A stretch of DNA of 64,000 nucleotides from Lineus longissimus (lineage: Eukaryota; Nemertea; Pilidiophora; Heteronemertea; Lineidae), in contig NC_088323.1 of assembly GCF_910592395.1 (NCBI RefSeq), forward strand, positions 6,818,001 through 6,882,000. The letters are read 5' to 3'. Below, in pieces: positions 1 to 64,000 of the stretch. Position 1 is the first letter of the stretch; the number at the start of each line of letters is the position of its first letter. A model generated the notes under the pieces. That model worked only from the letters and a program-made list of their open reading frames with translations, was not told where the DNA came from and did not search any database. A program made the translations under genes and the position numbers.

Positions 1-182
1 CTTCTGCGTCTGACTGGAATAGAGATGTTCAAATTCAAATACCAGGCGTCGCTCATGGCATACAAGATTTAAAACGGACCTGCACCAAAGTATTTTGATG
101 GCATACTAGGACTAAAGGACAATCCACAGCACACGCGATCTTCAAACAATGTCCAACTTTCTGTGAAGAAAACTAGGACAGG

Positions 183-310
183 TTTGGAGAGCGTGCTTTC
201 TCATCCTGTGCCCCAGTGGTGTGGCACAGTCTCCCCAAGCGTGTGAGACTCTCTCCAAACATTGACACTTACAAAAGATAGCTAAAGACTTGGTTGTTTC
301 AGGACCACTT
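183..310 (+). mobile_element. degraded LINE ORF2 C-terminal fragment
   Basis: Translating + from 183 gives a block beginning FGERAFSSCAPVVWHSLPK, followed by an in-frame stop and LKTWLFQ. This is the (F/Y)GxRxFxxxAPxLWNxLP...F(K)xxLKTxLF signature at the C-terminus of CR1/jockey-type LINE reverse transcriptases. It is short, broken by a stop and lies in a kinesin intron. Family membership beyond LINE is not claimed. Nothing else is seen in 1-494, which is intron; a short sequence (cttctgcgtctgactg) occurs at 1 and again at 434. Confidence 0.6.
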
Positions 311-494
311 GACCTTTCGGTGGTGGACGAATCTGCATTAGCCTGTCGGCCATTAGGTGAATAGAAGTACGAGTCTACTCCGGGCTGCAATCGACCCAAG
401 CAGAGGCTTTCAATTGACAACGGACGACTCATGCTTCTGCGTCTGACTGACTGAATCATTCTGGATGACGGCTTTCAAACAGTGAAATACTTAC

Positions 495-681
495 TCCTTC
501 AGTTCATCAATCTTGCTCTGCTTCTCGTTGATTTCGTCGCGGAGAGCGTTGACCTGCTTCTGGTGCTGATCCCTGTGGCCCGTCATCTCACCTTCGATGG
601 CGTCCCGGAGCGCGTTGGCCGAATGGATCTTGTCCGACGTCTCCTTCTCTCGCTCGGAGAGCGTGGTCAGGTGCAGTTGCT
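495..681 (-). CDS. KIF5: kinesin exon 13 (coiled-coil stalk)
   Basis: Begins by completing a Glu codon, then [17 protein letters not shown] and ends KQSKIDELK plus two bases. The donor GTAAGT follows at 494. It is the last kinesin exon visible; the phase-2 end requires a further exon to the left of the window. Confidence 0.9.
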
Positions 682-3600
682 CTGCAAGACGCGAAGAACA
701 AGTGAGTTTTACACGGTGGTAATAACATACAGGCCAGGCCCCAGTTGTTCAAAGCTTGGTTAGTTTAGCGGAATCCTTGGAGGGCCGCTAAAACTTGGCG
801 GAACTCCATGGCAGAGCCTTTGTGGATCCTCACAGCAGTGTCACAGCGGGAACTGTAAGGCCTAACACAGACTTGGCGGCACACTAAGATAACAGTGGTT
901 TATTGGCTGCCCAAAACTACTTCTTCTAGATCATTCACTCTGTACTACTTGTGAGGAATTAATCTCCGAGAAGGACTTCTCCTCCAAGGTGGGATTGAGC
1001 ATTTTTAAGAAGGATACGCCAAGAATTGCTTGCCATGGCAAAGACAATAGATACAAGGAATTACGGTTTTAAGTGACAAGTCTCATTCAAAGTGTTCTCC
1101 CACATGCCTGGGATCAAACTGGGCCCTTTTGCACGGTGGCGAGCAGGCTATGAAGCTCTGACCAGGAATCGGTGGACAAACGTACCTTGAGCCCTTAGCC
1201 GGGCACACTCCTCATTCAGGGTATCAATCGATTCCTCAAGGGTCCTCTTCTTGGTCTCCACGTCTCGCAGAGAATCATTCAGCGAGCGAATCTTAGCCTC
1301 ATACTGGAAAACAAATAAACACGGCTGAAGTTTTGCGACTTTTACTCAGTGTTTGGAGACAAAGGTTTTCTGTATTGAAAGTTGTGGAAACTAGTTCATC
1401 AGTGGCTTTCCTTTCAGTTAAATGTGGTGCACTAATATCTTAAACTAAGTTGATATCAGGGTCGGAATGATGTCGATGTCGATAGATAGAGTTCCGGCCC
1501 TGCGCATGGAGGATGATATCAGGGTCGGAATGATGTGAATAGATAGAGTTCCGGCCCTGCACATGGAGGATGATATCAGGGTCGGAATGATGTTAATATC
1601 AATAGATAGAGTTCCGGCCCTGCACATGGAGGATGATATCAGGGTCGGAATGATGTCAATGTCGATAGAGTTCCGGCCCCGCACATGGAGGATAGGAGAA
1701 ACGCCTGTTTGTAACACCAGCAGCACGAAAAGCAATACTAACCTGCTGAGAGAGAAGCCTCACTTCGGACAACTCCTTCTCTCTCTCGCCCAACTTCTTG
1801 TTATTCTCCGTCTGAAACGTCTCAAGCTGCTCGCATCGCTGCACGAGGGTCTTCACCTCCGACTTCATCTTACTGACGTACAGACGCGCCACGGTGAACT
1901 CCTCCTCGACCTTCTCCGTGGTGGAGCCGCCGAGGTGTTTGAGATCGGAGTTCTGGCCTGCGATGACCGTCCCGATGTCGCCGAGATCCTTCAGGAGAGT
2001 GACCATCATGTCGGCAAGACGCTTCTTCTGGTTGGAGCTGCTCTCTCTCAGAGACTGCAGCTCACTTTCAACTGAGTTCAGGAGACCCTGTAATGGAAGG
2101 GAGTGTTAAATCAATGTCTGGATCAGACGGCCTGAGAATTTCATAACTGCAGCCCACCAGCAACAACACTAGGGTTCCAAAAGTTTATCTTTGTTTGGTT
2201 CTCACAAAGGACAAACGAATCAGATCTCATTGTTCGCATAATCTCTTTTACGTGGATGAAATTAAATTCGGCCCAAGTATCTGACTGACGAAGAACTTAC
2301 CAATTTGTGGCTAAGTTGATCAGAAAGTGTGTCATTCTCCTTATTCTTGGTGTCGACCTCCTGGGCCTTTTGGTCGTAGTTCATGGCGAGCTCCTCGAGT
2401 GCCTGCAGGACCTCCTTCACTTCATCCTTGGCGGAGTCGTTCTCGGCCTGCATACGCGCCATCTCCATCTGAACGTTCTCGAAGTCACGCCGTCTGGTGG
2501 ACAGGAGATCTTCCTGCTCCAGCATCTGTTCCTTCAGACGTTCGATCAGTTGGCACTGGCTGTTGATCTCCTCATCCTAGGAAGGAAACAGGGAGACATT
2601 GTGAATGTCATATGGTAGCCGCGTGGCTAATCCGATAACACCAAGACCAGGTTAAGGCCCCAACCTTATAACCTTGAGAGACTGGGTAGTCAACTACTTG
2701 TCATCAAGTCGAAGGTACACAGCTTAGACCAGGTTTAGGCCCTAACCTTATAACCTTGAGAGACTGGGTAGTCAACTACTTGTCATCAAGTCGAAGACAC
2801 ACAGCTTAGACCAGGTTTATGCCCCAATCTTATAACCTTGAGAGACTGGGTAGTCAACTACTTGTCATCAAGTCGAAGGTACACAGCTTAGACCAGGTTT
2901 AGGCCCCAACCTTATAACCTTGAGAGACTGGGTAGTCAACTACTTGTCATCAAGTCGAAGGTACACAGCTCAGACCAGGTTTAGGCCCCAACCTTATAAC
3001 CTAGAGAGACTGGGTAGTAAACTACTTGTCATCAAGTCGAAGGTACACAGCTTAGACCAGGTTTAGGCCCCAACCTTATAACCTTGAGAGACTGGGTAGT
3101 AAACTACTTGTCATCAAGTCGAAGGTACACAGCTCAGACCAGGTTTAGGCCCTAACCTTATAACCTAGAGAGACTGGGTAGTAAACTACTTGTCATCAAG
3201 TCGAAGGTACACAGCTCAGACCAGGTTTAGGCCCTAACCTTATAACCTTGAGAGACTGGGTAGTCAACTACTTGTCATCAAGTCGAAGGTACACAGCTTA
3301 GACCAGGTTTAGGCCCCAACCTTATAACCTTGAGAGACTGGGTAGTCAACTACTTGTCATCAAGTCGAAGGTACACAGATTGGTGACTGGCAACAAAGCC
3401 AACAAACACAGAGGAATCCAAACTGCTTTACCTTTTCATCGAGCTGCAGATACATCGCTTGGCGTTCCTTCTCAAACTCAGCCTTCTCTTCCTCCGAGAT
3501 GGTCGTCGTGGAAGCGGTCAAACTAGGCGGCAGCTGTAGCGTGGGGGCAGGGGCATCGGCTGCAGCAGCCGAAGCGGCAGCAGCACTCGCCTGCTCGTCC

Positions 3601-6600
3601 GATGGCACGGCGTCGCCAGCACGCCACCTGTTCAACTCCGCCTCGTATTTCAGTAAGATGGCCTTTAATCGACCGTTCTTGTCCTTCTCCTTCTCGTATC
3701 GTTTCTTCCACTCTTCGGCCGTCAATTCCTCGTTCACCGACACGCTGTTCTTGATTGTCTTGGCCCTGGTTGAGAGAGCAAGTAGAATGTGAGATGCGAG
3801 GAGATGTGGCGGAGATATACCCACTTTCTCAAAATCGGTTCCGACAATTTTCATTTACCATCGTTTCCAATAAATCAACACCACAGCTTCTCCAGGACAA
3901 ACATTCATTTGAGCAGACGCAATGAAAATTTCGCTGCAGTTGGTATTTTTTCGTTCTTACCTCTGTCCAAATATATATCAACATCACAGCTTCTCCAGGA
4001 CACCCATTCATTTGGGCGAATGCAATGAAAATCTCGGTGAAGTTAGTATTTGGTATTTTTTCATTCTTACATCTCTCCAAACAAACAACAACATTCACTT
4101 TGTTTCAAGCCAACATTTTGAAGTCCCTAACTGTGTTTCGAGGTCGCAGTTTTGTTTGAGCGGACGCAACAAGAGTTTCGGTGTAGTTGGGATTTTCTTA
4201 CCTCTGACCAAACAATAACGTTGACTTAGTTTCAGATTCGTTATAAGATGCCGGTGAGCAACAGATCACCATTGTCGTACGAGCGTTGCCTCCCAAACTC
4301 TCTTGTAAAATTCTCGTCAGTTTGCTGTCACGATACGGCACATGAGATTTCTGAAAGATAACATCATCATCATAATAATCATAATCAGGTGTCATACCCT
4401 ATCGAATTTTTACCGGCTGTACGGAGTACACTCTTGGGTTAAAATTTACAATCACCGATCAGAAATGATTAAGTTTGATCGCGTTCAACGATAAAACCAT
4501 TGAAGAGTGGCACTTATTTCGTGACTTGATGACCTTTTTGGGGGCGTGATTCGTTCCCACCCATGGCTACTGGTGGATCTTTTACTTGCCCTGGCATAGA
4601 CACTCAGGCACAACTACAAGGACAACGGGTTTTAGTCCCAGCTGACAGACCCTCATGGTAGATACGACAATGTGATTCCATCCATCGATCGACGATGGGG
4701 ATTATCCACCATAGATCCATGTATGGAACATTGATGATTCATCAACATTAGATCAACGCATGGACACTTTTGCCAAAGTCATAATGCTCAAAGACCACTT
4801 CATGCTTACAACTCCATCCGCAAGCGCTGCGATAACGTTTCCTAAAGCCGACAGGGACTTGTTGATGTTCTTGGCCTCGTCGAGTACGGCGCCCTCGGCA
4901 CCTGTCTTGGACAACCTCTCGCTACCGGCTAAATCAACCAGGTACAACTTGCCGCTCAGCTTTTTTTGCGTTTCGATGTTCTCCTGCTTGACGTTGATCA
5001 GGAAGACGCTGTGACTACGCGAGCTGTGCTCATTCATATCTGGAATAAACAAGTCATAATTGTCAAAATATAGTGGAACCTCCCTCAGCGGATGCCTCTC
5101 TACTAAGGACAACCTCTCTACCAAGACAACCTCTCTATCAAGGACAACCTCTCTACCAAGGACAACCTCTTTACTAAGACAACCTCTATTTATGACAACC
5201 TCTCTACTAAGGACAATCTCTCTACCAAGGACGACCTCTCTACCAAGACAACCTCTCTACTAAGACAACCTCTCTATTAATGACAACCTCTCTATTAAGG
5301 ACAACCTCTCTACTAAGGACTACCTCTCTACTAAGGACAACCTCTCTATTGCTATGACTGGCGATTATCATCACATGTCGTTTAAATCGCTCGTTTGCAT
5401 AGGGATTTGACTAGAAAACTGGCACCAAGAACACCAACAACTTGGGCTGGTACTTTCTGACAGACACTTCGCAATCTAAGACCGCCATGTCTTCAAACTG
5501 GACACCTCAAGATAAAGTCCACCATCTGCTCAGTCCAAAACGCGTCCCGCTGAGACTACACCCAACTTACTTGTAACGGCTACATGGCGGTTTGACTTCC
5601 CCTCGTCGATGACTTCCATAACCTCCTCTGGACTAGATACAAAACGCTCGGTCGCACCCTTGACATACGGTACTCGGTTTTTATCTTCATGCACCGCCAA
5701 ATTGGTCTTAGTTACTGGAAACGAAAAAACAAATTATGTTACGGAGGCAAAGATTTTTATGGTGTGGATTAACTTTAACTGGGATTTTACCTCCGTTTTG
5801 AAAATCACAAATGTTCCAGACTAATCCATATCCTAACGCACAACCAGTCCCCATCCAGATTTCAGACCCGTACCCATTTATACACCTGGGTGAAGAGAGG
5901 TGAATTAGATAGAGAGACCTGTCTACAGTCTCACGCTGACTGTGGGGATCGCACCAGGAACCTCTTGTCCACTAGTTAAGAGTCTGTGCCACTACACCAC
6001 AGCATCTTCTTGGAGACACTGTCAATAAGTCAGCCTTCACCCAAAATGTTGCAAGTGTTGTCTGTGCATTCTGGTCGTCTGCTCAAATCTCACCCATGCG
6101 ATATTTCACGAAGGAATCCCATCGATACTTACCATCCAAGAGATCTCTTATCTTGTCTAGATAAATTTCAAAATAGGACACCTGGAAAAGATGGCAAAAA
6201 TTGGTTATTCAATATCATCTTCTGCATGGTCAGGAACTCTGCTAGACCCTCACAATATCTGCTTTTCCTCATGCAGTTTTGAAAGAAATTTCCAACAACC
6301 AAGGGTCCTTCTAGGGGTCAACGGAAATCCCGACAGTTCTTGCGAGCATCTGTCTCATGCCACATAGGTTGGGCACCGATTCTTGTCACTGACCTAAGAA
6401 CTCATGTCTTCAGCTCAGAGCCCACCACAAGACGCTCATATTTCTCACTTTGTTTTTGATGTCATGAGAGGCCCTTCATGTGACGTCACACTTCTCGTCA
6501 CGCCGTAGAATTTGACAACTCATTACGGATAACGGTATGTTAGAATAACATGGTTTCTAACAACTCAGCCCTTGCCGTCAAAGGTAAAGCAACGTCGCCG

Positions 6601-9600
6601 ATCAAAACATCAACATTTAGAATGATGCCATCATACATCAACATACAAAATGAAGGCAGTTTGGACATCATTTTCAGCCCTTGACGTCAAAAATGGCAAA
6701 TTCTTTGACGTCAGGACATCACTGAAGAACCATTCTCCTCACCTTTATATGGAACTCTAAGTTTTCGTCCATTTGATAGATATAGCCGAAGATATCGGCG
6801 ACGATCCTGGGAATGATACCCTGCAGACCCGAATTACCGATAACTCCCTGAAAAGATATAAAACCAGAATGAATGCGCGAAACGAACCGTCTCGACCTCT
6901 GATGTCATGCGTCCTGTCCATACACGCAATGATGACAACGGTACTAGCAGATCTGCAGACCTGCCAACTCTTAAAATGTCCAAATAGTATTTCAACTGGA
7001 TCCTGGAGTACGATCTGCCACCATTTTTAAATTTTGGAGTACTCTAGTCAAAAAGAGTATCAATACTCCAGAAGTGTACTCGTTGGTAGCCCTGTACTAG
7101 TATGGAAATGACACCCAGTGAAACCCCTCAAGTTTTAAATCCTCTTTTGATATACAGATTAAATTCTGCAACGCAGATGATCATGATGGGGGGAGGAACT
7201 TATATTGGTGATATCTCAAATTGTAGGGCTCAATTCTGGATTATCTGGCCGAATATTCGTGGCACAAGCCATGGCCGAAGTCTTGATTTTGCTCTGCTTT
7301 TGTCATGCCGGAACCCCAAACCCTCACATCTTCTTCCTGTTTGGCTCAACAGGTGAGTGCAGTAGACCTTATTAGCTCCCTTCTCTCTCCACGCTCCAGG
7401 GACAATCCCGATGACAGGTAAGATGGTTCATGCACCGGACTGTTCATTTTCATGCAACATGAGATTACCAAGTCATAGGTCAAGGTTAATATAAGTTAAT
7501 CTAACCACTTCACAATACAGGGCGTTCCAATGCGTTATTACGTTCGCTGCAGATTTCTTAGCCATCTTTTATGGCATTGATGTTACGCCATGCATTCACC
7601 AACACGGCATCATGACGTCATGAGACAGATATTTCCAGAACGATAGCTAAAGCGGTAGGGGGGATTTGACCCTCAAGGGTCACGAAAAAATATGATTTTA
7701 TACAAATTTTTTTCAGATTGAGAGAGGTTTTGACCCCCCATGAGTAAAAAAAGGCAGCTACGGGCCTGATTTTCAGTTATCATAGCAAAAGTTAAGACGC
7801 ACTGGACTGAAATGTCTGCCCATCAAAGTGAAATGGTAGGGCTAATGCTAGTTGACGAATCATGCACTTTGCTAAGGAGAAGATATAAGAAGTTAAAAGG
7901 ACTTTAGATTTGTACAACTTTGGATGAAATGTTATGTGCTACACATTGATGAGGAGACATGGCTTATATTGCATCCCGCAAACGAGGGGTTTATATCACT
8001 GCAACAGGCAACCACGATTGCATGCGACAAACCTCACTGGTTTGCAGTGGTTATCGCAGGTGTCTGCAACAATAATCTGAGAGATCTTTTTGTTGTACAT
8101 CACAGTGATTATAATCGCGTGTTGCAGCAACAAAAATCACACGTTTGCCAAGTTCTTAAAACAAATTCCACATCTGAAGAAATCTTTTAAGTGATTAGTC
8201 GAGCAACCACCAAAAAAAAGACAAAAACCCAGTCACCAGGCAAACAAAAAAAATTACCTCTACCCTTGTACTCACACATCAACTATAGCATGGTATGGAG
8301 AGAATGCCCCCACCCCCCCCCCCCCCCACCAGTTATTAAAGTCAAAGGTCCATTTTTACTTTCCAATGGGGTAGCAAAGTCAGATAGCACAGCAACAACA
8401 ACGCAAAATGCGAAATTGGTTGCGCCATGGTCGTTTTATCTCATTTGTTGTTTTTCTTGTGTAAAAACCAACCTCTTCATGAGCCCTGACAAGGTACACA
8501 TGACTGCGCCCCCTAGCAGATTTGGTTTAGTCCCGATAGCACCACTGCTGTTGGTGAAACGAAAAGTATCTCATGCTCACCATTTTTACCAAGTAGCACG
8601 TGTTTTAAGGTCAGTAGGTCTGGTAACCCCCCCCCCCCCCACCATATTCGATCCAAAATGCACGCAATTGCGATTAAGAAAGGGTGCCATGCCTCTAGAA
8701 TGAAGGGAAAATGGGAAAGGCAGGTGGCTTGTTCAAGCAGACATTTCAATTCGGGAGCAGTCTATACTGTGGACCGAAAAACTTCCCCGCACGTTTAACG
8801 GGAAATTTTGTGGTCTACAGTACAGGCTGTTCCCCCCAAGAAATCTTTTACCGGTTTTGCAAATGACCTAAAATTTGCACAAAACAACATCTCGAAAAAG
8901 TATATCTGTTTGAAAAACCGAAGGAAATTTCTTATTTCTTACAGAGACAACCCTGAAAAAGATGTCCAAAAATTATTTTCCCAAACAGTTCATTTCTGAA
9001 AAGAATGTTTATCAGTTTTGTCGATAATGTTCACAATCCCTGAAATGACGAAAGTCCCCCAAAATTTTGACAGCGATGACCTGTAAGAGAAATCATCACT
9101 TTTATTATTAATTTTTCGTCAAAATGATCACAAAACTCTCCAAAGAAAGCAACTGGCAAAACGAAAAACCCACAAAATAAGCTCAAACTGAATTTTCACG
9201 TAATTGAATAGATATCATTTTGTTTTGAAATAAACCTGCAACAGATTTTTTATCATTTCGTTTTGAAATGAACCTGTAAATTTTCAAAATGATTAACAGA
9301 ATTTGTGCGTCCACCCCTCAACTAACACTTGGTATAACCCACCACATTGACGAGTGAGTGGTACACCCTGAATTGAGGGGGTCGAAGGTTGCGCTGGTTA
9401 GAGTGCATTCAGGTCAAATGTGCACATGCAGCACTACCGCAAGCTAGCTACCAATCAAATCATTTGATGCAAAAATTGCAGTAACGTGAATTAATCGTAT
9501 CAGGACACCACTTTATTATCAAAGACAGCACTTGTCAGTCCCAAGGGTGTCCTTTATAGAGGGGTTCTACTATATTTCATATTTGAAGGCTTTATAACAC

Positions 9601-12600
9601 AGACTCCCACCATCAACGCCAAACATAGATAATCTGAAACCGTAACTATGTCTCCTCTGCTGGAGCATTGTCTGGTAACCATGGCGACCAGCCATTTTCG
9701 ATGAGTCTCTGTCTCCTACATTTTGATGAATCACCTTACGGGTGGGAACGTGTATTCATCATCTTCCCAACAAGACCTCCGACCAGCATCATCAGGCACA
9801 GTTTGGGCCACAGCAATAACTTTCCCAAACGGTTTTTTTGTTTCTAGATCTCCATTTTTTCAAACTCTATCTACACATTATTGCTATGAAATCTTCACCA
9901 ATGATGTCACAGCATAAAAGCATAGAGATAATTTTGCTTAGTCAAGGCGCATTTAGAAGGACACTGTGCCACAGTGCCCCTTTTTTACTCCGAAAATGCC
10001 TCCTGTCCCCCTCTCCATTTTTTAAGGTTAGATTTACCGGTATATAGATACAGTGATTTTCACTCATCTAAGTCTGTGATTACCAACACCAGTTTTCAAA
10101 GCCGGCCGGTGAAGTAAGGAGCAGTTTCGACAGCACTTCACACGAATCTGGCTTGGCAGCGCAGCAATCAGACTCGACACAAACCACGGGCGAAAGGAGG
10201 GCTTTGCCTCCTCAGAAGCTAGCAACAACTCTCGGGTCTATTCATCTGAAACATTACAATTTTCACACGAAATGATTTGAATGGCTAACAAAGGTTATCA
10301 AACAAAGAAAGGAACTAAAGCTTTTGCCAACAGAAGCGAAGTTAGAGTGGATTCCAACCTAAGATGGCCGCATCTTCTGTACAATTGTATACACCAAATA
10401 AGGAAACACCATGCTTTGCACTCAAGGCCTCCTTTTCCGCCAGTGGTGTTTATCATTTGGGTCCCCAGCAGTGCTTGGTGGGACAACAAATCCCTCCAGT
10501 ATGGTATCAATTGGGTTCCAGCAGTGTTTGGTGGGACAACCAATCCCTCCAGTTTGGTATCAATTGAGTTCCCAGCAGTGTTTGGTGGGACAACCAATAC
10601 CTCCAGTTTGGTATCAATTGAGTTCCCAGCAGTGTTTGGTGGGACAACCAATACCTCCAGTTTGGTATCAATTGAGTTCCCAGCAGTGTTTGGTGGGACA
10701 ACCAATACCTCCAGTTCGGTATCAATTGAGTTGCCGACATCTTTTAGTGAGTGATCGGACATTGTACAGAAGCAGGATATGGTACTTCTCGGTTAAAGTA
10801 ATGGTATTTTCCTTAAGTTGGATTAACAGTTGTACAGAGTGGCGACCAGCCAGGCGAAACGAACTGATGAAATATGCGTAACTCTAGTAAGATTTTAAGG
10901 TGACCTTGGAGAACGGCAGCAGAAATCGCAGGATGGAACAAAAGGAAGTCGTCTTGGAATATTGAGGCCGAGGAAACCTAACAATTATCAGAGTTTCCCC
11001 TCACCGCCGTGGATGGAAAAATGCTCAACACGATAGACTTTTATGACTATTCAATGCATCATGACGCTCTGTACGAAAGCCTGGAATGCCGGTCTCCCCT
11101 CATGCCGTCATGAAGCAGGCAAACGGATGAGGCAATGAACTTCGTGACATCAGGACAGCACGTTATTCTATCACCAAATGCCACAGTGAGCATCATAATG
11201 CACCGGACCAAGGTATCAAGTCAGTCAATTTCTCGAGAACATCTTACCCAAGTAGGACTTTTCTCGAGAAAATGTCACCTAAGAAACTACCTACCTAAGT
11301 ACGACTTTTCTCGAGAAAATGTCACCTTATTAAAGTACCTACATGTAAGTAGGACTATATTCTTTAGAAATTATTTTACCAAACTAGAACATTTCAATTT
11401 TTTAAGACAACTATAAATTAATTTGACATTTTCCTTTTGTTCCACGAGATATTTCTGCGGCCGTTCTCGCTGAGTCGATGATAGAGCTTTTCACCGTGAT
11501 CTGTGTATATGATTGTACCTACATGCTCATTAGTAAAACTAGTAAGTGGTCCCTGGAAGTAAGCAAGGAAAGTCATTACATACAAATCGCAATGTTCTGG
11601 TATAGCAATGGAATGAGCCAGAGTATCCTTTAAGGGACCCGTAAAGGGTGAACAACCTAGTCAAATGTTGTTTCCACCCTTTTAAAGGCCTACGCCGTTT
11701 GTAAACATCTTTGAATTTGTAATTGAATTGAAAATGTCCAATTGCGGAAATACACACAAAATGTAAATTTCAACATTACCGTTGTGTAGACTGAGACCCA
11801 AGTTTAAACAAATTTGCATTTAAATAATAACTGCACTACTGCATTACGTATTAGTGGATTTCTATCTTACTGGACCACGAGTAATAATGAACGGCGTACC
11901 CCTTTAGGGACCCTGTTCCCCAACTAAGTCCAATGTTGTTTCCATCGTTTAAAGGTTTGATCAGAGGCACCACCATTTTGGCTAAAACTTGAAATCTTGA
12001 AGCAATTAGAATTCTTTCGATTTGACGGTAATGCCCACTTGATATAGAATTGTATTTTATACATTTTCAAAAATACCATTCTGTTATTTCGATAGAACAG
12101 TAATCATGTATTTTGAATAAATGCCAATACCAGAACATTCTGAACTTAAAACATCCAACATGCTTCACAAAAAGCATGAAATGTAAAAAATTTACGAAAC
12201 GTGTGAAAAAATACACAAAATATGTGACACAAAAGCAAATGGCGGACAGCAAGAAAATAAAGGGAGACTATGTATTCATGTAGAACACTGCACTGTGGGA
12301 CCAGAAACGAGTGAAACAAGAGTAGATGGGATGGAAATGCATCCTTAGGCCAATGAAAGTCAAGATCATGGTTCTCGTCACTTGATTATAAACTTGCACC
12401 ATAAAAGTTCATCATGTCTAAGTAACTTAAAATCTTTTACGAAAGCGAATGATACTTTTCACTAATAATAATCAATTACCAGACATGTGGATAGGGCTGG
12501 AGCAACAGGAAACACACAATCAGGGGTTGAGGTTAGCTGCAGTTTTCGCAGATATTGAATTATATTCGATGTAAGTTTTTTGACTCGGCTATCGTAACTG

Positions 12601-15600
12601 AACACAACAGTGACGAAACCTGGGAAAACGATACGGTTTCCCGTCAGTCCTTTGGCGAACCAACAATGAAAGAGACATTCTCCAAATTTGATTTGTCCAC
12701 GACTACATGAAGCTAATTTCATTGTCTCGTATCCGATTCAGAGGGAATGATTTTGTTTTCTCCGCGTTCTCTGCACAACACAGGATCTTTCAGCGCAAGC
12801 AACATTTCTGGTTGGCACAGTGCAGTGTTTTACAATACTCCTGATTGCACACGTGGTCGTTGAATTGATATAAGCAAAAGAACTGCGACTAAACAAGAAT
12901 TAGCACTTTTTTATATTTTGTGGATAAGAAAAAGCATCACGTGATAGACATAACTCAACTCGAGGTAATTTACTGGGTGCAACTTTAAAAGCTTTCTGAG
13001 TCTTCAGCACATCTGTTACTAACTCCATCTCAAAGGCCTATAAGCTTGTGCACCCCTCCCATATTTTAACCCAAGTAACCATAGAAACCAGCATGCTGTC
13101 ACTTAGTGTGACCATAGCGACCACACGTTACTAAGTTTTGCCTTGGTGACCAGTGGCAACATGCACAGCAACTAGGCCACTCATTTGAATAATCCCCTGT
13201 AATTGCAAAGCAGATAGATTTCCTGAATTTCGAGCAAGATTTCTTAGCCCTCTGCCCAGCACAAGTAATTGTCTTCACCTCAGTTTATTTCAGGGTTAGA
13301 ATTTCTGCAGTAAAATGAAAAGCTAGTTGTGCTAAGAGACAGATTATGCTACTTGTTTAAGATAAGAACCAAATTTGGCAAATAATGTCTCCTTTTAAAA
13401 TCAGTCTCACTATGATAGGCATCAGATATAGCCAGAACTCTGGTAAAAACTTCACTTAGTAAATTAAACTTATTACACTGATGACAAAAGCAAGATGAAA
13501 AAATTCACGTCATGCATCTGGTCAGAAGAGAAGTTTAAGCAATTCACTCCGAATGTTATTTTAACAATATAAACCAACAAAACCCTATCGTAGAAAAAAT
13601 AACAAATAAAGTTTAAAACAAAATAAATAATCAAATTATTTTAGCATGAACCTTCCAATTAGTTTTTGGTAAGTAAAGCTTTAGTATACGACGATCACAA
13701 GTAAGGTCATACCAAAGGCACAAATCAGACGTCATCCTAAAGGACACCATGACGTCATGTGACACCATGACGTCATGTGACACCAGACTCACCTCCATGG
13801 TATGTGTTTTACCGCTGGACGTCTGACCATAGGCGAAGATGGTTCCATTGTAACCGCCGAGCACATCTGCAAAGATAAACATCAACAACACTTCAATTAT
13901 GGTCAAACCTCTCTTAGCGGATACCTCTCTATCAGGGACACCCTCTCTAATAATGAAACTGGTTTTATTCGAAAACCGGTCGTTCCATTCAGGTTGATCT
14001 CGGTAATCAGGACACCCCTATTTTAGGGACAGCATTGGTCAGGCCCAAGGGTATCCTTGATAGAGAGGTTATACTTATAACCTTTTACAAATTGAAGAAG
14101 CTAAAATGCGCTGCACAAAAACAATTTCTGCAAAGTAGCCATGGCAATGTGACTTTTGTAAATTGAAAACAGCGACCACTTGGTTAAATCGCCAACAGTT
14201 GTCATGCTACGTTGTAGGTCACAGCGAAAAAAAATCATTCATTTCTAAAACAACTATTGGTGAATTTGATCAATTCGGCTTGAATTACCCTGGGAACTGA
14301 GGACGCAAATGTCAGGGACATTGGTTTTCAGAAAGATCAGAATAAAACTGGCATCGACATTGGTTACCATGGCATCTATTTTTGTCATAGTGTCAAGAAT
14401 ATGATGCCTCGAGTGTCCGACCCCTTGAAAAAACCATCTCGTGGCATTTGTTCCTATGTCACCCAGTCTATCTAGCCGACTAGCGCGGCCAACGTTGACT
14501 CGGAGCCTTTATTAACTTTCATGCTAGCGGTCGTCACAGTCAATAGTGTCCATCTCTACCATATACCATATATTTACTCCGGGCTACGCCTACCACGGCC
14601 GAGATCTAAGGCTAGGCTGGTCAATGGATGAAAGAGATTGATATTTGTTGAAAGTAACAGAAGCGTCGGGCAAAGAACTGGTCAGTATGATATAGCCCGT
14701 TATCTTCACAGATTAGTTGGTATTTCTCTATATTGGTTTTGTATTTAACAAAATTTAATTGAATGAAAAATTTAAAAATTTAAATTTTTAAAGACGAACA
14801 ACCTTTCTAAGGCAATTATTTTAGAACTCTTCATATTTACCGACAGAAGGTGTCCTATACATTACATCTCATAGTCGGGTCCTGTTGCTTATGGGCTGCT
14901 ACTGCTAGCACAATTTGAGGTGAAACAATGCCAGCTAAATGATGCACCAAATTACCTCGACGACAGTCCAGACATAACATGACAGTACATCGTGAATAAT
15001 TTGAAATCAATAACCATTTATACCCATACATCTATGTCCTCTCTCAACTGATATCCTGAGGCAGGAGATCTATCATGTCAATACGAGAAGTGCTTCTATC
15101 AGCTCGAGATGTCTACTTCAGGGGAGGGTCTGTTGATATTGTCATTTGTAATGTTTGATGGCTTAAGAAAGGTAGCACAACCGAGACTTGATATGGATTG
15201 GTGAAACTCGTCCTAGGTGAGGTCCCAACTCTATTTTCAGCCAGACTTGGCAGAACTGCAACCATACCGACAGAATTTGGCCGGTCAAAAGGGACACGGC
15301 TGTGTACTTCACATTCTTCCTTTTGACAGTCACTTCTGTACTTCATGTATCATCGACTGTCTTCTGTCCCTGTACACTTCTTCCAGTACAATGTTCTCAT
15401 CTGCCTTTTCATACCAGACCACCGATCATGCTCAGTAATTTCAGGTATTCAAATTCTTTTTCCTGACGAACAGACTCGATACATCGCTTTCTTTGCCAAT
15501 GCAGACTGTTTTGTGTGCCATCATGTGTGGGCACCGATTAAGTTTCTCAACCAGTGACTCTGACTTCAGCCAGCAAGGACTCCGTAGCAAGCTATCCATT

Positions 15601-18600
15601 TAGTCGGGCCATTGCTTGTCCTTGCAAAGGCAACTGAAGTTATGATACAAGGAACCTTGGTTTCACAAGTAATTTGAAGAACGAAGCAATGTGGTGTCAG
15701 AGGCAAAACAGCGGTGACTCTTCTCAGAATCGAACCACAACCTCCTTATTATGAGCCAGGGACTCAACCACCATACTACTTTTACTTGCTATGCCATTGG
15801 TTACTAATGCCTGATGCCGGACAAAAGTGTAAGTCTCATTGACTAAATGAGACTACATTCATTCCATCATGTCAAGCTTCTCCCTAGTAATTTACCCCAA
15901 ATGTTTTTAAACTGCAAAATCCCAAGCCGGCAAATAGAGAGCGATTTGACCTGACGCTTCTAGAACTTGTTATTTCTTGGAAGCCAGACAAGAGGCTTAC
16001 TCCAGGGAACAGAAACACAACAGTCACCATGGCAACCGGCATATGTTACAGAGCTCAGCAGAGATGTGCCGGGATCAGTTAGAAATGGGATAAGCAACAG
16101 TCAAATACAATCATATCAAAATAGCCTAATTCGCCTCTGAAAACCAATTTTAACGAACGCATATCTTTTTGTGAAGCAATTAAAGGGTGGAGCTTGGTGT
16201 TGCCTGATTTTGGCACAAGAACCAGTGCACTTAGACTGGTACCCAATCATCTCACTAGGTGGCAACACGACAAAATGAGACGATAAGTCATGAGCAGCCG
16301 CCATTTTCTACGAGCAAACCTCAACCGGAAACACCAACACAACACTCGGCCACCGAGGATTGGCAAAGGTGCACATGTTGGGCGTAGTGTGCACTGACTT
16401 GATCATCCCTATCCATGGTTCTCAGCAAAGGAAGTAAAGCGTTTTGCTCAAGAGCACAGGTATGCTAGCAGAGCACCTGTGACCCACAGCTGAGCATGTT
16501 TTCCTCATCACCATACTCATTTGAAAGAACAGGAAAAAAACACATCATCCCCACTTTAGCTTCAATTAACAGCAATTAACGCACCATGACCATTCAACAG
16601 AATAACATCCTGGTTATCATATCCAAGAAGATGAAGTTGCCATGGCAATGAAAATAATTGCATCGTTTGGTACTTTATGGATTTGATGTAAGATGAATGT
16701 GTTTAGTCCTTCGGGACCAGTATGGATGATACCAAATGAATTTCTAGATTCATTTGAACAAGCCTTGTCCTTATTATAAAACACGTTCGACGAATTATTG
16801 AGATTAATGAGAACATGGATACTATAGGGATTTTGGATGGAGTGGATTTTAAAAAACAACCAACCTGAATGCTGATCAGGATCATCATTTCATTTACAGT
16901 CACTCTTGAAAATATTTCAATTTCAAATTGCGATAATTGTAGGTGGAGGCCATTAGTACAGACCAGTAGATCCCACCGACCTGCTGCTGGGAAGGACAGC
17001 AACACATGATTCATTTAGTGGAACATGATGTTGAAAGGTAACGATAGCAGGATTCTCTTTCAGAGGTGGAGAAGTCAACCATGACTCACACCAGTCACAG
17101 GCACAAGAGTCCATACGATACTGTATGGATAATAGCCATGTCCTATTGTAGCAATGATTGTAGATGTTAGAATGATACATCGGATCTTTTTCCCTCAATT
17201 CTTTTTTAATCAGACCTTCACAAGCTCACAACGGACCAATCCTTCTCTCACTGAATCACCTTTGATGATAAAATATATCATGCTACCGCGATTAGCATAC
17301 CTCGTCAACAACCTGCTCTGATGCTGACCGGGACGTCTCGTGAAAATCATGGAATGAAGCCAACGGAGGAAGAATTGCCAGGCGGAAGTAGACCATGTTC
17401 CCACGATCATAACAAACCGTCTCGGAGCGTGTTATCTTGTTGTTTTACATCCAAAATATCTCTCAATTCCTCAATGTTTTCCTAAATAATCGCTTCAGGT
17501 AATGAAAGAGGGGAAAATGTCTCGGTGAAGAAAGTGAATGCACGAGGGCTAAAAAACCTTCAGACTTTTCAGATTTCTAACAGAAACACTAAGTTTGCCT
17601 GTCAGACCACCAACTTAATTCTTCAATCAAGATGAAGGTAGAATAGTGGAATTCCTCTACATCAGAATCGATTAGAATCTGCGTTACCTGATCGGAACCT
17701 AAATCACGTAAACTCTTCAGCTGATCATAAATGATCCAGGTCGGAGGTCTAGGTTATCAGGCAAATTAGCCTCATTTATCAACACCTCCTCTAATTTGCA
17801 ATTAAAAACTTTGCTACCACTGAAAAATACGAACACCAGCGGAACAACTGGAAATGGCATCTCCCTTAGCAAACACCTCTCAAGTTAGGACACTAGTTTT
17901 GGAGGTTTGTTTCCCACAATTCAATTTGACCTCTCCAAGGGTGCAACAGTGCCACAAGAGGTTGGTGATAGAAATGCTAGAGGGAGTATGAGCGTGGTTA
18001 CCAGGATGTATTATGCTTGATGTTGAGTCCTGGCAACATGGTGCGCGGACGATGGTGGCCTTGGCTTGGGCGCCATCTGGAGGGATGTGCATGAACTCAT
18101 GGACGGAGATTGTGATGTCGTCCAGGCCTTGATGGTCCGGGAGGTTAAAGTGATGCCCTATGACATCCGTGGCAATGTTTTTCTTGACACTGTTACCATT
18201 TGGACAAGGCAGCAGCCAAACTTCGTTCCCACAGTGCCCGAAGAGGTTGGTTATGATGATACCAACTGAGATTTATGAATAAAGTATTGCCGTCGAGAGA
18301 TACCTGAAGTGGTTGTCGTAGCGTGGACCGTCGGCTTGTCCTCGTCTGGTTCTTGTGCTAGCTGATGAAGTCCGATGCCTGTATCAACCCTCCCCATACC
18401 TTTTTATTGCACTTCTGCACAAATCTCAGGACACATTTTTTCGACCTCCCAAAAACCAGAAATCTGGCGAAATTTGGAAGATTCCCATGCCTGAGAAATG
18501 CTCAGACTGTAGCGCTTCTTGAGTAGCTGTAATATCCGAGTCCTGCTTAGAGGTTAGGGGAGAGACTTGGGTTAAAGTTTGAGGTCAGATGACACCTCTG

Positions 18601-21600
18601 TCGCAAATGATATTAAACTATAAACCAAACTTGAACTTTTTAGTATTTTTTGGGAGTGAATAGGTGTATGATCTTACCTGCCACAATTGGTTTCGCACAC
18701 TGTTCGTATACATATTCCTGGGTGACTGTCGGCTTCAACACCCGGTCGAACAGGTACATTTTACCCTGAAAGCAAAGGAGAAAACATTTAGAATTGATAC
18801 CCAAAACAAACAAACGAGTTGAACACAGAAACACGAAATGATCATCTCATCTTGACAAGAGACATCCCTGGAAAAAAAGACGAGAAATTCTGATTATTCA
18901 AAATAAACTTCTGTTGTTTAATAGGCCCCGATGATTTCCTCGGTGTTTGATTGTACCACGTCAGACCTATCAGTGTTTTATCAACTTCTTTTGCGCTTTT
19001 GATATCTGTAAATAATATTTTCACAATTTCATTGACTTTAAATGCAGTTTTAAATGGTTTTTGACTCATCTCGATGCATCTTTTTTCAAATTTTGGCTTT
19101 CTAAGTTGGCGGCATCCACATTGTAGGTGGCGCTGTTTTAGACGAGTCGGCCCAATGCGTTCAGAAGTCAGGGTAAACACGGGGTGCCCCACAAAGAAGC
19201 GAAAATTTTAATTGCAGCAACCCATTATCATGATCAAACCCAGCAAATTGAGTTTTACCTGCAGACAAGAGATCTTTTTGTTGCACACAGCATTATAACT
19301 GCCGATTTTAATCGCTTGTCTGCATATAGAGAGCAATAATTGTAAATGGGTTTTCTACGGAAAATGTTACCCGGTATTTGTCGAATCGCTGTCACTATGG
19401 GTTGACCTGGGGGTAAAAAGTTCAATTACGAAATCAGCGAAATTACTGCAAATTACGCACAACACTCCCTAATTAACGAAAATACAGTTTTCAATGCATG
19501 TTGAGGTTGCAGTGATATCTGGATCCTGCGCTGTGCATTGAAGGATACAGCAGCAGAAAATGAGGAGTCCAAAAATGCCCTACCCATCGCCGATTGTTCT
19601 GGATATTCTGATCAATCAGCGACTGACGAAAATGCTGTGCTGGCACTACTGATAATTACTGTGTTCCCTTGAAGAGAGCGCTACAGAGATAACCGTGATG
19701 GCCTAATGGTTATGACATTCGCAAAAACAAGCTGCAGGTACCGGGCTATCAGGGCTGAAAACCCAGGCTCTTTTTCCCCCTTTTATTCTTTCTTTTCTTT
19801 TCTAATCTTTTCTTTCTTTCGGCATCAGGTCATGGTCTTTACATCTGTCAGAGGGAACAGTAAGATGGGGTCTGTTGCATCTGGTGTCAATACCATTGCA
19901 ACTACAACCAAAAGATCCCGCACAAGTTGGCAGTAGCCCGTAGTGGACTTGCACTTCTACGCATCAGCCAACAGGCTAATGCCTTCAGCCTCAACTGACA
20001 ACCATCACCAGGCATATATTACATATATATTATAGACAGTTTAATACTGCATATTTGGATATGCATATCGTCTCAGCCCCTCTCTACAGACACTTTAAGT
20101 TGTGGCCAGCCATAATCATATAGACACTCCTGATCCTCAGTCTCCTCCTTTAAACTAACTTCAACCAATCACTTCAATGATTTTCACTACATTTCTTGCA
20201 GTCAATCCATGGTTTTATTTTCATCCCCCACTTGCATGTAACTCATGACTTGTAAAATCGTCTCAATATATTCGCTAGCCGGGTGGGTATAAATGCCGGC
20301 ACAGCGATGCAACCGGTGTCTGGGGCGTCAACGATCAATACAGAACGAGTGATTCAGACGCATTAAGATTCATTAGTATTCCAATAAGGAGAACTTGAAG
20401 GTCTGTGGCATCTCGAGCAAGCTTTAACTAAGTAACATGAAAAGCAATTTTTATGTAGTTTGAAATCGCAAGGGTGGGAACATGCACTCGTGTCAATTCA
20501 ATGAATTATATTTGGGTTTTAGTCGAAATGAAATCGGGCCCTAGTGGTCAGTCTTCGAGAAGCAGGCAGCAAGCATGTCTTGTGACCTGTTGCTTCCGTT
20601 GGGACGGAGCCCGTTGTTCCAGTGTTACAAAAGCCAATATCCACCGTGGACCCATTAGCATCTACGACCATTTGGTGAGAGGTATTCCAGATTTGTTTCC
20701 ATGGTTTCGGGCATAAATTCTTCTTATATTGAGACATCTACCTCTATAGGAGATGAAGGTCTGATTTTAGTCTGTTGATACATGGAAGACAGCCTGATAG
20801 AGGCAGATCAACTTTGTTCTAATTGTCATACGAGAGTATTCAACGTCATCCGATCATTGTCAATTTCAGCATACACACTGCACAGTGTTTTAACATGCCA
20901 CTACTTCTTCTTCTTCTTCTTCTTCAGTGTTCACTCTGCACTTGGATATGAAGGTGTTATTCTCTTGGAATCTTGGGAGTATTCCACTCCAAGGCAAAGG
21001 CGGGATGAGCGATTTTACAAGCCACTACAGTCTAGGCACCAATTGGCCTAATAACTCCGACTTCAGCCAGAGAAAAAGACCACCACAAGCCACTTGGTGG
21101 GGTCATCAGCTTGCCATGGCAAAGCTAGGTTATACGCCTCATTCGAAGGAGACGCAGCAATTTAGGTTTGGGCGTCTTGCTCAAGGACACAAAGACGAAA
21201 CAGCAGTGATCCTTCTGAGAGTGGAACACACCCCTGAAGACTTAACTACTGTAGGAGAACTATGCCACCGGTCTCCCTGAACAGTACTCAACAAAGCAAC
21301 CCATTGATTCCATCCCCAGGATGAAATCACAATGCCTACTTTGTTACATTGTGCTACAGACATATAGTTCACAGCAGGACAACCACATCACTATGCCATT
21401 AGGACAAGGCATCTAGAACAGATGCTGTTTTTCAGAGCGAACTTCCTACTATAGAAAGTGTTAGGACATGGCGTTCTGGATGTTTTAGGTTAGGTGCAGA
21501 AATCAAAGCATACATGTAAATAGAGCTAACAAATCAACCATTAAGTCAAACGATAATACCATATATCATGTCAAAGTTGTCTTCACAGTATACGGAGACC

Positions 21601-24600
21601 AGGCTGTATCCTGAGCTAATGATTGCTGGCTATTCAACAATGACATTTTTCCTTTACCAAGTTAGGATCCAGGCCACCCGGTCTAGACCGGGTATTGACC
21701 AGTGGTACTATACACTCCCAAAACCCTGCAGTATTCAAAGAGTTAAAGGACCAACCAACTCAACATGTGTTACAATGAACTCGATGCATGTAATTTCCTG
21801 GCCTGGCCTGATCATTGATTGCTGGCGATGTTGAGTTGATTCGAGTTGAAACCATACCAAACCAGATGGTGCCAGGTCCCAGGAGTTGCAATGAAATGCA
21901 GCCCATTGCCCAATGTCCCGCAAATTCGTGTGGAGAACACTGTCAGTTTGGCATCGGTTACTAGTAAAGAAGATTTGAGAGGGCACGAATGATGCAAATT
22001 TTTGCGTGAACTTTTTTTATATTGAATTCCTCTGCATGATTAGCACAACACAGTTTCATCATACAGTACACTGCTGTAAGTATGAGGAGCTAATATACTC
22101 AAGCTGGGTCAACCTGGAACACATCCAGACAACAACATTCCAATGCAAGTTCAGTAATTTCTACATGTGCACCTACTGCTGAGTGCATTCTCGTCTCAGT
22201 CCAGTACCGTTTTATCTCCATCTTTGAATGGAGTCAGAGAAGGACGTTTTCACTTACATTATACATTTGTATACTGTCAACGGGGAAATTTTAGCCTGCC
22301 TTTTAATTTCACGATCAGCAAAATCCGCAAAAAATAAAACACCACGAAAAACAAACAATAACTCAATTACAGTGTTCTCGATAACACTAAGCTAACATAA
22401 CGCCAAAGATGTCATTTCACAAAACCCCAAACAATAATAATAATAGACATGAATATTGCCCAGTTTCACCCAGTTTACGGTACCCAATATCACCTGCAAG
22501 ACACACAAGTGCAGCCCAATTAAAAATAATGAAGGGCAAAGTTTACCAGTACTTTTACAACTGAAAAACGGCATCAACAAAATGGGTCATTAAAGATTTA
22601 GAATTTGTAATTGAATTTGAAAATTTCCAAATTGCATTGATACATACTGAATACCGCGCCCCTTTACATAAAAGTCAACTTTTGAAAACCGCCAGTGGAT
22701 ATCAACAACACCATACAAATTTCAAGATGACAACACAAACAGGACCTTTTCAAATCAAAATCAGATATAAACGCTGATCAGATAAGAGGATATGAAATGC
22801 ACCACATAGTCAAAGTAAATAACATTTTTTAACATTTGCCTTTTGAGAGTTCACACATGAAAGAGCAGGATTCGAGTGAACAGGACTGTTTATACACACC
22901 TACGTTCTTCAAATATCAACGTCTTTTGTTACAAATTTGAAATTTGAAACTGAATTTGAAAACTTCCAATTGTGTGTATACAAACTGAATATTAATTTCA
23001 ACACTGCCATTGTGTAGACATACCAATACTACATACCAAGTTTCATCAAAGTTGCCTGCGTAACTGCACTAAGGCATTGTTTATAACTTCATTTCTATTT
23101 TCCTCACCCACGATTTTAAAATACGAACAGCGTACCCCTTTAAAGTTGTGTTTAATGGCCCATGGAATTTTCGCAAAGAATAGGAAATTCTCAAGTTCGT
23201 CCAATATGACTTATGACACCCATCAAAACGCTAATGTGGTCAATGGACATTTTCCAAATGGGTAACATTCCAAACCGTGAAAACATGTTTGTCGCAAATG
23301 CAAGTGGGATGATTGATAATATCATAACTGGTTCAAATAACATCAAAGTAGTGACTATCTTTCGCACCACGGTTATGGTTTTTTTTCAGTCTGTCACTGA
23401 TGACCGAAAAATTATTTCAGCAATTTAAACTGGTTTGAATTTTGGAAATTCCACACGAAAAGGGTTAAAATTGCCTTGTAGCGCAAGGCCACATATGACA
23501 TCGATGGAATAATACAAGGAGATTCTCACAAGGCCAATTAAAGTCAATATCGAGATTCACTATGTTCAGGTGTAGGATGCACGCAGGTCTAAACATACAT
23601 CATTTCAATTCAATCTGTTGCATCAAAACGAAGGCCTAGAGAACCAATAAGACCTGGGTGATATTTTGCCGGGGACATCTGTTCAAGCAGTATGTTGTAG
23701 TCCCGAGTGGATATCCCTGGTTGAATATCAACATCGAAACACATGGTTCATGTACATGTACTGTATTGATCGCATGCAGAGAAACTGCAAGCCAAATGCT
23801 ATGGATTGATTCACATTCAAATGGCCTGACCAGTATGTAGGCACTGGGACCCGAGTATGTTTGAAGCGTCACAAGTCCAATGCCTCCTCCCCCCATTAGC
23901 AGGATGAATTCCTCTCACCTGCACTATTGGCAAGGGCCAAAGTCTCTCTTCAATCAATCAATCAATGTTGGCATTTGTAAAGTGCTCCAATTACTCAGCG
24001 CGTGGGTATTCTGGAGTGCTTTTTTCCCCAAAGGCAACTGCAAAAAGGTGGGCCTTTCGGAGGGACTTGAAAGTCTGGAGGGAATCATGGAGCGCTTTTT
24101 TCCCCAAAGGCAAATGCAAAAAGGTGGGCCTTTAGGAGGGACTTGAAAGTCTGGAGGGAATCATGGAGCGCTTTTTTGCCCAAAGGCAAATGCAAAAAGG
24201 TGGGCCTTTAGGAGGGACTTGAAAGTCTGGAGGGAATCATGGAGCGCTTTTTTCCCCAAAGGCAAATGCAAAAAGGTGGGCCTTTCGGAGGGACTTGAAA
24301 GTCAGGAGGGAATCAATGTTACGGAGCTTTTGCGGCAGCTGGTTCCACAGTTTTGGTGCAGCTACGGCAAAGGGACGACCACCAAGAGTCTGGCACTTGA
24401 ACCGAGTGTATGTATGCATGCATACAATCTTGGTCCAATTCAACAAATGATACAAAGTAGCATAGATCTGCAGCAGGCACAAAGACAGTCCCCCTCCAGG
24501 CTCTCTATCTATGACACACCAATAGTAGCATGAAATCTGAATCAGAAGACAGTGAGCTTTCTGCTGACCAAATAGATCAGCCACATTCTGATTACCAAGG

Positions 24601-26178
24601 GTGTACAGTCACAGAGTAAAGCCTTCTGCAGGCAAAATAGCACTCCCATGTCTTCTGGGCTGACAACACGTCCTCACAGAGATTTGGCCTAGGTGGCCAA
24701 TTTTTTATGTGGGTCCTCGACTGTCTGTCTGTCAATTCTTTTATTATTGTGACGCGAAAAGTTCTAAAAACGATGAAATAGAAGAAAAATGGCTGACCCT
24801 TCAAATTTCGCCTCTGATCCTTAAGCATAGGCAATACCTCAGCCAAACTTCTCAATACACTTTCTAAAGCAGCATTGACTAAGAACAGCTGTCTGTCCAT
24901 GTTCCAGCACCAATATCTTTAAATCACTCAGGTATTTGTCTTCACTCCATTCATATTCTTCCAGTTTTTTGTCATCCTGCGACAAAAGGCCTCAAAACAT
25001 TTTCTGAAGCCTCATTTCTGCTAAGAAAAGCCGGTCAGATGATGGACCAGTAACATATGCAGGCCTGTGTATTCCGATCGATCCAGGAGACAATTAGTAT
25101 GCACAGATATTGTGATGTGGTGTCTGGCCAACTATTGATTCGATACGGGAGATTGGCAGACACTCAATCCATGGAAAAAAGTTTGTGCCATTACTGTGAT
25201 GCCATGGGGAATAAGACACATCGTGTAACATCATCACATCTGTGCGACAGATGAATCGATCAAGGCAGCCTGATTCAACTGGTGGCGTGAGCTCCATGAC
25301 TCACACAATGTACTGAACTCGCTCAGTGCCAAAATTTGAAAATTTTAAACACTGGAATGGATCTTTATCATGTTTATGCTGAAGGACAATGTCTAAACAT
25401 CATCTCATGATCATCAGCAGGAGTAGGAGTTGGATCCCTCTCGGGGTTTTGTCACTGAGCTATCAGTATCACTGCCAGCTTCTAAGATCTTCATCAACTT
25501 TCTGTAAGCCAAAATTCCTTTCCAATATGGCCTGCCACCCTTTGGTAGAGGAGAGAAGCAAGATACCAACATCAATACATCAATCAACATAAAATATTTC
25601 ATCAAATTTCCTGGAATCTTCTTGTCACTGAGGAGCTGGGATAAGGTGAAGGAAAGGCTGTCAATGTCATCTGAAAATAGAATATAGAATTGACCAACGG
25701 TTTCTTTGTTTTAGTAACAAGATATATGATGCGAAATATTGCAAAGGCTAGAGCCAAGTTAATGTATTACTACAACTCAGGCAACGGAAATGTCAGCCGG
25801 CAATGATCATGTCATGATGTTCCCGTAGTTGTCGATGCAGATGATATAACTCGGGCGTTTGCAACGTCAGACAAAACAACATCCATCAAATTAAAATCAA
25901 ACTTAGGTGAAGATGTCAGAGGTAAAAGATAAAAGAGATGACTGACTAATGGAAGCCACAGGACAGGGGATTGTCACAGGCTGAGCAGACGTCAAGACGA
26001 ATGACGACTGATGAAGACAGTTCAAAATACTTACACCAATGTTTATCGAATCATCTGTGGGGAATTTTAAGACGAATTTACTGCCGGCCTTCTCTTCAGT
26101 CTCATTAAGTGGTCGCACACGACACACCACTTTAATATTGCACTCCGCGGCCGGTTCTTTTGGAAGTGGATCGGCCAT
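495..26178 (-). CDS. KIF5: kinesin-1 heavy chain (KIF5 type), 13 exons, 3' end outside window
   Basis: Plus-end-directed microtubule motor carrying vesicles and organelles. Exons in transcript order: 26178-26035, 18765-18678, 13866-13793, 6847-6743, 6181-6133, 5714-5571, 5039-4810, 4350-4202, 3765-3432, 2576-2301, 2087-1743, 1303-1186, 681-495. All introns are GT..AG and phases agree, giving 747 codons plus 2 nt; full-length kinesin-1 is about 960, so the distal stalk and tail lie off the left edge. Visible motifs: Walker A GQTSSGKT (~91-98), switch [10 protein letters not shown] (~204-212), switch II DLAGSE (~237-242), neck linker AKTIKN, then coiled coil. I chose the ATG at 26178 because [19 protein letters not shown] matches the family start; an in-frame ATG 12 codons upstream would add an atypical leader. 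Switch II is followed by RLSKTGAEG, where kinesin-1 usually has KVSKTGAEG. An Ala/Ser-rich linker follows the neck. Confidence 0.96.
1186..1303 (-). CDS. KIF5: kinesin exon 12 (coiled-coil stalk)
   Basis: Encodes [16 protein letters not shown]...RLRAQ plus one base, a charged heptad-type segment matching the conserved HEAKIKSL region of kinesin-1. The acceptor is TTTCCAG and the donor GTACGT. Confidence 0.9.
1452..1690. repeat. ~60-bp tandem repeat, 4 copies, in kinesin intron
   Basis: Copies begin with gatatcagggtcggaatgat at 1452, 1515, 1572 and 1635, spaced 63, 57 and 63 bp. The spacing varies through gain or loss of a gtcgat/gatagata sub-unit. Each copy ends with an element like ccctgcacatggagga. 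Open frames on both strands here are by-products of the period. Confidence 0.85.
1743..2087 (-). CDS. KIF5: kinesin exon 11 (stalk)
   Basis: Encodes 115 residues from [17 protein letters not shown] to VRLLSQQ. It includes [20 protein letters not shown], the best conserved stalk block of kinesin-1, which supports this subfamily over other N-kinesins. Both borders are phase 0. Confidence 0.93.
2301..2576 (-). CDS. KIF5: kinesin exon 10 (stalk)
   Basis: Encodes 92 residues from [18 protein letters not shown] to SDQLSHKL, including [19 protein letters not shown], which is near-invariant in kinesin-1. Both borders are phase 0. Confidence 0.94.
2641..3378. repeat. 82-bp minisatellite, 9 copies
   Basis: The marker acctTGAGAGACTGGGTAGT recurs at 2671, 2753, 2835, 2917, 2999, 3081, 3163, 3245 and 3327, exactly 82 bp apart. 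Copies differ by a few substitutions (ttgag/tagag, gtcaac/gtaaac, ccccaac/cctaac), some shared between alternate copies, which suggests repeated amplification of multi-copy blocks. It fills most of the intron between exons 9 and 10 and stops about 50 bp from exon 9. Confidence 0.95.
3432..3765 (-). CDS. KIF5: kinesin exon 9 (neck linker, neck coil, Ala-rich linker)
   Basis: Begins [20 protein letters not shown] (neck linker), then a neck coil ending LNRWRAGD, as in kinesin-1. A low-complexity Ala/Ser stretch of about 20 residues and a [15 protein letters not shown] stalk start follow. The Ala-rich hinge varies between species and is long here. Confidence 0.94.
4202..4350 (-). CDS. KIF5: kinesin exon 8 (end of motor core)
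   Basis: Encodes [16 protein letters not shown], then the ESLGGN(A)RT and [21 protein letters not shown] blocks at the end of the motor, with [10 protein letters not shown] in the L12/alpha-5 microtubule-binding region. The phase-2 end joins exon 9. Confidence 0.95.
4810..5039 (-). CDS. KIF5: kinesin exon 7 (switch I and switch II)
   Basis: Contains [10 protein letters not shown] (switch I), [10 protein letters not shown] (switch II) and [16 protein letters not shown]. The donor is GTT|GTAAGC. ADGVKSH at the next junction replaces the usual ADGNKSH, a tolerated difference. Confidence 0.95.
5070..5350. repeat. MITE-derived simple array (ctctcta-c/t-taaggacaac)
   Basis: Starts as an ordinary end of the CAGTAGAACCTC MITE family (gtggaacctccctcagcgga), then becomes about a dozen 13-19-bp units of the type ctctactaaggacaac without the element's middle or right end. 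This looks like slippage or amplification of the MITE's own internal near-repeats. Confidence 0.8.
5571..5714 (-). CDS. KIF5: kinesin exon 6 (motor, beta5-alpha3)
   Basis: Encodes [19 protein letters not shown] and [19 protein letters not shown], ending [10 protein letters not shown], all typical of kinesin-1. Enters at phase 1 and ends one base into Asn. Confidence 0.95.
5880..6005 (-). mobile_element. tRNA-derived SINE head
   Basis: On the minus strand the sequence from 6005 reads like a tRNA: GTGGTGTAGTGGC (A-box type) followed about 40 nt later by GGTGCGATCCC (B-box type). It lacks a clean full cloverleaf and lies in an intron, so a SINE remnant is more likely than a tRNA gene. Confidence 0.45.
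6133..6181 (-). CDS. KIF5: kinesin exon 5
   Basis: A 49-nt micro-exon encoding [16 protein letters not shown] plus one base, the invariant beta5a block of the kinesin-1 motor. Confidence 0.95.
6743..6847 (-). CDS. KIF5: kinesin exon 4
   Basis: Encodes [16 protein letters not shown] and [19 protein letters not shown], 35 codons, phase 0 at both ends. Follows directly on THTME of exon 3. Confidence 0.95.
7960..8170. repeat. dispersed hairpin-rich repeat (agatctttttgttg family)
   Basis: Shares agatctttttgttg(c/t)a, cgatt-rich and tgtctgcaa/cctgcga motifs with 19240-19340, 39360-39560 and 48210-48420. The internal inverted blocks tgcaacaaaaa and tttttgttgca suggest a MITE, but I cannot fix its ends. 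Confidence 0.4.
9497..9575. mobile_element. half copy of CAGTAGAACCTC MITE
   Basis: Only the right half is present: tcaggacaccactttattat, cagcacttgtcagtcccaag, then ggtgtcctttatagaggggttctac. Confidence 0.75.
10466..10735. repeat. 54-bp tandem repeat, 5 copies
   Basis: The marker cagcagtg(t/c)ttggtgggac recurs at 10466, 10519, 10573, 10627 and 10681, with a period of 54 bp (53 for the first). Because 54 is a multiple of 3, frames stay open on both strands; the ~155-codon frames there are artefacts. Confidence 0.92.
11682..11907. mobile_element. MITE with TTAAAGG..TACGCCGTT inverted ends
   Basis: The left end ttaaaggcctacgccgtt is matched in inverse by the right end aacggcgtacccctttag. The body contains tttgtaattgaattgaaaat and tccaattgcgg, shared with 22905-23146 and 54861-55099. 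A ~50-bp sequence (agggaccc...caatgttgtttccac) flanks it on both sides in direct orientation (11630-11680 and 11905-11953). TTAA at the ends would fit a piggyBac-like target, but no transposase is visible. Confidence 0.7.
13793..13866 (-). CDS. KIF5: kinesin exon 3 (P-loop)
   Basis: Encodes [20 protein letters not shown] then [13 protein letters not shown] is the nucleotide-binding Walker A loop. 74 nt, entering at phase 1 and leaving at phase 0. Confidence 0.96.
13895..14078. mobile_element. CAGTAGAACCTC MITE copy, diverged
   Basis: Left arm caaacctctcttagcggata; right arm gatagagaggttatac. The middle includes ccattcaggttgatctcggt. It starts about 30 bp upstream of kinesin exon 3 on the transcribed strand, close to that exon's acceptor and branch region. 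Confidence 0.75.
15715..15790 (-). mobile_element. tRNA-derived SINE head
   Basis: On the minus strand, ATGGTGGTTGAGTCCCTGGC is followed by AAGGAGGTTGTGGTTCGATTC, an A-box/B-box pair at tRNA spacing. There is no adjacent LINE-like tail that I can see. Confidence 0.45.
17856..17937. mobile_element. half copy of CAGTAGAACCTC MITE
   Basis: Contains catctcccttagcaaacacc, ggacactagttttggagg and caatttgacctctcc, the left half only. Confidence 0.7.
18678..18765 (-). CDS. KIF5: kinesin exon 2
   Basis: Encodes [20 protein letters not shown] and EQCAKPIVA plus one base. The [11 protein letters not shown] stretch resembles protostome kinesin-1 more than vertebrate KIF5. Confidence 0.94.
19690..19990 (+). 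mobile_element. tRNA-derived SINE
   Basis: Begins gatggcctaatggttatgac (A-box type). The 3' part gcagtagcccgtagtggact corresponds to gacagtagcctctagtcgac in the SINE at 46.5 kb and to the end of the copy at 62.6 kb. The promoter B box is degraded. Confidence 0.5.
22905..23146. mobile_element. TTAAAGG-type MITE, second copy
   Basis: The right end gaacagcgtacccctttaaa is the inverse of the family's TTTAAAGGGGTACGC end. The body holds tttgaaactgaatttgaaaa, tccaattgtgtg and aacactgccattgtgtagac, also found in the 11.7-kb copy. A shorter related piece lies at about 22590-22680. The left end is eroded. Confidence 0.6.
23945..24420 (-). mobile_element. LINE ORF2 C-terminal fragment with 3' tail
   Basis: The minus-strand translation from about 24400 reads [40 protein letters not shown], the usual C-terminal LINE block. 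On the minus strand the element ends with GCACTTTACAAATGCC and a TTGA repeat tail (caatcaatcaatcaatg at 23951 on +). The last coding segment has been amplified four times. Confidence 0.75.
24012..24315. repeat. 76-bp tandem repeat, 4 copies, inside LINE fragment
   Basis: Units begin tgga(g)tgc/gcgcttttttccccaaa at 24012, 24088, 24164 and 24240. Each holds caaaaaggtgggccttt and gacttgaaagtctggaggg. The unit is the coding segment for [18 protein letters not shown]. Confidence 0.9.
26035..26178 (-). CDS. KIF5: kinesin exon 1 with start codon
   Basis: Encodes [40 protein letters not shown] and TDDSINIG (48 codons). The donor is GTAAGT at 26034. The start is set by the conserved MADP/ECNIKV position. 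Confidence 0.95.
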
Positions 26179-26472
26179 GTCTGTTTTTATTTTAGGGCTG
26201 GACTTTTCACACACAAATCTGAATCAGTCGAATCATTGACGGAAATTCGCCGTCATCAAAGCGATTTTCTTTCCATTTCGATAAGTTTCAGTGGACTGAT
26301 ATTAATTAATTGGATTAAATAGATATTCCTCTATGCACTGAGCAGGGTAGATTAGGAATTATGACACAGATTGATGAAATAATGATGATAATTTGAAGAA
26401 ACTCCGAACAACTCCATCAAAATTCACCCAGCGATTTGGACCATTCCGGAATGGTCTATTCACCCCTATTCA

Positions 26473-26480
26473 TGACGTCA
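26473..26480. promoter_or_regulatory. palindromic CRE-like site tgacgtca
   Basis: A perfect 8-bp CREB/ATF consensus about 295 bp upstream of the kinesin ATG. The 26179-26945 stretch otherwise shows no gene. A single 8-mer can occur by chance, so function is unproven. Confidence 0.3.
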
Positions 26481-26945
26481 CTTGCAGGCGTTTTTATTAA
26501 AATAGATTGATGACGTTGTGGAGCAATAAACACGTGTAAGTCAGGTGACTGTATTTTAAAACTTGGCGCGGCAAAAAACCGGATGCATATGCCCTACTGC
26601 AAGCGTAACAGGTCTACACCTTGGGTCCTACACGACTTCTCCTTACGGCCGCATGTTTCTGAGTAAGTATGTATCGAGTGAAATGGCCTGAGGATACAAG
26701 CGTTGCCTAATTTGCTCGCGTTTGGGTGCAATCTCCCGGTCGCCGGGCCAAATGTTCAATTTACATGCACCCGCTGAAATTGTCCCAAAGTCTGTAGGTC
26801 GAGTGAGGCTTGACGATAATGACCACCATTGACGACGCTTGGAGAATGGTTTGGGTGAGGACGAGGCCGGTCCACTGCGTCCGGAGTGTAATGAAGGTCA
26901 CATGACAGACAAAAATAGGTTCATACGAGAAACTTGCATAAATTA

Positions 26946-27066
26946 ACAAATTCAAATTCAAATTCAAATTCAAATTAGTTTATTAATCAAAAGGCCCGGA
27001 GGGCAAAGGTACACATGGTACAATAGAAATACAATGATTTTGATTGAAAGTACATAAGACATACAA
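26946..27066 (-). mobile_element. 3' tail of outer LINE copy B (separated by nested insertion)
   Basis: Repeats the last ~90 bp of copy A's 3' UTR (agtttattaatcaaaaggcc...acataagacataca), with its own tail of AATTTG repeats on the minus strand (26946-26976). The sequence breaks at gacatacaaa, and the next expected bases (gatacatgac) are found 2.7 kb away at 29743. Confidence 0.8.
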
Positions 27067-27073
27067 ATTTCAA

Positions 27074-27109
<36 letters not shown>

Positions 27110-29742
27110 TCAAATTTCAAATTAGTTTATTAATCAAAAGGCCCGGAGGGCAAAGGTACACATGGTACAATAGAAATACAATGATTTTGATTGAAAGTAC
27201 ATAAGACATACAAAGGATACATGACAAAAGTAACAATATAAAGTCTACTACCGGGGTCAAACCTGGAGTAGATACTAGTTGGTGGGAGGGAGGAGGTCCT
27301 TATTTTATGCGATCAGAAAAGCATTTCTGTAAAAATGATGATAGCTTCTGACAAATTCCAGGGTCCTCATTTGAAAGAAGCCAGATAAACTTATTTCCTG
27401 GTGAGAGACCTGAAAAGTTGATGTTGTTCTCATTGATAACTGAGAAAAAATCGTTCCTTGAAGCATCATATTTTGGGCAGGCAGTTAGAAAGTGAACCTC
27501 GTCTTCTATTGAAGTCCCATCACAAGAACACACCCTCTCTTCAACTTTAAGTTTTTTGTATCTACCTCTTTCAATGGCTAGATCGTGACAGCTAATGCGG
27601 AAACAACAAAGGGATCTTCTTAAAGAAAAACTTGAAATTGAAGTCAGATATTTCTCACAGCAGAGTTGCGTTTTGAAGGACCTATAAGTGCGTAATTTGT
27701 TTTTAGCATTTGGATTCCGAGAATCATCCCAAATTTCTAGCTTCCACTTTCTGTAAAATTCTTCACCTAATTTATGAACAAGACTGGAGGTTGAAACACT
27801 TTCAGCATTGTTTGCATCCAGATTCAGACAACCACAAATAAATTTTATACAAGAAAACCAAGACTGTTTTCCTTTGTTGTCTAGATCCTTACTAACTTGT
27901 AAGGCACTGGTTAAAATAGACTTCGAACTAATTTCCCCATCCACTGTGTTGAGAGACAAGGATTCAAGCCTTAGCCAGAAAGAGAACATAGATTTGGCTA
28001 TCATTAAATACAGTGGATGTCTGCCCAACTCGCCATACACGGCCAGATTTGTGGCATTTGTGTTAACACCCAGTACATATTTACAGAACTTCATGTGAAG
28101 GTTCTCACAGGGGAGATTTTCGAATCCCTTATCAATCTTAAATTCTCTCTCTCTTTTAACTTTTGAGGACATAGGGTTAAAACATCCCCAAATATCACTG
28201 CCATATAAAAGTATTGGCTGTATAGTGTGGTCAAATATATGGAGTAAGGTTGAGACATTTGGAAGCTGAGAGCTAAAGATACGCCTTAATTTAAAAAAAG
28301 CTTTAAGGGCTTTGTTATGAAGATCACGCTTTGCCTCAGCAAAAACGCCGGAGGCTTGAAAAGTAATACCAAGATATTTGTATTTACCAACATTTTCCAG
28401 CTGGTGTTGACCAATCATGAAGACAGATTTATCAATTCTTCCTGCCTTATTAAATATGAGAACTTTTGTCTTCTTAACATTTATAGTCATACCCCAAGAG
28501 GAGCAGAAATTATTCAAGCCATTCAAAGCTTTTTGGAGACCGCTGGCAGTTTCTGAGAGTATAACAATATCGTCAGCATACATAAGGCAGTGCAGCTTGA
28601 GATCTTTTAAGGAGACAGGATCACTAGAGTCATCAAGTAGACTTTCTAGGTCATTTATGAAAATCTTAAAAAGATTTGGACTAAGGACATCTCCTTGGTG
28701 TACCCCTATAGCAGAAGGGAAAGAGTTAGATAACTTGTTTGAGGATTTGGCACACAGATTGACTTTTTTATACATTGATTTTATGCTATCATAAAATTTA
28801 CCATTTACCCCACTTTGCTTTAGTTTTAAGAAAAGTGCCGGATGGAGAACAGAGTCAAAAGCTTGTTTAAAATCGACGAAACAGGTGTATAGTTTACCCT
28901 TGTTAGAATTAGTATACTTCTCAATCAGGGTTTTTAACACAAACATATGGTCAGAAGTACGCGACTTCTTGGAGAAGCCAATTTGAGCTGGGTTTATAAT
29001 TCTATTTACAGACAAGAATTCTGTTAGCCTATTATTTAATATGGTGTTATACATTTTTCCTAAGGTATTCATAACAGTAATCCCTCTAAAATTAGAGGGG
29101 TCTACTACACTTCCACTCTTATGAATTGCAGTAATATATCCTTCACCCCATTGTTTTGGGTAGTGAGAGCTAGAGAAAACTAAGTTAAAGATTTTCTGAT
29201 AGCAAGGTAACATGTTTGTCGCGCTATGCTTTAGCATTTCGTTGGAGATACAGTCCAGACCGTGAGCTTTATTGTTTTTGAGAGACTTTAGGCAGGACAG
29301 AATTTCATCAGTGCCGATTTCCTTGTCCAGAATATCACTTCCAGTATCAGGATTCGACTTGAGAAGTGATAGTTTGTCAGCTAAGGACTTATTTAGATTA
29401 ATAAGGTCAGCTGGTACTTCATTCAATTTACGGAGATAATCTTCCCATTCATTTAGAGGAATTTTTGACATTTTATTTTTGCCTTCCCCGCCATTCTCAC
29501 TTTCGCCCTTCAGTTTATTAAGAAGACCCCAATACTGAGAAGGGTTATTTTCAAATAGGTTATCAAGTTGCGACATAAGTTTATTGTAGTGAGACCGTTT
29601 TTGTTTTTTGATAGCTGTTTTGTAGTCTCTCATAGATTTAAACAATAAGCAGCGCAACCTATGGTTTTTTGGAGAGAGGGCAAACGCGGAGCTTAGCTCG
29701 TCAATACGTTCCCTCTGCACCATTAAAGAAGCATTGTACCAA
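27067..29742 (-). mobile_element. LINE copy A, 5'-truncated, nested in copy B
   Basis: Non-LTR retrotransposon with an RT open frame at 29723-27300, a ~230-bp 3' UTR and a terminal AAATTTG-type repeat (27067-27125). It lacks the endonuclease part of ORF2, so it was truncated at the 5' end on insertion. It is inserted in the same orientation inside the 3' UTR of copy B. Confidence 0.85.
27300..29723 (-). CDS. LINE reverse transcriptase (copy A), 807 codons, no endonuclease
   Basis: RT of a non-LTR retrotransposon. Visible motifs: NKAHGLDCISNEML (~151-164), WGEGYITAIHKSG (~192), FVDFKQAFDSV (~282-292), QGDVLSPNLF (~343-352), YADDIVIL catalytic block (~382-389), thumb region, and a C-terminal Cys/His segment (CSCDG...HFLTACPKY). 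The frame is intact to its stop. The Met at 29723 is simply the first ATG after the truncation; the true ORF2 would extend upstream through an APE-type endonuclease. The clade within LINEs is not assigned. Confidence 0.9.
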   Translation of the reverse strand: MVQRERIDELSSAFALSPKNHRLRCLLFKSMRDYKTAIKKQKRSHYNKLMSQLDNLFENNPSQYWGLLNKLKGESENGGEGKNKMSKIPLNEWEDYLRKLNEVPADLINLNKSLADKLSLLKSNPDTGSDILDKEIGTDEILSCLKSLKNNKAHGLDCISNEMLKHSATNMLPCYQKIFNLVFSSSHYPKQWGEGYITAIHKSGSVVDPSNFRGITVMNTLGKMYNTILNNRLTEFLSVNRIINPAQIGFSKKSRTSDHMFVLKTLIEKYTNSNKGKLYTCFVDFKQAFDSVLHPALFLKLKQSGVNGKFYDSIKSMYKKVNLCAKSSNKLSNSFPSAIGVHQGDVLSPNLFKIFINDLESLLDDSSDPVSLKDLKLHCLMYADDIVILSETASGLQKALNGLNNFCSSWGMTINVKKTKVLIFNKAGRIDKSVFMIGQHQLENVGKYKYLGITFQASGVFAEAKRDLHNKALKAFFKLRRIFSSQLPNVSTLLHIFDHTIQPILLYGSDIWGCFNPMSSKVKREREFKIDKGFENLPCENLHMKFCKYVLGVNTNATNLAVYGELGRHPLYLMIAKSMFSFWLRLESLSLNTVDGEISSKSILTSALQVSKDLDNKGKQSWFSCIKFICGCLNLDANNAESVSTSSLVHKLGEEFYRKWKLEIWDDSRNPNAKNKLRTYRSFKTQLCCEKYLTSISSFSLRRSLCCFRISCHDLAIERGRYKKLKVEERVCSCDGTSIEDEVHFLTACPKYDASRNDFFSVINENNINFSGLSPGNKFIWLLSNEDPGICQKLSSFLQKCFSDRIK

Positions 29743-32214
29743 GATACATGACAAAAGTAACAATATAAAGTCTACTACCGGGGTCAAACCTGGAGTAGAT
29801 ACTAGTAGGTGGGAGAGAGGAGGTCCTTATTTTATGCGATCAGAAAAGCATTTCTGTAAAAATGATGATAGCTTCTGACAAATTCCAGGGTCCTCATTTG
29901 AAAGAAGCCAGATAAACTTATTTCCTGGTGAGAGACCTGAAAAGTTGATGTTGTTCTCATTGATAACTGAGAAAAAATCGTTCCTTGAAGCATCATATTT
30001 TGGGCAGGCAGTTAGAAAGTGAACCTCGTCTTCTATTGAAGTCCCATCACAAGAACACACCCTCTCTTCAACTCTAAGTTTTTTGTATCTACCTCTTTCA
30101 ATGGCTAGATCGTGACAGCTAATGCGGAAACAACAAAGGGATCTTCTTAAAGAAAAACTTGAAATTGAAGTCAGATATTTCTCACAGCAGAGTTGCGTTT
30201 TGAAGGACCTATAAGTGCGTAATTTGTTTTTAGCATTTGGATTCCGAGAATCATCCCAAATTTCTAGCTTCCACTTTCTGTAAAATTCTTCACCTAATTT
30301 ATGAACAAGACTGGAGGTTGAAACACTTTCAGCATTGTTTGCATCCAGATTCAGACAACCACAAATAAATTTTATACAAGAAAACCAAGACTGTTTTCCT
30401 TTGTTGTCTAGATCCTTACTAACTTGTAAGGCACTGGTTAAAATAGACTTCGAACTAATTTCCCCATCCACTGTGTTGAGAGACAAGGATTCAAGCCTTA
30501 GCCAGAAAGAGAACATAGATTTGGCTATCATTAAATACAGTGGATGTCTGCCCAACTCGCCATACACGGCCAGATTTGTGGCATTTGTGTTAACACCCAG
30601 TACATATTTACAGAACTTCATGTGAAGGTTCTCACAGGGGAGATTTTCGAATCCCTTATCAATCTTAAATTCTCTCTCTCTTTTAACTTTTGAGGACATA
30701 GGGTTAAAACATCCCCAAATATCACTGCCATATAAAAGTATTGGCTGTATAGTGTGGTCAAATATATGGAGTAAGGTTGAGACATTTGGAAGCTGAGAGC
30801 TAAAGATACGCCTTAATTTAAAAAAAGCTTTAAGGGCTTTGTTATGAAGATCACGCTTTGCCTCAGCAAAAACGCCGGAGGCTTGAAAAGTAATACCAAG
30901 ATATTTGTATTTACCAACATTTTCCAGCTGGTGTTGACCAATCATGAAGACAGATTTATCAATTCTTCCTGCCTTATTAAATATGAGAACTTTTGTCTTC
31001 TTAACATTTATAGTCATACCCCAAGAGGAGCAGAAATTATTCAAGCCATTCAAAGCTTTTTGGAGACCGCTGGCAGTTTCTGAGAGTATAACAATATCGT
31101 CAGCATACATAAGGCAGTGCAGCTTGAGATCTTTTAAGGAGACAGGATCACTAGAGTCATCAAGTAGACTTTCTAGGTCATTTATGAAAATCTTAAAAAG
31201 ATTTGGACTAAGGACATCTCCTTGGTGTACCCCTATAGCAGAAGGGAAAGAGTTAGATAACTTGTTTGAGGATTTGGCACACAGATTGACTTTTTTATAC
31301 ATTGATTTTATGCTATCATAAAATTTACCATTTACCCCACTTTGCTTTAGTTTTAAGAAAAGTGCCGGATGGAGAACAGAGTCAAAAGCTTGTTTAAAAT
31401 CGACGAAACAGGTGTATAGTTTACCCTTGTTAGAATTAGTATACTTCTCAATCAGGGTTTTTAACACAAACATATGGTCAGAAGTACGCGACTTCTTGGA
31501 GAAGCCAATTTGAGCTGGGTTTATAATTCTATTTACAGACAAGAATTCTGTTAGCCTATTATTTAATATGGTGTTATACATTTTTCCTAAGGTATTCATA
31601 ACAGTAATCCCTCTAAAATTAGAGGGGTCTACTACACTTCCACTCTTATGAATTGCAGTAATATATCCTTCACCCCATTGTTTTGGGTAGTGAGAGCTAG
31701 AGAAAACTAAGTTAAAGATTTTCTGATAGCAAGGTAACATGTTTGTCGCGCTATGCTTTAGCATTTCGTTGGAGATACAGTCCAGACCGTGAGCTTTATT
31801 GTTTTTGAGAGACTTTAGGCAGGACAGAATTTCATCAGTGCCGATTTCCTTGTCCAGAATATCACTTCCAGTATCAGGATTCGACTTGAGAAGTGATAGT
31901 TTGTCAGCTAAGGACTTATTTAGATTAATAAGGTCAGCTGGTACTTCATTCAATTTACGGAGATAATCTTCCCATTCATTTAGAGGAATTTTTGACATTT
32001 TATTTTTGCCTTCCCCGCCATTCTCACTTTCGCCCTTCAGTTTATTAAGAAGACCCCAATACTGAGAAGGGTTATTTTCAAATAGGTTATCAAGTTGCGA
32101 CATAAGTTTATTGTAGTGAGACCGTTTTTGTTTTTTGATAGCTGTTTTGTAGTCTCTCATAGATTTAAACAATAAGCAGCGCAACCTATGGTTTTTTGGA
32201 GAGAGGGCAAACGC
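29743..32214 (-). mobile_element. LINE copy B main body, 5'-truncated, host of copy A
   Basis: Matches copy A with an offset of 2527 bp. It begins (3' side) at gatacatgacaaaagtaaca, inside the 3' UTR, and ends (5' side) at gcaaacgcgg, about 50 bp short of copy A's 5' extent. Its missing 3' end is at 26946-27066. Confidence 0.85.
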
Positions 32215-32220
32215 GGGCAA
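29827..32220 (-). CDS. LINE reverse transcriptase (copy B), 797 codons
   Basis: Identical to copy A over about 795 residues except one Lys/Arg change in KKL(K/R)VEERVC. All RT motifs are present, including FVDFKQAFD and YADD. The first two codons (Met-Pro) come from flanking DNA. The frame is intact but has no endonuclease domain, so it is unlikely to be autonomous. Confidence 0.9.
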   Translation of the reverse strand: MPAFALSPKNHRLRCLLFKSMRDYKTAIKKQKRSHYNKLMSQLDNLFENNPSQYWGLLNKLKGESENGGEGKNKMSKIPLNEWEDYLRKLNEVPADLINLNKSLADKLSLLKSNPDTGSDILDKEIGTDEILSCLKSLKNNKAHGLDCISNEMLKHSATNMLPCYQKIFNLVFSSSHYPKQWGEGYITAIHKSGSVVDPSNFRGITVMNTLGKMYNTILNNRLTEFLSVNRIINPAQIGFSKKSRTSDHMFVLKTLIEKYTNSNKGKLYTCFVDFKQAFDSVLHPALFLKLKQSGVNGKFYDSIKSMYKKVNLCAKSSNKLSNSFPSAIGVHQGDVLSPNLFKIFINDLESLLDDSSDPVSLKDLKLHCLMYADDIVILSETASGLQKALNGLNNFCSSWGMTINVKKTKVLIFNKAGRIDKSVFMIGQHQLENVGKYKYLGITFQASGVFAEAKRDLHNKALKAFFKLRRIFSSQLPNVSTLLHIFDHTIQPILLYGSDIWGCFNPMSSKVKREREFKIDKGFENLPCENLHMKFCKYVLGVNTNATNLAVYGELGRHPLYLMIAKSMFSFWLRLESLSLNTVDGEISSKSILTSALQVSKDLDNKGKQSWFSCIKFICGCLNLDANNAESVSTSSLVHKLGEEFYRKWKLEIWDDSRNPNAKNKLRTYRSFKTQLCCEKYLTSISSFSLRRSLCCFRISCHDLAIERGRYKKLRVEERVCSCDGTSIEDEVHFLTACPKYDASRNDFFSVINENNINFSGLSPGNKFIWLLSNEDPGICQKLSSFLQKCFSDRIK

Positions 32221-33061
32221 GCCCCCTCGCTTGGTATTTCGAACTATGGTGAACTCGCCAATGAAATGGTTGCAATAATTTTCTCAATTTTCTGCCAATT
32301 ATTGCTGGATCAAGCTACAGCTGAGAATGTAAAGGTATCTTTAGACCATCCTTAGTTTCGATTCACTGATTGGTTGTCGTGATTTGAGCTGAAATGATGA
32401 AATGCTGACATGTTTTCTCATTTCTCAGTCCAGTCTGGGTTTCTTGTCTGGGCTGCTGCTCTCTCTCCATCATCATGTCATCTCTCCATCATCGCAGGCA
32501 TTGGAGATAAGAGCTAGCCTCGAAAATCCAGAGTCAGTCGTATCCTCCTCCCCTCACAGTGGTCGGACATGTTTCTGACCCTGAGTGAAATAAACCGATG
32601 ATTTTTCGCAGGATGAGGCTGACAAATCTAGGCCTACTCCACTAATCAAATTGCTCTCACATCTTTACAACTTAGCAACTCGGTCACTATACAGCACTTG
32701 TCTTAAGAAGTTGGCCTGGAAGTGGCGGCGATACATTTCACACATGAAGTGCACAGTGTCGAAATTAAACGAATTCAGACGGTTTAGTTTAGACGATGGG
32801 AGACTGCTAAAATGTGGAATGTACCAACTGGCAAAGCGAAGCTCCAATCAGTTCCCCCCCCCCCATATTTCAATATTTTCCATGTCCATACTTTGTTTAC
32901 ATACATGCAGCTGATTTGATGACATGATCTTAAATAGTTCCGTTTTATGGCCCCATAGTAATTAATATATGTAAATGAGGCCTCGGAACAGATGTTTGAG
33001 TACATATCGTTGTCTTATCTTGTGACTGGTCATATGATCTCCTATTCACTGTGCTGACAAG

Positions 33062-33145
33062 ATGGAGTCCTTCATATCACATCATTTCCATGCTAAAATT
33101 GTCTCGATTGTTTTGTTGGCGATATTGGCATTATGGTCTGAGAAG
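33062..33145 (+). CDS. GLB1: GLB1-like exon 1, signal peptide
   Basis: The ATG opens a hydrophobic leader, [20 protein letters not shown] then ILALWSEK, a clear signal peptide of about 25 residues. Phase-0 donor AAG|GTTTGT. No other ATG between here and exon 2 fits. The 850 bp upstream (32215-33061) show no gene. Confidence 0.85.
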
Positions 33146-35427
33146 GTTTGTATTGTATTATTGCTTTGAAGAAGAAGTGGTTTTGCATGCATCAGTTCGT
33201 TTTTAGGATGAATTGTGATAGACGATGGCTTTCGTGATCAGAACAGGACTGTCCATCTGTGAATGAGTTTGCAGAAGAAGAAGATCCTCTATCTGTTGCC
33301 TTTATCACCATCTTTTGGTCTAACTCTAAGTCTCCCGAACCTCCTCGGCTGTGAAACAGGTTTAGTCTCCTTCTCCTTCTTCTTTAAAACAGCATTCATG
33401 ACAGTATCAAATTCTTAGGTCTTAGGATGTGACGAATTATGCTGTAACCCTATCGTCAGTCGCCATACCCACGGTTGGTTTGGGGTTTTTGATTCACTCG
33501 TCGGCAAGGTCACATTTCTTGTCTAATTCTTCTTCATGGTTGGCATCAACTCTTACTCACAACATGTCTTTTACAGAAAGGTTTCGGGATTATGCTAAGA
33601 AGTAAATGTAAAGTGCTTTGAGAGAGTAGGCCTACTGTTATACAGTGTAGAAGGAAGAACTATACTGATATCGGACAGTTTGCTTTCTTTTTCAGACATC
33701 TGCAACACGCACCTTCACTATCGACACAGCCAGCCAGAAGTTCTACAAGGATGGGGAGCCGTTTACTTATGTCGCGGGGAGCATGCATTATGCTCGTGTC
33801 CCACCGTATTACTGGAAAGATCGTCTGTTGAAAATGAAAGCGGCGGGTTTAAATGCTGTTCAGTTGTACGTTTCTTTTATTTATTCATACCATGTAAACT
33901 GTTAAATCTACCTTACAATGCATTTGATACTTTTTTTCCACTTGTTCTATTGTTTACCACAGGCCCTATTATGTTTTGGTTGGTTATACCTGAAAAAACA
34001 AGATGGCAGCACTGCACTCTATTCAATAAAGACCTCGTCCCGTGTATTAGCATAGCTATTCTACAGGGTGGCCCAGAAAGGTTTCCTTTGCACAATAGAA
34101 TTCTATTGTGTATCCATTGTGTGAGGGAAAATAATTCTGGGCCACCCTGTACAAGGAAACTTTTCTCAAGCCAATCGGGTGCGGCAAGGGGTACTACTAC
34201 TAAACACTGGCAAAATCCTGTGATCGTGAAAGGGTTAAGGAGGAAGTTCTCCTGCCTCTTCTCTGTGGGGGACAGTACCCTAACAGCAAATGACATTTTT
34301 TGTCCGTTTCCATCGCGTTTTCCAGCATGTTTTTTTAAAAACTCTTTCTATGGCATCACACATAAACTACATCGTCAAATCTGGAACTTACCACTTGCGC
34401 AATATTGGTCGCGCTCGTAAGCTCCTTACAACTGCAGCAACGAAAGAGCTAGTGCACTCACTGGTGATGTCTCGTTTGGACTACGGAAATAGTCTGTTAG
34501 CTGGGGTTAATGAGCAACTCCTGCACAAATTACAACTAGTGCAGAGCCGTGCAGCAAGGATAATTACAAGGCCTCCACTACGTGAGCACATAACACCCGT
34601 TTTGAGAACTCTCCACTGGCTTCCGATACCATATCGTATCGATTTCAAGGTTTTACTCATGGTGTTCAAAGCCAAAAACAACATGGCTCCATCATATATC
34701 TCGGACATCCTGCCATCGTATGTCCCAGGGCGATCCCTGAGATCGGATAACCAAGAATTGTTGGTGACTCCCAGGTATCGCCTTGAGACTTTTGGTGGCA
34801 GAAGCTTTACAGTTTATGCCAGCAAATTATGGAACTCGCTGGACACTAACACCCGCAACAGCTCCACCGTCAGCGAGTTCAAAAGAAGATTAAAAACCAA
34901 ACTATTTGAACAGTGTTTTTGTTAAGCGCAGCTGAGCAATTTTTCTAATTGGATTTTGCGCTATATAAATGCTATTTGTGTGTATGTATGTATGTTTGAT
35001 AATTCTCGTGTTCCCATTTCAGTTACGTCCCGTGGAACTTCCACGAACCAACGCCAGGAATCTATGACTTTTCTTCCCCTGAGAAAAACCTCGTCGGATT
35101 CCTTGAGACCATTCGGGACGTGGGACTCTTGGCAATCGTCCGGGCGGGGCCGTACATGTGTGCTGAATGGGAATTTGTAAGTTACCAGAAATTCGTACGG
35201 AATTGTCTATGTGGCTTGTTGCAATTTGGATTCTTCTGCCATATGTTATCGCATTATCGGTAAATACAAAAAATGTGAAATTCAAATTCAAATTCACTTG
35301 AATATTTCTGGTTTTACTGTACTTATGGTAAGGATACACGATACTATTCCATGGTTTTTGATTGCACATGAAAATTCACCATTGGGGTATTGACTATCAG
35401 TCGCTCACTCCTGCAAGTTGACAATTA

Positions 35428-35462
<35 letters not shown>

Positions 35463-38400
35463 TATATAGCGCTATTCCGTGACACTATAGTTCTCGCTCA
35501 AAGTGCTTTGGGATATCATATTATTACCCCGGTCTCCACAGAAATCAATCAGGGGTTTCAAGGAGCAACCAGAAGGCGCTCACTTGAACTCGACCAGTAG
35601 GGGAACTAAGCAGTGACTCGGCTGGGAGTCGAACCCACGACCTCCTGATCATGAGGCCGACTCCCTTCCACTGCGCTACCGCTGCCACCTCATTTCTCTG
35701 TCAACTCTGCCCCCATATCCCTCCAGGCGTTACGGTCCTGAGCCGTCTGTGTCAATACCTCTCATGCAACTCCAGCGCTCTCTGCCTCTGCATCTCGGGC
35801 TACAGTATCCACCCGGCATGTCTGGCATCGTCCTCTTTGCCATTTGTCTCCAACATTATTTGTGTAACTGAGACAAATTGAACAGAACCAGAAGATAATG
35901 GTACCATTAACATTAGAACCTGGATGAAACCGGCCTCAGGACTCTAATGGTTTGTTTACTGGTAGTAATCCTTTTCTCGTAGGGAGGCATTCCGGCAAGC
36001 ATCCACCCGGCATGTCTATCATCGTCCTCTTTGCCATTTGTCTCCAACATTATTTGTGTAACTGAGACAAATTGAACAGAACCAGAAGATAATGGTACCA
36101 TTAACATTAGAACCTGGATGAAACCGGCCTCAGGACTCTAATGGTTTGTTTACTGGTAGTAATCCTTTTCTCGTAGGGAGGCATTCCGGCCAGCATCCAC
36201 CCGGCATGTCTATCATCGTCCTCTTTGCCATTTGTCTCCAACATTATTTGTGTAACTGAGATGAATTGAACAGAACCAGAAGATAATGGTACCATTAACA
36301 TTAGAACCTGGATGAAACCGGCCTCAGGACTCTAATGGTTTGTTTACTGGTAGTAATCCTTTTCTCGTAGGGTGGCATTCCGGCCTGGCTCTTGAAGGAT
36401 GATGTGGACGTCAAACTCAGAACGGACGACCCAGGTAAGTAACTTACATGTGAAGTGGGGTGGGAGACCAGATGGCATCGGACTTGTGACCAGAAGGTTA
36501 AGAATAATCGTGATGGTTACCTGATTACAGGTATAACTGCTGCTGTCAAAATGCACAGCAGCTATTAATGACACACTACAGTGGAACCTCCCTTAGCGGA
36601 CACCTCTCTATTAAGGACACTTGATTTGGTCCCAAATTGGTTCTTTCCATTCAATTTGACCTCTCTAATCAGGACACCTCTCTATTAAGGACAGCACTTT
36701 TCAGTCCAGAGGGTGTCCTTAATAGGAGTTTCTCCCTTCTGCTTCCTCATTCTAGCCTTCATGATGCACGTGTACAGATACACAGAGAAGCTGAGTCATT
36801 ACATACAGCCCCACATTTACGCGAATGGTGGTCCCGTTATCATGATACAGGTATTCGTTGCATCTGAGTTCATTTTCATGTGTGTAACATTTCTAAAACA
36901 TTCAGTTGCAATATAACTAGTTCTGAAACACTTTCAGAACGTTTTCCTGCAGAAATGTTTTAGAAAAGTTGCAGGTGTCTGAATGGCTTTAGTCCATCAT
37001 AACATCTGGGTGTGCATAAAAACTATGTCTAGTTAACAGGGCTTGATTGACCTTTGTAACAGATAACTTGGGTCAAGAAAATCAACACCGGTGTAGACCA
37101 GTGAGTAAACTAGAAGCTGTAGAAGGGATACATCCCACAAAAGAACTACAGTAGAACCTCCCTTAGCGGACACCTCTCAAAGGACACTAGTTTTGGTCCC
37201 AAATTGGTTGTTTCCATTCAAATTTGACCTCTCTAATCAGGACACCTCTCTATTAAGGACAGCACTTGTCAGTCCCGAGGGTGTCCTTAGTGGAGAGGTT
37301 CCACTGTATTTGATTTCCATATTACCCAACCCATGCAACCTTTTTGTGTCAAACAGATCCAAACACAAAGTTTACTAGTGTTGTGCAGGCTTTAGACTCT
37401 CAGCTGGCGAGCCTAAACATTGTAGGCCTGTTCAAATCTCAGTTGTGACAAAAAATATGACGTGGAAGACATGTATGCATCTGTTCGTTGCAATTTGAAC
37501 AAGTTATCAACCCTTTAAACTAGACCTAGTCTTGTTGCCCCCAGAGCTTGGTGTACGTGCCCATAATCTTTGGTCCCATCCCGATCAAAAACCCGGTCAT
37601 TTGAACACCTCCATCTCTCGTGTCATTGTAGTATATATGAGGAACGCACTGCGTTGGATCATGACCCTCGGGCGCATCATCTACCCGTGGTTTTATCAGG
37701 GAAACGGACCAATTATCATGGTGCAGGTACGTCAGTTATTAGCTCAGCTGAGCACAAGGCTCTTGGGCCTCTTGTTTTTGTTGAAATTGCTGCCAAAGTA
37801 AACCAAATGGCGTCACCCTTTATCACAATCTTACCGGGTAATGTTTGGTTTTATTTCGCTATTTGGAAACATATGCAAACTTAGCATTGCTTCAGAATCA
37901 CAACTTACCAACTAATTGCCAACTAATGTATCTTTACCAACTAATTGCCTGATTTCGTCCGCTGTATTGTGTCATTATATCCTTGAAGAAGTCCAAAAAA
38001 ATGCAAAACCCGGCGTTTCATTTTTTGTTCTTTCTCGACAGGTTGAGAACGAGTATGGCTCCTGGTACGCCTGTGACCACGACTACATGAACAGAATGTA
38101 CCTCCAGTTTAGAGAGTATATGGGGCACGATATCGTCCTGTTTACCACAGACGGAGACGGCCAGGGTTACCTCAAGTGTGGCTCCGTTAAGGATTTCATG
38201 TATGCGACAGTTGACTTTGGAATCAGTGAGTATTGCTTGTGTCCATTCTCCTTGCGAAATACCGGAACTCTATTATATCTACGGTTGTTCCGTCCCTGCT
38301 TGTGTTGGCCACCATTGCCTCTGAATAGGCCATTTCATTATCATGAGACATTTAGGACGTTCAGTCATAGGAAAGTTTGTGACATGGTTGAAATAACACA

Positions 38401-41400
38401 TCAAAACGTTTTAGTTGCAAGGGTTATATTCTAAATGATATAAGTTTTCGTTATTTTTATTTCCCAAAGTGAGTCTGCCGCAAAACCCAACATAAAATAT
38501 GGGGGGCCGGGCCACCTAACAGTTTATAACCCTCCGTGAAGTTTAGGCATAAGAAAGCAACGTTATTGCTACAAACCTGTTATTGACCTATAAACCAACA
38601 TCCTAGCTATTTATTGACATGCAACATCATTTAGACATCATCCCAGCACCATGAACATTGAGACCTGGTCACAAAAGAGACCTAAATTGTGACCCACTCT
38701 GGCAAAATGAGGCTGTTGGCTAAAAATCTTGAAAATGAGTGATTGGTACCGAGTTATTTTGCACAACGCTATCTTTAAAATGGTGTGTGATACATGAGGA
38801 TCTCTCTAGGATGGGCTGAGGAAAAGGACTTCAGAATATATCAGTCTCTAGAATGAAACGTTGAGAAATCCTTGTCCGAAAATAGGTTATTTATGGATAA
38901 GCATTTGAAAGTGCAACTTATAGACATAGTTGATTAAATGACTCAAGAAAGTCCAAAAATCATTTTTCAACTTTTCTCCCCTTTTCTCCCCTTTTCTCCC
39001 TTTTTCTCCCTTTTCCCTAAATGCGACTTCCGCCTCCTTTTGCCAGAGGGTCACAATTGGACCCCTGCAACTACCACCAAATGCTAACTGTGGACAATTG
39101 GTCACTCACGCCAATGCTAACTGTCACGGACATCCCCCTGGTGTGTTGTGACGATGAAATGATATGAAATGGGCCTTATCAGGCATAAAAGCTATACAAT
39201 CATGAAAGTGTATTATTATTTACATAAAGGAGGGTTTGGACAACTGCAGTAATGGGTCAGTAGGCTAAAGACTATTAAGCTAACACATAAAGAGAGATAG
39301 GGCCTACTCTTGAATGCAATAAAGTGACAACTATTAGACGCACAATACATAAGGGAGCCTAAAGCACCTTGCAGAGAAGCAATTTTTGTCACTGTGACCT
39401 GCAATTATAATCAGTCACGGAAATATGCGATAAAAAGATCAATTAAAATGTTTGGATGTTCTTATGCAAGTAAAAGTGATTTGTCATTGTGAAATCTTCT
39501 TCAAGTCTTTCTGCAATTATAATCGCTGCGACGTGCGACAAACAGATCAACTATATTGTTGGGATGTTCTTATGCAAGTATTTTAAAGTGGTTTGTCACT
39601 GTGAAGCCATTCTTCAAATTTGTTTATAATTGAAGGTGTCTGGAGATGATTGTAATTCAGTCTCAAAGTCAGAGTCGGAAATCCATCTGTAATGACCTCA
39701 CTAGTTAGAGCGGCCTTGGTATATTTTGCAGACCCTGATTGTTCGACCCTTGGACATGACAATGTGAGAATCTCTTATGGAAACTCTTGTCTCCTCCCTG
39801 TCAGCCACTGAAGCCATGTCCAGATTTAGGGTTTTATGTCTCCATGTCGGACTTAATTTCCCCTCATTCATTTCCAAGATTTGTAAGACAAACATTTTCT
39901 TATAATTGCCTGCTACAGATAAATCATCCCACATACTTGCCGAGATATCAAAACTCTTGATGTCATCAGGGTGAGCACAAGTAATAACCCATGAGAGGCC
40001 ATGAATTCCTGTGTCACTAATCTCAAAAGCATGGGCACACAATTTCCCAATGACAAAGTTGCACTTTCCTCCACATGTTATCCTGCTGGGCTCGATTAAT
40101 TTCTTATGAATTTCCTCGTCAATCACGTGTGTATGTTCCACACAGCCTTCCTTATCAACAACAGTGATCTGCCTCTCTCCATGCTCATTATCACCGAGGA
40201 TGACGTACTGATGTTGCAGGGTAACTCCAAGTGATAATGGTTTGGCTATGTCAAAGTCACAAGTTGAGCTAATGTAGCCAGTCTGTGAATCAAACAGCTT
40301 GACGCAGCGGCTAGTGTCCCCTGTCCCATCTGAAAGCATGGCAAGTTTTCCGTCCGGAGTTGCAGATACGTCATACAAAGGAGGCACATGATCTTTGAAA
40401 GTGTGTTTCAGTTCGCCTGGGAATTGGTATATGTCCACTGCATTCGATGGTTCTCCCTCTGTCGTTGGATGAGCAACAGCAAACCTCTGGCCCAGGTTTG
40501 CTACGCAGGGAATGAACTTCTCTTTGTCATCTTCCACCATGGTATCCTTATAGATAATTTCCAGTTCATCCTCTTCCTGCCTGGCTTGGGTTTTGTCAAT
40601 CTTTCCTAATGAGTCTATTGCCTCTGGCATGAAACGACAATCTTGATTGTGTAGCTCTCGGAGTTCGGCAGTGTATCCTTCGCCTTGAACATTGTTCCCT
40701 GTTTCGGCAAGAGCTTCCAGGTCCTGCTGCAGTGCAATCAGTCTGTCAAGGTACACTGGTTGATGTTCAGTCTCAGAAAGTAGCTGCCCTGCTCTCTGGA
40801 TGGGCGCCTGCATCTTCTGAACCGTCTCTGACACCTTTTTCAGGCATACGGGAATGTCATGGATGATTAGGTAGTCCGCTTTGACTTTTTCTTTCAAGTC
40901 TTCTTTCCACTTAACAATCTTCTCGATACACTTCTGGGCATGATCCTCGATTTCTTTGATCAGGATATCCTGCTTGTCAACCACTGGAGCAATTCTTGTC
41001 AAGAAAACCAGCTCCTTTTCTACCATCTGCAGTTTCCCTAGCCTTTCCTCTCTCTCTTTCAGAACAACTTTCAATCCCTCGACCTTTGCGTCCACAATTT
41101 CCCCGATCTTTTCCAAGGTGTGATCCCCATGCTCGAGCATCACACACACCATACACACAGCTTGTTTGCATTCGGTGCAGTAGCTATCCAAAGGGGAGTT
41201 GTGCTTTACGCAGACAGCTTCTTGTTTTGGCCTCTCAAGCTGCAAAGGTATTACAGAATGTCCCTTTGTTGCCTTGTTCTTCCCATGAACTTCAGTGCAG
41301 TCTCCACAAATATAAAGGTTCTTGCATTCAACACATAAGTTCACTGCTTGAACTTCCCTTTTCTTGTGTTGACATATCATACACCGCACGTCAAGCACAG

Positions 41401-42157
41401 CCGGCTGAAATTTTCCTCCATCCCTCTTCTCATGCCTTGGAGCATTTACACCTTTCTCCTTCCTGTCCTGCTCCACCATGAAGCCTAGATCCTCAGCAGC
41501 CACCTCCTCTCCTGTGTAGCCAACCAGCCCCTCGACACCATTCCAAGGACGTGGGCAGTCTGCATGACACGAAGGACAGCTGAACACATCACCATCATGT
41601 CTCTGTATAGCATTTGTCAGGCATTCAGTACAGAAGCTATGCTTGCATCTTCCGGCAATCTTGAGTGGTCTGGTCTCGAAGCAAACTAGGCAAACTTTGG
41701 CACTATCTGCAGCCTTTGAAGCCATCAGTTATGAACTCTAAACCTGAAATAAAGGTTAGTTTGTATTAAGGACCATTTTCTTGAATCGCATGGCCTTGTC
41801 CTTCAAGGCCTTCTGCCCTCGGGGAGGGGGGGATGGGGTAATGGGGTAATGGGCCGCTCTAATAGAAGGCGTATGCACCTTGTGTCCATGGAAATTTGTT
41901 ATAGTCCTTTATTGGCTGGGGCTGCCTATGAGCAGCTTCGATCCACACCCGTTTCAGTGGGGTGAGAAGTATTAATCTACCCAGCGGTGGCAGCCTTTTT
42001 AGCTCACCGAAGATCACCTAAACCAATAACATGGGTATTCATTTAAGAAAGCTCTCACTGAGTGCTTTCATCTAAATACCAGTAACATTTCAAATGACAC
42101 ATTTTTAGCTCACCTCTTAGCAGAGGTGAGCTTATCCCATACCGTGGCGTCCGTCGT

Positions 42158-42201
<44 letters not shown>

Positions 42202-45200
42202 CGTCGTCCGTTAGCAGGGCACGTTTCGTAACTGTTAGAGCTATTGAGTTGAAACTTGGTACACATGTACCCTTATGTAACGACACCTTGGAGACTAAGT
42301 TTCGGTCCGATTCGTTTCATGGTTTGGCCACCAGGGGGCCAAACGTTAAAAGTGAAAATATGCAATATCTCCCTTAATAGTAGTCGGGAAATTTTGAAAA
42401 AAATATGGTAGGTACTTCTAGCAAAGGTGCATCATATATCCTCCGGGTTTTTGATTTGACCTCCTTTTCAAGGTCACAGAGGTCAAATGGTGTAAATTGG
42501 CCGTTAGGATGTAACGATGGCACGTTTCTAAACTGCAATGACTATTGATACCAAATTTGGTACACATTTACCCCTTAGTCAGGTTATCTCAGGGACCAAA
42601 GTTTGGTCCAATATGATTCACCACTTGACCACCAGGGGGCAAAATCTAAAAACCTTAAAAATGTGATTATTCCTTAACTTCTTGCCCGATTGCCACCAAT
42701 TTGATATCATGGGTACATCTAACCACCATACAGTATATGTCACACAGGTTTTTAATTTGACCTTCTTGTCAAGGTCACAGAGGTCAAATGGCATAAATTC
42801 GCCGTCAGGCCGTAACTATGGCACGTTTCTTAACTGCAATGACTATTGATCACAAATTAAGTACACATGTACCCCTTGGTCAGGTGATCTCAGGTACCGA
42901 AGTTTGGTGCGATCTGATTTGCCGTTTGGCCTCCAGGGAGGGGGCCAAATCCTAAATTCTTCAAAATGCCATTATTCCTAGTAATGACTTGCCCGATTGG
43001 CACCAATTTTATATCATAGGTAGATCTAATTCTAACAACCATTCAATGTGTCACCCGGGTCTTCTTTGATTTGACCTACTTTTCAAGGTCACAGAGGTCG
43101 AATGTACTGTAAATTGGCCATTTTGGGGAAATTGTAATTGCTTGGACCTACATCAAACCTAACACTACATGACACAATACCATGCTCTTTATCCATCTTT
43201 CCTCCACATGAGGTGAGCACAATGGCCCTGGCCATTTCATCTATCTTGAGCAAAATGCCCACTGGCAGTGAAAGGGTTAAGAATGACCAAACTTAGAAAA
43301 ATTGGCCAAGGAGTTTTTGAATATCTGCCCAAAAGCAAATTGACATTAGGGAGATTGAGATCAGGGAATTATCACAGATCCGTATACGTATACAGTGAAA
43401 ATGTACACAAAATTGTCATCTTTCTACAGAGTTTTATCCGATCCTTGATAAGTCGCTGCTCTCAACCTCCCCAATCTACTATTGAAAAAGCTTATAGTAC
43501 CATACCTTTCTCTATATGCCAAGGCCTGATCTCATTCCTCAGTTCTGACGAAACAAGATTAAGTCTTGAAGACCTGGCTTTGTCGCATAAATCTCATTTG
43601 GGCAGCAACTTTTAATATGGCCATATTCTAGTTGCATATTCCTCTTCTATGGTGTCCTTTCCATTTACTGTTGATAGTTGTTGGGGCTGTTTGTTAAGAT
43701 TGGCCGAAACTATTGAAACAGTTCTCTGAATGGATTCGGGGAATGATTTCCTCGAAATATGACAAGGATTTATTGAGGTCATCTGGGTTGCACAATGCAA
43801 TACGCTCATTACCTACGTATTAATCGATAGCCTATGTATTTATCGACAATGGTGGTTTTCTTGAGATTTCACATACAAAAATGTGTAGTAGCCTATTGTT
43901 CTTGAAGGTAGTCGTAGAGTTCTTTAAAGGGGAAAGGGGAGTGTCCTGAAAATGCCGCGATGACATTCTCTAAAGGGGAGTGTCCTGAAAAGGCCTTTCC
44001 ATTTGCTGTTGATAGTTGTTGGGGCTGGTTGTTAAGATTGGCCAAAGCTATTGAACCAGTTCTCTGAATGGATTCGGGGAATGATTTCCTCGAAATATGA
44101 CAAAGATTTGTTAAAATTATCTAGGACATGCAACAAAAGGGCACTCATCACCTATGTATTTATCGATAATGGTGGTTGAGATTTCACAAACAGAATTGAG
44201 CTTTGAAATATAGTGTGCAGTATTGTACTTGAAGGTACATGTAGTCATGGAATTCTTTAAAGGGGAGTGTCCCGAAAATGCTAAGCTGGAATTCTTTAAA
44301 GGGGAGTGTCCTGAAAATATTAAGCTGACATTCTTTAAAGGGGAGTGTCCTGAAAATGTTGAGCTGGCACATAATATAGACTTGTGTAAGCTATCATGAT
44401 ATATAGTAAGGTACTGACTTCACATAAATCAAAGGTTCCTGCGAAAACAGTTGCTCCATAACCAGATAAATTGATGTTAATAGTACCCTAATCAAATTAC
44501 AAATTTCAACTTTTTAACTAAGGGCATAGGCCTTTAAGGCAACGCCATCAAAATGTTCAGTGCAGAATCAAGTCATCGGCGAACACGTTTAAGGGGGAAT
44601 GGTCACTCTCAGGATACAGGGATTCCATGAATGTCAGGTTTAGGGATAGAGGAAAACTTTGACGAGAAAATCGGGATGGATGGAGAAAGTCGGGAAATGA
44701 AATGTGCAGAATATGCCAAACAGGAATCAGGATTTTTCATTTAACATCTTATTATCGGGATGACCAAAACACTTACCCCTTGTGGTTTGTTGGACTTGTA
44801 GTTTTCTAAAACGACCCCAACCATGATTTGATACATTTGTAGGCCATTTTTATCCCGGCATGAATGTGTATTTTTGCCAAAAAATACTTTACACGCATAG
44901 TTTCATCAGAATACTGTCAACAATTTCAATTTAAACGGGACTCGGGATGTGGCTGAAATAGAATTGCGAACTGGACTAAAGCATGTTTTCTAATGCCAGC
45001 GGGTACCCCCATTCCCCCCCCCTCATATCCAGTTCACTTGATCTCACTTTTTCGTCTTTATTCTTTTCAGCTTCAGACGTCAATGGATCTCTAAAAGTGG
45101 AGCAAGACTTCAACAAAGGTCCCTTGGTGAACTCTGAGTATTATCCGGCCTGGTTTGATGAGTGGGGTGGCCCACATGCCAATACCGCTGTAGGGCCGGT

Positions 45201-48200
45201 TAATAAGACATTGGACGATATGCTGAAAGTAGGAGCTAGTGTTAACATGTAAGTGTTAGAGTATTATCCGGCCTGGTTTGATGAGTGGGGCGGCCCACAT
45301 GCCAATACCGCTGTAGGGCCGGTTGATAAGACATTGGACAATAAGCTGAAAGTAGGAGCTAGTGTTAACATGTAAGTGTTTGAGTATTACCCGGCCTGGT
45401 TTGATGAGTGGGGCGGCCCACTTTCCAATAATGCTGTTCCACATTGCTGATACAAAAAAAGCTATTTGATAGGTCCCTGTCTGAAGTCACCATTTCATTT
45501 GTACCAATTTGGATCCCTTCCCCCGGCCTGTGGCTTGTGTACATGTATGTAGCTAATATCCCACATACTAGCTTGAGGAGCAGTCTAGCGGTGTCAAAGA
45601 ATTGGGGGTCAGGATTGTGGGGTATCAGTTGTTTTCAATTTCAGCAAAGGCCAATAAACCCAATGGGTGCCTAACCATAGTGGCACGTGAAAACCTTCAT
45701 CACGCCTTGAATGAGTAAGTTCCGCCATCACCCTGAAGAGACCGTTTGTGTTATTTTAACACTGAAGCCTTCAGAGAATTAATTAGAAGCTGGAGGGGGT
45801 ATTTTGGCCAAAAATATGGCATAGATCTACGTAAAGGTACTTTTGGTAAAAAATGTGACGTAGACGTACGTCAGGGTATTTTGGGCCAAAAATGTGACGT
45901 ATATCTACGTCAGATGGCGCTGACAGTGTTATATGTGACCCACCACGACAAAAAAGTCGCATGTCGCTCCGAACTAGACAGGTTGAGACGGACTGGTTGT
46001 TCATTTCACTGTTGTCTGCCTTTTGTGACATCTGAGTACATCAATTTCTTCGATTATGTCCTGGTGTCATTTTAGGCTCATCTTCTGTGCGGCATGCGAG
46101 TCATTTTGTCGTGGTGGGTCGCATATGATATACTTGTATTGCAGTTATATGTTCCATGGCGGCACGAACTTTGCTTACATGAATGGAGCAGAGTGCTGCC
46201 CATATAAACCTGTCGTTACGAGTTACGATTACGACGCGCCGATATCGGAGGCTGGGGATACGACGTTCAAATACATGGTGCTGAGGGAAACGATAGGAAA
46301 AGTAAGGTCACATGATTGAATCAGGAATCTTGGGAAATATGTTTTGATTGGTTGTCTATCAGTTCGTGACTGTCGACAACGTCACACGAGTTGTTTATAT
46401 TTTGTGACTGTGTCCTGGCGGAAAAATCATCTTTAAAACATTTGTACATGCAGAACTTTTTTGTCGGTGGATTTAAAACCTTTTTTGCTTGCTGTGATTA
46501 TTTTTTTAAATCCCTTCATTTTGAAAATGAGGAGCCTCATAGCCTTGTGGTTAACGCTGCTGGGTGCCATGGAATAGGGGCCAGGTTTGATCACGGGGAG
46601 AACCCAGGGTTGTATTTCTGGATGAACCGATGTTGGTTTTTCATGGAACTAAAATTCCAGGCTCTTCACGCACAATGTATGCATATTTGAGGGTTCTTCA
46701 GATGAGACTTCCTTGTACCTGAGTGTCTAAGCCACAGCAGGTAAAAGATCCCACATAGGTTGACAGTAGCCTCTAGTCGACTCCACACATCCGGCAAAAA
46801 TCTATTTTACCAGTTACGACTCTGGTAATAATGACGATGATGATGATGAGATATTCTCTGGTCTAATTTCAGTATCATCCTCTACCTAATATGTCCATAC
46901 CTGCTAATACCACCAAGTTTGCCTATGGAAAAGTGCCATTGAAATTTGTAAGTATTCTAGAACTCTGGAACCTTCTATCTTGCAGCAGCATCCTTCAGCT
47001 ACAACAGATGGCGGCCTTCATCATTTGAACAGAGGTGAATAGGAAGCCTAACAGCTTAGTGGTTAGCACTGCGGGCTACCACGCAATAGGGCCCTTGTTT
47101 GATCCTGTGGAGAACCCAGGATTTGTATTCTGGATGAACCACGTGAATTTAAGGAACTAACAATTCCCGGCTCTTTATTGTCCTTCGAATGAGACTTTAA
47201 CCGAGGTTCCTTGTATCTGGTTCCTTTGCCAGGGCAAGCAAGAGATCGCACCAAGTGAGAATCATAAGTAGCTTGCGTGGACTCTCCCCCCTCCGCCAAA
47301 AGGCCAAAAGGCGCTGGGCATATTGGTCAGTATGATGACCGTTGACCAAGTTTTAGCCCGAATCTGCAGCCAGATTCAGCTCCTCACAACTGATCTGGAA
47401 TTCTTCCGATAGCTTCGATTCCTGGTGGGAAATCATCATGACCAAGTTTTTTGACATCTTCAAGATTCCGATTATCCATGAATCAATTATGACATTCTTT
47501 TTCAGTCGTCCACCATCTTGGACACGCTGTGGCAAGTTAGTCCCGCTGGCCCCACAAAGTCGACGTACCCCATCAACATGGAGAGGCTGTTACAGTATTA
47601 CGGCTTTGTTTACTACAGAGTTCGGCTGACCAAGAGTTATACGAACGCCAATCTGAGTGTTCCTGGCATACGTGACAGAGGCTATGTGATGCTGAATTCG
47701 GTACGTTTTTGATAGATGGATATCTGCTGACGTCAGGAGAATGTGTAAACATGCTGCGCTGGCACCCTAGATGCTCTTCAGCATGGTTGGCTGTAGCTAT
47801 TCCTGTCAAAAAACACCTGCACTGCACCCGCGGAGACCACCATTCACATCATGTGACATCACAAGACGACATTCGACGTCATGACTACCTCTGTCGCAGT
47901 GGTGTACATCATCTTCGTAATTTTCAGTATTTTTTCATTGGGAAAACTGACAGAAATTTTGAAATTGGTCAAAATGAAAGTGTTGAATTTGGAACACTTG
48001 AAAGAAATATTTGTGACTTGCCAAAATAAATTTGTACAGTAACTTACTTTGACACTTTGTCCTTCAGGTTCCCCAAGGTGTGCTCCAAGTCGGGGACGTC
48101 ACAGTGTTGAAAAACTTCACTGCAAAAGCCAATGATTTCATGGACATTTTGGTCGAAAACCAGGGGAGGGTTAACTTTGGCAAGGGCATGCTCGGACAGA

Positions 48201-50032
48201 TCAAGGTAAGTAAAGCGCTGCGCAGAGGAGCAATTTTTGTCATTGCATCCTGCGATTTTAGTAGTTCATATGTGCAACAAAAAGATCTCTTGTCTGCAGG
48301 AAAAACTAGTGATCGCTGGGTTTTATATTGACAGCAGTTTGCTGTGATAATAGATTTTTGTTGCCAGTACCTGCGATTGCCACCGCAGATGAGCAGCATA
48401 TCGTCGCATGCAATTTACATTGCAGGAATCAGGAATTTAAATTGCTTGTATGCTATTATGCCATTTTAAACTGAAGGTAGTGTTGGCATCATTTCTCCTA
48501 GCCCAGGCTAGAGGGATTTTCCTTTAGATCAGTTGGTAGATGGATCACCTTGTAAGCAAAAGGTCTGGGGTTCAAACCCTGGTTGGACCTTGGTGTTCTT
48601 CCTCTGTTATATTCAGAAGACTGTTTATCCTTGATGATGATATGGGAAACTTACCGCTCAGGGTTTGAAACCAGAACCTCCGAGAGGCAAGTCGTTTGTG
48701 ACGTTTTTGGGAGATGTCCATTTCAGACGTACAGGTTGATATAATCTTATCAGAATGAGTCAAATACTTTGTTATATACTTCCAGGGTTTGATCTCTAAT
48801 GTGACCGTCAATAAAGATCTCATCACCGGCTGGTACAACTATCCAATCAATCTGGTGAAGGCTGCTGGACATACTGGTGACCAAACTCTTAGATTTAGGT
48901 GAGTGGGCCTATTGCTCCACGATGCAGGGTTTTTAAGGACTACGTTAAAATCTAATATTTGTAATTGAATTTGAGAGGAAAGATCACGCGCGCACGGAGA
49001 ATCATAAGTGATGCGTGACGTCGAAATGACGTCATTTTGTAAACGACGATATCCATCTATGAAATAAGGTAAATGAAATCTATCACACGGTGTTATTTAG
49101 TACCACACATAAAGTATCCTATTTTCTTTCAGACATTTCCCTAGGATGTCGTTTGACACATCGCTGGTGACTCCATCCCTGTACGTCGGATCCTTCCTCG
49201 TCGACAAGTCAATGACGCCCCCTGCTGATACATTCCTGAAAACGTCTGGCTGGACCAAGGTAACGTCTTATAAACTTGGGGGGGGGGGGGGGGGAATTGG
49301 TGTCAACTTTGACTGGTTGGTATCATTAGATGGCCTGGAGGGGGGAAAACTCTGGAGTCGATTGGAACCTTAAAAATGCAGCGTGCAGGCCGATTGGCTT
49401 GTGAAAGCTCCCCGACTCTCATAAGTTGAATCCCCAACTTTGGGTGAATAGCCAATTTGGCTGATGGCTGGGGCACTTTGCACAATAACTCATATGATTG
49501 AAAATACAGAAGAAAAAGAAGAGAAAAAGTATAATTTTGTATGTACTCTATATAAAGTAGAACCTCTCTATTAAGGACACCCTCGGAACTGACAAGTGCT
49601 GTCCTTAATAGAGAGGTGTCCTGATTAGAGAGGTAAAGTTGAATGGAAACAACCAAGTGTCCTTAATTGACAGGTTGTTCTTAATAGAGAGGTGTCCGCT
49701 AAGGGAGGTTCCACTGTACTTTATATCTCATCTTCCAGGGTCAAGCTTTCGTTAACGGCCACAACCTTGGACGCTACTGGCCGGTGAAAGGCCCCCAGAT
49801 AACTCTGTATGTGCCTTCCAGCTTCCTCAAACCGTACCCAGCCAAGAACCACGTGATGTTTTTCGAGCTTGAGAAAGCGCCGTGTACTGCTGGTCAGTCT
49901 TGTATGGTCGAGTTTGTCGATTCGCCGATTTTGAATGGAAAGTCTGCGTTTAATTCCACGATTGTTGAGAAAATGGAACGTGATGCTCGATATGATTGGA
50001 TAAAAAGGAAAGTGGTGCGGCCTGGTGCTTAA
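33062..50032 (+). CDS. GLB1: beta-galactosidase, GH35, GLB1-like; complete, alternative exon 5
   Basis: Hydrolyses terminal beta-galactose from glycoconjugates, normally in lysosomes. Exons: 33062-33145, 33696-33865, 35023-35176, 36371-36434, 5a 36756-36850 or 5b 37632-37726, 38042-38225, 45071-45248, 46145-46301, 46873-46947, 47506-47700, 48068-48205, 48786-48898, 49133-49259, 49739-50032. Any transcript with one exon 5 gives 675 residues, against 677 in human GLB1. N-terminal hydrophobic signal peptide; GH35 blocks [27 protein letters not shown], acid/base Glu in VENEYGS (~193), nucleophile Glu in VNSEYYPAW (~273), [22 protein letters not shown], then the galactose-binding-like C-terminal domain with GRVNFG and [15 protein letters not shown]. 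Some motifs ([14 protein letters not shown]) also recall the paralogue GLB1L, so orthology needs a tree. A TRIM gene lies antisense in intron 6. Confidence 0.95.
33696..33865 (+). CDS. GLB1: GLB1-like exon 2
   Basis: Encodes [40 protein letters not shown] and [14 protein letters not shown], the start of the GH35 barrel. Ends two bases into Phe. Confidence 0.95.
34064..34149. mobile_element. 86-bp mariner-type MITE with TA duplication
   Basis: The ends cagggtggcccagaa and ttctgggccaccctg are perfect 15-bp inverted repeats, flanked on each side by TA. The interior contains a second palindromic stretch (acaatagaattctattgt). Too short to code. Confidence 0.88.
34345..34990 (+). mobile_element. 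LINE ORF2 C-terminal fragment with 3' tail, in GLB1 intron 2
   Basis: The open frame to 34925 reads ...[50 protein letters not shown] and [18 protein letters not shown]: the thumb and C-terminal region of CR1/L2-type LINE polymerases. After the stop comes ttttgcgctatataaatgct and a tgta repeat, a typical 3' end of that group. It is 5'-truncated and uninterrupted, so fairly young. Confidence 0.88.
35023..35176 (+). CDS. GLB1: GLB1-like exon 3
   Basis: Encodes (F)[36 protein letters not shown] and [23 protein letters not shown] is the substrate-cleft block of GH35. Phase-0 donor TTT|GTAAGT. Confidence 0.95.
35425..35695 (-). mobile_element. tRNA-derived SINE with LINE-type tail
   Basis: On the minus strand: GGTAGCGCAGTGGAAGGGAG (A box), GGTCGTGGGTTCGACTCCC (B box), a body, then CAAAGCACTTTGAGCGAGAA and GCGCTATATAAAAGACTC, ending in an ATT repeat. 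The tail resembles the 3' end of the LINE at 34.9 kb, the usual sign of a SINE mobilised by a partner LINE. Confidence 0.8.
35807..36384. repeat. 194-bp tandem repeat, 3 copies, ending in GLB1 exon 4
   Basis: Units begin atccacccggcatgtct at 35807, 36001 and 36195, exactly 194 bp apart. Each ends with ttttctcgtag followed by gg(a/t)ggcattccggc, so the exon 4 acceptor and its first 14 coding bases occur three times (exon-like starts at 35983, 36177 and the true 36371). Only the third copy continues into real exon sequence. Confidence 0.95.
36371..36434 (+). CDS. GLB1: GLB1-like exon 4
   Basis: Encodes [20 protein letters not shown] then P plus one base. GG(I/L)PAWLL is conserved in the family. 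Donor CCAG|GTAAGT. Confidence 0.93.
36579..36733. mobile_element. CAGTAGAACCTC MITE, 22 bp upstream of exon 5a
   Basis: Left end acagtggaacctcccttagc; inner blocks ggtcccaaattggttctttc and caatttgacctctctaatca; right end gggtgtccttaataggag with the last bases eroded. The two ends are inverted repeats, so the RNA copy can form a long hairpin. Confidence 0.85.
36756..36850 (+). CDS. GLB1: GLB1-like alternative exon 5a
   Basis: 95 nt. Completes an Ala codon, then [20 protein letters not shown] and [11 protein letters not shown]. It aligns without gaps to the barrel helix and strand just before VENEYGS in other GH35 enzymes. Acceptor with a good pyrimidine tract (tgcttcctcattctag); donor CAG|GTATTC, weaker than that of 5b. 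Enters at phase 1 and leaves at phase 0, as 5b does. Confidence 0.92.
37149..37309. mobile_element. CAGTAGAACCTC MITE, between exons 5a and 5b
   Basis: Intact palindromic copy: tacagtagaacctcccttag at the left, gtggagaggttccactgta at the right, with TA at both ends, as for a pogo/Tc1-type target duplication. Confidence 0.9.
37632..37726 (+). CDS. GLB1: GLB1-like alternative exon 5b
   Basis: 95 nt, the same length and phases as 5a. Completes a Val codon, then [20 protein letters not shown] and [11 protein letters not shown]. By eye it matches 5a at 11 of 32 residues, with hydrophobic positions and the GP(I/V)IM(I/V)Q end conserved. Acceptor cattgtag, donor CAG|GTACGT (strong). No stop in its frame. 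Confidence 0.9.
38042..38225 (+). CDS. GLB1: GLB1-like exon 6 (acid/base glutamate)
   Basis: Begins [20 protein letters not shown], where the second Glu of ENE is the general acid/base, and continues with [18 protein letters not shown] and ATVDFGI. Ends one base into Thr. Confidence 0.96.
39360..39600. repeat. dispersed repeat fragment, partly duplicated
   Basis: tgcaattataatc(a/g)(g/c)t followed by gatcaa...gttcttatgcaagta occurs twice (about 39399-39470 and 39512-39585). gcagagaagcaatttttgtcact matches the start of the repeat at 48.2 kb. Confidence 0.55.
39701..41725 (-). CDS. TRIM-type RING/B-box/coiled-coil protein, single coding exon
   Basis: Probable RING E3 ubiquitin ligase of 674 residues. 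RING C3HC4: Cys12, Cys15, Cys27, His29, Cys32, Cys35, Cys50, Cys53. Two B-boxes follow, one around [20 protein letters not shown] and one around [20 protein letters not shown] with [10 protein letters not shown] charged coiled coil spans about 215-350. The C-terminal half has repeated blades ([35 protein letters not shown]), suggesting an NHL-like beta-propeller as in TRIM2/3/56-type proteins, but the assignment is loose. No introns in the coding part. An acceptor-like CTTTATTTCAG ends at 41744, 18 nt before the ATG, so a 5' non-coding exon is likely. Lies antisense inside GLB1 intron 6. Confidence 0.93.
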   Translation of the reverse strand: MASKAADSAKVCLVCFETRPLKIAGRCKHSFCTECLTNAIQRHDGDVFSCPSCHADCPRPWNGVEGLVGYTGEEVAAEDLGFMVEQDRKEKGVNAPRHEKRDGGKFQPAVLDVRCMICQHKKREVQAVNLCVECKNLYICGDCTEVHGKNKATKGHSVIPLQLERPKQEAVCVKHNSPLDSYCTECKQAVCMVCVMLEHGDHTLEKIGEIVDAKVEGLKVVLKEREERLGKLQMVEKELVFLTRIAPVVDKQDILIKEIEDHAQKCIEKIVKWKEDLKEKVKADYLIIHDIPVCLKKVSETVQKMQAPIQRAGQLLSETEHQPVYLDRLIALQQDLEALAETGNNVQGEGYTAELRELHNQDCRFMPEAIDSLGKIDKTQARQEEDELEIIYKDTMVEDDKEKFIPCVANLGQRFAVAHPTTEGEPSNAVDIYQFPGELKHTFKDHVPPLYDVSATPDGKLAMLSDGTGDTSRCVKLFDSQTGYISSTCDFDIAKPLSLGVTLQHQYVILGDNEHGERQITVVDKEGCVEHTHVIDEEIHKKLIEPSRITCGGKCNFVIGKLCAHAFEISDTGIHGLSWVITCAHPDDIKSFDISASMWDDLSVAGNYKKMFVLQILEMNEGKLSPTWRHKTLNLDMASVADREETRVSIRDSHIVMSKGRTIRVCKIYQGRSN
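42108..43235. mobile_element. non-coding element with three ~300-bp internal repeats and hairpin end
   Basis: Starts with a perfect hairpin (10-bp arms gctcacctct and agaggtgagc, loop tagc), then a gtc trinucleotide run (42150-42205). Three internal units begin ggcacgtttc at 42219, 42519 and 42830. Each holds ggtacacat(g/t)tacccctt, (c/t)ggccaccagggggc-like and caaggtcacagaggtcaaat blocks. It finishes near acatgaggtgagcacaatgg (43209), repeating gaggtgagc from the start. No reading frame. It resembles widely dispersed invertebrate repeats with GAGGTGAGC ends; the class is unknown to me. Confidence 0.75.
43661..44365. repeat. local duplication (338-bp offset) and short tctttaaaggggagtgtcct array
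   Basis: Block 43661-43785 (ccatttactgttgatagttg ...) recurs at 43999-44120 with scattered changes. attctttaaaggggagtgtc recurs at 44250, 44290 and 44330, with related forms near 43920 and 43970. All within GLB1 intron 6. Confidence 0.8.
45071..45248 (+). CDS. GLB1: GLB1-like exon 7 (nucleophile glutamate)
   Basis: Encodes [20 protein letters not shown] then [20 protein letters not shown] and LKVGASVN plus two bases. The Glu of NSEYY is the catalytic nucleophile. Donor AAC AT|GTAAGTG. Confidence 0.96.
45136..45445. repeat. 123-bp tandem copies of the 3' part of exon 7
   Basis: gagtatta(t/c)ccggcctggttt occurs at 45136 (in exon 7), 45259 and 45382, 123 bp apart. The second copy runs through the same GTAAGTG donor (45372). 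The third stops after about 60 bp. The copies are in the intron and differ from the exon by a few bases (gtt-gat, aat-aag), so they are young but already diverging. Confidence 0.95.
45935..46122. mobile_element. ~190-bp MITE, ends gtgacccaccacgac, next to exon 8
   Basis: The left end gtgacccaccacgacaaaaa is inverted at the right (tttgtcgtggtgggtcgc). Both flanks read atat. The inner arms gtcgcatg and catgcgagtc extend the palindrome. It ends 22 bp before GLB1 exon 8, so it overlaps that intron's branch and pyrimidine region. Confidence 0.8.
46145..46301 (+). CDS. GLB1: GLB1-like exon 8
   Basis: Encodes (I)[38 protein letters not shown] and [12 protein letters not shown]. The short acceptor tattgcag follows directly on the MITE. 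Confidence 0.95.
46525..46855 (+). mobile_element. tRNA-derived SINE, copy 1
   Basis: A box tagccttgtggttaacgc, B box caggtttgatcacg, then aacccagggttgtatttctg, the shared body, gacagtagcctctagtcgac and a tail of gatgat repeats. Same family as 47035 and 62552. Confidence 0.75.
46873..46947 (+). CDS. GLB1: GLB1-like exon 9
   Basis: 25 codons, [20 protein letters not shown] then VPLKF. KFAYGKV is conserved at the end of the barrel domain. Phase 0 both sides. Confidence 0.92.
47035..47330 (+). mobile_element. tRNA-derived SINE, copy 2
   Basis: A box aacagcttagtggttagcac, B box ttgtttgatcctg, then gagaacccaggatttgtatt. Only about 100 bp from exon 9; the tail is eroded. Confidence 0.7.
47506..47700 (+). 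CDS. GLB1: GLB1-like exon 10
   Basis: 65 codons: [31 protein letters not shown] and [20 protein letters not shown] and RDRGYV match the first beta-sandwich domain after the barrel. Confidence 0.94.
47770..47935. repeat. dispersed repeat, inverted partner at 50640-50805
   Basis: Contains caaaaaacacctgcactgca, ggagaccaccattcacatca, gacgtcatgactacctctgt and cgcagtggtgtacatcat. The reverse complement of the whole block recurs in the GLB1 3' UTR. Confidence 0.85.
48068..48205 (+). CDS. GLB1: GLB1-like exon 11
   Basis: 46 codons: [20 protein letters not shown] and [28 protein letters not shown](F/Y)G is the family signature of this domain. Confidence 0.94.
48210..48420. repeat. dispersed hairpin-rich repeat copy
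   Basis: gcagaggagcaatttttgtc, aacaaaaagatctcttgtct and gatttttgttgccagtacct match pieces at 39.4, 19.3 and 8.1 kb. It begins only a few bases after the exon 11 donor. Confidence 0.5.
48515..48605 (+). mobile_element. tRNA-like sequence, SINE head
   Basis: tagatcagttggtagatgga (A box) and tctggggttcaaaccctggt (T arm and B box, perfect 5-bp stem) at tRNA spacing. The acceptor stem does not pair, so a SINE head is more likely than a functional tRNA. Confidence 0.5.
48786..48898 (+). CDS. GLB1: GLB1-like exon 12
   Basis: Encodes [37 protein letters not shown] plus two bases of Arg. GLIS(N)VT is the conserved start of this segment. Confidence 0.92.
49133..49259 (+). CDS. GLB1: GLB1-like exon 13
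   Basis: Encodes (R)[39 protein letters not shown] and WTK, continuing into GQAFVNG. The downstream intron opens with a 16-bp G run at about 49279. Confidence 0.93.
49556..49718. mobile_element. CAGTAGAACCTC MITE in last GLB1 intron, inverse orientation
   Basis: Intact, reading as the reverse complement of the copies at 36.6 and 37.2 kb (agtagaacctctctattaag ... gctaagggaggttccactgt). It ends 20 bp before exon 14. Confidence 0.88.
49739..50032 (+). CDS. GLB1: GLB1-like exon 14 with stop codon
   Basis: 97 codons: [44 protein letters not shown] and FVDSPILNG, the C-terminal jelly-roll of GH35, ending VVRPGA and TAA at 50030-50032. Confidence 0.96.
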   Translation, partial: GQAFVNGHNLGRYWPVKGPQITLYVPSSFLKPYPAKNHVMFFELEKAPCTAGQSCMVEFVDSPILNGKSAFNSTIVEKMERDARYDWIKRKVVRPGA

Positions 50033-50639
50033 TTGATGAGAGAACAAATTGCACAATTGCGGTTTGGTTGTTATTGAAATATGTTTGTGATTCAGTGGAG
50101 GAAAGGCTGTTGAAATGCTCTTAGGAAAGGCACGAAAGATGATGTGGGGAAGGGGTCAGGGTACTTTTTTTTAATGGTTTTTTTTACTGTATTCTTCCAC
50201 TAACAGCTTGATCATTGGTCTTAAAGACTCGGTACTTTTGTATCTGTGTTAAATGTTGATCGAGCAAAATTTCCATGCATTGAACATTCCTTTTGCATAT
50301 AACCTTTCTGTCACTGATAGTATAATTCCGAAAGTGAAAATTGTCTTCAACTGAGGCACTGTACCTTTAAACAGCTTGTACAGCATCATCCTTGCAGCTG
50401 ATTGGGTTACACACATTCAGTTGACTCACATTTAAAGAGTCAGTAGATCACATTTTTAATAATGTTGAAAATACAATTCACGAGGAAGATAAACCACAAC
50501 TGACCACATTTCTGTGCAGAAACACTGCCACATGAACTATATTGGGCATTAGAATCAGCTGTGCGAGGGACAAATGTCTTGGCGCCAAAGAAAAAAGACG
50601 TCGTACCATGTCATATCCCAGAAAGACGTCCTAGTGTCA

Positions 50640-50805
50640 CGACAATTTGGCCACTTAGGAAAATGATTTACACCACTGCAACAGAGGTAGTTATGACGTC
50701 ACAGGTCGTCTTGTGATGTCACATGATATGAATGGTGGTCTCCGTGGACGCAGTGCAGGTGTTTTTTGGCAGGAATGGCCAGCACAACATAAATGGGTCC
50801 ATGTC
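50640..50805. repeat. inverted copy of 47770-47935 in GLB1 3' UTR
   Basis: Contains caccactgcaacagaggtag, ttatgacgtcac, atgaatggtggtctccgtgg and cgcagtgcaggtgttttttg. Lies between the stop codon and the likely poly(A) signal, so it would be in mature mRNA. Confidence 0.8.
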
Positions 50806-51083
50806 CACCCAGAAATCCGCTCGGAAGTTTCTGAGAGGTTTTCAATTCTTGCTGCATTACTGTAGTGAAAAACAGTGCAGTTCCAGTCTACTTACTCTTT
50901 AAATGGCTTGGCATCATCATCATTATATCAGCTGGTTTCTTAGGTTACACACATTTAAATCAGCTTTATTACAATGTTAATACATTCTTGTGCTACATCA
51001 CCATGGGTGTTTAATGTACGTGTTTCAATATTTGCTTCTACGTCATTTTTGTAAGGAGAACAAATGTGCACTAATATATTGAT

Positions 51084-51089
51084 AATAAA
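51084..51089 (+). terminator. GLB1: candidate GLB1 poly(A) signal AATAAA
   Basis: The first AATAAA after the stop codon that I find, giving a 3' UTR of about 1.07 kb. Cleavage would fall near 51.1 kb. Not verified by transcript data. Confidence 0.45.
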
Positions 51090-51151
51090 ATAATTGATAA
51101 ACAATATTTTTAGTCTTTTGGTCATAATTTGATACCACCCTGAGGCCTCTG

Positions 51152-51195
51152 TATGCAGTTGAACCTCTCTATTAAGGACACCCTTCCTTGGGACT
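51152..51195. mobile_element. CAGTAGAACCTC MITE end fragment
   Basis: gcagttgaacctctctatta followed by aggacacccttccttgggac only; the rest is missing. Confidence 0.65.
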
Positions 51196-53526
51196 GAATG
51201 AGGACAGAGTCACAACCTGAGAAAGGGGAACATATATTTTAAGACAGCCGTCAAACTTTTGAAGATTCCATACACCCACTAAAGGCAGCTAATGCTCTGT
51301 CCGTTCCATATAACAAACTGACCAAAAAGTTCGGTCGATCGTCATCATTTTTATGTCATCATTGTCCCCTCTTGAATTATGCCCGAGATTTGGGGTTCCA
51401 GTTCAGATTTTGACCCCCAGTTTGAGGTCTGGCTTGTCTCGTACCCCTATAATGGTGTATGGCACTTCCTAGACAGACTATCACAACTCGACTGAATGGT
51501 TCTGTTCCTCCACCTGAGCTGGGAGAGATCACCTAAGATTTGTGAAGCAGTGGCACCATATTTTTGCCAATGAGGACAAAGTCACAACCATACAAAATTA
51601 GGACACATCACACCTCCTCAGCAGTACAGAGACCAAGTGAGGAAGGACAGTGCTGCAACTTGGAAATGGTTGCAGTATTTTTGTGAACACACAAACGCAT
51701 GGCATTTTCCTTTAGGGTCCTGTCCCTGATAATCAGATTCGATATGATTGACCCCACCCAAAAACCTTCATTTTCCACGAAGATTTCAGTTCCAAGAAAT
51801 GCCGTAAGATGGCCACACTTGCGCACCTTTGACCAAATCTCCAAACAGTGCCGAAGCCCCGTGATAAGCATAGGACTCAAGCATTGTTAACAAGGACTAA
51901 CGTTTACACTAGTCATACACTAGCTTCCGCGTCTGTTAGGAGATTATAACTTAATGAAAAGCCAGAAGATGCGTCGGGATGGATGGGGTGTTTATGTTAA
52001 ACATTTGGATTTAAGAATACACTTTTCAGAAGACCGAGTCAGGTAACTATAGCCTTCTAATTCATGTTTATAACATATATTAGTTGTTAGGCCTACATGT
52101 ATAGCTTTCTATTGATTTTGAAACGGTCCATAGCTTTTTCTGAGATCTTTCGCTGATGAGTAAGCATCGCCAGTGTTCATGCTTAGAGAAATGCTATGCC
52201 TATGGGAATACAATGTATAAAGGTGTATGAAAATGTTCGAAGTGGAGGGGCCTATGGTAAGTTGCTTTATTTTGTTTCTTGTTTGTTCAACTTGTAGTGT
52301 TACGAGGCCTACCCTAGGCCTAGGAGGCCCGTCACAACTTAGTCTTAAAACTTGAGACGATAGGGCCTAAAAGAAAAAAATACTTCAAATCCGATTGTCT
52401 CAGCCGATATACGTCTATGGTTCATTCGACTATAGTCACAACTCAACTTGGAGAAAGCTCACACCCTCGATGTTACAGACTGCTGGCCAACCCCCTGGCC
52501 GTCTCTTTGCAGATGTTTCAAATGACAGTAGAGTACTTCACCGAGTTTTACCCCCTAATCCTAATCATAAGCTTAATCATAACCCTATGCAATTAGTGAC
52601 TAAACTTGTTTGGAACAACCTGGTCCTGGTTGTGATATTGTCCTCATTAGGGGACATGCTGCCAGGTTGTGACTTGCCTACCTGTCGATTGTGGTGTGTG
52701 TGTGTGTGTGTGTGGGGGGGGGGGGGGGTCCATTGTCTTCATGACTAATAACAGTTTGGGTTTCAAGAGCTAATAACTGAGTAGGCCTATTATTCATATA
52801 GAGTAAGAACAGTGTACTCTGACCTCTTAACAACAAGCGTTTTGCCAGGATGGAAAAAGTACTCTATGACAACATAGCCTCGTGTAAATAAACCCACCAT
52901 TGATAGAACTATGTGCTTTGTGATTTATAGGACTCTAGCAGACAGCTCCATAGGCCCATGTACTTTTATTTCATGTAGGTCTCGGCGTTTTTCTGGCCTC
53001 AGTGAAAGAAAATTGTCCACTGATGAACACTCCAGTTGCTAGACCATCTTGCTTCACATTATAGGGCCGGGCCATTTAAACACTCAAGCAAATACCCGAT
53101 GAGATCCGATCGGATCAGAATGCATCTAGGTCTTATCGGGTCTCAAAGTAGACCATCATTTTAGCTGGTTTCATCAGGTCTCAGATCCAAATTGGTCGTG
53201 TTAACACGATCTGTGATTTCGATCCAGGAAGCATTAAAGATATTTTTTTGTTTTTCGAAGTGGATAATTTGATAACATTATACTTGTGCAAATAAACTTG
53301 TGTTCCTAATACGCATATCATATGGTTCTCGCATCCTATTATCAAAATTGTAATGAGTCCTATTTCAATAAAGAAGCGAGATATGCTGTAAACCATATCC
53401 AGCATATGCCATTTTAAAAAATGAAAGGTTATAGAATTGTATAGCCTACATGAAATGGGGTTGGGAGTCGCAGTTCTCAAAGGGTTAACAGATAACGTTT
53501 TCACTCATCTCTGATAATATCATAAT

Positions 53527-53670
53527 GCAGTAGAACCTCTCTTAGCCGACACTTCTTCATTAAGGATACCCTCTCCATAAAAGACACTAGTTTTGGCCCC
53601 AAAATGGTTCCTTCCATTGGTTTGATTTCTCTAATCAGGACACCTCTGTCGTAAGGACAAGTCTTTATGG
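53527..53670. mobile_element. CAGTAGAACCTC MITE, right end lost
   Basis: gcagtagaacctctcttagc at the left, ctagttttggccccaaaatg and tttgatttctctaatcagga inside; it breaks off after tgtcgtaaggacaagtc. Confidence 0.75.
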
Positions 53671-54310
53671 GAGTTGGGATAGTCCCTTTAAGGCCTAAGG
53701 CCTAAGACTGTTCGCTAAGTATTTCAAATATCGTTGAAACCAATGTTTTCAATCAAATCTACCTTTCTGATGGATTTAGATACCAAATCAGTTTTTATTT
53801 CTTAAATGTTTGATAGCCGGTCATTTGAGCTTATCTTAAAATCTCTGTTTCTCTTTTTTCTCCTAATTCCATCTTCATTTTGTTGCCATAAATTCATAGC
53901 TTCCACTGGATTGTGTTATAAATTCAAACAGAGCAGTAAGTTAAAGACATTCTTTCAGAATTTCTTTAACAATTTGCCTGGAGTAAATTCCTAATTTCGC
54001 ATCTTTTTGTTATTCGGTTCGTATCCAGGGTGGAGTGACAGGCTAAATAGCTCAGACTCTCCTGACAGCTGCGGGGCAGGTATGCACCTAGCCTGGCTAG
54101 CTGCCTGTTATGTAGCTTTGTGTGTGTAGCTCAGGTACTGCTGTTAACCCATCTCATGCTTGCTTGGGCCGTTTGTACCACAGTAAGGATAGTCACCTTT
54201 ACATGGAGATGATGGTAGTAAAAAACATCCTGTAGGACGGAGAGGCACCAAGAGTTGGAAAGAAAAATATTTGTATCATCTTGAATCACAAATATAGGGA
54301 TCAACGGTCG

Positions 54311-54492
54311 GAACCTCTCTTAGCAGACACCTCTCTACAAAGGACACCCTCTCTATTAAGGACACCGCATATGGTCTCTAATTGGTTGTCATTTCCATTG
54401 AATTTGACCTCTGTATTCAGGACACCTCTTTATTTTAAAGGATAGGATTTGTCTGTCCCAAGGGTGTCCTTAATAGAGAGGTTCTACTGTAT
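54311..54492. mobile_element. CAGTAGAACCTC MITE, near complete
   Basis: cggaacctctcttagcagac at the left and gtgtccttaatagagaggtt plus ctactgta at the right. Contains the variant middle ccgcatatggtctctaattg, shared with 63092-63352, marking a subfamily. Confidence 0.82.
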
Positions 54493-54860
54493 TCCTTTAT
54501 CATCATGGCTGATATTTTCCTCTGGTATCCGAGAAAACATTGTTTGTTGCTGTGGACTGGTTCATAGCAAAAGTCAGTTGACGTCAGCATGCCTGATTTA
54601 CACTTACGCATGTTATCAACTTTTTATGGACTTGTTTTGACTAAAGCAATCGCGTTCTTCTGCATTGCTCACAAATCATGATAACGAGTGGGAAAATCAT
54701 TGGCCGGTATGGCGTTGATTAGTCCACTTTCTCTTATGTGATGTAACAAGGCATTTGACAAAATATGATGTCAACCCAACATCATAAACGGCTTCATCAA
54801 GTTGTTTCAGAGAAAATGATGCGTCATCTTTAAATCACAGCATTCCAACCAATATTTGGC

Positions 54861-55099
54861 TTAAAGGGGAATGTGCGCTGTATGTATTTACTGGTGGTCC
54901 AGGGAAATGGAAATGCAGTTATACACAATGCTGTAGTGCAGTTAATATGCATGCAAATTTGCTGAAACTTGGTATTTATAGTATTTGAATATCTGTCTAC
55001 AAATGGCAATGCCGAAATTTATATTTGGTGTGCATTTACGCAATTGGAAATTCTCAAATTATAAATTTCAAATTTTTTACCAACGGCAATGGCCTTTAA
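54861..55099. mobile_element. TTAAAGG-type MITE, third copy
   Basis: Starts ttaaaggggaatgtgcgctg and ends caacggcaatggcctttaa, imperfect inverted ends with TTAA at both tips. Interior tgcagttaatatgcatgcaa and cgcaattggaaattctcaaa correspond in inverse to the copies at 11.7 and 22.9 kb. Confidence 0.7.
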
Positions 55100-55608
55100 T
55101 ATGATTATCACACTGTATGAAAAATGAGCTAATTTGTGCCAAGGTATATATTGACAGATGATATTTCGGCCTATAAAACTCCAATGACGGTGGCGTTCAT
55201 GAGAATGACAAATCTTTTCACATGAAATCATACCAATGGATCTATAATGAGTCGATGACCCATGAACTATGCTGACAATTCAATGTCAACTTTTATCCCC
55301 GAATAATTGTCGGATTTATTGAGTTTGTTCCCTTTATGTGGAACTGTAGAACATTTGAACTCTTGCCATCACGTCAGCGAAACCATTCCATTTTCTGATA
55401 TCTGGTTGTGCGTGGAACGCTTGGTTTTATAATTCATCTACCAATTTTGTGACATCTGCAGCAAAAAGAAACACAGTGATTAATACCATCTGTTATATAG
55501 GATTCAGGTGTTTGGAAAATAAGCCATATCACAAACTATTACATGTAGGGAAGGGACTACTCTTGTGGTAGGTTTTCGTATTTGATAGGTTCAGATTTTG
55601 TTCCGTAA

Positions 55609-56992
55609 CGAGGTGGAATTTTGACATTTCCTGTTGTCAGATTTGCAATGAGAATGAGGTGGAATTTTGACATTGCCTGTTGTCAGATTTGCAATTAAAA
55701 TAAGGTGGAATTTTGACATTGCCTGTTGTCGGATTTGCAATGAGAATGAGGTGGAATTTTGACATTGCCTGTTGTCAGATTTGCAATGAGAATGAGGTGG
55801 AATTTTGACATTGCCTGTTGTCAGATTTGCAATTAGAATGAGGTGGAATTTTGACATTGCCTGTTGTCAGATTTGCAATGAGAATGAGGTGGAATTTTGA
55901 CATTGCCTGTTGTCAGATTTGCAATTAGAATGAGGTGGAATTTTGATATTTCCTGTTGTCAGATTTGCAATTATGAATGAGGTGGAATTTTGACATTGCC
56001 TGTTGTCAGATTTGCAATGAGAATGAGGTGGAATTTTGACATTGCCTGTTGTCTGATTTGCAATGAGAATGAGGTGGAATTTTGACATTGCCTGTTGTCA
56101 GATTTGCAATTAAAATAAGGTGGAATTTTGACATTGCCTGTTGTCTGATTTGCAATGAGAATGAGGTGGAATTTTGACATTGCCTATTGTCAGATTTGCA
56201 ATTAAAATAAGGTGGAATTTTGACATTGCCTGTTGTCAGATTTGCAATGAGAATGAGGTGGAATTTTGACATTGCCTGTTGTCAGATTTGCAATTAGAAT
56301 GAGGTGGAATTTTGACATTGCCTGTTGTCAGATTTGCAATTAGAATGAGGTGGAATTTTGACATTGCCTGTTGTCAGATTTGCAATGAGAATGAGGTGGA
56401 ATTTTGTTTGACATTGCCTGGTGTCAGATTTGCAATTAGAATGAGGTGGAATTCTGACATTGCCTGTTGTCAGATTTGCTATTAGAATGAGGTGGAATTT
56501 TGACATTGCCTGTTGTCAGATTTGCAATGAGAATGAGGTGGAATTTTGACATTGCCTGTTGTCAGATTTGCAATTAAGATAAGGTGGAAATTTGACATTG
56601 CCTGTTGTCAGATTTGCAATGAAAATGAGATGGAATTTTGACATTGCCTTTTGTCAGATTTGCAATTAGAATGAGGTGGAATTTTGACATTGCCTGTTGT
56701 CAGATTTGCAATGAAAATGAGGTGGAATTTTGACATTGCCTGTTATCAGATTTGCAATGACAATAAGGTGGTATTTTGACATGGCCTGTTGTCAGATTTG
56801 CAGTGAGAATAAGGTGGAATTTTGACATTGCCTGTTGTCAGATTTGCAATGAGAATAAGGTGGAATTTTGACATTGCCTGTTGTCAGATTTGCAATGAGA
56901 ATAAGGTGGAATTTTGACATTGCCTGTTGTCAGATTTGCAATTAGAATGAGGTGGAATTTTGACATTGCCTGTTGTCAGATTTGCAATGAAA
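55609..56992. repeat. 46-bp minisatellite, about 30 copies
   Basis: Unit: gaggtggaattttgacattg, cctgttgtcagatttgcaat, gagaat. Copies differ mainly at gagaatgagg / tagaatgagg / taaaataagg, in a partly alternating order. One copy (near 56405) has a 4-bp insertion. 46 is not a multiple of 3, so the phase rotates and short repeated frames appear; they are not genes. Confidence 0.97.
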
Positions 56993-57611
56993 CATCGTGT
57001 CTTCAATATCTGGTATGTCCAGAAATCGCAGACTTGATAATGCAAAGAAATCGACCTGACCTGATGACATCGGCTAGAAAAAATCACCTCATTCTTGGAT
57101 TAGAATCTGAGTCTGTCTATTTTCTGTACGAGATGTGACTTGGCCACTGATTGAGATACTTACATAATACCCAGCTGGAATCTAGCTGGGACAATGTCAC
57201 AACCACAACGAATCTTGCATAGTTACATTTGATTTGTCTATTTTCTCATAACCAGACTAGACTGTTGCCTGACCGCCCCTGGGGCAATGACTGGATGCAG
57301 ACTGACCCTGCTTGGGACAATGTCACAACCTGAGCACCTTTGGGAGAGGGTGATCAGCCCAACCCTGCCAGGAACAATGTCACAACATGTTTTCATTATT
57401 CTTAGTAAATAGAATGCAACCATTTAGTTATATTAGTTCTAGGGCCAGTTTTACAGAACTATTGCGCAGTGGCCACTCAGCAAATTATCATTTTTCCGCA
57501 TCTCACACTATCTACTGGAGAATCACAATAGAAATGGGCCAACTGGTTGTTGTTATCATGATGTTCATAATAAAGGGCTGGCATTGTGTTGCATAACATC
57601 GTATCGTTATA

Positions 57612-57705
57612 CAGTAGAACCTCTCTATTAAGGACACCCTTTGGGACAGACAAATGCTGCCGTAGTTGAGAGGTGTCCTGATAACGGGGGTCAAATTCAA
57701 TCATA
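57612..57705. mobile_element. partial CAGTAGAACCTC MITE in a 134-bp tandem duplication
   Basis: The stretch from ataataaagggctggcattg through the MITE's left part to gggggtcaaattcaat occurs at about 57568-57701 and again from 57702, so this copy is the product of a tandem duplication that split the element. Confidence 0.85.
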
Positions 57706-57745
57706 ATAAAGGGCTGGCATTGTGTTGCATAACATCGTATCATTA

Positions 57746-57910
57746 TACAGTAGAACCTCTCTATTAAGGACACCCTTTGGGACAGACAAATGCTGCCCTA
57801 ATCGAGAGGTGTCCTGATAACGGGGGTCAAATTCAATGGAAATGACAGTGTCCTTCATAGAGAGGGTGTTCTTAGTCGAGAGGTGTCCGCTAAGAGAGGT
57901 TCCACTGTAG
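57746..57910. mobile_element. CAGTAGAACCTC MITE, complete
   Basis: acagtagaacctctctatta at the left, gtccgctaagagaggttcca and ctgta at the right, same orientation as the 49.6-kb copy. Confidence 0.88.
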
Positions 57911-58761
57911 TTATATATTATGTATTATATTACTAGATCACTTTTAAACTAAGCACTGACCACCACTGTTAAAATTGCTAGTTAAAGAGCTCTAATTGTT
58001 TTAGGATTTCAAGTTCTAGCCAAAATGGTAGAAAGATATGAAGCTATAGTACCCGGAAGTACCAACATCAAAACAGATATCAGCTAATGCCCCAGCTGAT
58101 GTGGTAGGGCTCTAGGAATATTCATTCATGATTGACAGCACCTGTTGTTGATTGATTTGATCGATCTAATTGAAGTGTCATTCATCTCTCACTACTCTAA
58201 AATCAATCACATTTGAGTTGGATCGTGAGCAGATCAAAACTTGAGTCTCTTTTTAAATACCCGGATGAATAAATATGATGATAATGATAATAGATAAATA
58301 ACAAAGTTTTTGGTTTATCATCTGATAACCACGATAGAACTTATCATCCAGCTATCAAATATTCAACTAACAGCGTAGGCCTTCTTAGTGAATTTTGCAT
58401 GATCAGCATTTTACCCTTCTTTTACATTATCACCACCCATGAAAATGTACCTTCTCACTTCCTGTTAAAAATTCCAGTGAAGATCATAGTGATTTATAGA
58501 TTCGGCCTGCTGAACATGTGGACATTAGGTTCCATTCAGAAACGCGTCATGTATATGAATTCCATAGTAATGACTCAATGCATCGATGCGGCCTAAAGTG
58601 CAGGAAATGGAGAGACATAGTATTCCTTGAGTGTGATACATTTTAAGCCGTTTGTTTTCGGTGCAAAAACATTTTTACATATTTTCTTTTCGTTATTGTT
58701 GCAGGTTATGGTAAAACAGCAAAAATGGTTTAGTTTGTTTCTGTGATCCCGCGCCGCAAGG

Positions 58762-59118
58762 ATGGGGTGTATTGAGTCGAAGGTGGACTCGGAGGCTAGC
58801 GCCACCAAGGGGAGGAACGCAAGTACCGATGACTACGATGCATTTAACAGCCGCGAGAATGTACGAGGTTACGGCAAGGACCGGCCCAAGGCACAACGGC
58901 GGACAACACTGGAGGAAGTTGTCACAAATGCTCACAAGAGGAGCTTGCGAGACAAAAAGGACATCGAGAGACTCAAGAAATTCAAACTCAAGTTGGACAG
59001 CTGGCGGACGGTCGATATTGAGAAAGTACGGGAGCAGCTCGGACCCAATATGGAATGGTGGGCGGTTGGACCGAAGTTGTGTATTCATAAACCGGTGCCA
59101 TTGATACCAGAGTCAAAG
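58762..59118 (+). CDS. STAND gene exon 1, acylation motif
   Basis: 119 codons from MGCIESKVDSEAS to LIPESK. A charged stretch (KKDIERLKKFKLKLDSWR) may form a helix. The acceptor-like site at 58704 suggests an upstream non-coding exon. Donor AAG|GTAGGT. Confidence 0.85.
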
Positions 59119-62100
59119 GTAGGTGACGCCCTGCTTGAAAAGTTTTCGTGAGATACTCTAAACTTCTCGGGCATTGACACATGAAATCTCGGAGCACATG
59201 CTGAATTGTTTTGTCTTTTAGAAGTCAAAGGTACTAAAACATTTAGCAGCTGAGCCAGTGGGGGCCATTTCAACAATAATTGTGTCGTTCACACGACACG
59301 AAAAAAGTGACGTCACGTCTATATCTGTAAAATGACGTGCATCTTCACCACGCTACAAAAAAGAATCTCAATTGATTCAGCGACTCCTCTACCTGCCAAA
59401 AGGTTGTGCATTTGAAGGAACGACATTCAACACTTGACGTGTATATTTCAGTTGGTCCTTATAAACAAAGATGGAGCCCTAATACAAGATCGATCATATC
59501 TGCAGACGTTATTTTTCTTTAAACTTGCAAATTTTCAGAGAAAAGGCTGGAGAACCGTCCGCATCTTTGTCTCCAGCACATTTGTCGATTTCCAATTCGA
59601 GAGAGAATTCCTCGTCAAGAAGATTTTCCCGCACTTGCGGGCATGGTGCGAGGAACGCAAGATACGTCTCATCGATGTCGATCTGCGATGGGGCGTACCG
59701 AAAGATTCCACGGCAAAGGAGACGTTGGTGACATGCTTGGCTGAGATTGATAGGTAAATCATTAGTGACCCGACATTAATTAGAGTGTAGAATAGTACAT
59801 GCCTGATTTGCACATGTCAAGTTATTTGAAATGGCCATGTGGTCTGTCTCTCAAGGTCCCAGAGTGGGCTGTCCTGGAGCACATGCTCTGGGGTCTAATC
59901 TGGTGCATTGTACATGCTCCTACCAGACTAGGCCCTTCATCATCTTAAGGTGGGCTTTAAGTCTGCAGTGGCCTGTCCTGAGATGAAAGATGGTGGTCGC
60001 CCCTCTTCGATGATTATCTATTGTAGCAAGTATATCCATACTTGATTGTAGGGGTATACACTCACACAAAGAAACGCTCACATGCAGATAGTATATACAC
60101 CCTGATTGAGTTATCACCTCAAGAAATTACTCTCACTCTCTATTTAGATATATTCATTGCAGGTGAACATGCCCATACATCCTGTCGGTAAATTATTCAC
60201 CATGCAACAGTTTGTTCCTAAGAAACAACCCAATAGAATGTCAACATCGAGAAAAACCTTAATTGCTCTATTAAAGGACTGGGTAGAAAATTAAAGGCAC
60301 TATGACCAAGCCTTCGGCCGCCCAGTCCCCCCCTCCACGCTACAGTATTAGTTTCCTTGGTAACATTCCACAGCTAATGAAAAATTCAAAACAGACGTCA
60401 TTATCAGGTTTGCCCAGTGTTTATGCTGAGTGAGCTCTCCGTGCAGTGATCACCTTTGTGTGATTTGATGCATTGGAAGCGCGCTGTTTCAAGGCGAGGA
60501 ATGTTGCCATGATGTCACTGAGTTGTTCTCGATTGCCTCGATTACTGCGACCACACTGGCAATGTTGTTTTCGGTGTGACGTGAGTCCAACCTCAGGTAC
60601 ACCCTGGTAGGCATAAGTTTCCGCGCTAGGATTTGTACCTGCTAAAATCAATAAATGATATGTCGTCCTACAAGATGTACAGAGTTGGAACAAAACTGGA
60701 AAAACCTCAAACACTTTCAGAAAAATAGTGTACAAATAAAAAACTAAAAAACAAGCATATTGAAAGGATTATCCTACTGATCCTTTAAGGTGAAACTTTG
60801 TTTGGTATTGATTATTCATTGTATTGAATGGTTATATGGAAAGGAATTAGCTAATTTGTTTATAGCAGGGATTATGTGACCCATTGATATTTATGGACCG
60901 TTCATAATACCAAAAATACATAAGCGAGCCGATATATATTTTTGCTAACACTCTGTTTTCATGTTTATAAGGTCATTTCAGTATAAGTTAAAGAGTCAGT
61001 AGGTCGCAAATGGGTCCATAGAAGGCCCATACGACCTGATATCCTCTCAGAGGTTTCTGGGTTGTTTTAAAAGCTCACTGTGATAACAGTAATGAAGAAC
61101 AGACAACATTTTCCACATCATTTTAACCCTTTGATTGCGTGATTAAATCTGAATACTTTTCTCCCAGGTGCTGTGCCGAGAATAAACATCCCTACTTCCT
61201 TGGGATGATCTCGGAGAGATTTGGCTGGGTGCCAAGCGAGGACCAGGTCCCAGATGAACTTGCTCGAGAGTAAGTACTTCCTGTTTGCAGACTTCCTCCT
61301 TTGACCTCCACCCAACTAAAACTTTGATGCTATCGTCGAACGCTAGGAAGAAGAAAAGTGGGGCCTATAGCACTGTGCTGGAAACCACAATATATTGTGT
61401 CCCCAAAGATCAGCCAACAAAACTCATCTTTTTTCGTCTTTACAGATATAAATGGATTCCTGGGATGTCGGTGACTGCGTGGGAAATGATGACTGGTGCA
61501 TACTGGGATAGGAATCCTAACGTAAGCTAATGCTAGTCCGTTGTTTATTTCAGTTCAATGACTTTTCAATTATCCTACTTGGAGAAGTCGTGGTCCTGCT
61601 GGAAGCCATTTTTGTATGAAAAACCAGCATAACTCATCCCCAAGTTGTCTCTACAAGGAATCACACAAATTATTTTATGTCATATTCAACAAAAATTAAT
61701 AGGTCGAGTAGTGTCTTGCATACTGACACGTCAAATGAGTCATTGTGTCATCGAATCCTCAACTGTTCCATTAGAATGGCTCGCGTAGAACCACTTGACC
61801 ATGCTGCCATCTTCTGGGAACATTGGAAAGTAACATTATCGTTCTCTGTAATAATTTGAGGAGTGTCTTGCATACCGACTCGTCAAATGAGTCATTGTGT
61901 CAATTGAATCCTCAACTGTTCCATTAGAAAATCTCACGTAGAACCACTTGACCATGCTGCCGTCTTGTGGGAACATTGGGAAGTAACATTCACGTTCCAC
62001 TGTCTTCTGCAGGCTCTCATATCCTTGAGAAACCCCAATTTCCTGGACCAAATCCGTGATAGGACAATTCGGGAGGCGTACCAAGAGAGCACGGAAAAAG

Positions 62101-63578
62101 GCGTCTTATCTTTGAAGAAACTTAAAGGTAAGGTTTGCCAAGAGGCAGAGGTATCCGCCTGCAAATCTAAAATAACTTGGTGCCCTAAATCCTTATTTCA
62201 AGGAAAATGATGCTTGGCTTCTTTCTGAGTGCCGGACGGGGGTGGTAACTCAACTAAGAGTGACTCTCTCTACTTGTCAATCGGGGGCAATTGGGCAAAT
62301 TGGTGACAACCCGCCGTTTGGGATCCCTGCTTGACTGTTCAACAATCGGGACAATGTTAACATCCACCTGTTGTTGCAATATTTTTGTTTAAATGTATTT
62401 GCGATGCTTGTATCTTTCAGGTCTATTCCGTGATACATTCCCGAATCAAACGTTTGATTATAACTGTAAGGTGGTGTTCCAGGAAGGCGCGAGGGTAGAG
62501 TTGGGAGGTAGGTTTAAAAAGAGTGAATGACCAATATCAAATGTTGAAAAAGGGCGTCTCATAGCCTAGTGGTTAACACTGTGTGCTACCACCCAATAGG
62601 GTCTGGGTTCGATCCTGTGGAGAACACAGGATTTGTATTCTGGTTGAACCGGCGTGGCTTTCAAGGGAGTAAAATTCCTGGTTCTTCACAGTCCTTCGAA
62701 TGAGACCGAGGTTCCTTGTATCTGGTGTCTATGTCAGGGCAGGTGAAAGACCCCACCATGTGAGAAACATGTGTAGCCTGTGTGGACTCAACCTCACGAC
62801 GAAGTCAGATCAAGTCACTAGGCCAATAAATCCTTGCCTTTTGCTATAGAAGGTTACATGAATTACAATAAGAACTGTGGCGATCATATTTCTAGAAGTA
62901 ATTTCGTCTTCCTTTCACAGAATTTGATGCATTTGGTGATCGAGTCCTAAACTTCTTCAAACAGAACATCTCGAAGCAGTACCCACCTGATCATATCTTT
63001 GATAAACAGAGCTCGCTAGACAACTACTACCAGGACCAGTCGATATTCATGGCCCAGTGGTCGAGGGTGAGTCGGCCGAGAAATATATGTTATACAGTGG
63101 AACCTTCCTTAGCAGACACCTCTCTATTAAGGATACCCTCTCTATTCAGGACACCGCATATGGTCTGTAATTGGTCGTCATTTCCATTATATTTGACCTC
63201 TGTAATCAGGACACCTCTTTATAAAGGACACTCGTTTGGCCCCAAATCGGTTGATTCAATTTAGGTTGACCTCTCTAATCAGGACACCTCTGTAGTATGG
63301 ACACCACTTGTCAGTCCCGAGGGTGTCCATAATAGAGAGGTTCTACTGTATGTTCTGTAATCTTTTCTCATAGTTTGTGCTGTGTCATCGACTGAAAATA
63401 TTTCTGAATCATTTTCCAGGTTGTCGGGCGAGAAACCATCGCCAAGCAAGTCCACCAGTACGTCGACGAGGACCAGACTCCACTGACGCCGCTCATTATT
63501 CTGGGTAAGCCTGGCGCGGGAAAAAGTGCAATGATGGCGCACATGGTTAAGGAAATGAGCGAGAATTCAAAATATAAG
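58762..63578 (+). CDS. DUF4062-NACHT STAND protein (nephrocystin-3-like/TEP1-like), 5' part
   Basis: Signalling NTPase of the NACHT class; ligand unknown. Exons: 58762-59118, 59539-59753, 61168-61269, 61446-61521, 62013-62127, 62421-62507, 62921-63066, 63420-63578, all in phase, 419 codons, continuing off the right edge. The N-terminus MGCIESK fits the MGCxxS pattern for myristoylation at Gly2 and palmitoylation at Cys3. A basic, Lys-rich region follows. DUF4062 starts at VRIFVSSTFVDFQFERE and includes LIDVDLRWGV, ISERFGWVPSEDQVP and VTAWEMM. The NACHT begins at VVGRETI with Walker A GKPGAGKS. The order DUF4062-linker-NACHT matches nephrocystin-3-like and TEP1-like proteins, which usually end in TPR or WD repeats; that part is not visible. 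Confidence 0.9.
59539..59753 (+). CDS. STAND gene exon 2, DUF4062 core
   Basis: RKGWRTVRIFVSSTFVDFQF, EREFLVKKIFPHLRAWCEER and LIDVDLRWGVPKD. (I/F)(V/I)SSTF.D...ER and D.RWGV are the defining DUF4062 blocks. Confidence 0.95.
61168..61269 (+). CDS. STAND gene exon 3
   Basis: Encodes (R)CCAENKHPYFLGMISERF, GWVPSEDQVPDELAR; FLG(M)ISERFGW(V)P is the second DUF4062 block. Confidence 0.93.
61446..61521 (+). CDS. STAND gene exon 4
   Basis: Encodes (E)YKWIPGMSVTAWEMM, TGAYWDRNPN; the S(V)T..E(M)M block of the domain. Donor AAC|GTAAGC. Confidence 0.92.
61705..62011. repeat. 152-bp tandem duplication ending at exon 5 acceptor
   Basis: gtgtcttgcata(c/t)(t/c)gac recurs at 61711 and 61863. The blocks gtcaaatgagtcattgtgtc, tcctcaactgttccattaga and cacttgaccatgctgcc are in both. 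The second copy ends in the working acceptor (tgtcttctgcag); in the first the acceptor is mutated (ttctctgtaata). Confidence 0.92.
62013..62127 (+). CDS. STAND gene exon 5
   Basis: Encodes ALISLRNPNFLDQIRDRTIR, EAYQESTEKGVLSLKKLK plus one base; it matches the Y.R...F...(I)P... and KL..LK linker following DUF4062 in related proteins. Confidence 0.88.
62421..62507 (+). CDS. STAND gene exon 6
   Basis: Encodes (G)LFRDTFPNQTFDYNCKVV, FQEGARVELG plus one base, the linker between DUF4062 and NACHT. Confidence 0.86.
62552..62840 (+). mobile_element. tRNA-derived SINE, copy 3 (best preserved)
   Basis: A box atagcctagtggttaacact, B box tctgggttcgatcctgtgg, body gagaacacaggatttgtatt, tcttcacagtccttcgaatg and gaccgaggttccttgtatct, ending near gtgtagcctgtgtggactca. 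Confidence 0.8.
62921..63066 (+). CDS. STAND gene exon 7
   Basis: Encodes (E)FDAFGDRVLNFFKQNISKQ, YPPDHIFDKQSSLDNYYQDQ and SIFMAQWSR. Donor AGG|GTGAGT, phase 0. Confidence 0.9.
63092..63352. mobile_element. long CAGTAGAACCTC MITE variant
   Basis: 261 bp against about 160 for the others: the left-middle block is duplicated (two gacctctgtaatcaggacac / gacctctctaatcaggacac segments). Ends acagtggaaccttccttagc and gagaggttctactgta. Contains the ccgcatatggtctgtaattg middle of the 54.3-kb copy. Confidence 0.85.
63420..63578 (+). CDS. STAND gene exon 8, start of NACHT, Walker A
   Basis: 53 codons: VVGRETIAKQVHQYVDEDQT, LIILGKPGAGKSAMMAHMVK and EMSENSKYK. Lys of GKPGAGKS is the phosphate-binding residue. 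Followed by GTAGGT; the rest of the gene is beyond the window. Confidence 0.93.
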
Positions 63579-63699
63579 GTAGGTCTAGAGAGTTAGTGTC
63601 CTTGTGCAGAGCACTTAACTATGTGAGTTCTCTGCTTTTGATAGTGTTTGTGACGCTAGTCCACTATTGCATCATAGAAATATCTTTAAGGCAAGACAC

Positions 63700-63848
63700 T
63701 CAGTGACACCCTCTCTGTTAAGGACACTAGTTTCTGATCCATATAGGCTGTTTCCATTCAATTTGACCTCTCTAATAAATATGCATCTCTAGTAAGAACA
63801 GCACTCCTCAGTCACGAGGGTGTCCTTAATAGAGAGGTCCTACTGTAT
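63700..63848. mobile_element. CAGTAGAACCTC MITE, left end eroded
   Basis: gtgacaccctctctgttaag, ccattcaatttgacctctct and gtgtccttaatagagaggtc with ctactgta at the right. Confidence 0.78.
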
Positions 63849-64000
63849 ATTTCAAAGTAATTACATGTAGGTTGACATTGTGTAATAGCAAGAATTCATA
63901 AAGATTAGTCTTTATTTATTCTTGGTAATAGTTATATCCGTGAAGGTTTCATATTTTGTTTCAACTGATTAAGAATCAAGAGGAGTGCTGGCCAAAGGAC

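Follow-up and report, generated by a model that had tools for sequence, protein, structure and literature searches.

Does the GLB1 locus of the nemertean Lineus longissimus carry one exon 5 or two exchangeable versions of it? Two 95-bp segments lie in tandem where this beta-galactosidase gene of family GH35 has its exon 5. The first-pass annotation of this DNA had read them as homologous, mutually exclusive exons, 5a and 5b, for the same helix and strand before the VENEYGS motif. The window analyzed is the 64,000-nucleotide stretch C16:6818001-6882000 of the Lineus longissimus genome, and searches of the genome covered 391 Mb in 30 contigs. Positions are those of the window unless a contig is named.

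The gene and its two versions of exon 5

The gene was rebuilt from the initial exon calls as an intact GLB1 gene (GH35 beta-galactosidase) at 33062-50032 on the plus strand. The model has 14 exon positions with two versions of exon 5, and every intron is GT-AG (Table 1). The model with 5a is letter for letter identical to P0001, "beta-galactosidase-like isoform X2 [Lineus longissimus]", and together with the complete gene model this match supports the GLB1 identity first assigned to the gene. In the protein database, P0001 is the representative of a five-member cluster, all on one contig; the X2 label and the size of the cluster suggest, but do not prove, that NCBI has annotated several products of GLB1.

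Table 1. Exons of the GLB1 gene model in the window, including the two candidate alternative exons 5
Feature	Position	Strand	Remarks and basis
GLB1 exon 1	33062..33145	+	start codon, signal peptide likely; gene model, 5a isoform = P0001
GLB1 exon 2	33696..33865	+	phase 2 at end; gene model
GLB1 exon 3	35023..35176	+	gene model and genome family search
GLB1 exon 4	36371..36434	+	phase 1 at end, ...GACCCAG followed by gtaagt
Alternative exon 5a	36756..36850	+	95 bp; gene model, profile; in P0001 (isoform X2)
Alternative exon 5b	37632..37726	+	95 bp; gene model, profile
GLB1 exon 6	38042..38225	+	starts VENEYGS; acid/base Glu193
GLB1 exon 7	45071..45248	+	nucleophile Glu273, NSEYYPAW
GLB1 exon 8	46145..46301	+	gene model and genome family search
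GLB1 exon 9	46873..46947	+	gene model
GLB1 exon 10	47506..47700	+	gene model
GLB1 exon 11	48068..48205	+	gene model
GLB1 exon 12	48786..48898	+	gene model
GLB1 exon 13	49133..49259	+	gene model
GLB1 exon 14, last	49739..50032	+	stop TAA 50030-50032

The GH35 catalytic domain and two C-terminal beta-galactosidase domains (PF01301, PF21317 and PF21467) scored above the Pfam cut-off in both isoforms, and the Pfam GH35 score of the full protein was 367.5 bits for the 5a form versus 357.7 bits for the 5b form. E193 and E273 were invariant in an alignment of 54 sequences and are taken to be the acid/base and the nucleophile, respectively, by correspondence to human E188 and E268. By its sequence, the worm GLB1 is a member of the acid beta-galactosidase family, with predicted activity.

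The structure predicted for the 5a form (mean pLDDT 90; 89-97 over blocks 151-200) matched human and mouse acid beta-galactosidase (3THC, 3WF2 and 7KDV) with TM-scores of 0.95-0.96 by target length and 46-47% sequence identity, the two human structures 3THC and 3WF2 scoring 0.95. In this structure, exon 5 covers residues 158-189 and corresponds to a helix (157-177), a turn and, as far as Gln189, a strand (185-192). VENEYG, which contains Glu193, follows in exon 6. According to the model, swapping the exon would exchange one helix of the barrel together with most of the strand that runs up to the acid/base Glu, in support of the segment first proposed for the two alternatives. By comparison with the human enzyme, exon 5 is not known to hold any of the catalytic residues, and stability, working conditions or a binding surface would be likelier to change than the chemistry.

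Exons 5a and 5b are each 95 bp long, the length also of human GLB1 exon 5. Both have ag and gt borders, are entered in phase 1 and left in phase 0, and contain no stop; the gene model and the sequence comparison thus confirmed the sizes, borders and phases initially described. Aligned without gaps, the two are identical at 11 of 31 whole codons and 45 of 95 nucleotides. The split 32nd residue is Ala in 5a and Val in 5b, hence the 11 of 32 that had been counted by eye. With 5a alone or 5b alone, the product is open and 675 aa long. Since 95 is not a multiple of three, both exons or neither lead to a stop. Joined, 5a and 5b read ...IMIQ-Y-I-stop after residue 191 (stop codon 192, two codons into 5b), and without either exon the frame reads ...DDP-G-stop after residue 158 (stop codon 159). 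Both stops had been predicted from the sequence, and both were found. The frame logic permits only one of the two exons in a full-length enzyme, in agreement with the claim that exactly one must be used. The introns measure 321 nt (4-5a), 781 nt (5a-5b) and 315 nt (5b-6).

The same stop in the double-inclusion product could serve a different end. Exon 5b (or 5a) might be an untranslated poison exon, which would lower GLB1 via nonsense-mediated decay when added to the other copy, and the 781-nt intron between the copies is long enough to be spliced. A poison exon, however, needs no GH35 frame, no 31-codon length, no hydrophobic core and no family motifs, and both copies keep all of these far beyond neutral expectation. 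This explanation is therefore considered unlikely.

The genome family searches, whose counts are lower bounds, gave one further GH35 gene. It lies on another contig (C19:14039235-14045269, minus strand) and has the GH35 catalytic domain in common with the worm GLB1 but differs from it in intron positions: its introns lie elsewhere in the exon 4-6 region, and one of them splits the segment matching exon 5. Because of this split, a 31-residue exon-5 profile scored no higher than -3.0 bits anywhere in the 14 kb read at this gene. The exon pair as a copy or echo of the C19 gene was rejected on account of these differing introns, including the one within the exon-5 segment.

Several other features were observed at the locus. 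A 194-bp unit is present three times in tandem at 35804-36385, with copies 96-98% like the first. The unit ends with an acceptor and the first 15 bases of exon 4, which gives three near-identical acceptors in a row, and only the last of them continues into exon 4. At 45136-45437, the 3' part of exon 7 and its donor are repeated 2.5 times (123-bp unit), and reading beyond the first exon 7 donor meets TAA at once. The 6.8-kb intron 6 of GLB1 contains, on the opposite strand, a TRIM-like open frame of 675 codons (39701-41728, minus strand), in which a B-box zinc finger scored above the Pfam cut-off and RING matches scored below their cut-offs. At 27300-32283 on the minus strand, just upstream of GLB1, lie two consecutive open frames, each about 820 codons long and encoding a reverse transcriptase domain (131.8 bits); they are probably tandem retroelement copies.

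Tandem copies such as the 194-bp (x3) and 123-bp (x2.5) repeats are what might be expected if the exon pair were an assembly artefact or what is left of a second GLB1 gene that had inserted into the intron. With just 45 of 95 bases in common, exons 5a and 5b are neither haplotypes nor an assembly echo, and the sole other GH35 gene found, on C19, has different introns in this region. An origin of this kind is hardly credible.

Homology, constraint and drift of the two copies

An exon-5 profile was built from 97 distinct gap-free sequences of 119 relatives (P0002-P0120), with P0001 left out. Of the 28,948 open stretches of 31 codons in the six frames of the window, exons 5a (37.8 bits) and 5b (35.2 bits) ranked first and second. 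No third copy of exon 5 was found in the window, where the next best profile score was -4.1 bits. The profile score of either exon was not reached by any of 20,000 shuffles of its own residues. Against human GLB1, 165-aa fragments scored 184.0 bits with 5a and 183.4 bits with 5b; as the fragments have 134 of their 165 residues in common, all that the near-equal scores say is that 5b is about as good a fit as 5a. Thirteen core columns are hydrophobic in at least 90% of the relatives. Exon 5a keeps 11 of them and 5b keeps 12, and as many were kept in 23 (5a) and 10 (5b) of 10,000 shuffles.

The identity between 5a and 5b was 17, 17 and 11 of 31 at the first, second and third codon positions, respectively. 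The proportion of nonsynonymous differences (pN, 0.443) was lower than that of synonymous differences (pS, 0.817; Fisher P = 0.003 with rounded counts), where pS is saturated and the pairwise value averages both branches. In neutral simulations with 45 substitutions per copy, which is about the observed divergence (mean of 44.4 shared bases), 8% of the 4,000 runs ended with both copies open, and none ended with both open at 35 bits or more. With 35 substitutions per copy (mean of 50.7 shared bases), both copies scored at least 35 bits in 0.2% of the runs. When a single copy was left to decay neutrally, its score was kept in 62 of 4,000 runs after 40 substitutions and in 0, 1 and 0 of 4,000 runs after 60, 80 and 100 substitutions, respectively. 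The simulations modeled substitutions; indels and the loss of splice sites would lower survival further. Past coding constraint on 5a and 5b is evident from their sequences for the pair as a whole, the branches not being separable.

Both copies have, by sequence comparison, drifted from a normally conserved segment. They scored below every relative in the profile (35-38 versus a minimum of 63.9 bits, with the 97 relatives scored in-sample). The mean identity of exon 5 to 15 chosen relatives of the 119 was 0.37 for 5a and 0.38 for 5b, and the identity among those 15 relatives was 0.65, with a lowest value of 0.585. When exons 2-13 were compared, the worm was 0.01-0.12 under the mean identity of the others in exons 2-4 and 6-12 and slightly over it in exon 13. 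The difference between exon 5 and the outside (residues 33-360, 0.575) in identity to the family consensus was -0.22 for 5a and -0.16 for 5b, versus a mean of +0.01 (sd 0.07) in the 119 relatives. Exon 5a has F for Y159 (100% in relatives) and Y for W166 (96%). Exon 5b has G for N181 (98%), a residue present there in 0 of 97 relatives. Both copies depart at L171 (99%; S or G instead) and at P172. These broken near-invariant positions could mean relaxed constraint.

A similar drop in exon 5 was found in two acorn worms (P0120, -0.23; P0059, -0.22) and a shark (P0089, -0.16), indicating that the drift of the worm is unusual but not unique. P0120 is from Ptychodera flava and P0059 from Glandiceps talaboti, and the GLB1 of both departs from the consensus far more in exon 5 than elsewhere. 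The search with the 5b region hit 25 proteins, one of them named as Prevotella, and 24 of the 25 scored 21.9-33.3 bits in the exon-5 segment. These low scores indicate that there are intact GH35 proteins whose segment departs from the animal consensus to this degree.

The distance of both copies from the consensus, with near-invariant positions broken, would suit a non-functional duplicate that has acquired no stop so far, and no relative with the pair was found by name in the region searches or in the best 120 of 7,994 whole-protein matches. The copies differ at 50 of 95 bases, however, and hence such a duplicate would not be recent. Neutral change did not leave both copies open at such scores in any of the 4,000 runs, and a single decaying copy kept its score almost never (0, 1 and 0 of 4,000 runs at 60, 80 and 100 substitutions). 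The splice sites of both copies are intact. A decaying duplicate was the outcome that the first-pass annotation had set against its own proposal. The retained frame and splice sites, the retention of most of the hydrophobic core and family motifs, the pN below pS, and the failure of neutral simulation all speak against decay, and loss of function in one copy is regarded as improbable, slightly more so than a poison exon.

Among 119 other GLB1-like proteins, the worm's own protein being removed, the nearest copy was 5b for 85, 5a for 21, and a tie for 13. This split indicates that neither copy is plainly the original. When the 31 residues were placed in a tree with 33 selected relatives, the two copies formed a group at 64% ultrafast bootstrap.

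Of 86 candidates in the region search with 5b, 25 passed, none nemertean by name, and the cluster of P0001 is represented by its 5a form; a transcript or protein record with 5b was not seen among these. With 5a, 9 of 20 candidates passed, and none was nemertean by name except P0001. The Tubulanus protein P0004, read as one protein sequence of its cluster, has a consensus-like exon 5 that is identical to each copy at 14 of 31 residues. A second nemertean with the 5a/5b pair was not seen among the region-search matches by name or among the best 120 of the 7,994 matches of the whole-protein search, beyond which weaker partial nemertean sequences could lie.

Splice sites and the choice between the copies

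Splice sites were scored against the other sites of GLB1 itself. The 5a donor (-0.3) is the weakest of the gene, that of 5b scored 9.8, and the constitutive donors scored 2.8-11.0. The 5a acceptor (2.1) is likewise the weakest, with 3.7 for 5b and 3.5-11.0 for the constitutive acceptors. Between 36435 and 38041, scores at least as high as those of 5a were found for 31 of 108 GT and 25 of 91 AG, and scores at least as high as those of 5b for 1 of 108 GT and 16 of 91 AG, the sites themselves included. Despite its weak splice sites, 5a is the form in the database protein.

Two mechanisms of exclusion, neither of which defines mutually exclusive exons as a class, received no support. Steric exclusion is unlikely because the 781-nt middle intron is too long, and a U2/U12 mismatch is not seen, as all donors are GT and the intron-4 donor gtaagt is U2-like. 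The 60-nt stretches that precede the acceptors of 5a, 5b and 6 contain one TCCTTAAT string, located 40 nt before 5a inside a dispersed repeat.

This repeat is a self-complementary element of about 145 bp (GTGTCCTTAATAGAGAGG... type), with one copy upstream of each alternative exon. Pieces of the copies at 36575-36721 and 37145-37289 are 91-97% alike. Further copies occur near 49534, 53532, 54313, 57598, 63100, 63223 and 63696, and at C19:14036001-14036196. The duplex between intron 4 and the 5a-5b intron scored -188.9 versus -136.8 ± 7.6 in 60 plain shuffles, and in the other two intron pairs duplex pairing was not above that of shuffles. When 36435-37631 was folded, the repeat copies paired with themselves, with 0.0 expected cross pairs. 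The excess bears on possible RNA pairing of the docking/selector type, but it is due to the dispersed self-complementary repeats, which fold on themselves in the model.

A recent duplication driven by the repeat was rejected, because the repeat is dispersed, with copies elsewhere in the window and on C19, and because comparison of the 5a flanks with the 5b flanks gave, outside the repeat, no matches but those of 9-22 bases. From the sequence, the duplication of 5a and 5b looks old. With no steric bar, sites of U2 type, and excess pairing confined to the repeats, regulated recognition of unequal sites is favored as the way in which the choice may be made.

Known exon pairs and the meaning of the worm pair

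The worm pair resembles the exon 5 pair of SNAP25 and exons 4a/4b of OGDH in that two neighboring homologous exons, equal in length and phase, encode the same segment within a folded domain and are frame-incompatible if joined. OGDH 4a/4b are mutually exclusive exons in an enzyme (PMC2581893; PMC7969005). Exclusivity in OGDH is enforced by distant branch points, whereas the worm gene has no sign of such a device, given that the last AG lies 85 nt before the 5b acceptor and that the intron is 781 nt long. Of 629 mutually exclusive clusters in a survey of humans, 377 (60%) include exons whose length is not a multiple of three (PMC5740500). The worm pair differs from SNAP25, OGDH and the cases of the human survey in that it is predicted from the gene sequence and that the gene encodes a lysosomal-type glycosidase.

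Human GLB1 has a single exon 5 and alternates between products by leaving out exons 3, 4 and 6, whereas the worm has two copies of exon 5. The human exon is nevertheless the same exon as the worm pair and a hub of alternative splicing, from which wrong combinations are removed by nonsense-mediated decay, as reported in PMC2631023. The junction primers given there show human exon 4/5 and 5/6 borders consistent with those of the worm, and the human 4-6 junction primer (...GACCCAGGTTGAA) is consistent with the worm exon ends GACCCAG/GTTGAG. In the same source, a band for HeLa GLB1 transcripts with the 4-6 junction appeared only when decay was blocked by cycloheximide, a result given as "data not shown".

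Human elastin-binding protein (EBP) suggests one further use of two exons, namely, that one would serve an EBP-like short product (exons 2-5-7) and the other the enzyme. In the worm, either combination, 2-5a-7 or 2-5b-7, stays in frame to the end and would give 541 aa with exon 5 read in frame +1, and human EBP likewise skips exons 3, 4 and 6 (PMC2631023). Given the amino acids, however, this frame would be open by chance with a probability of about 0.35 for 5a and 0.49 for 5b, so that its openness is no evidence, and both exons keep the enzyme frame too. Such a division between the copies is very improbable.

Exons 5a and 5b are thus best explained, with high confidence, as a real mutually exclusive pair in GLB1, with the wrong products removed by nonsense-mediated decay. 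An ancestral 95-bp exon 5 would have been copied within its intron, and both copies would have diverged while remaining coding. Each transcript would contain one copy, both copies being spliced in vivo, and the choice would depend on regulated recognition of the unequal sites, with a weak 5a donor and a strong 5b donor, and on no physical bar. Transcripts with both copies or with neither would stop at codon 192 or 159 and would be expected to undergo nonsense-mediated decay. The output would be two 675-aa beta-galactosidases with identical N-termini, Glu193/Glu273 and C-terminal domains. They would differ in helix 157-177 and most of strand 185-192, the barrel wall beside the acid/base site, and the difference may lie mainly in stability, partner surface or working conditions and less in chemistry. 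The worm can probably make two versions of the enzyme, distinguished by one wall of the catalytic barrel.

The pair appears to be new for GLB1, and mutually exclusive exons as a kind are well known, also in enzymes. No description of such a pair was found in searches on GLB1 or beta-galactosidase, glycoside hydrolases, lysosomal enzymes and nemerteans among the titles and abstract openings listed from one open-access library, which agrees with the initial statement that none was known in GLB1. By term look-up, "GLB1" and "galactosidase" are absent from the main texts of PMC9741552, PMC5740500 and PMC9013439, and terms for exon 5 and mutations gave no match in PMC7012745.

A regulated switch, in which the two barrel walls would suit different compartments (e.g., lysosome versus gut or mucus secretion) or different partners, is a tentative reading that is rather less likely than not to hold. 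If it is true, splicing would take the place of the vertebrate GLB1, EBP and GLB1-like paralogues, and the copies would have diverged by adaptive division of labor. Two interchangeable and diverged versions of exon 5 are a natural experiment on which substitutions are tolerated in this segment and what effects they have. If the pair is real, the exon around which the splicing of human EBP turns has become a place of alternative use in a distant phylum, under the same frame-based quality control.
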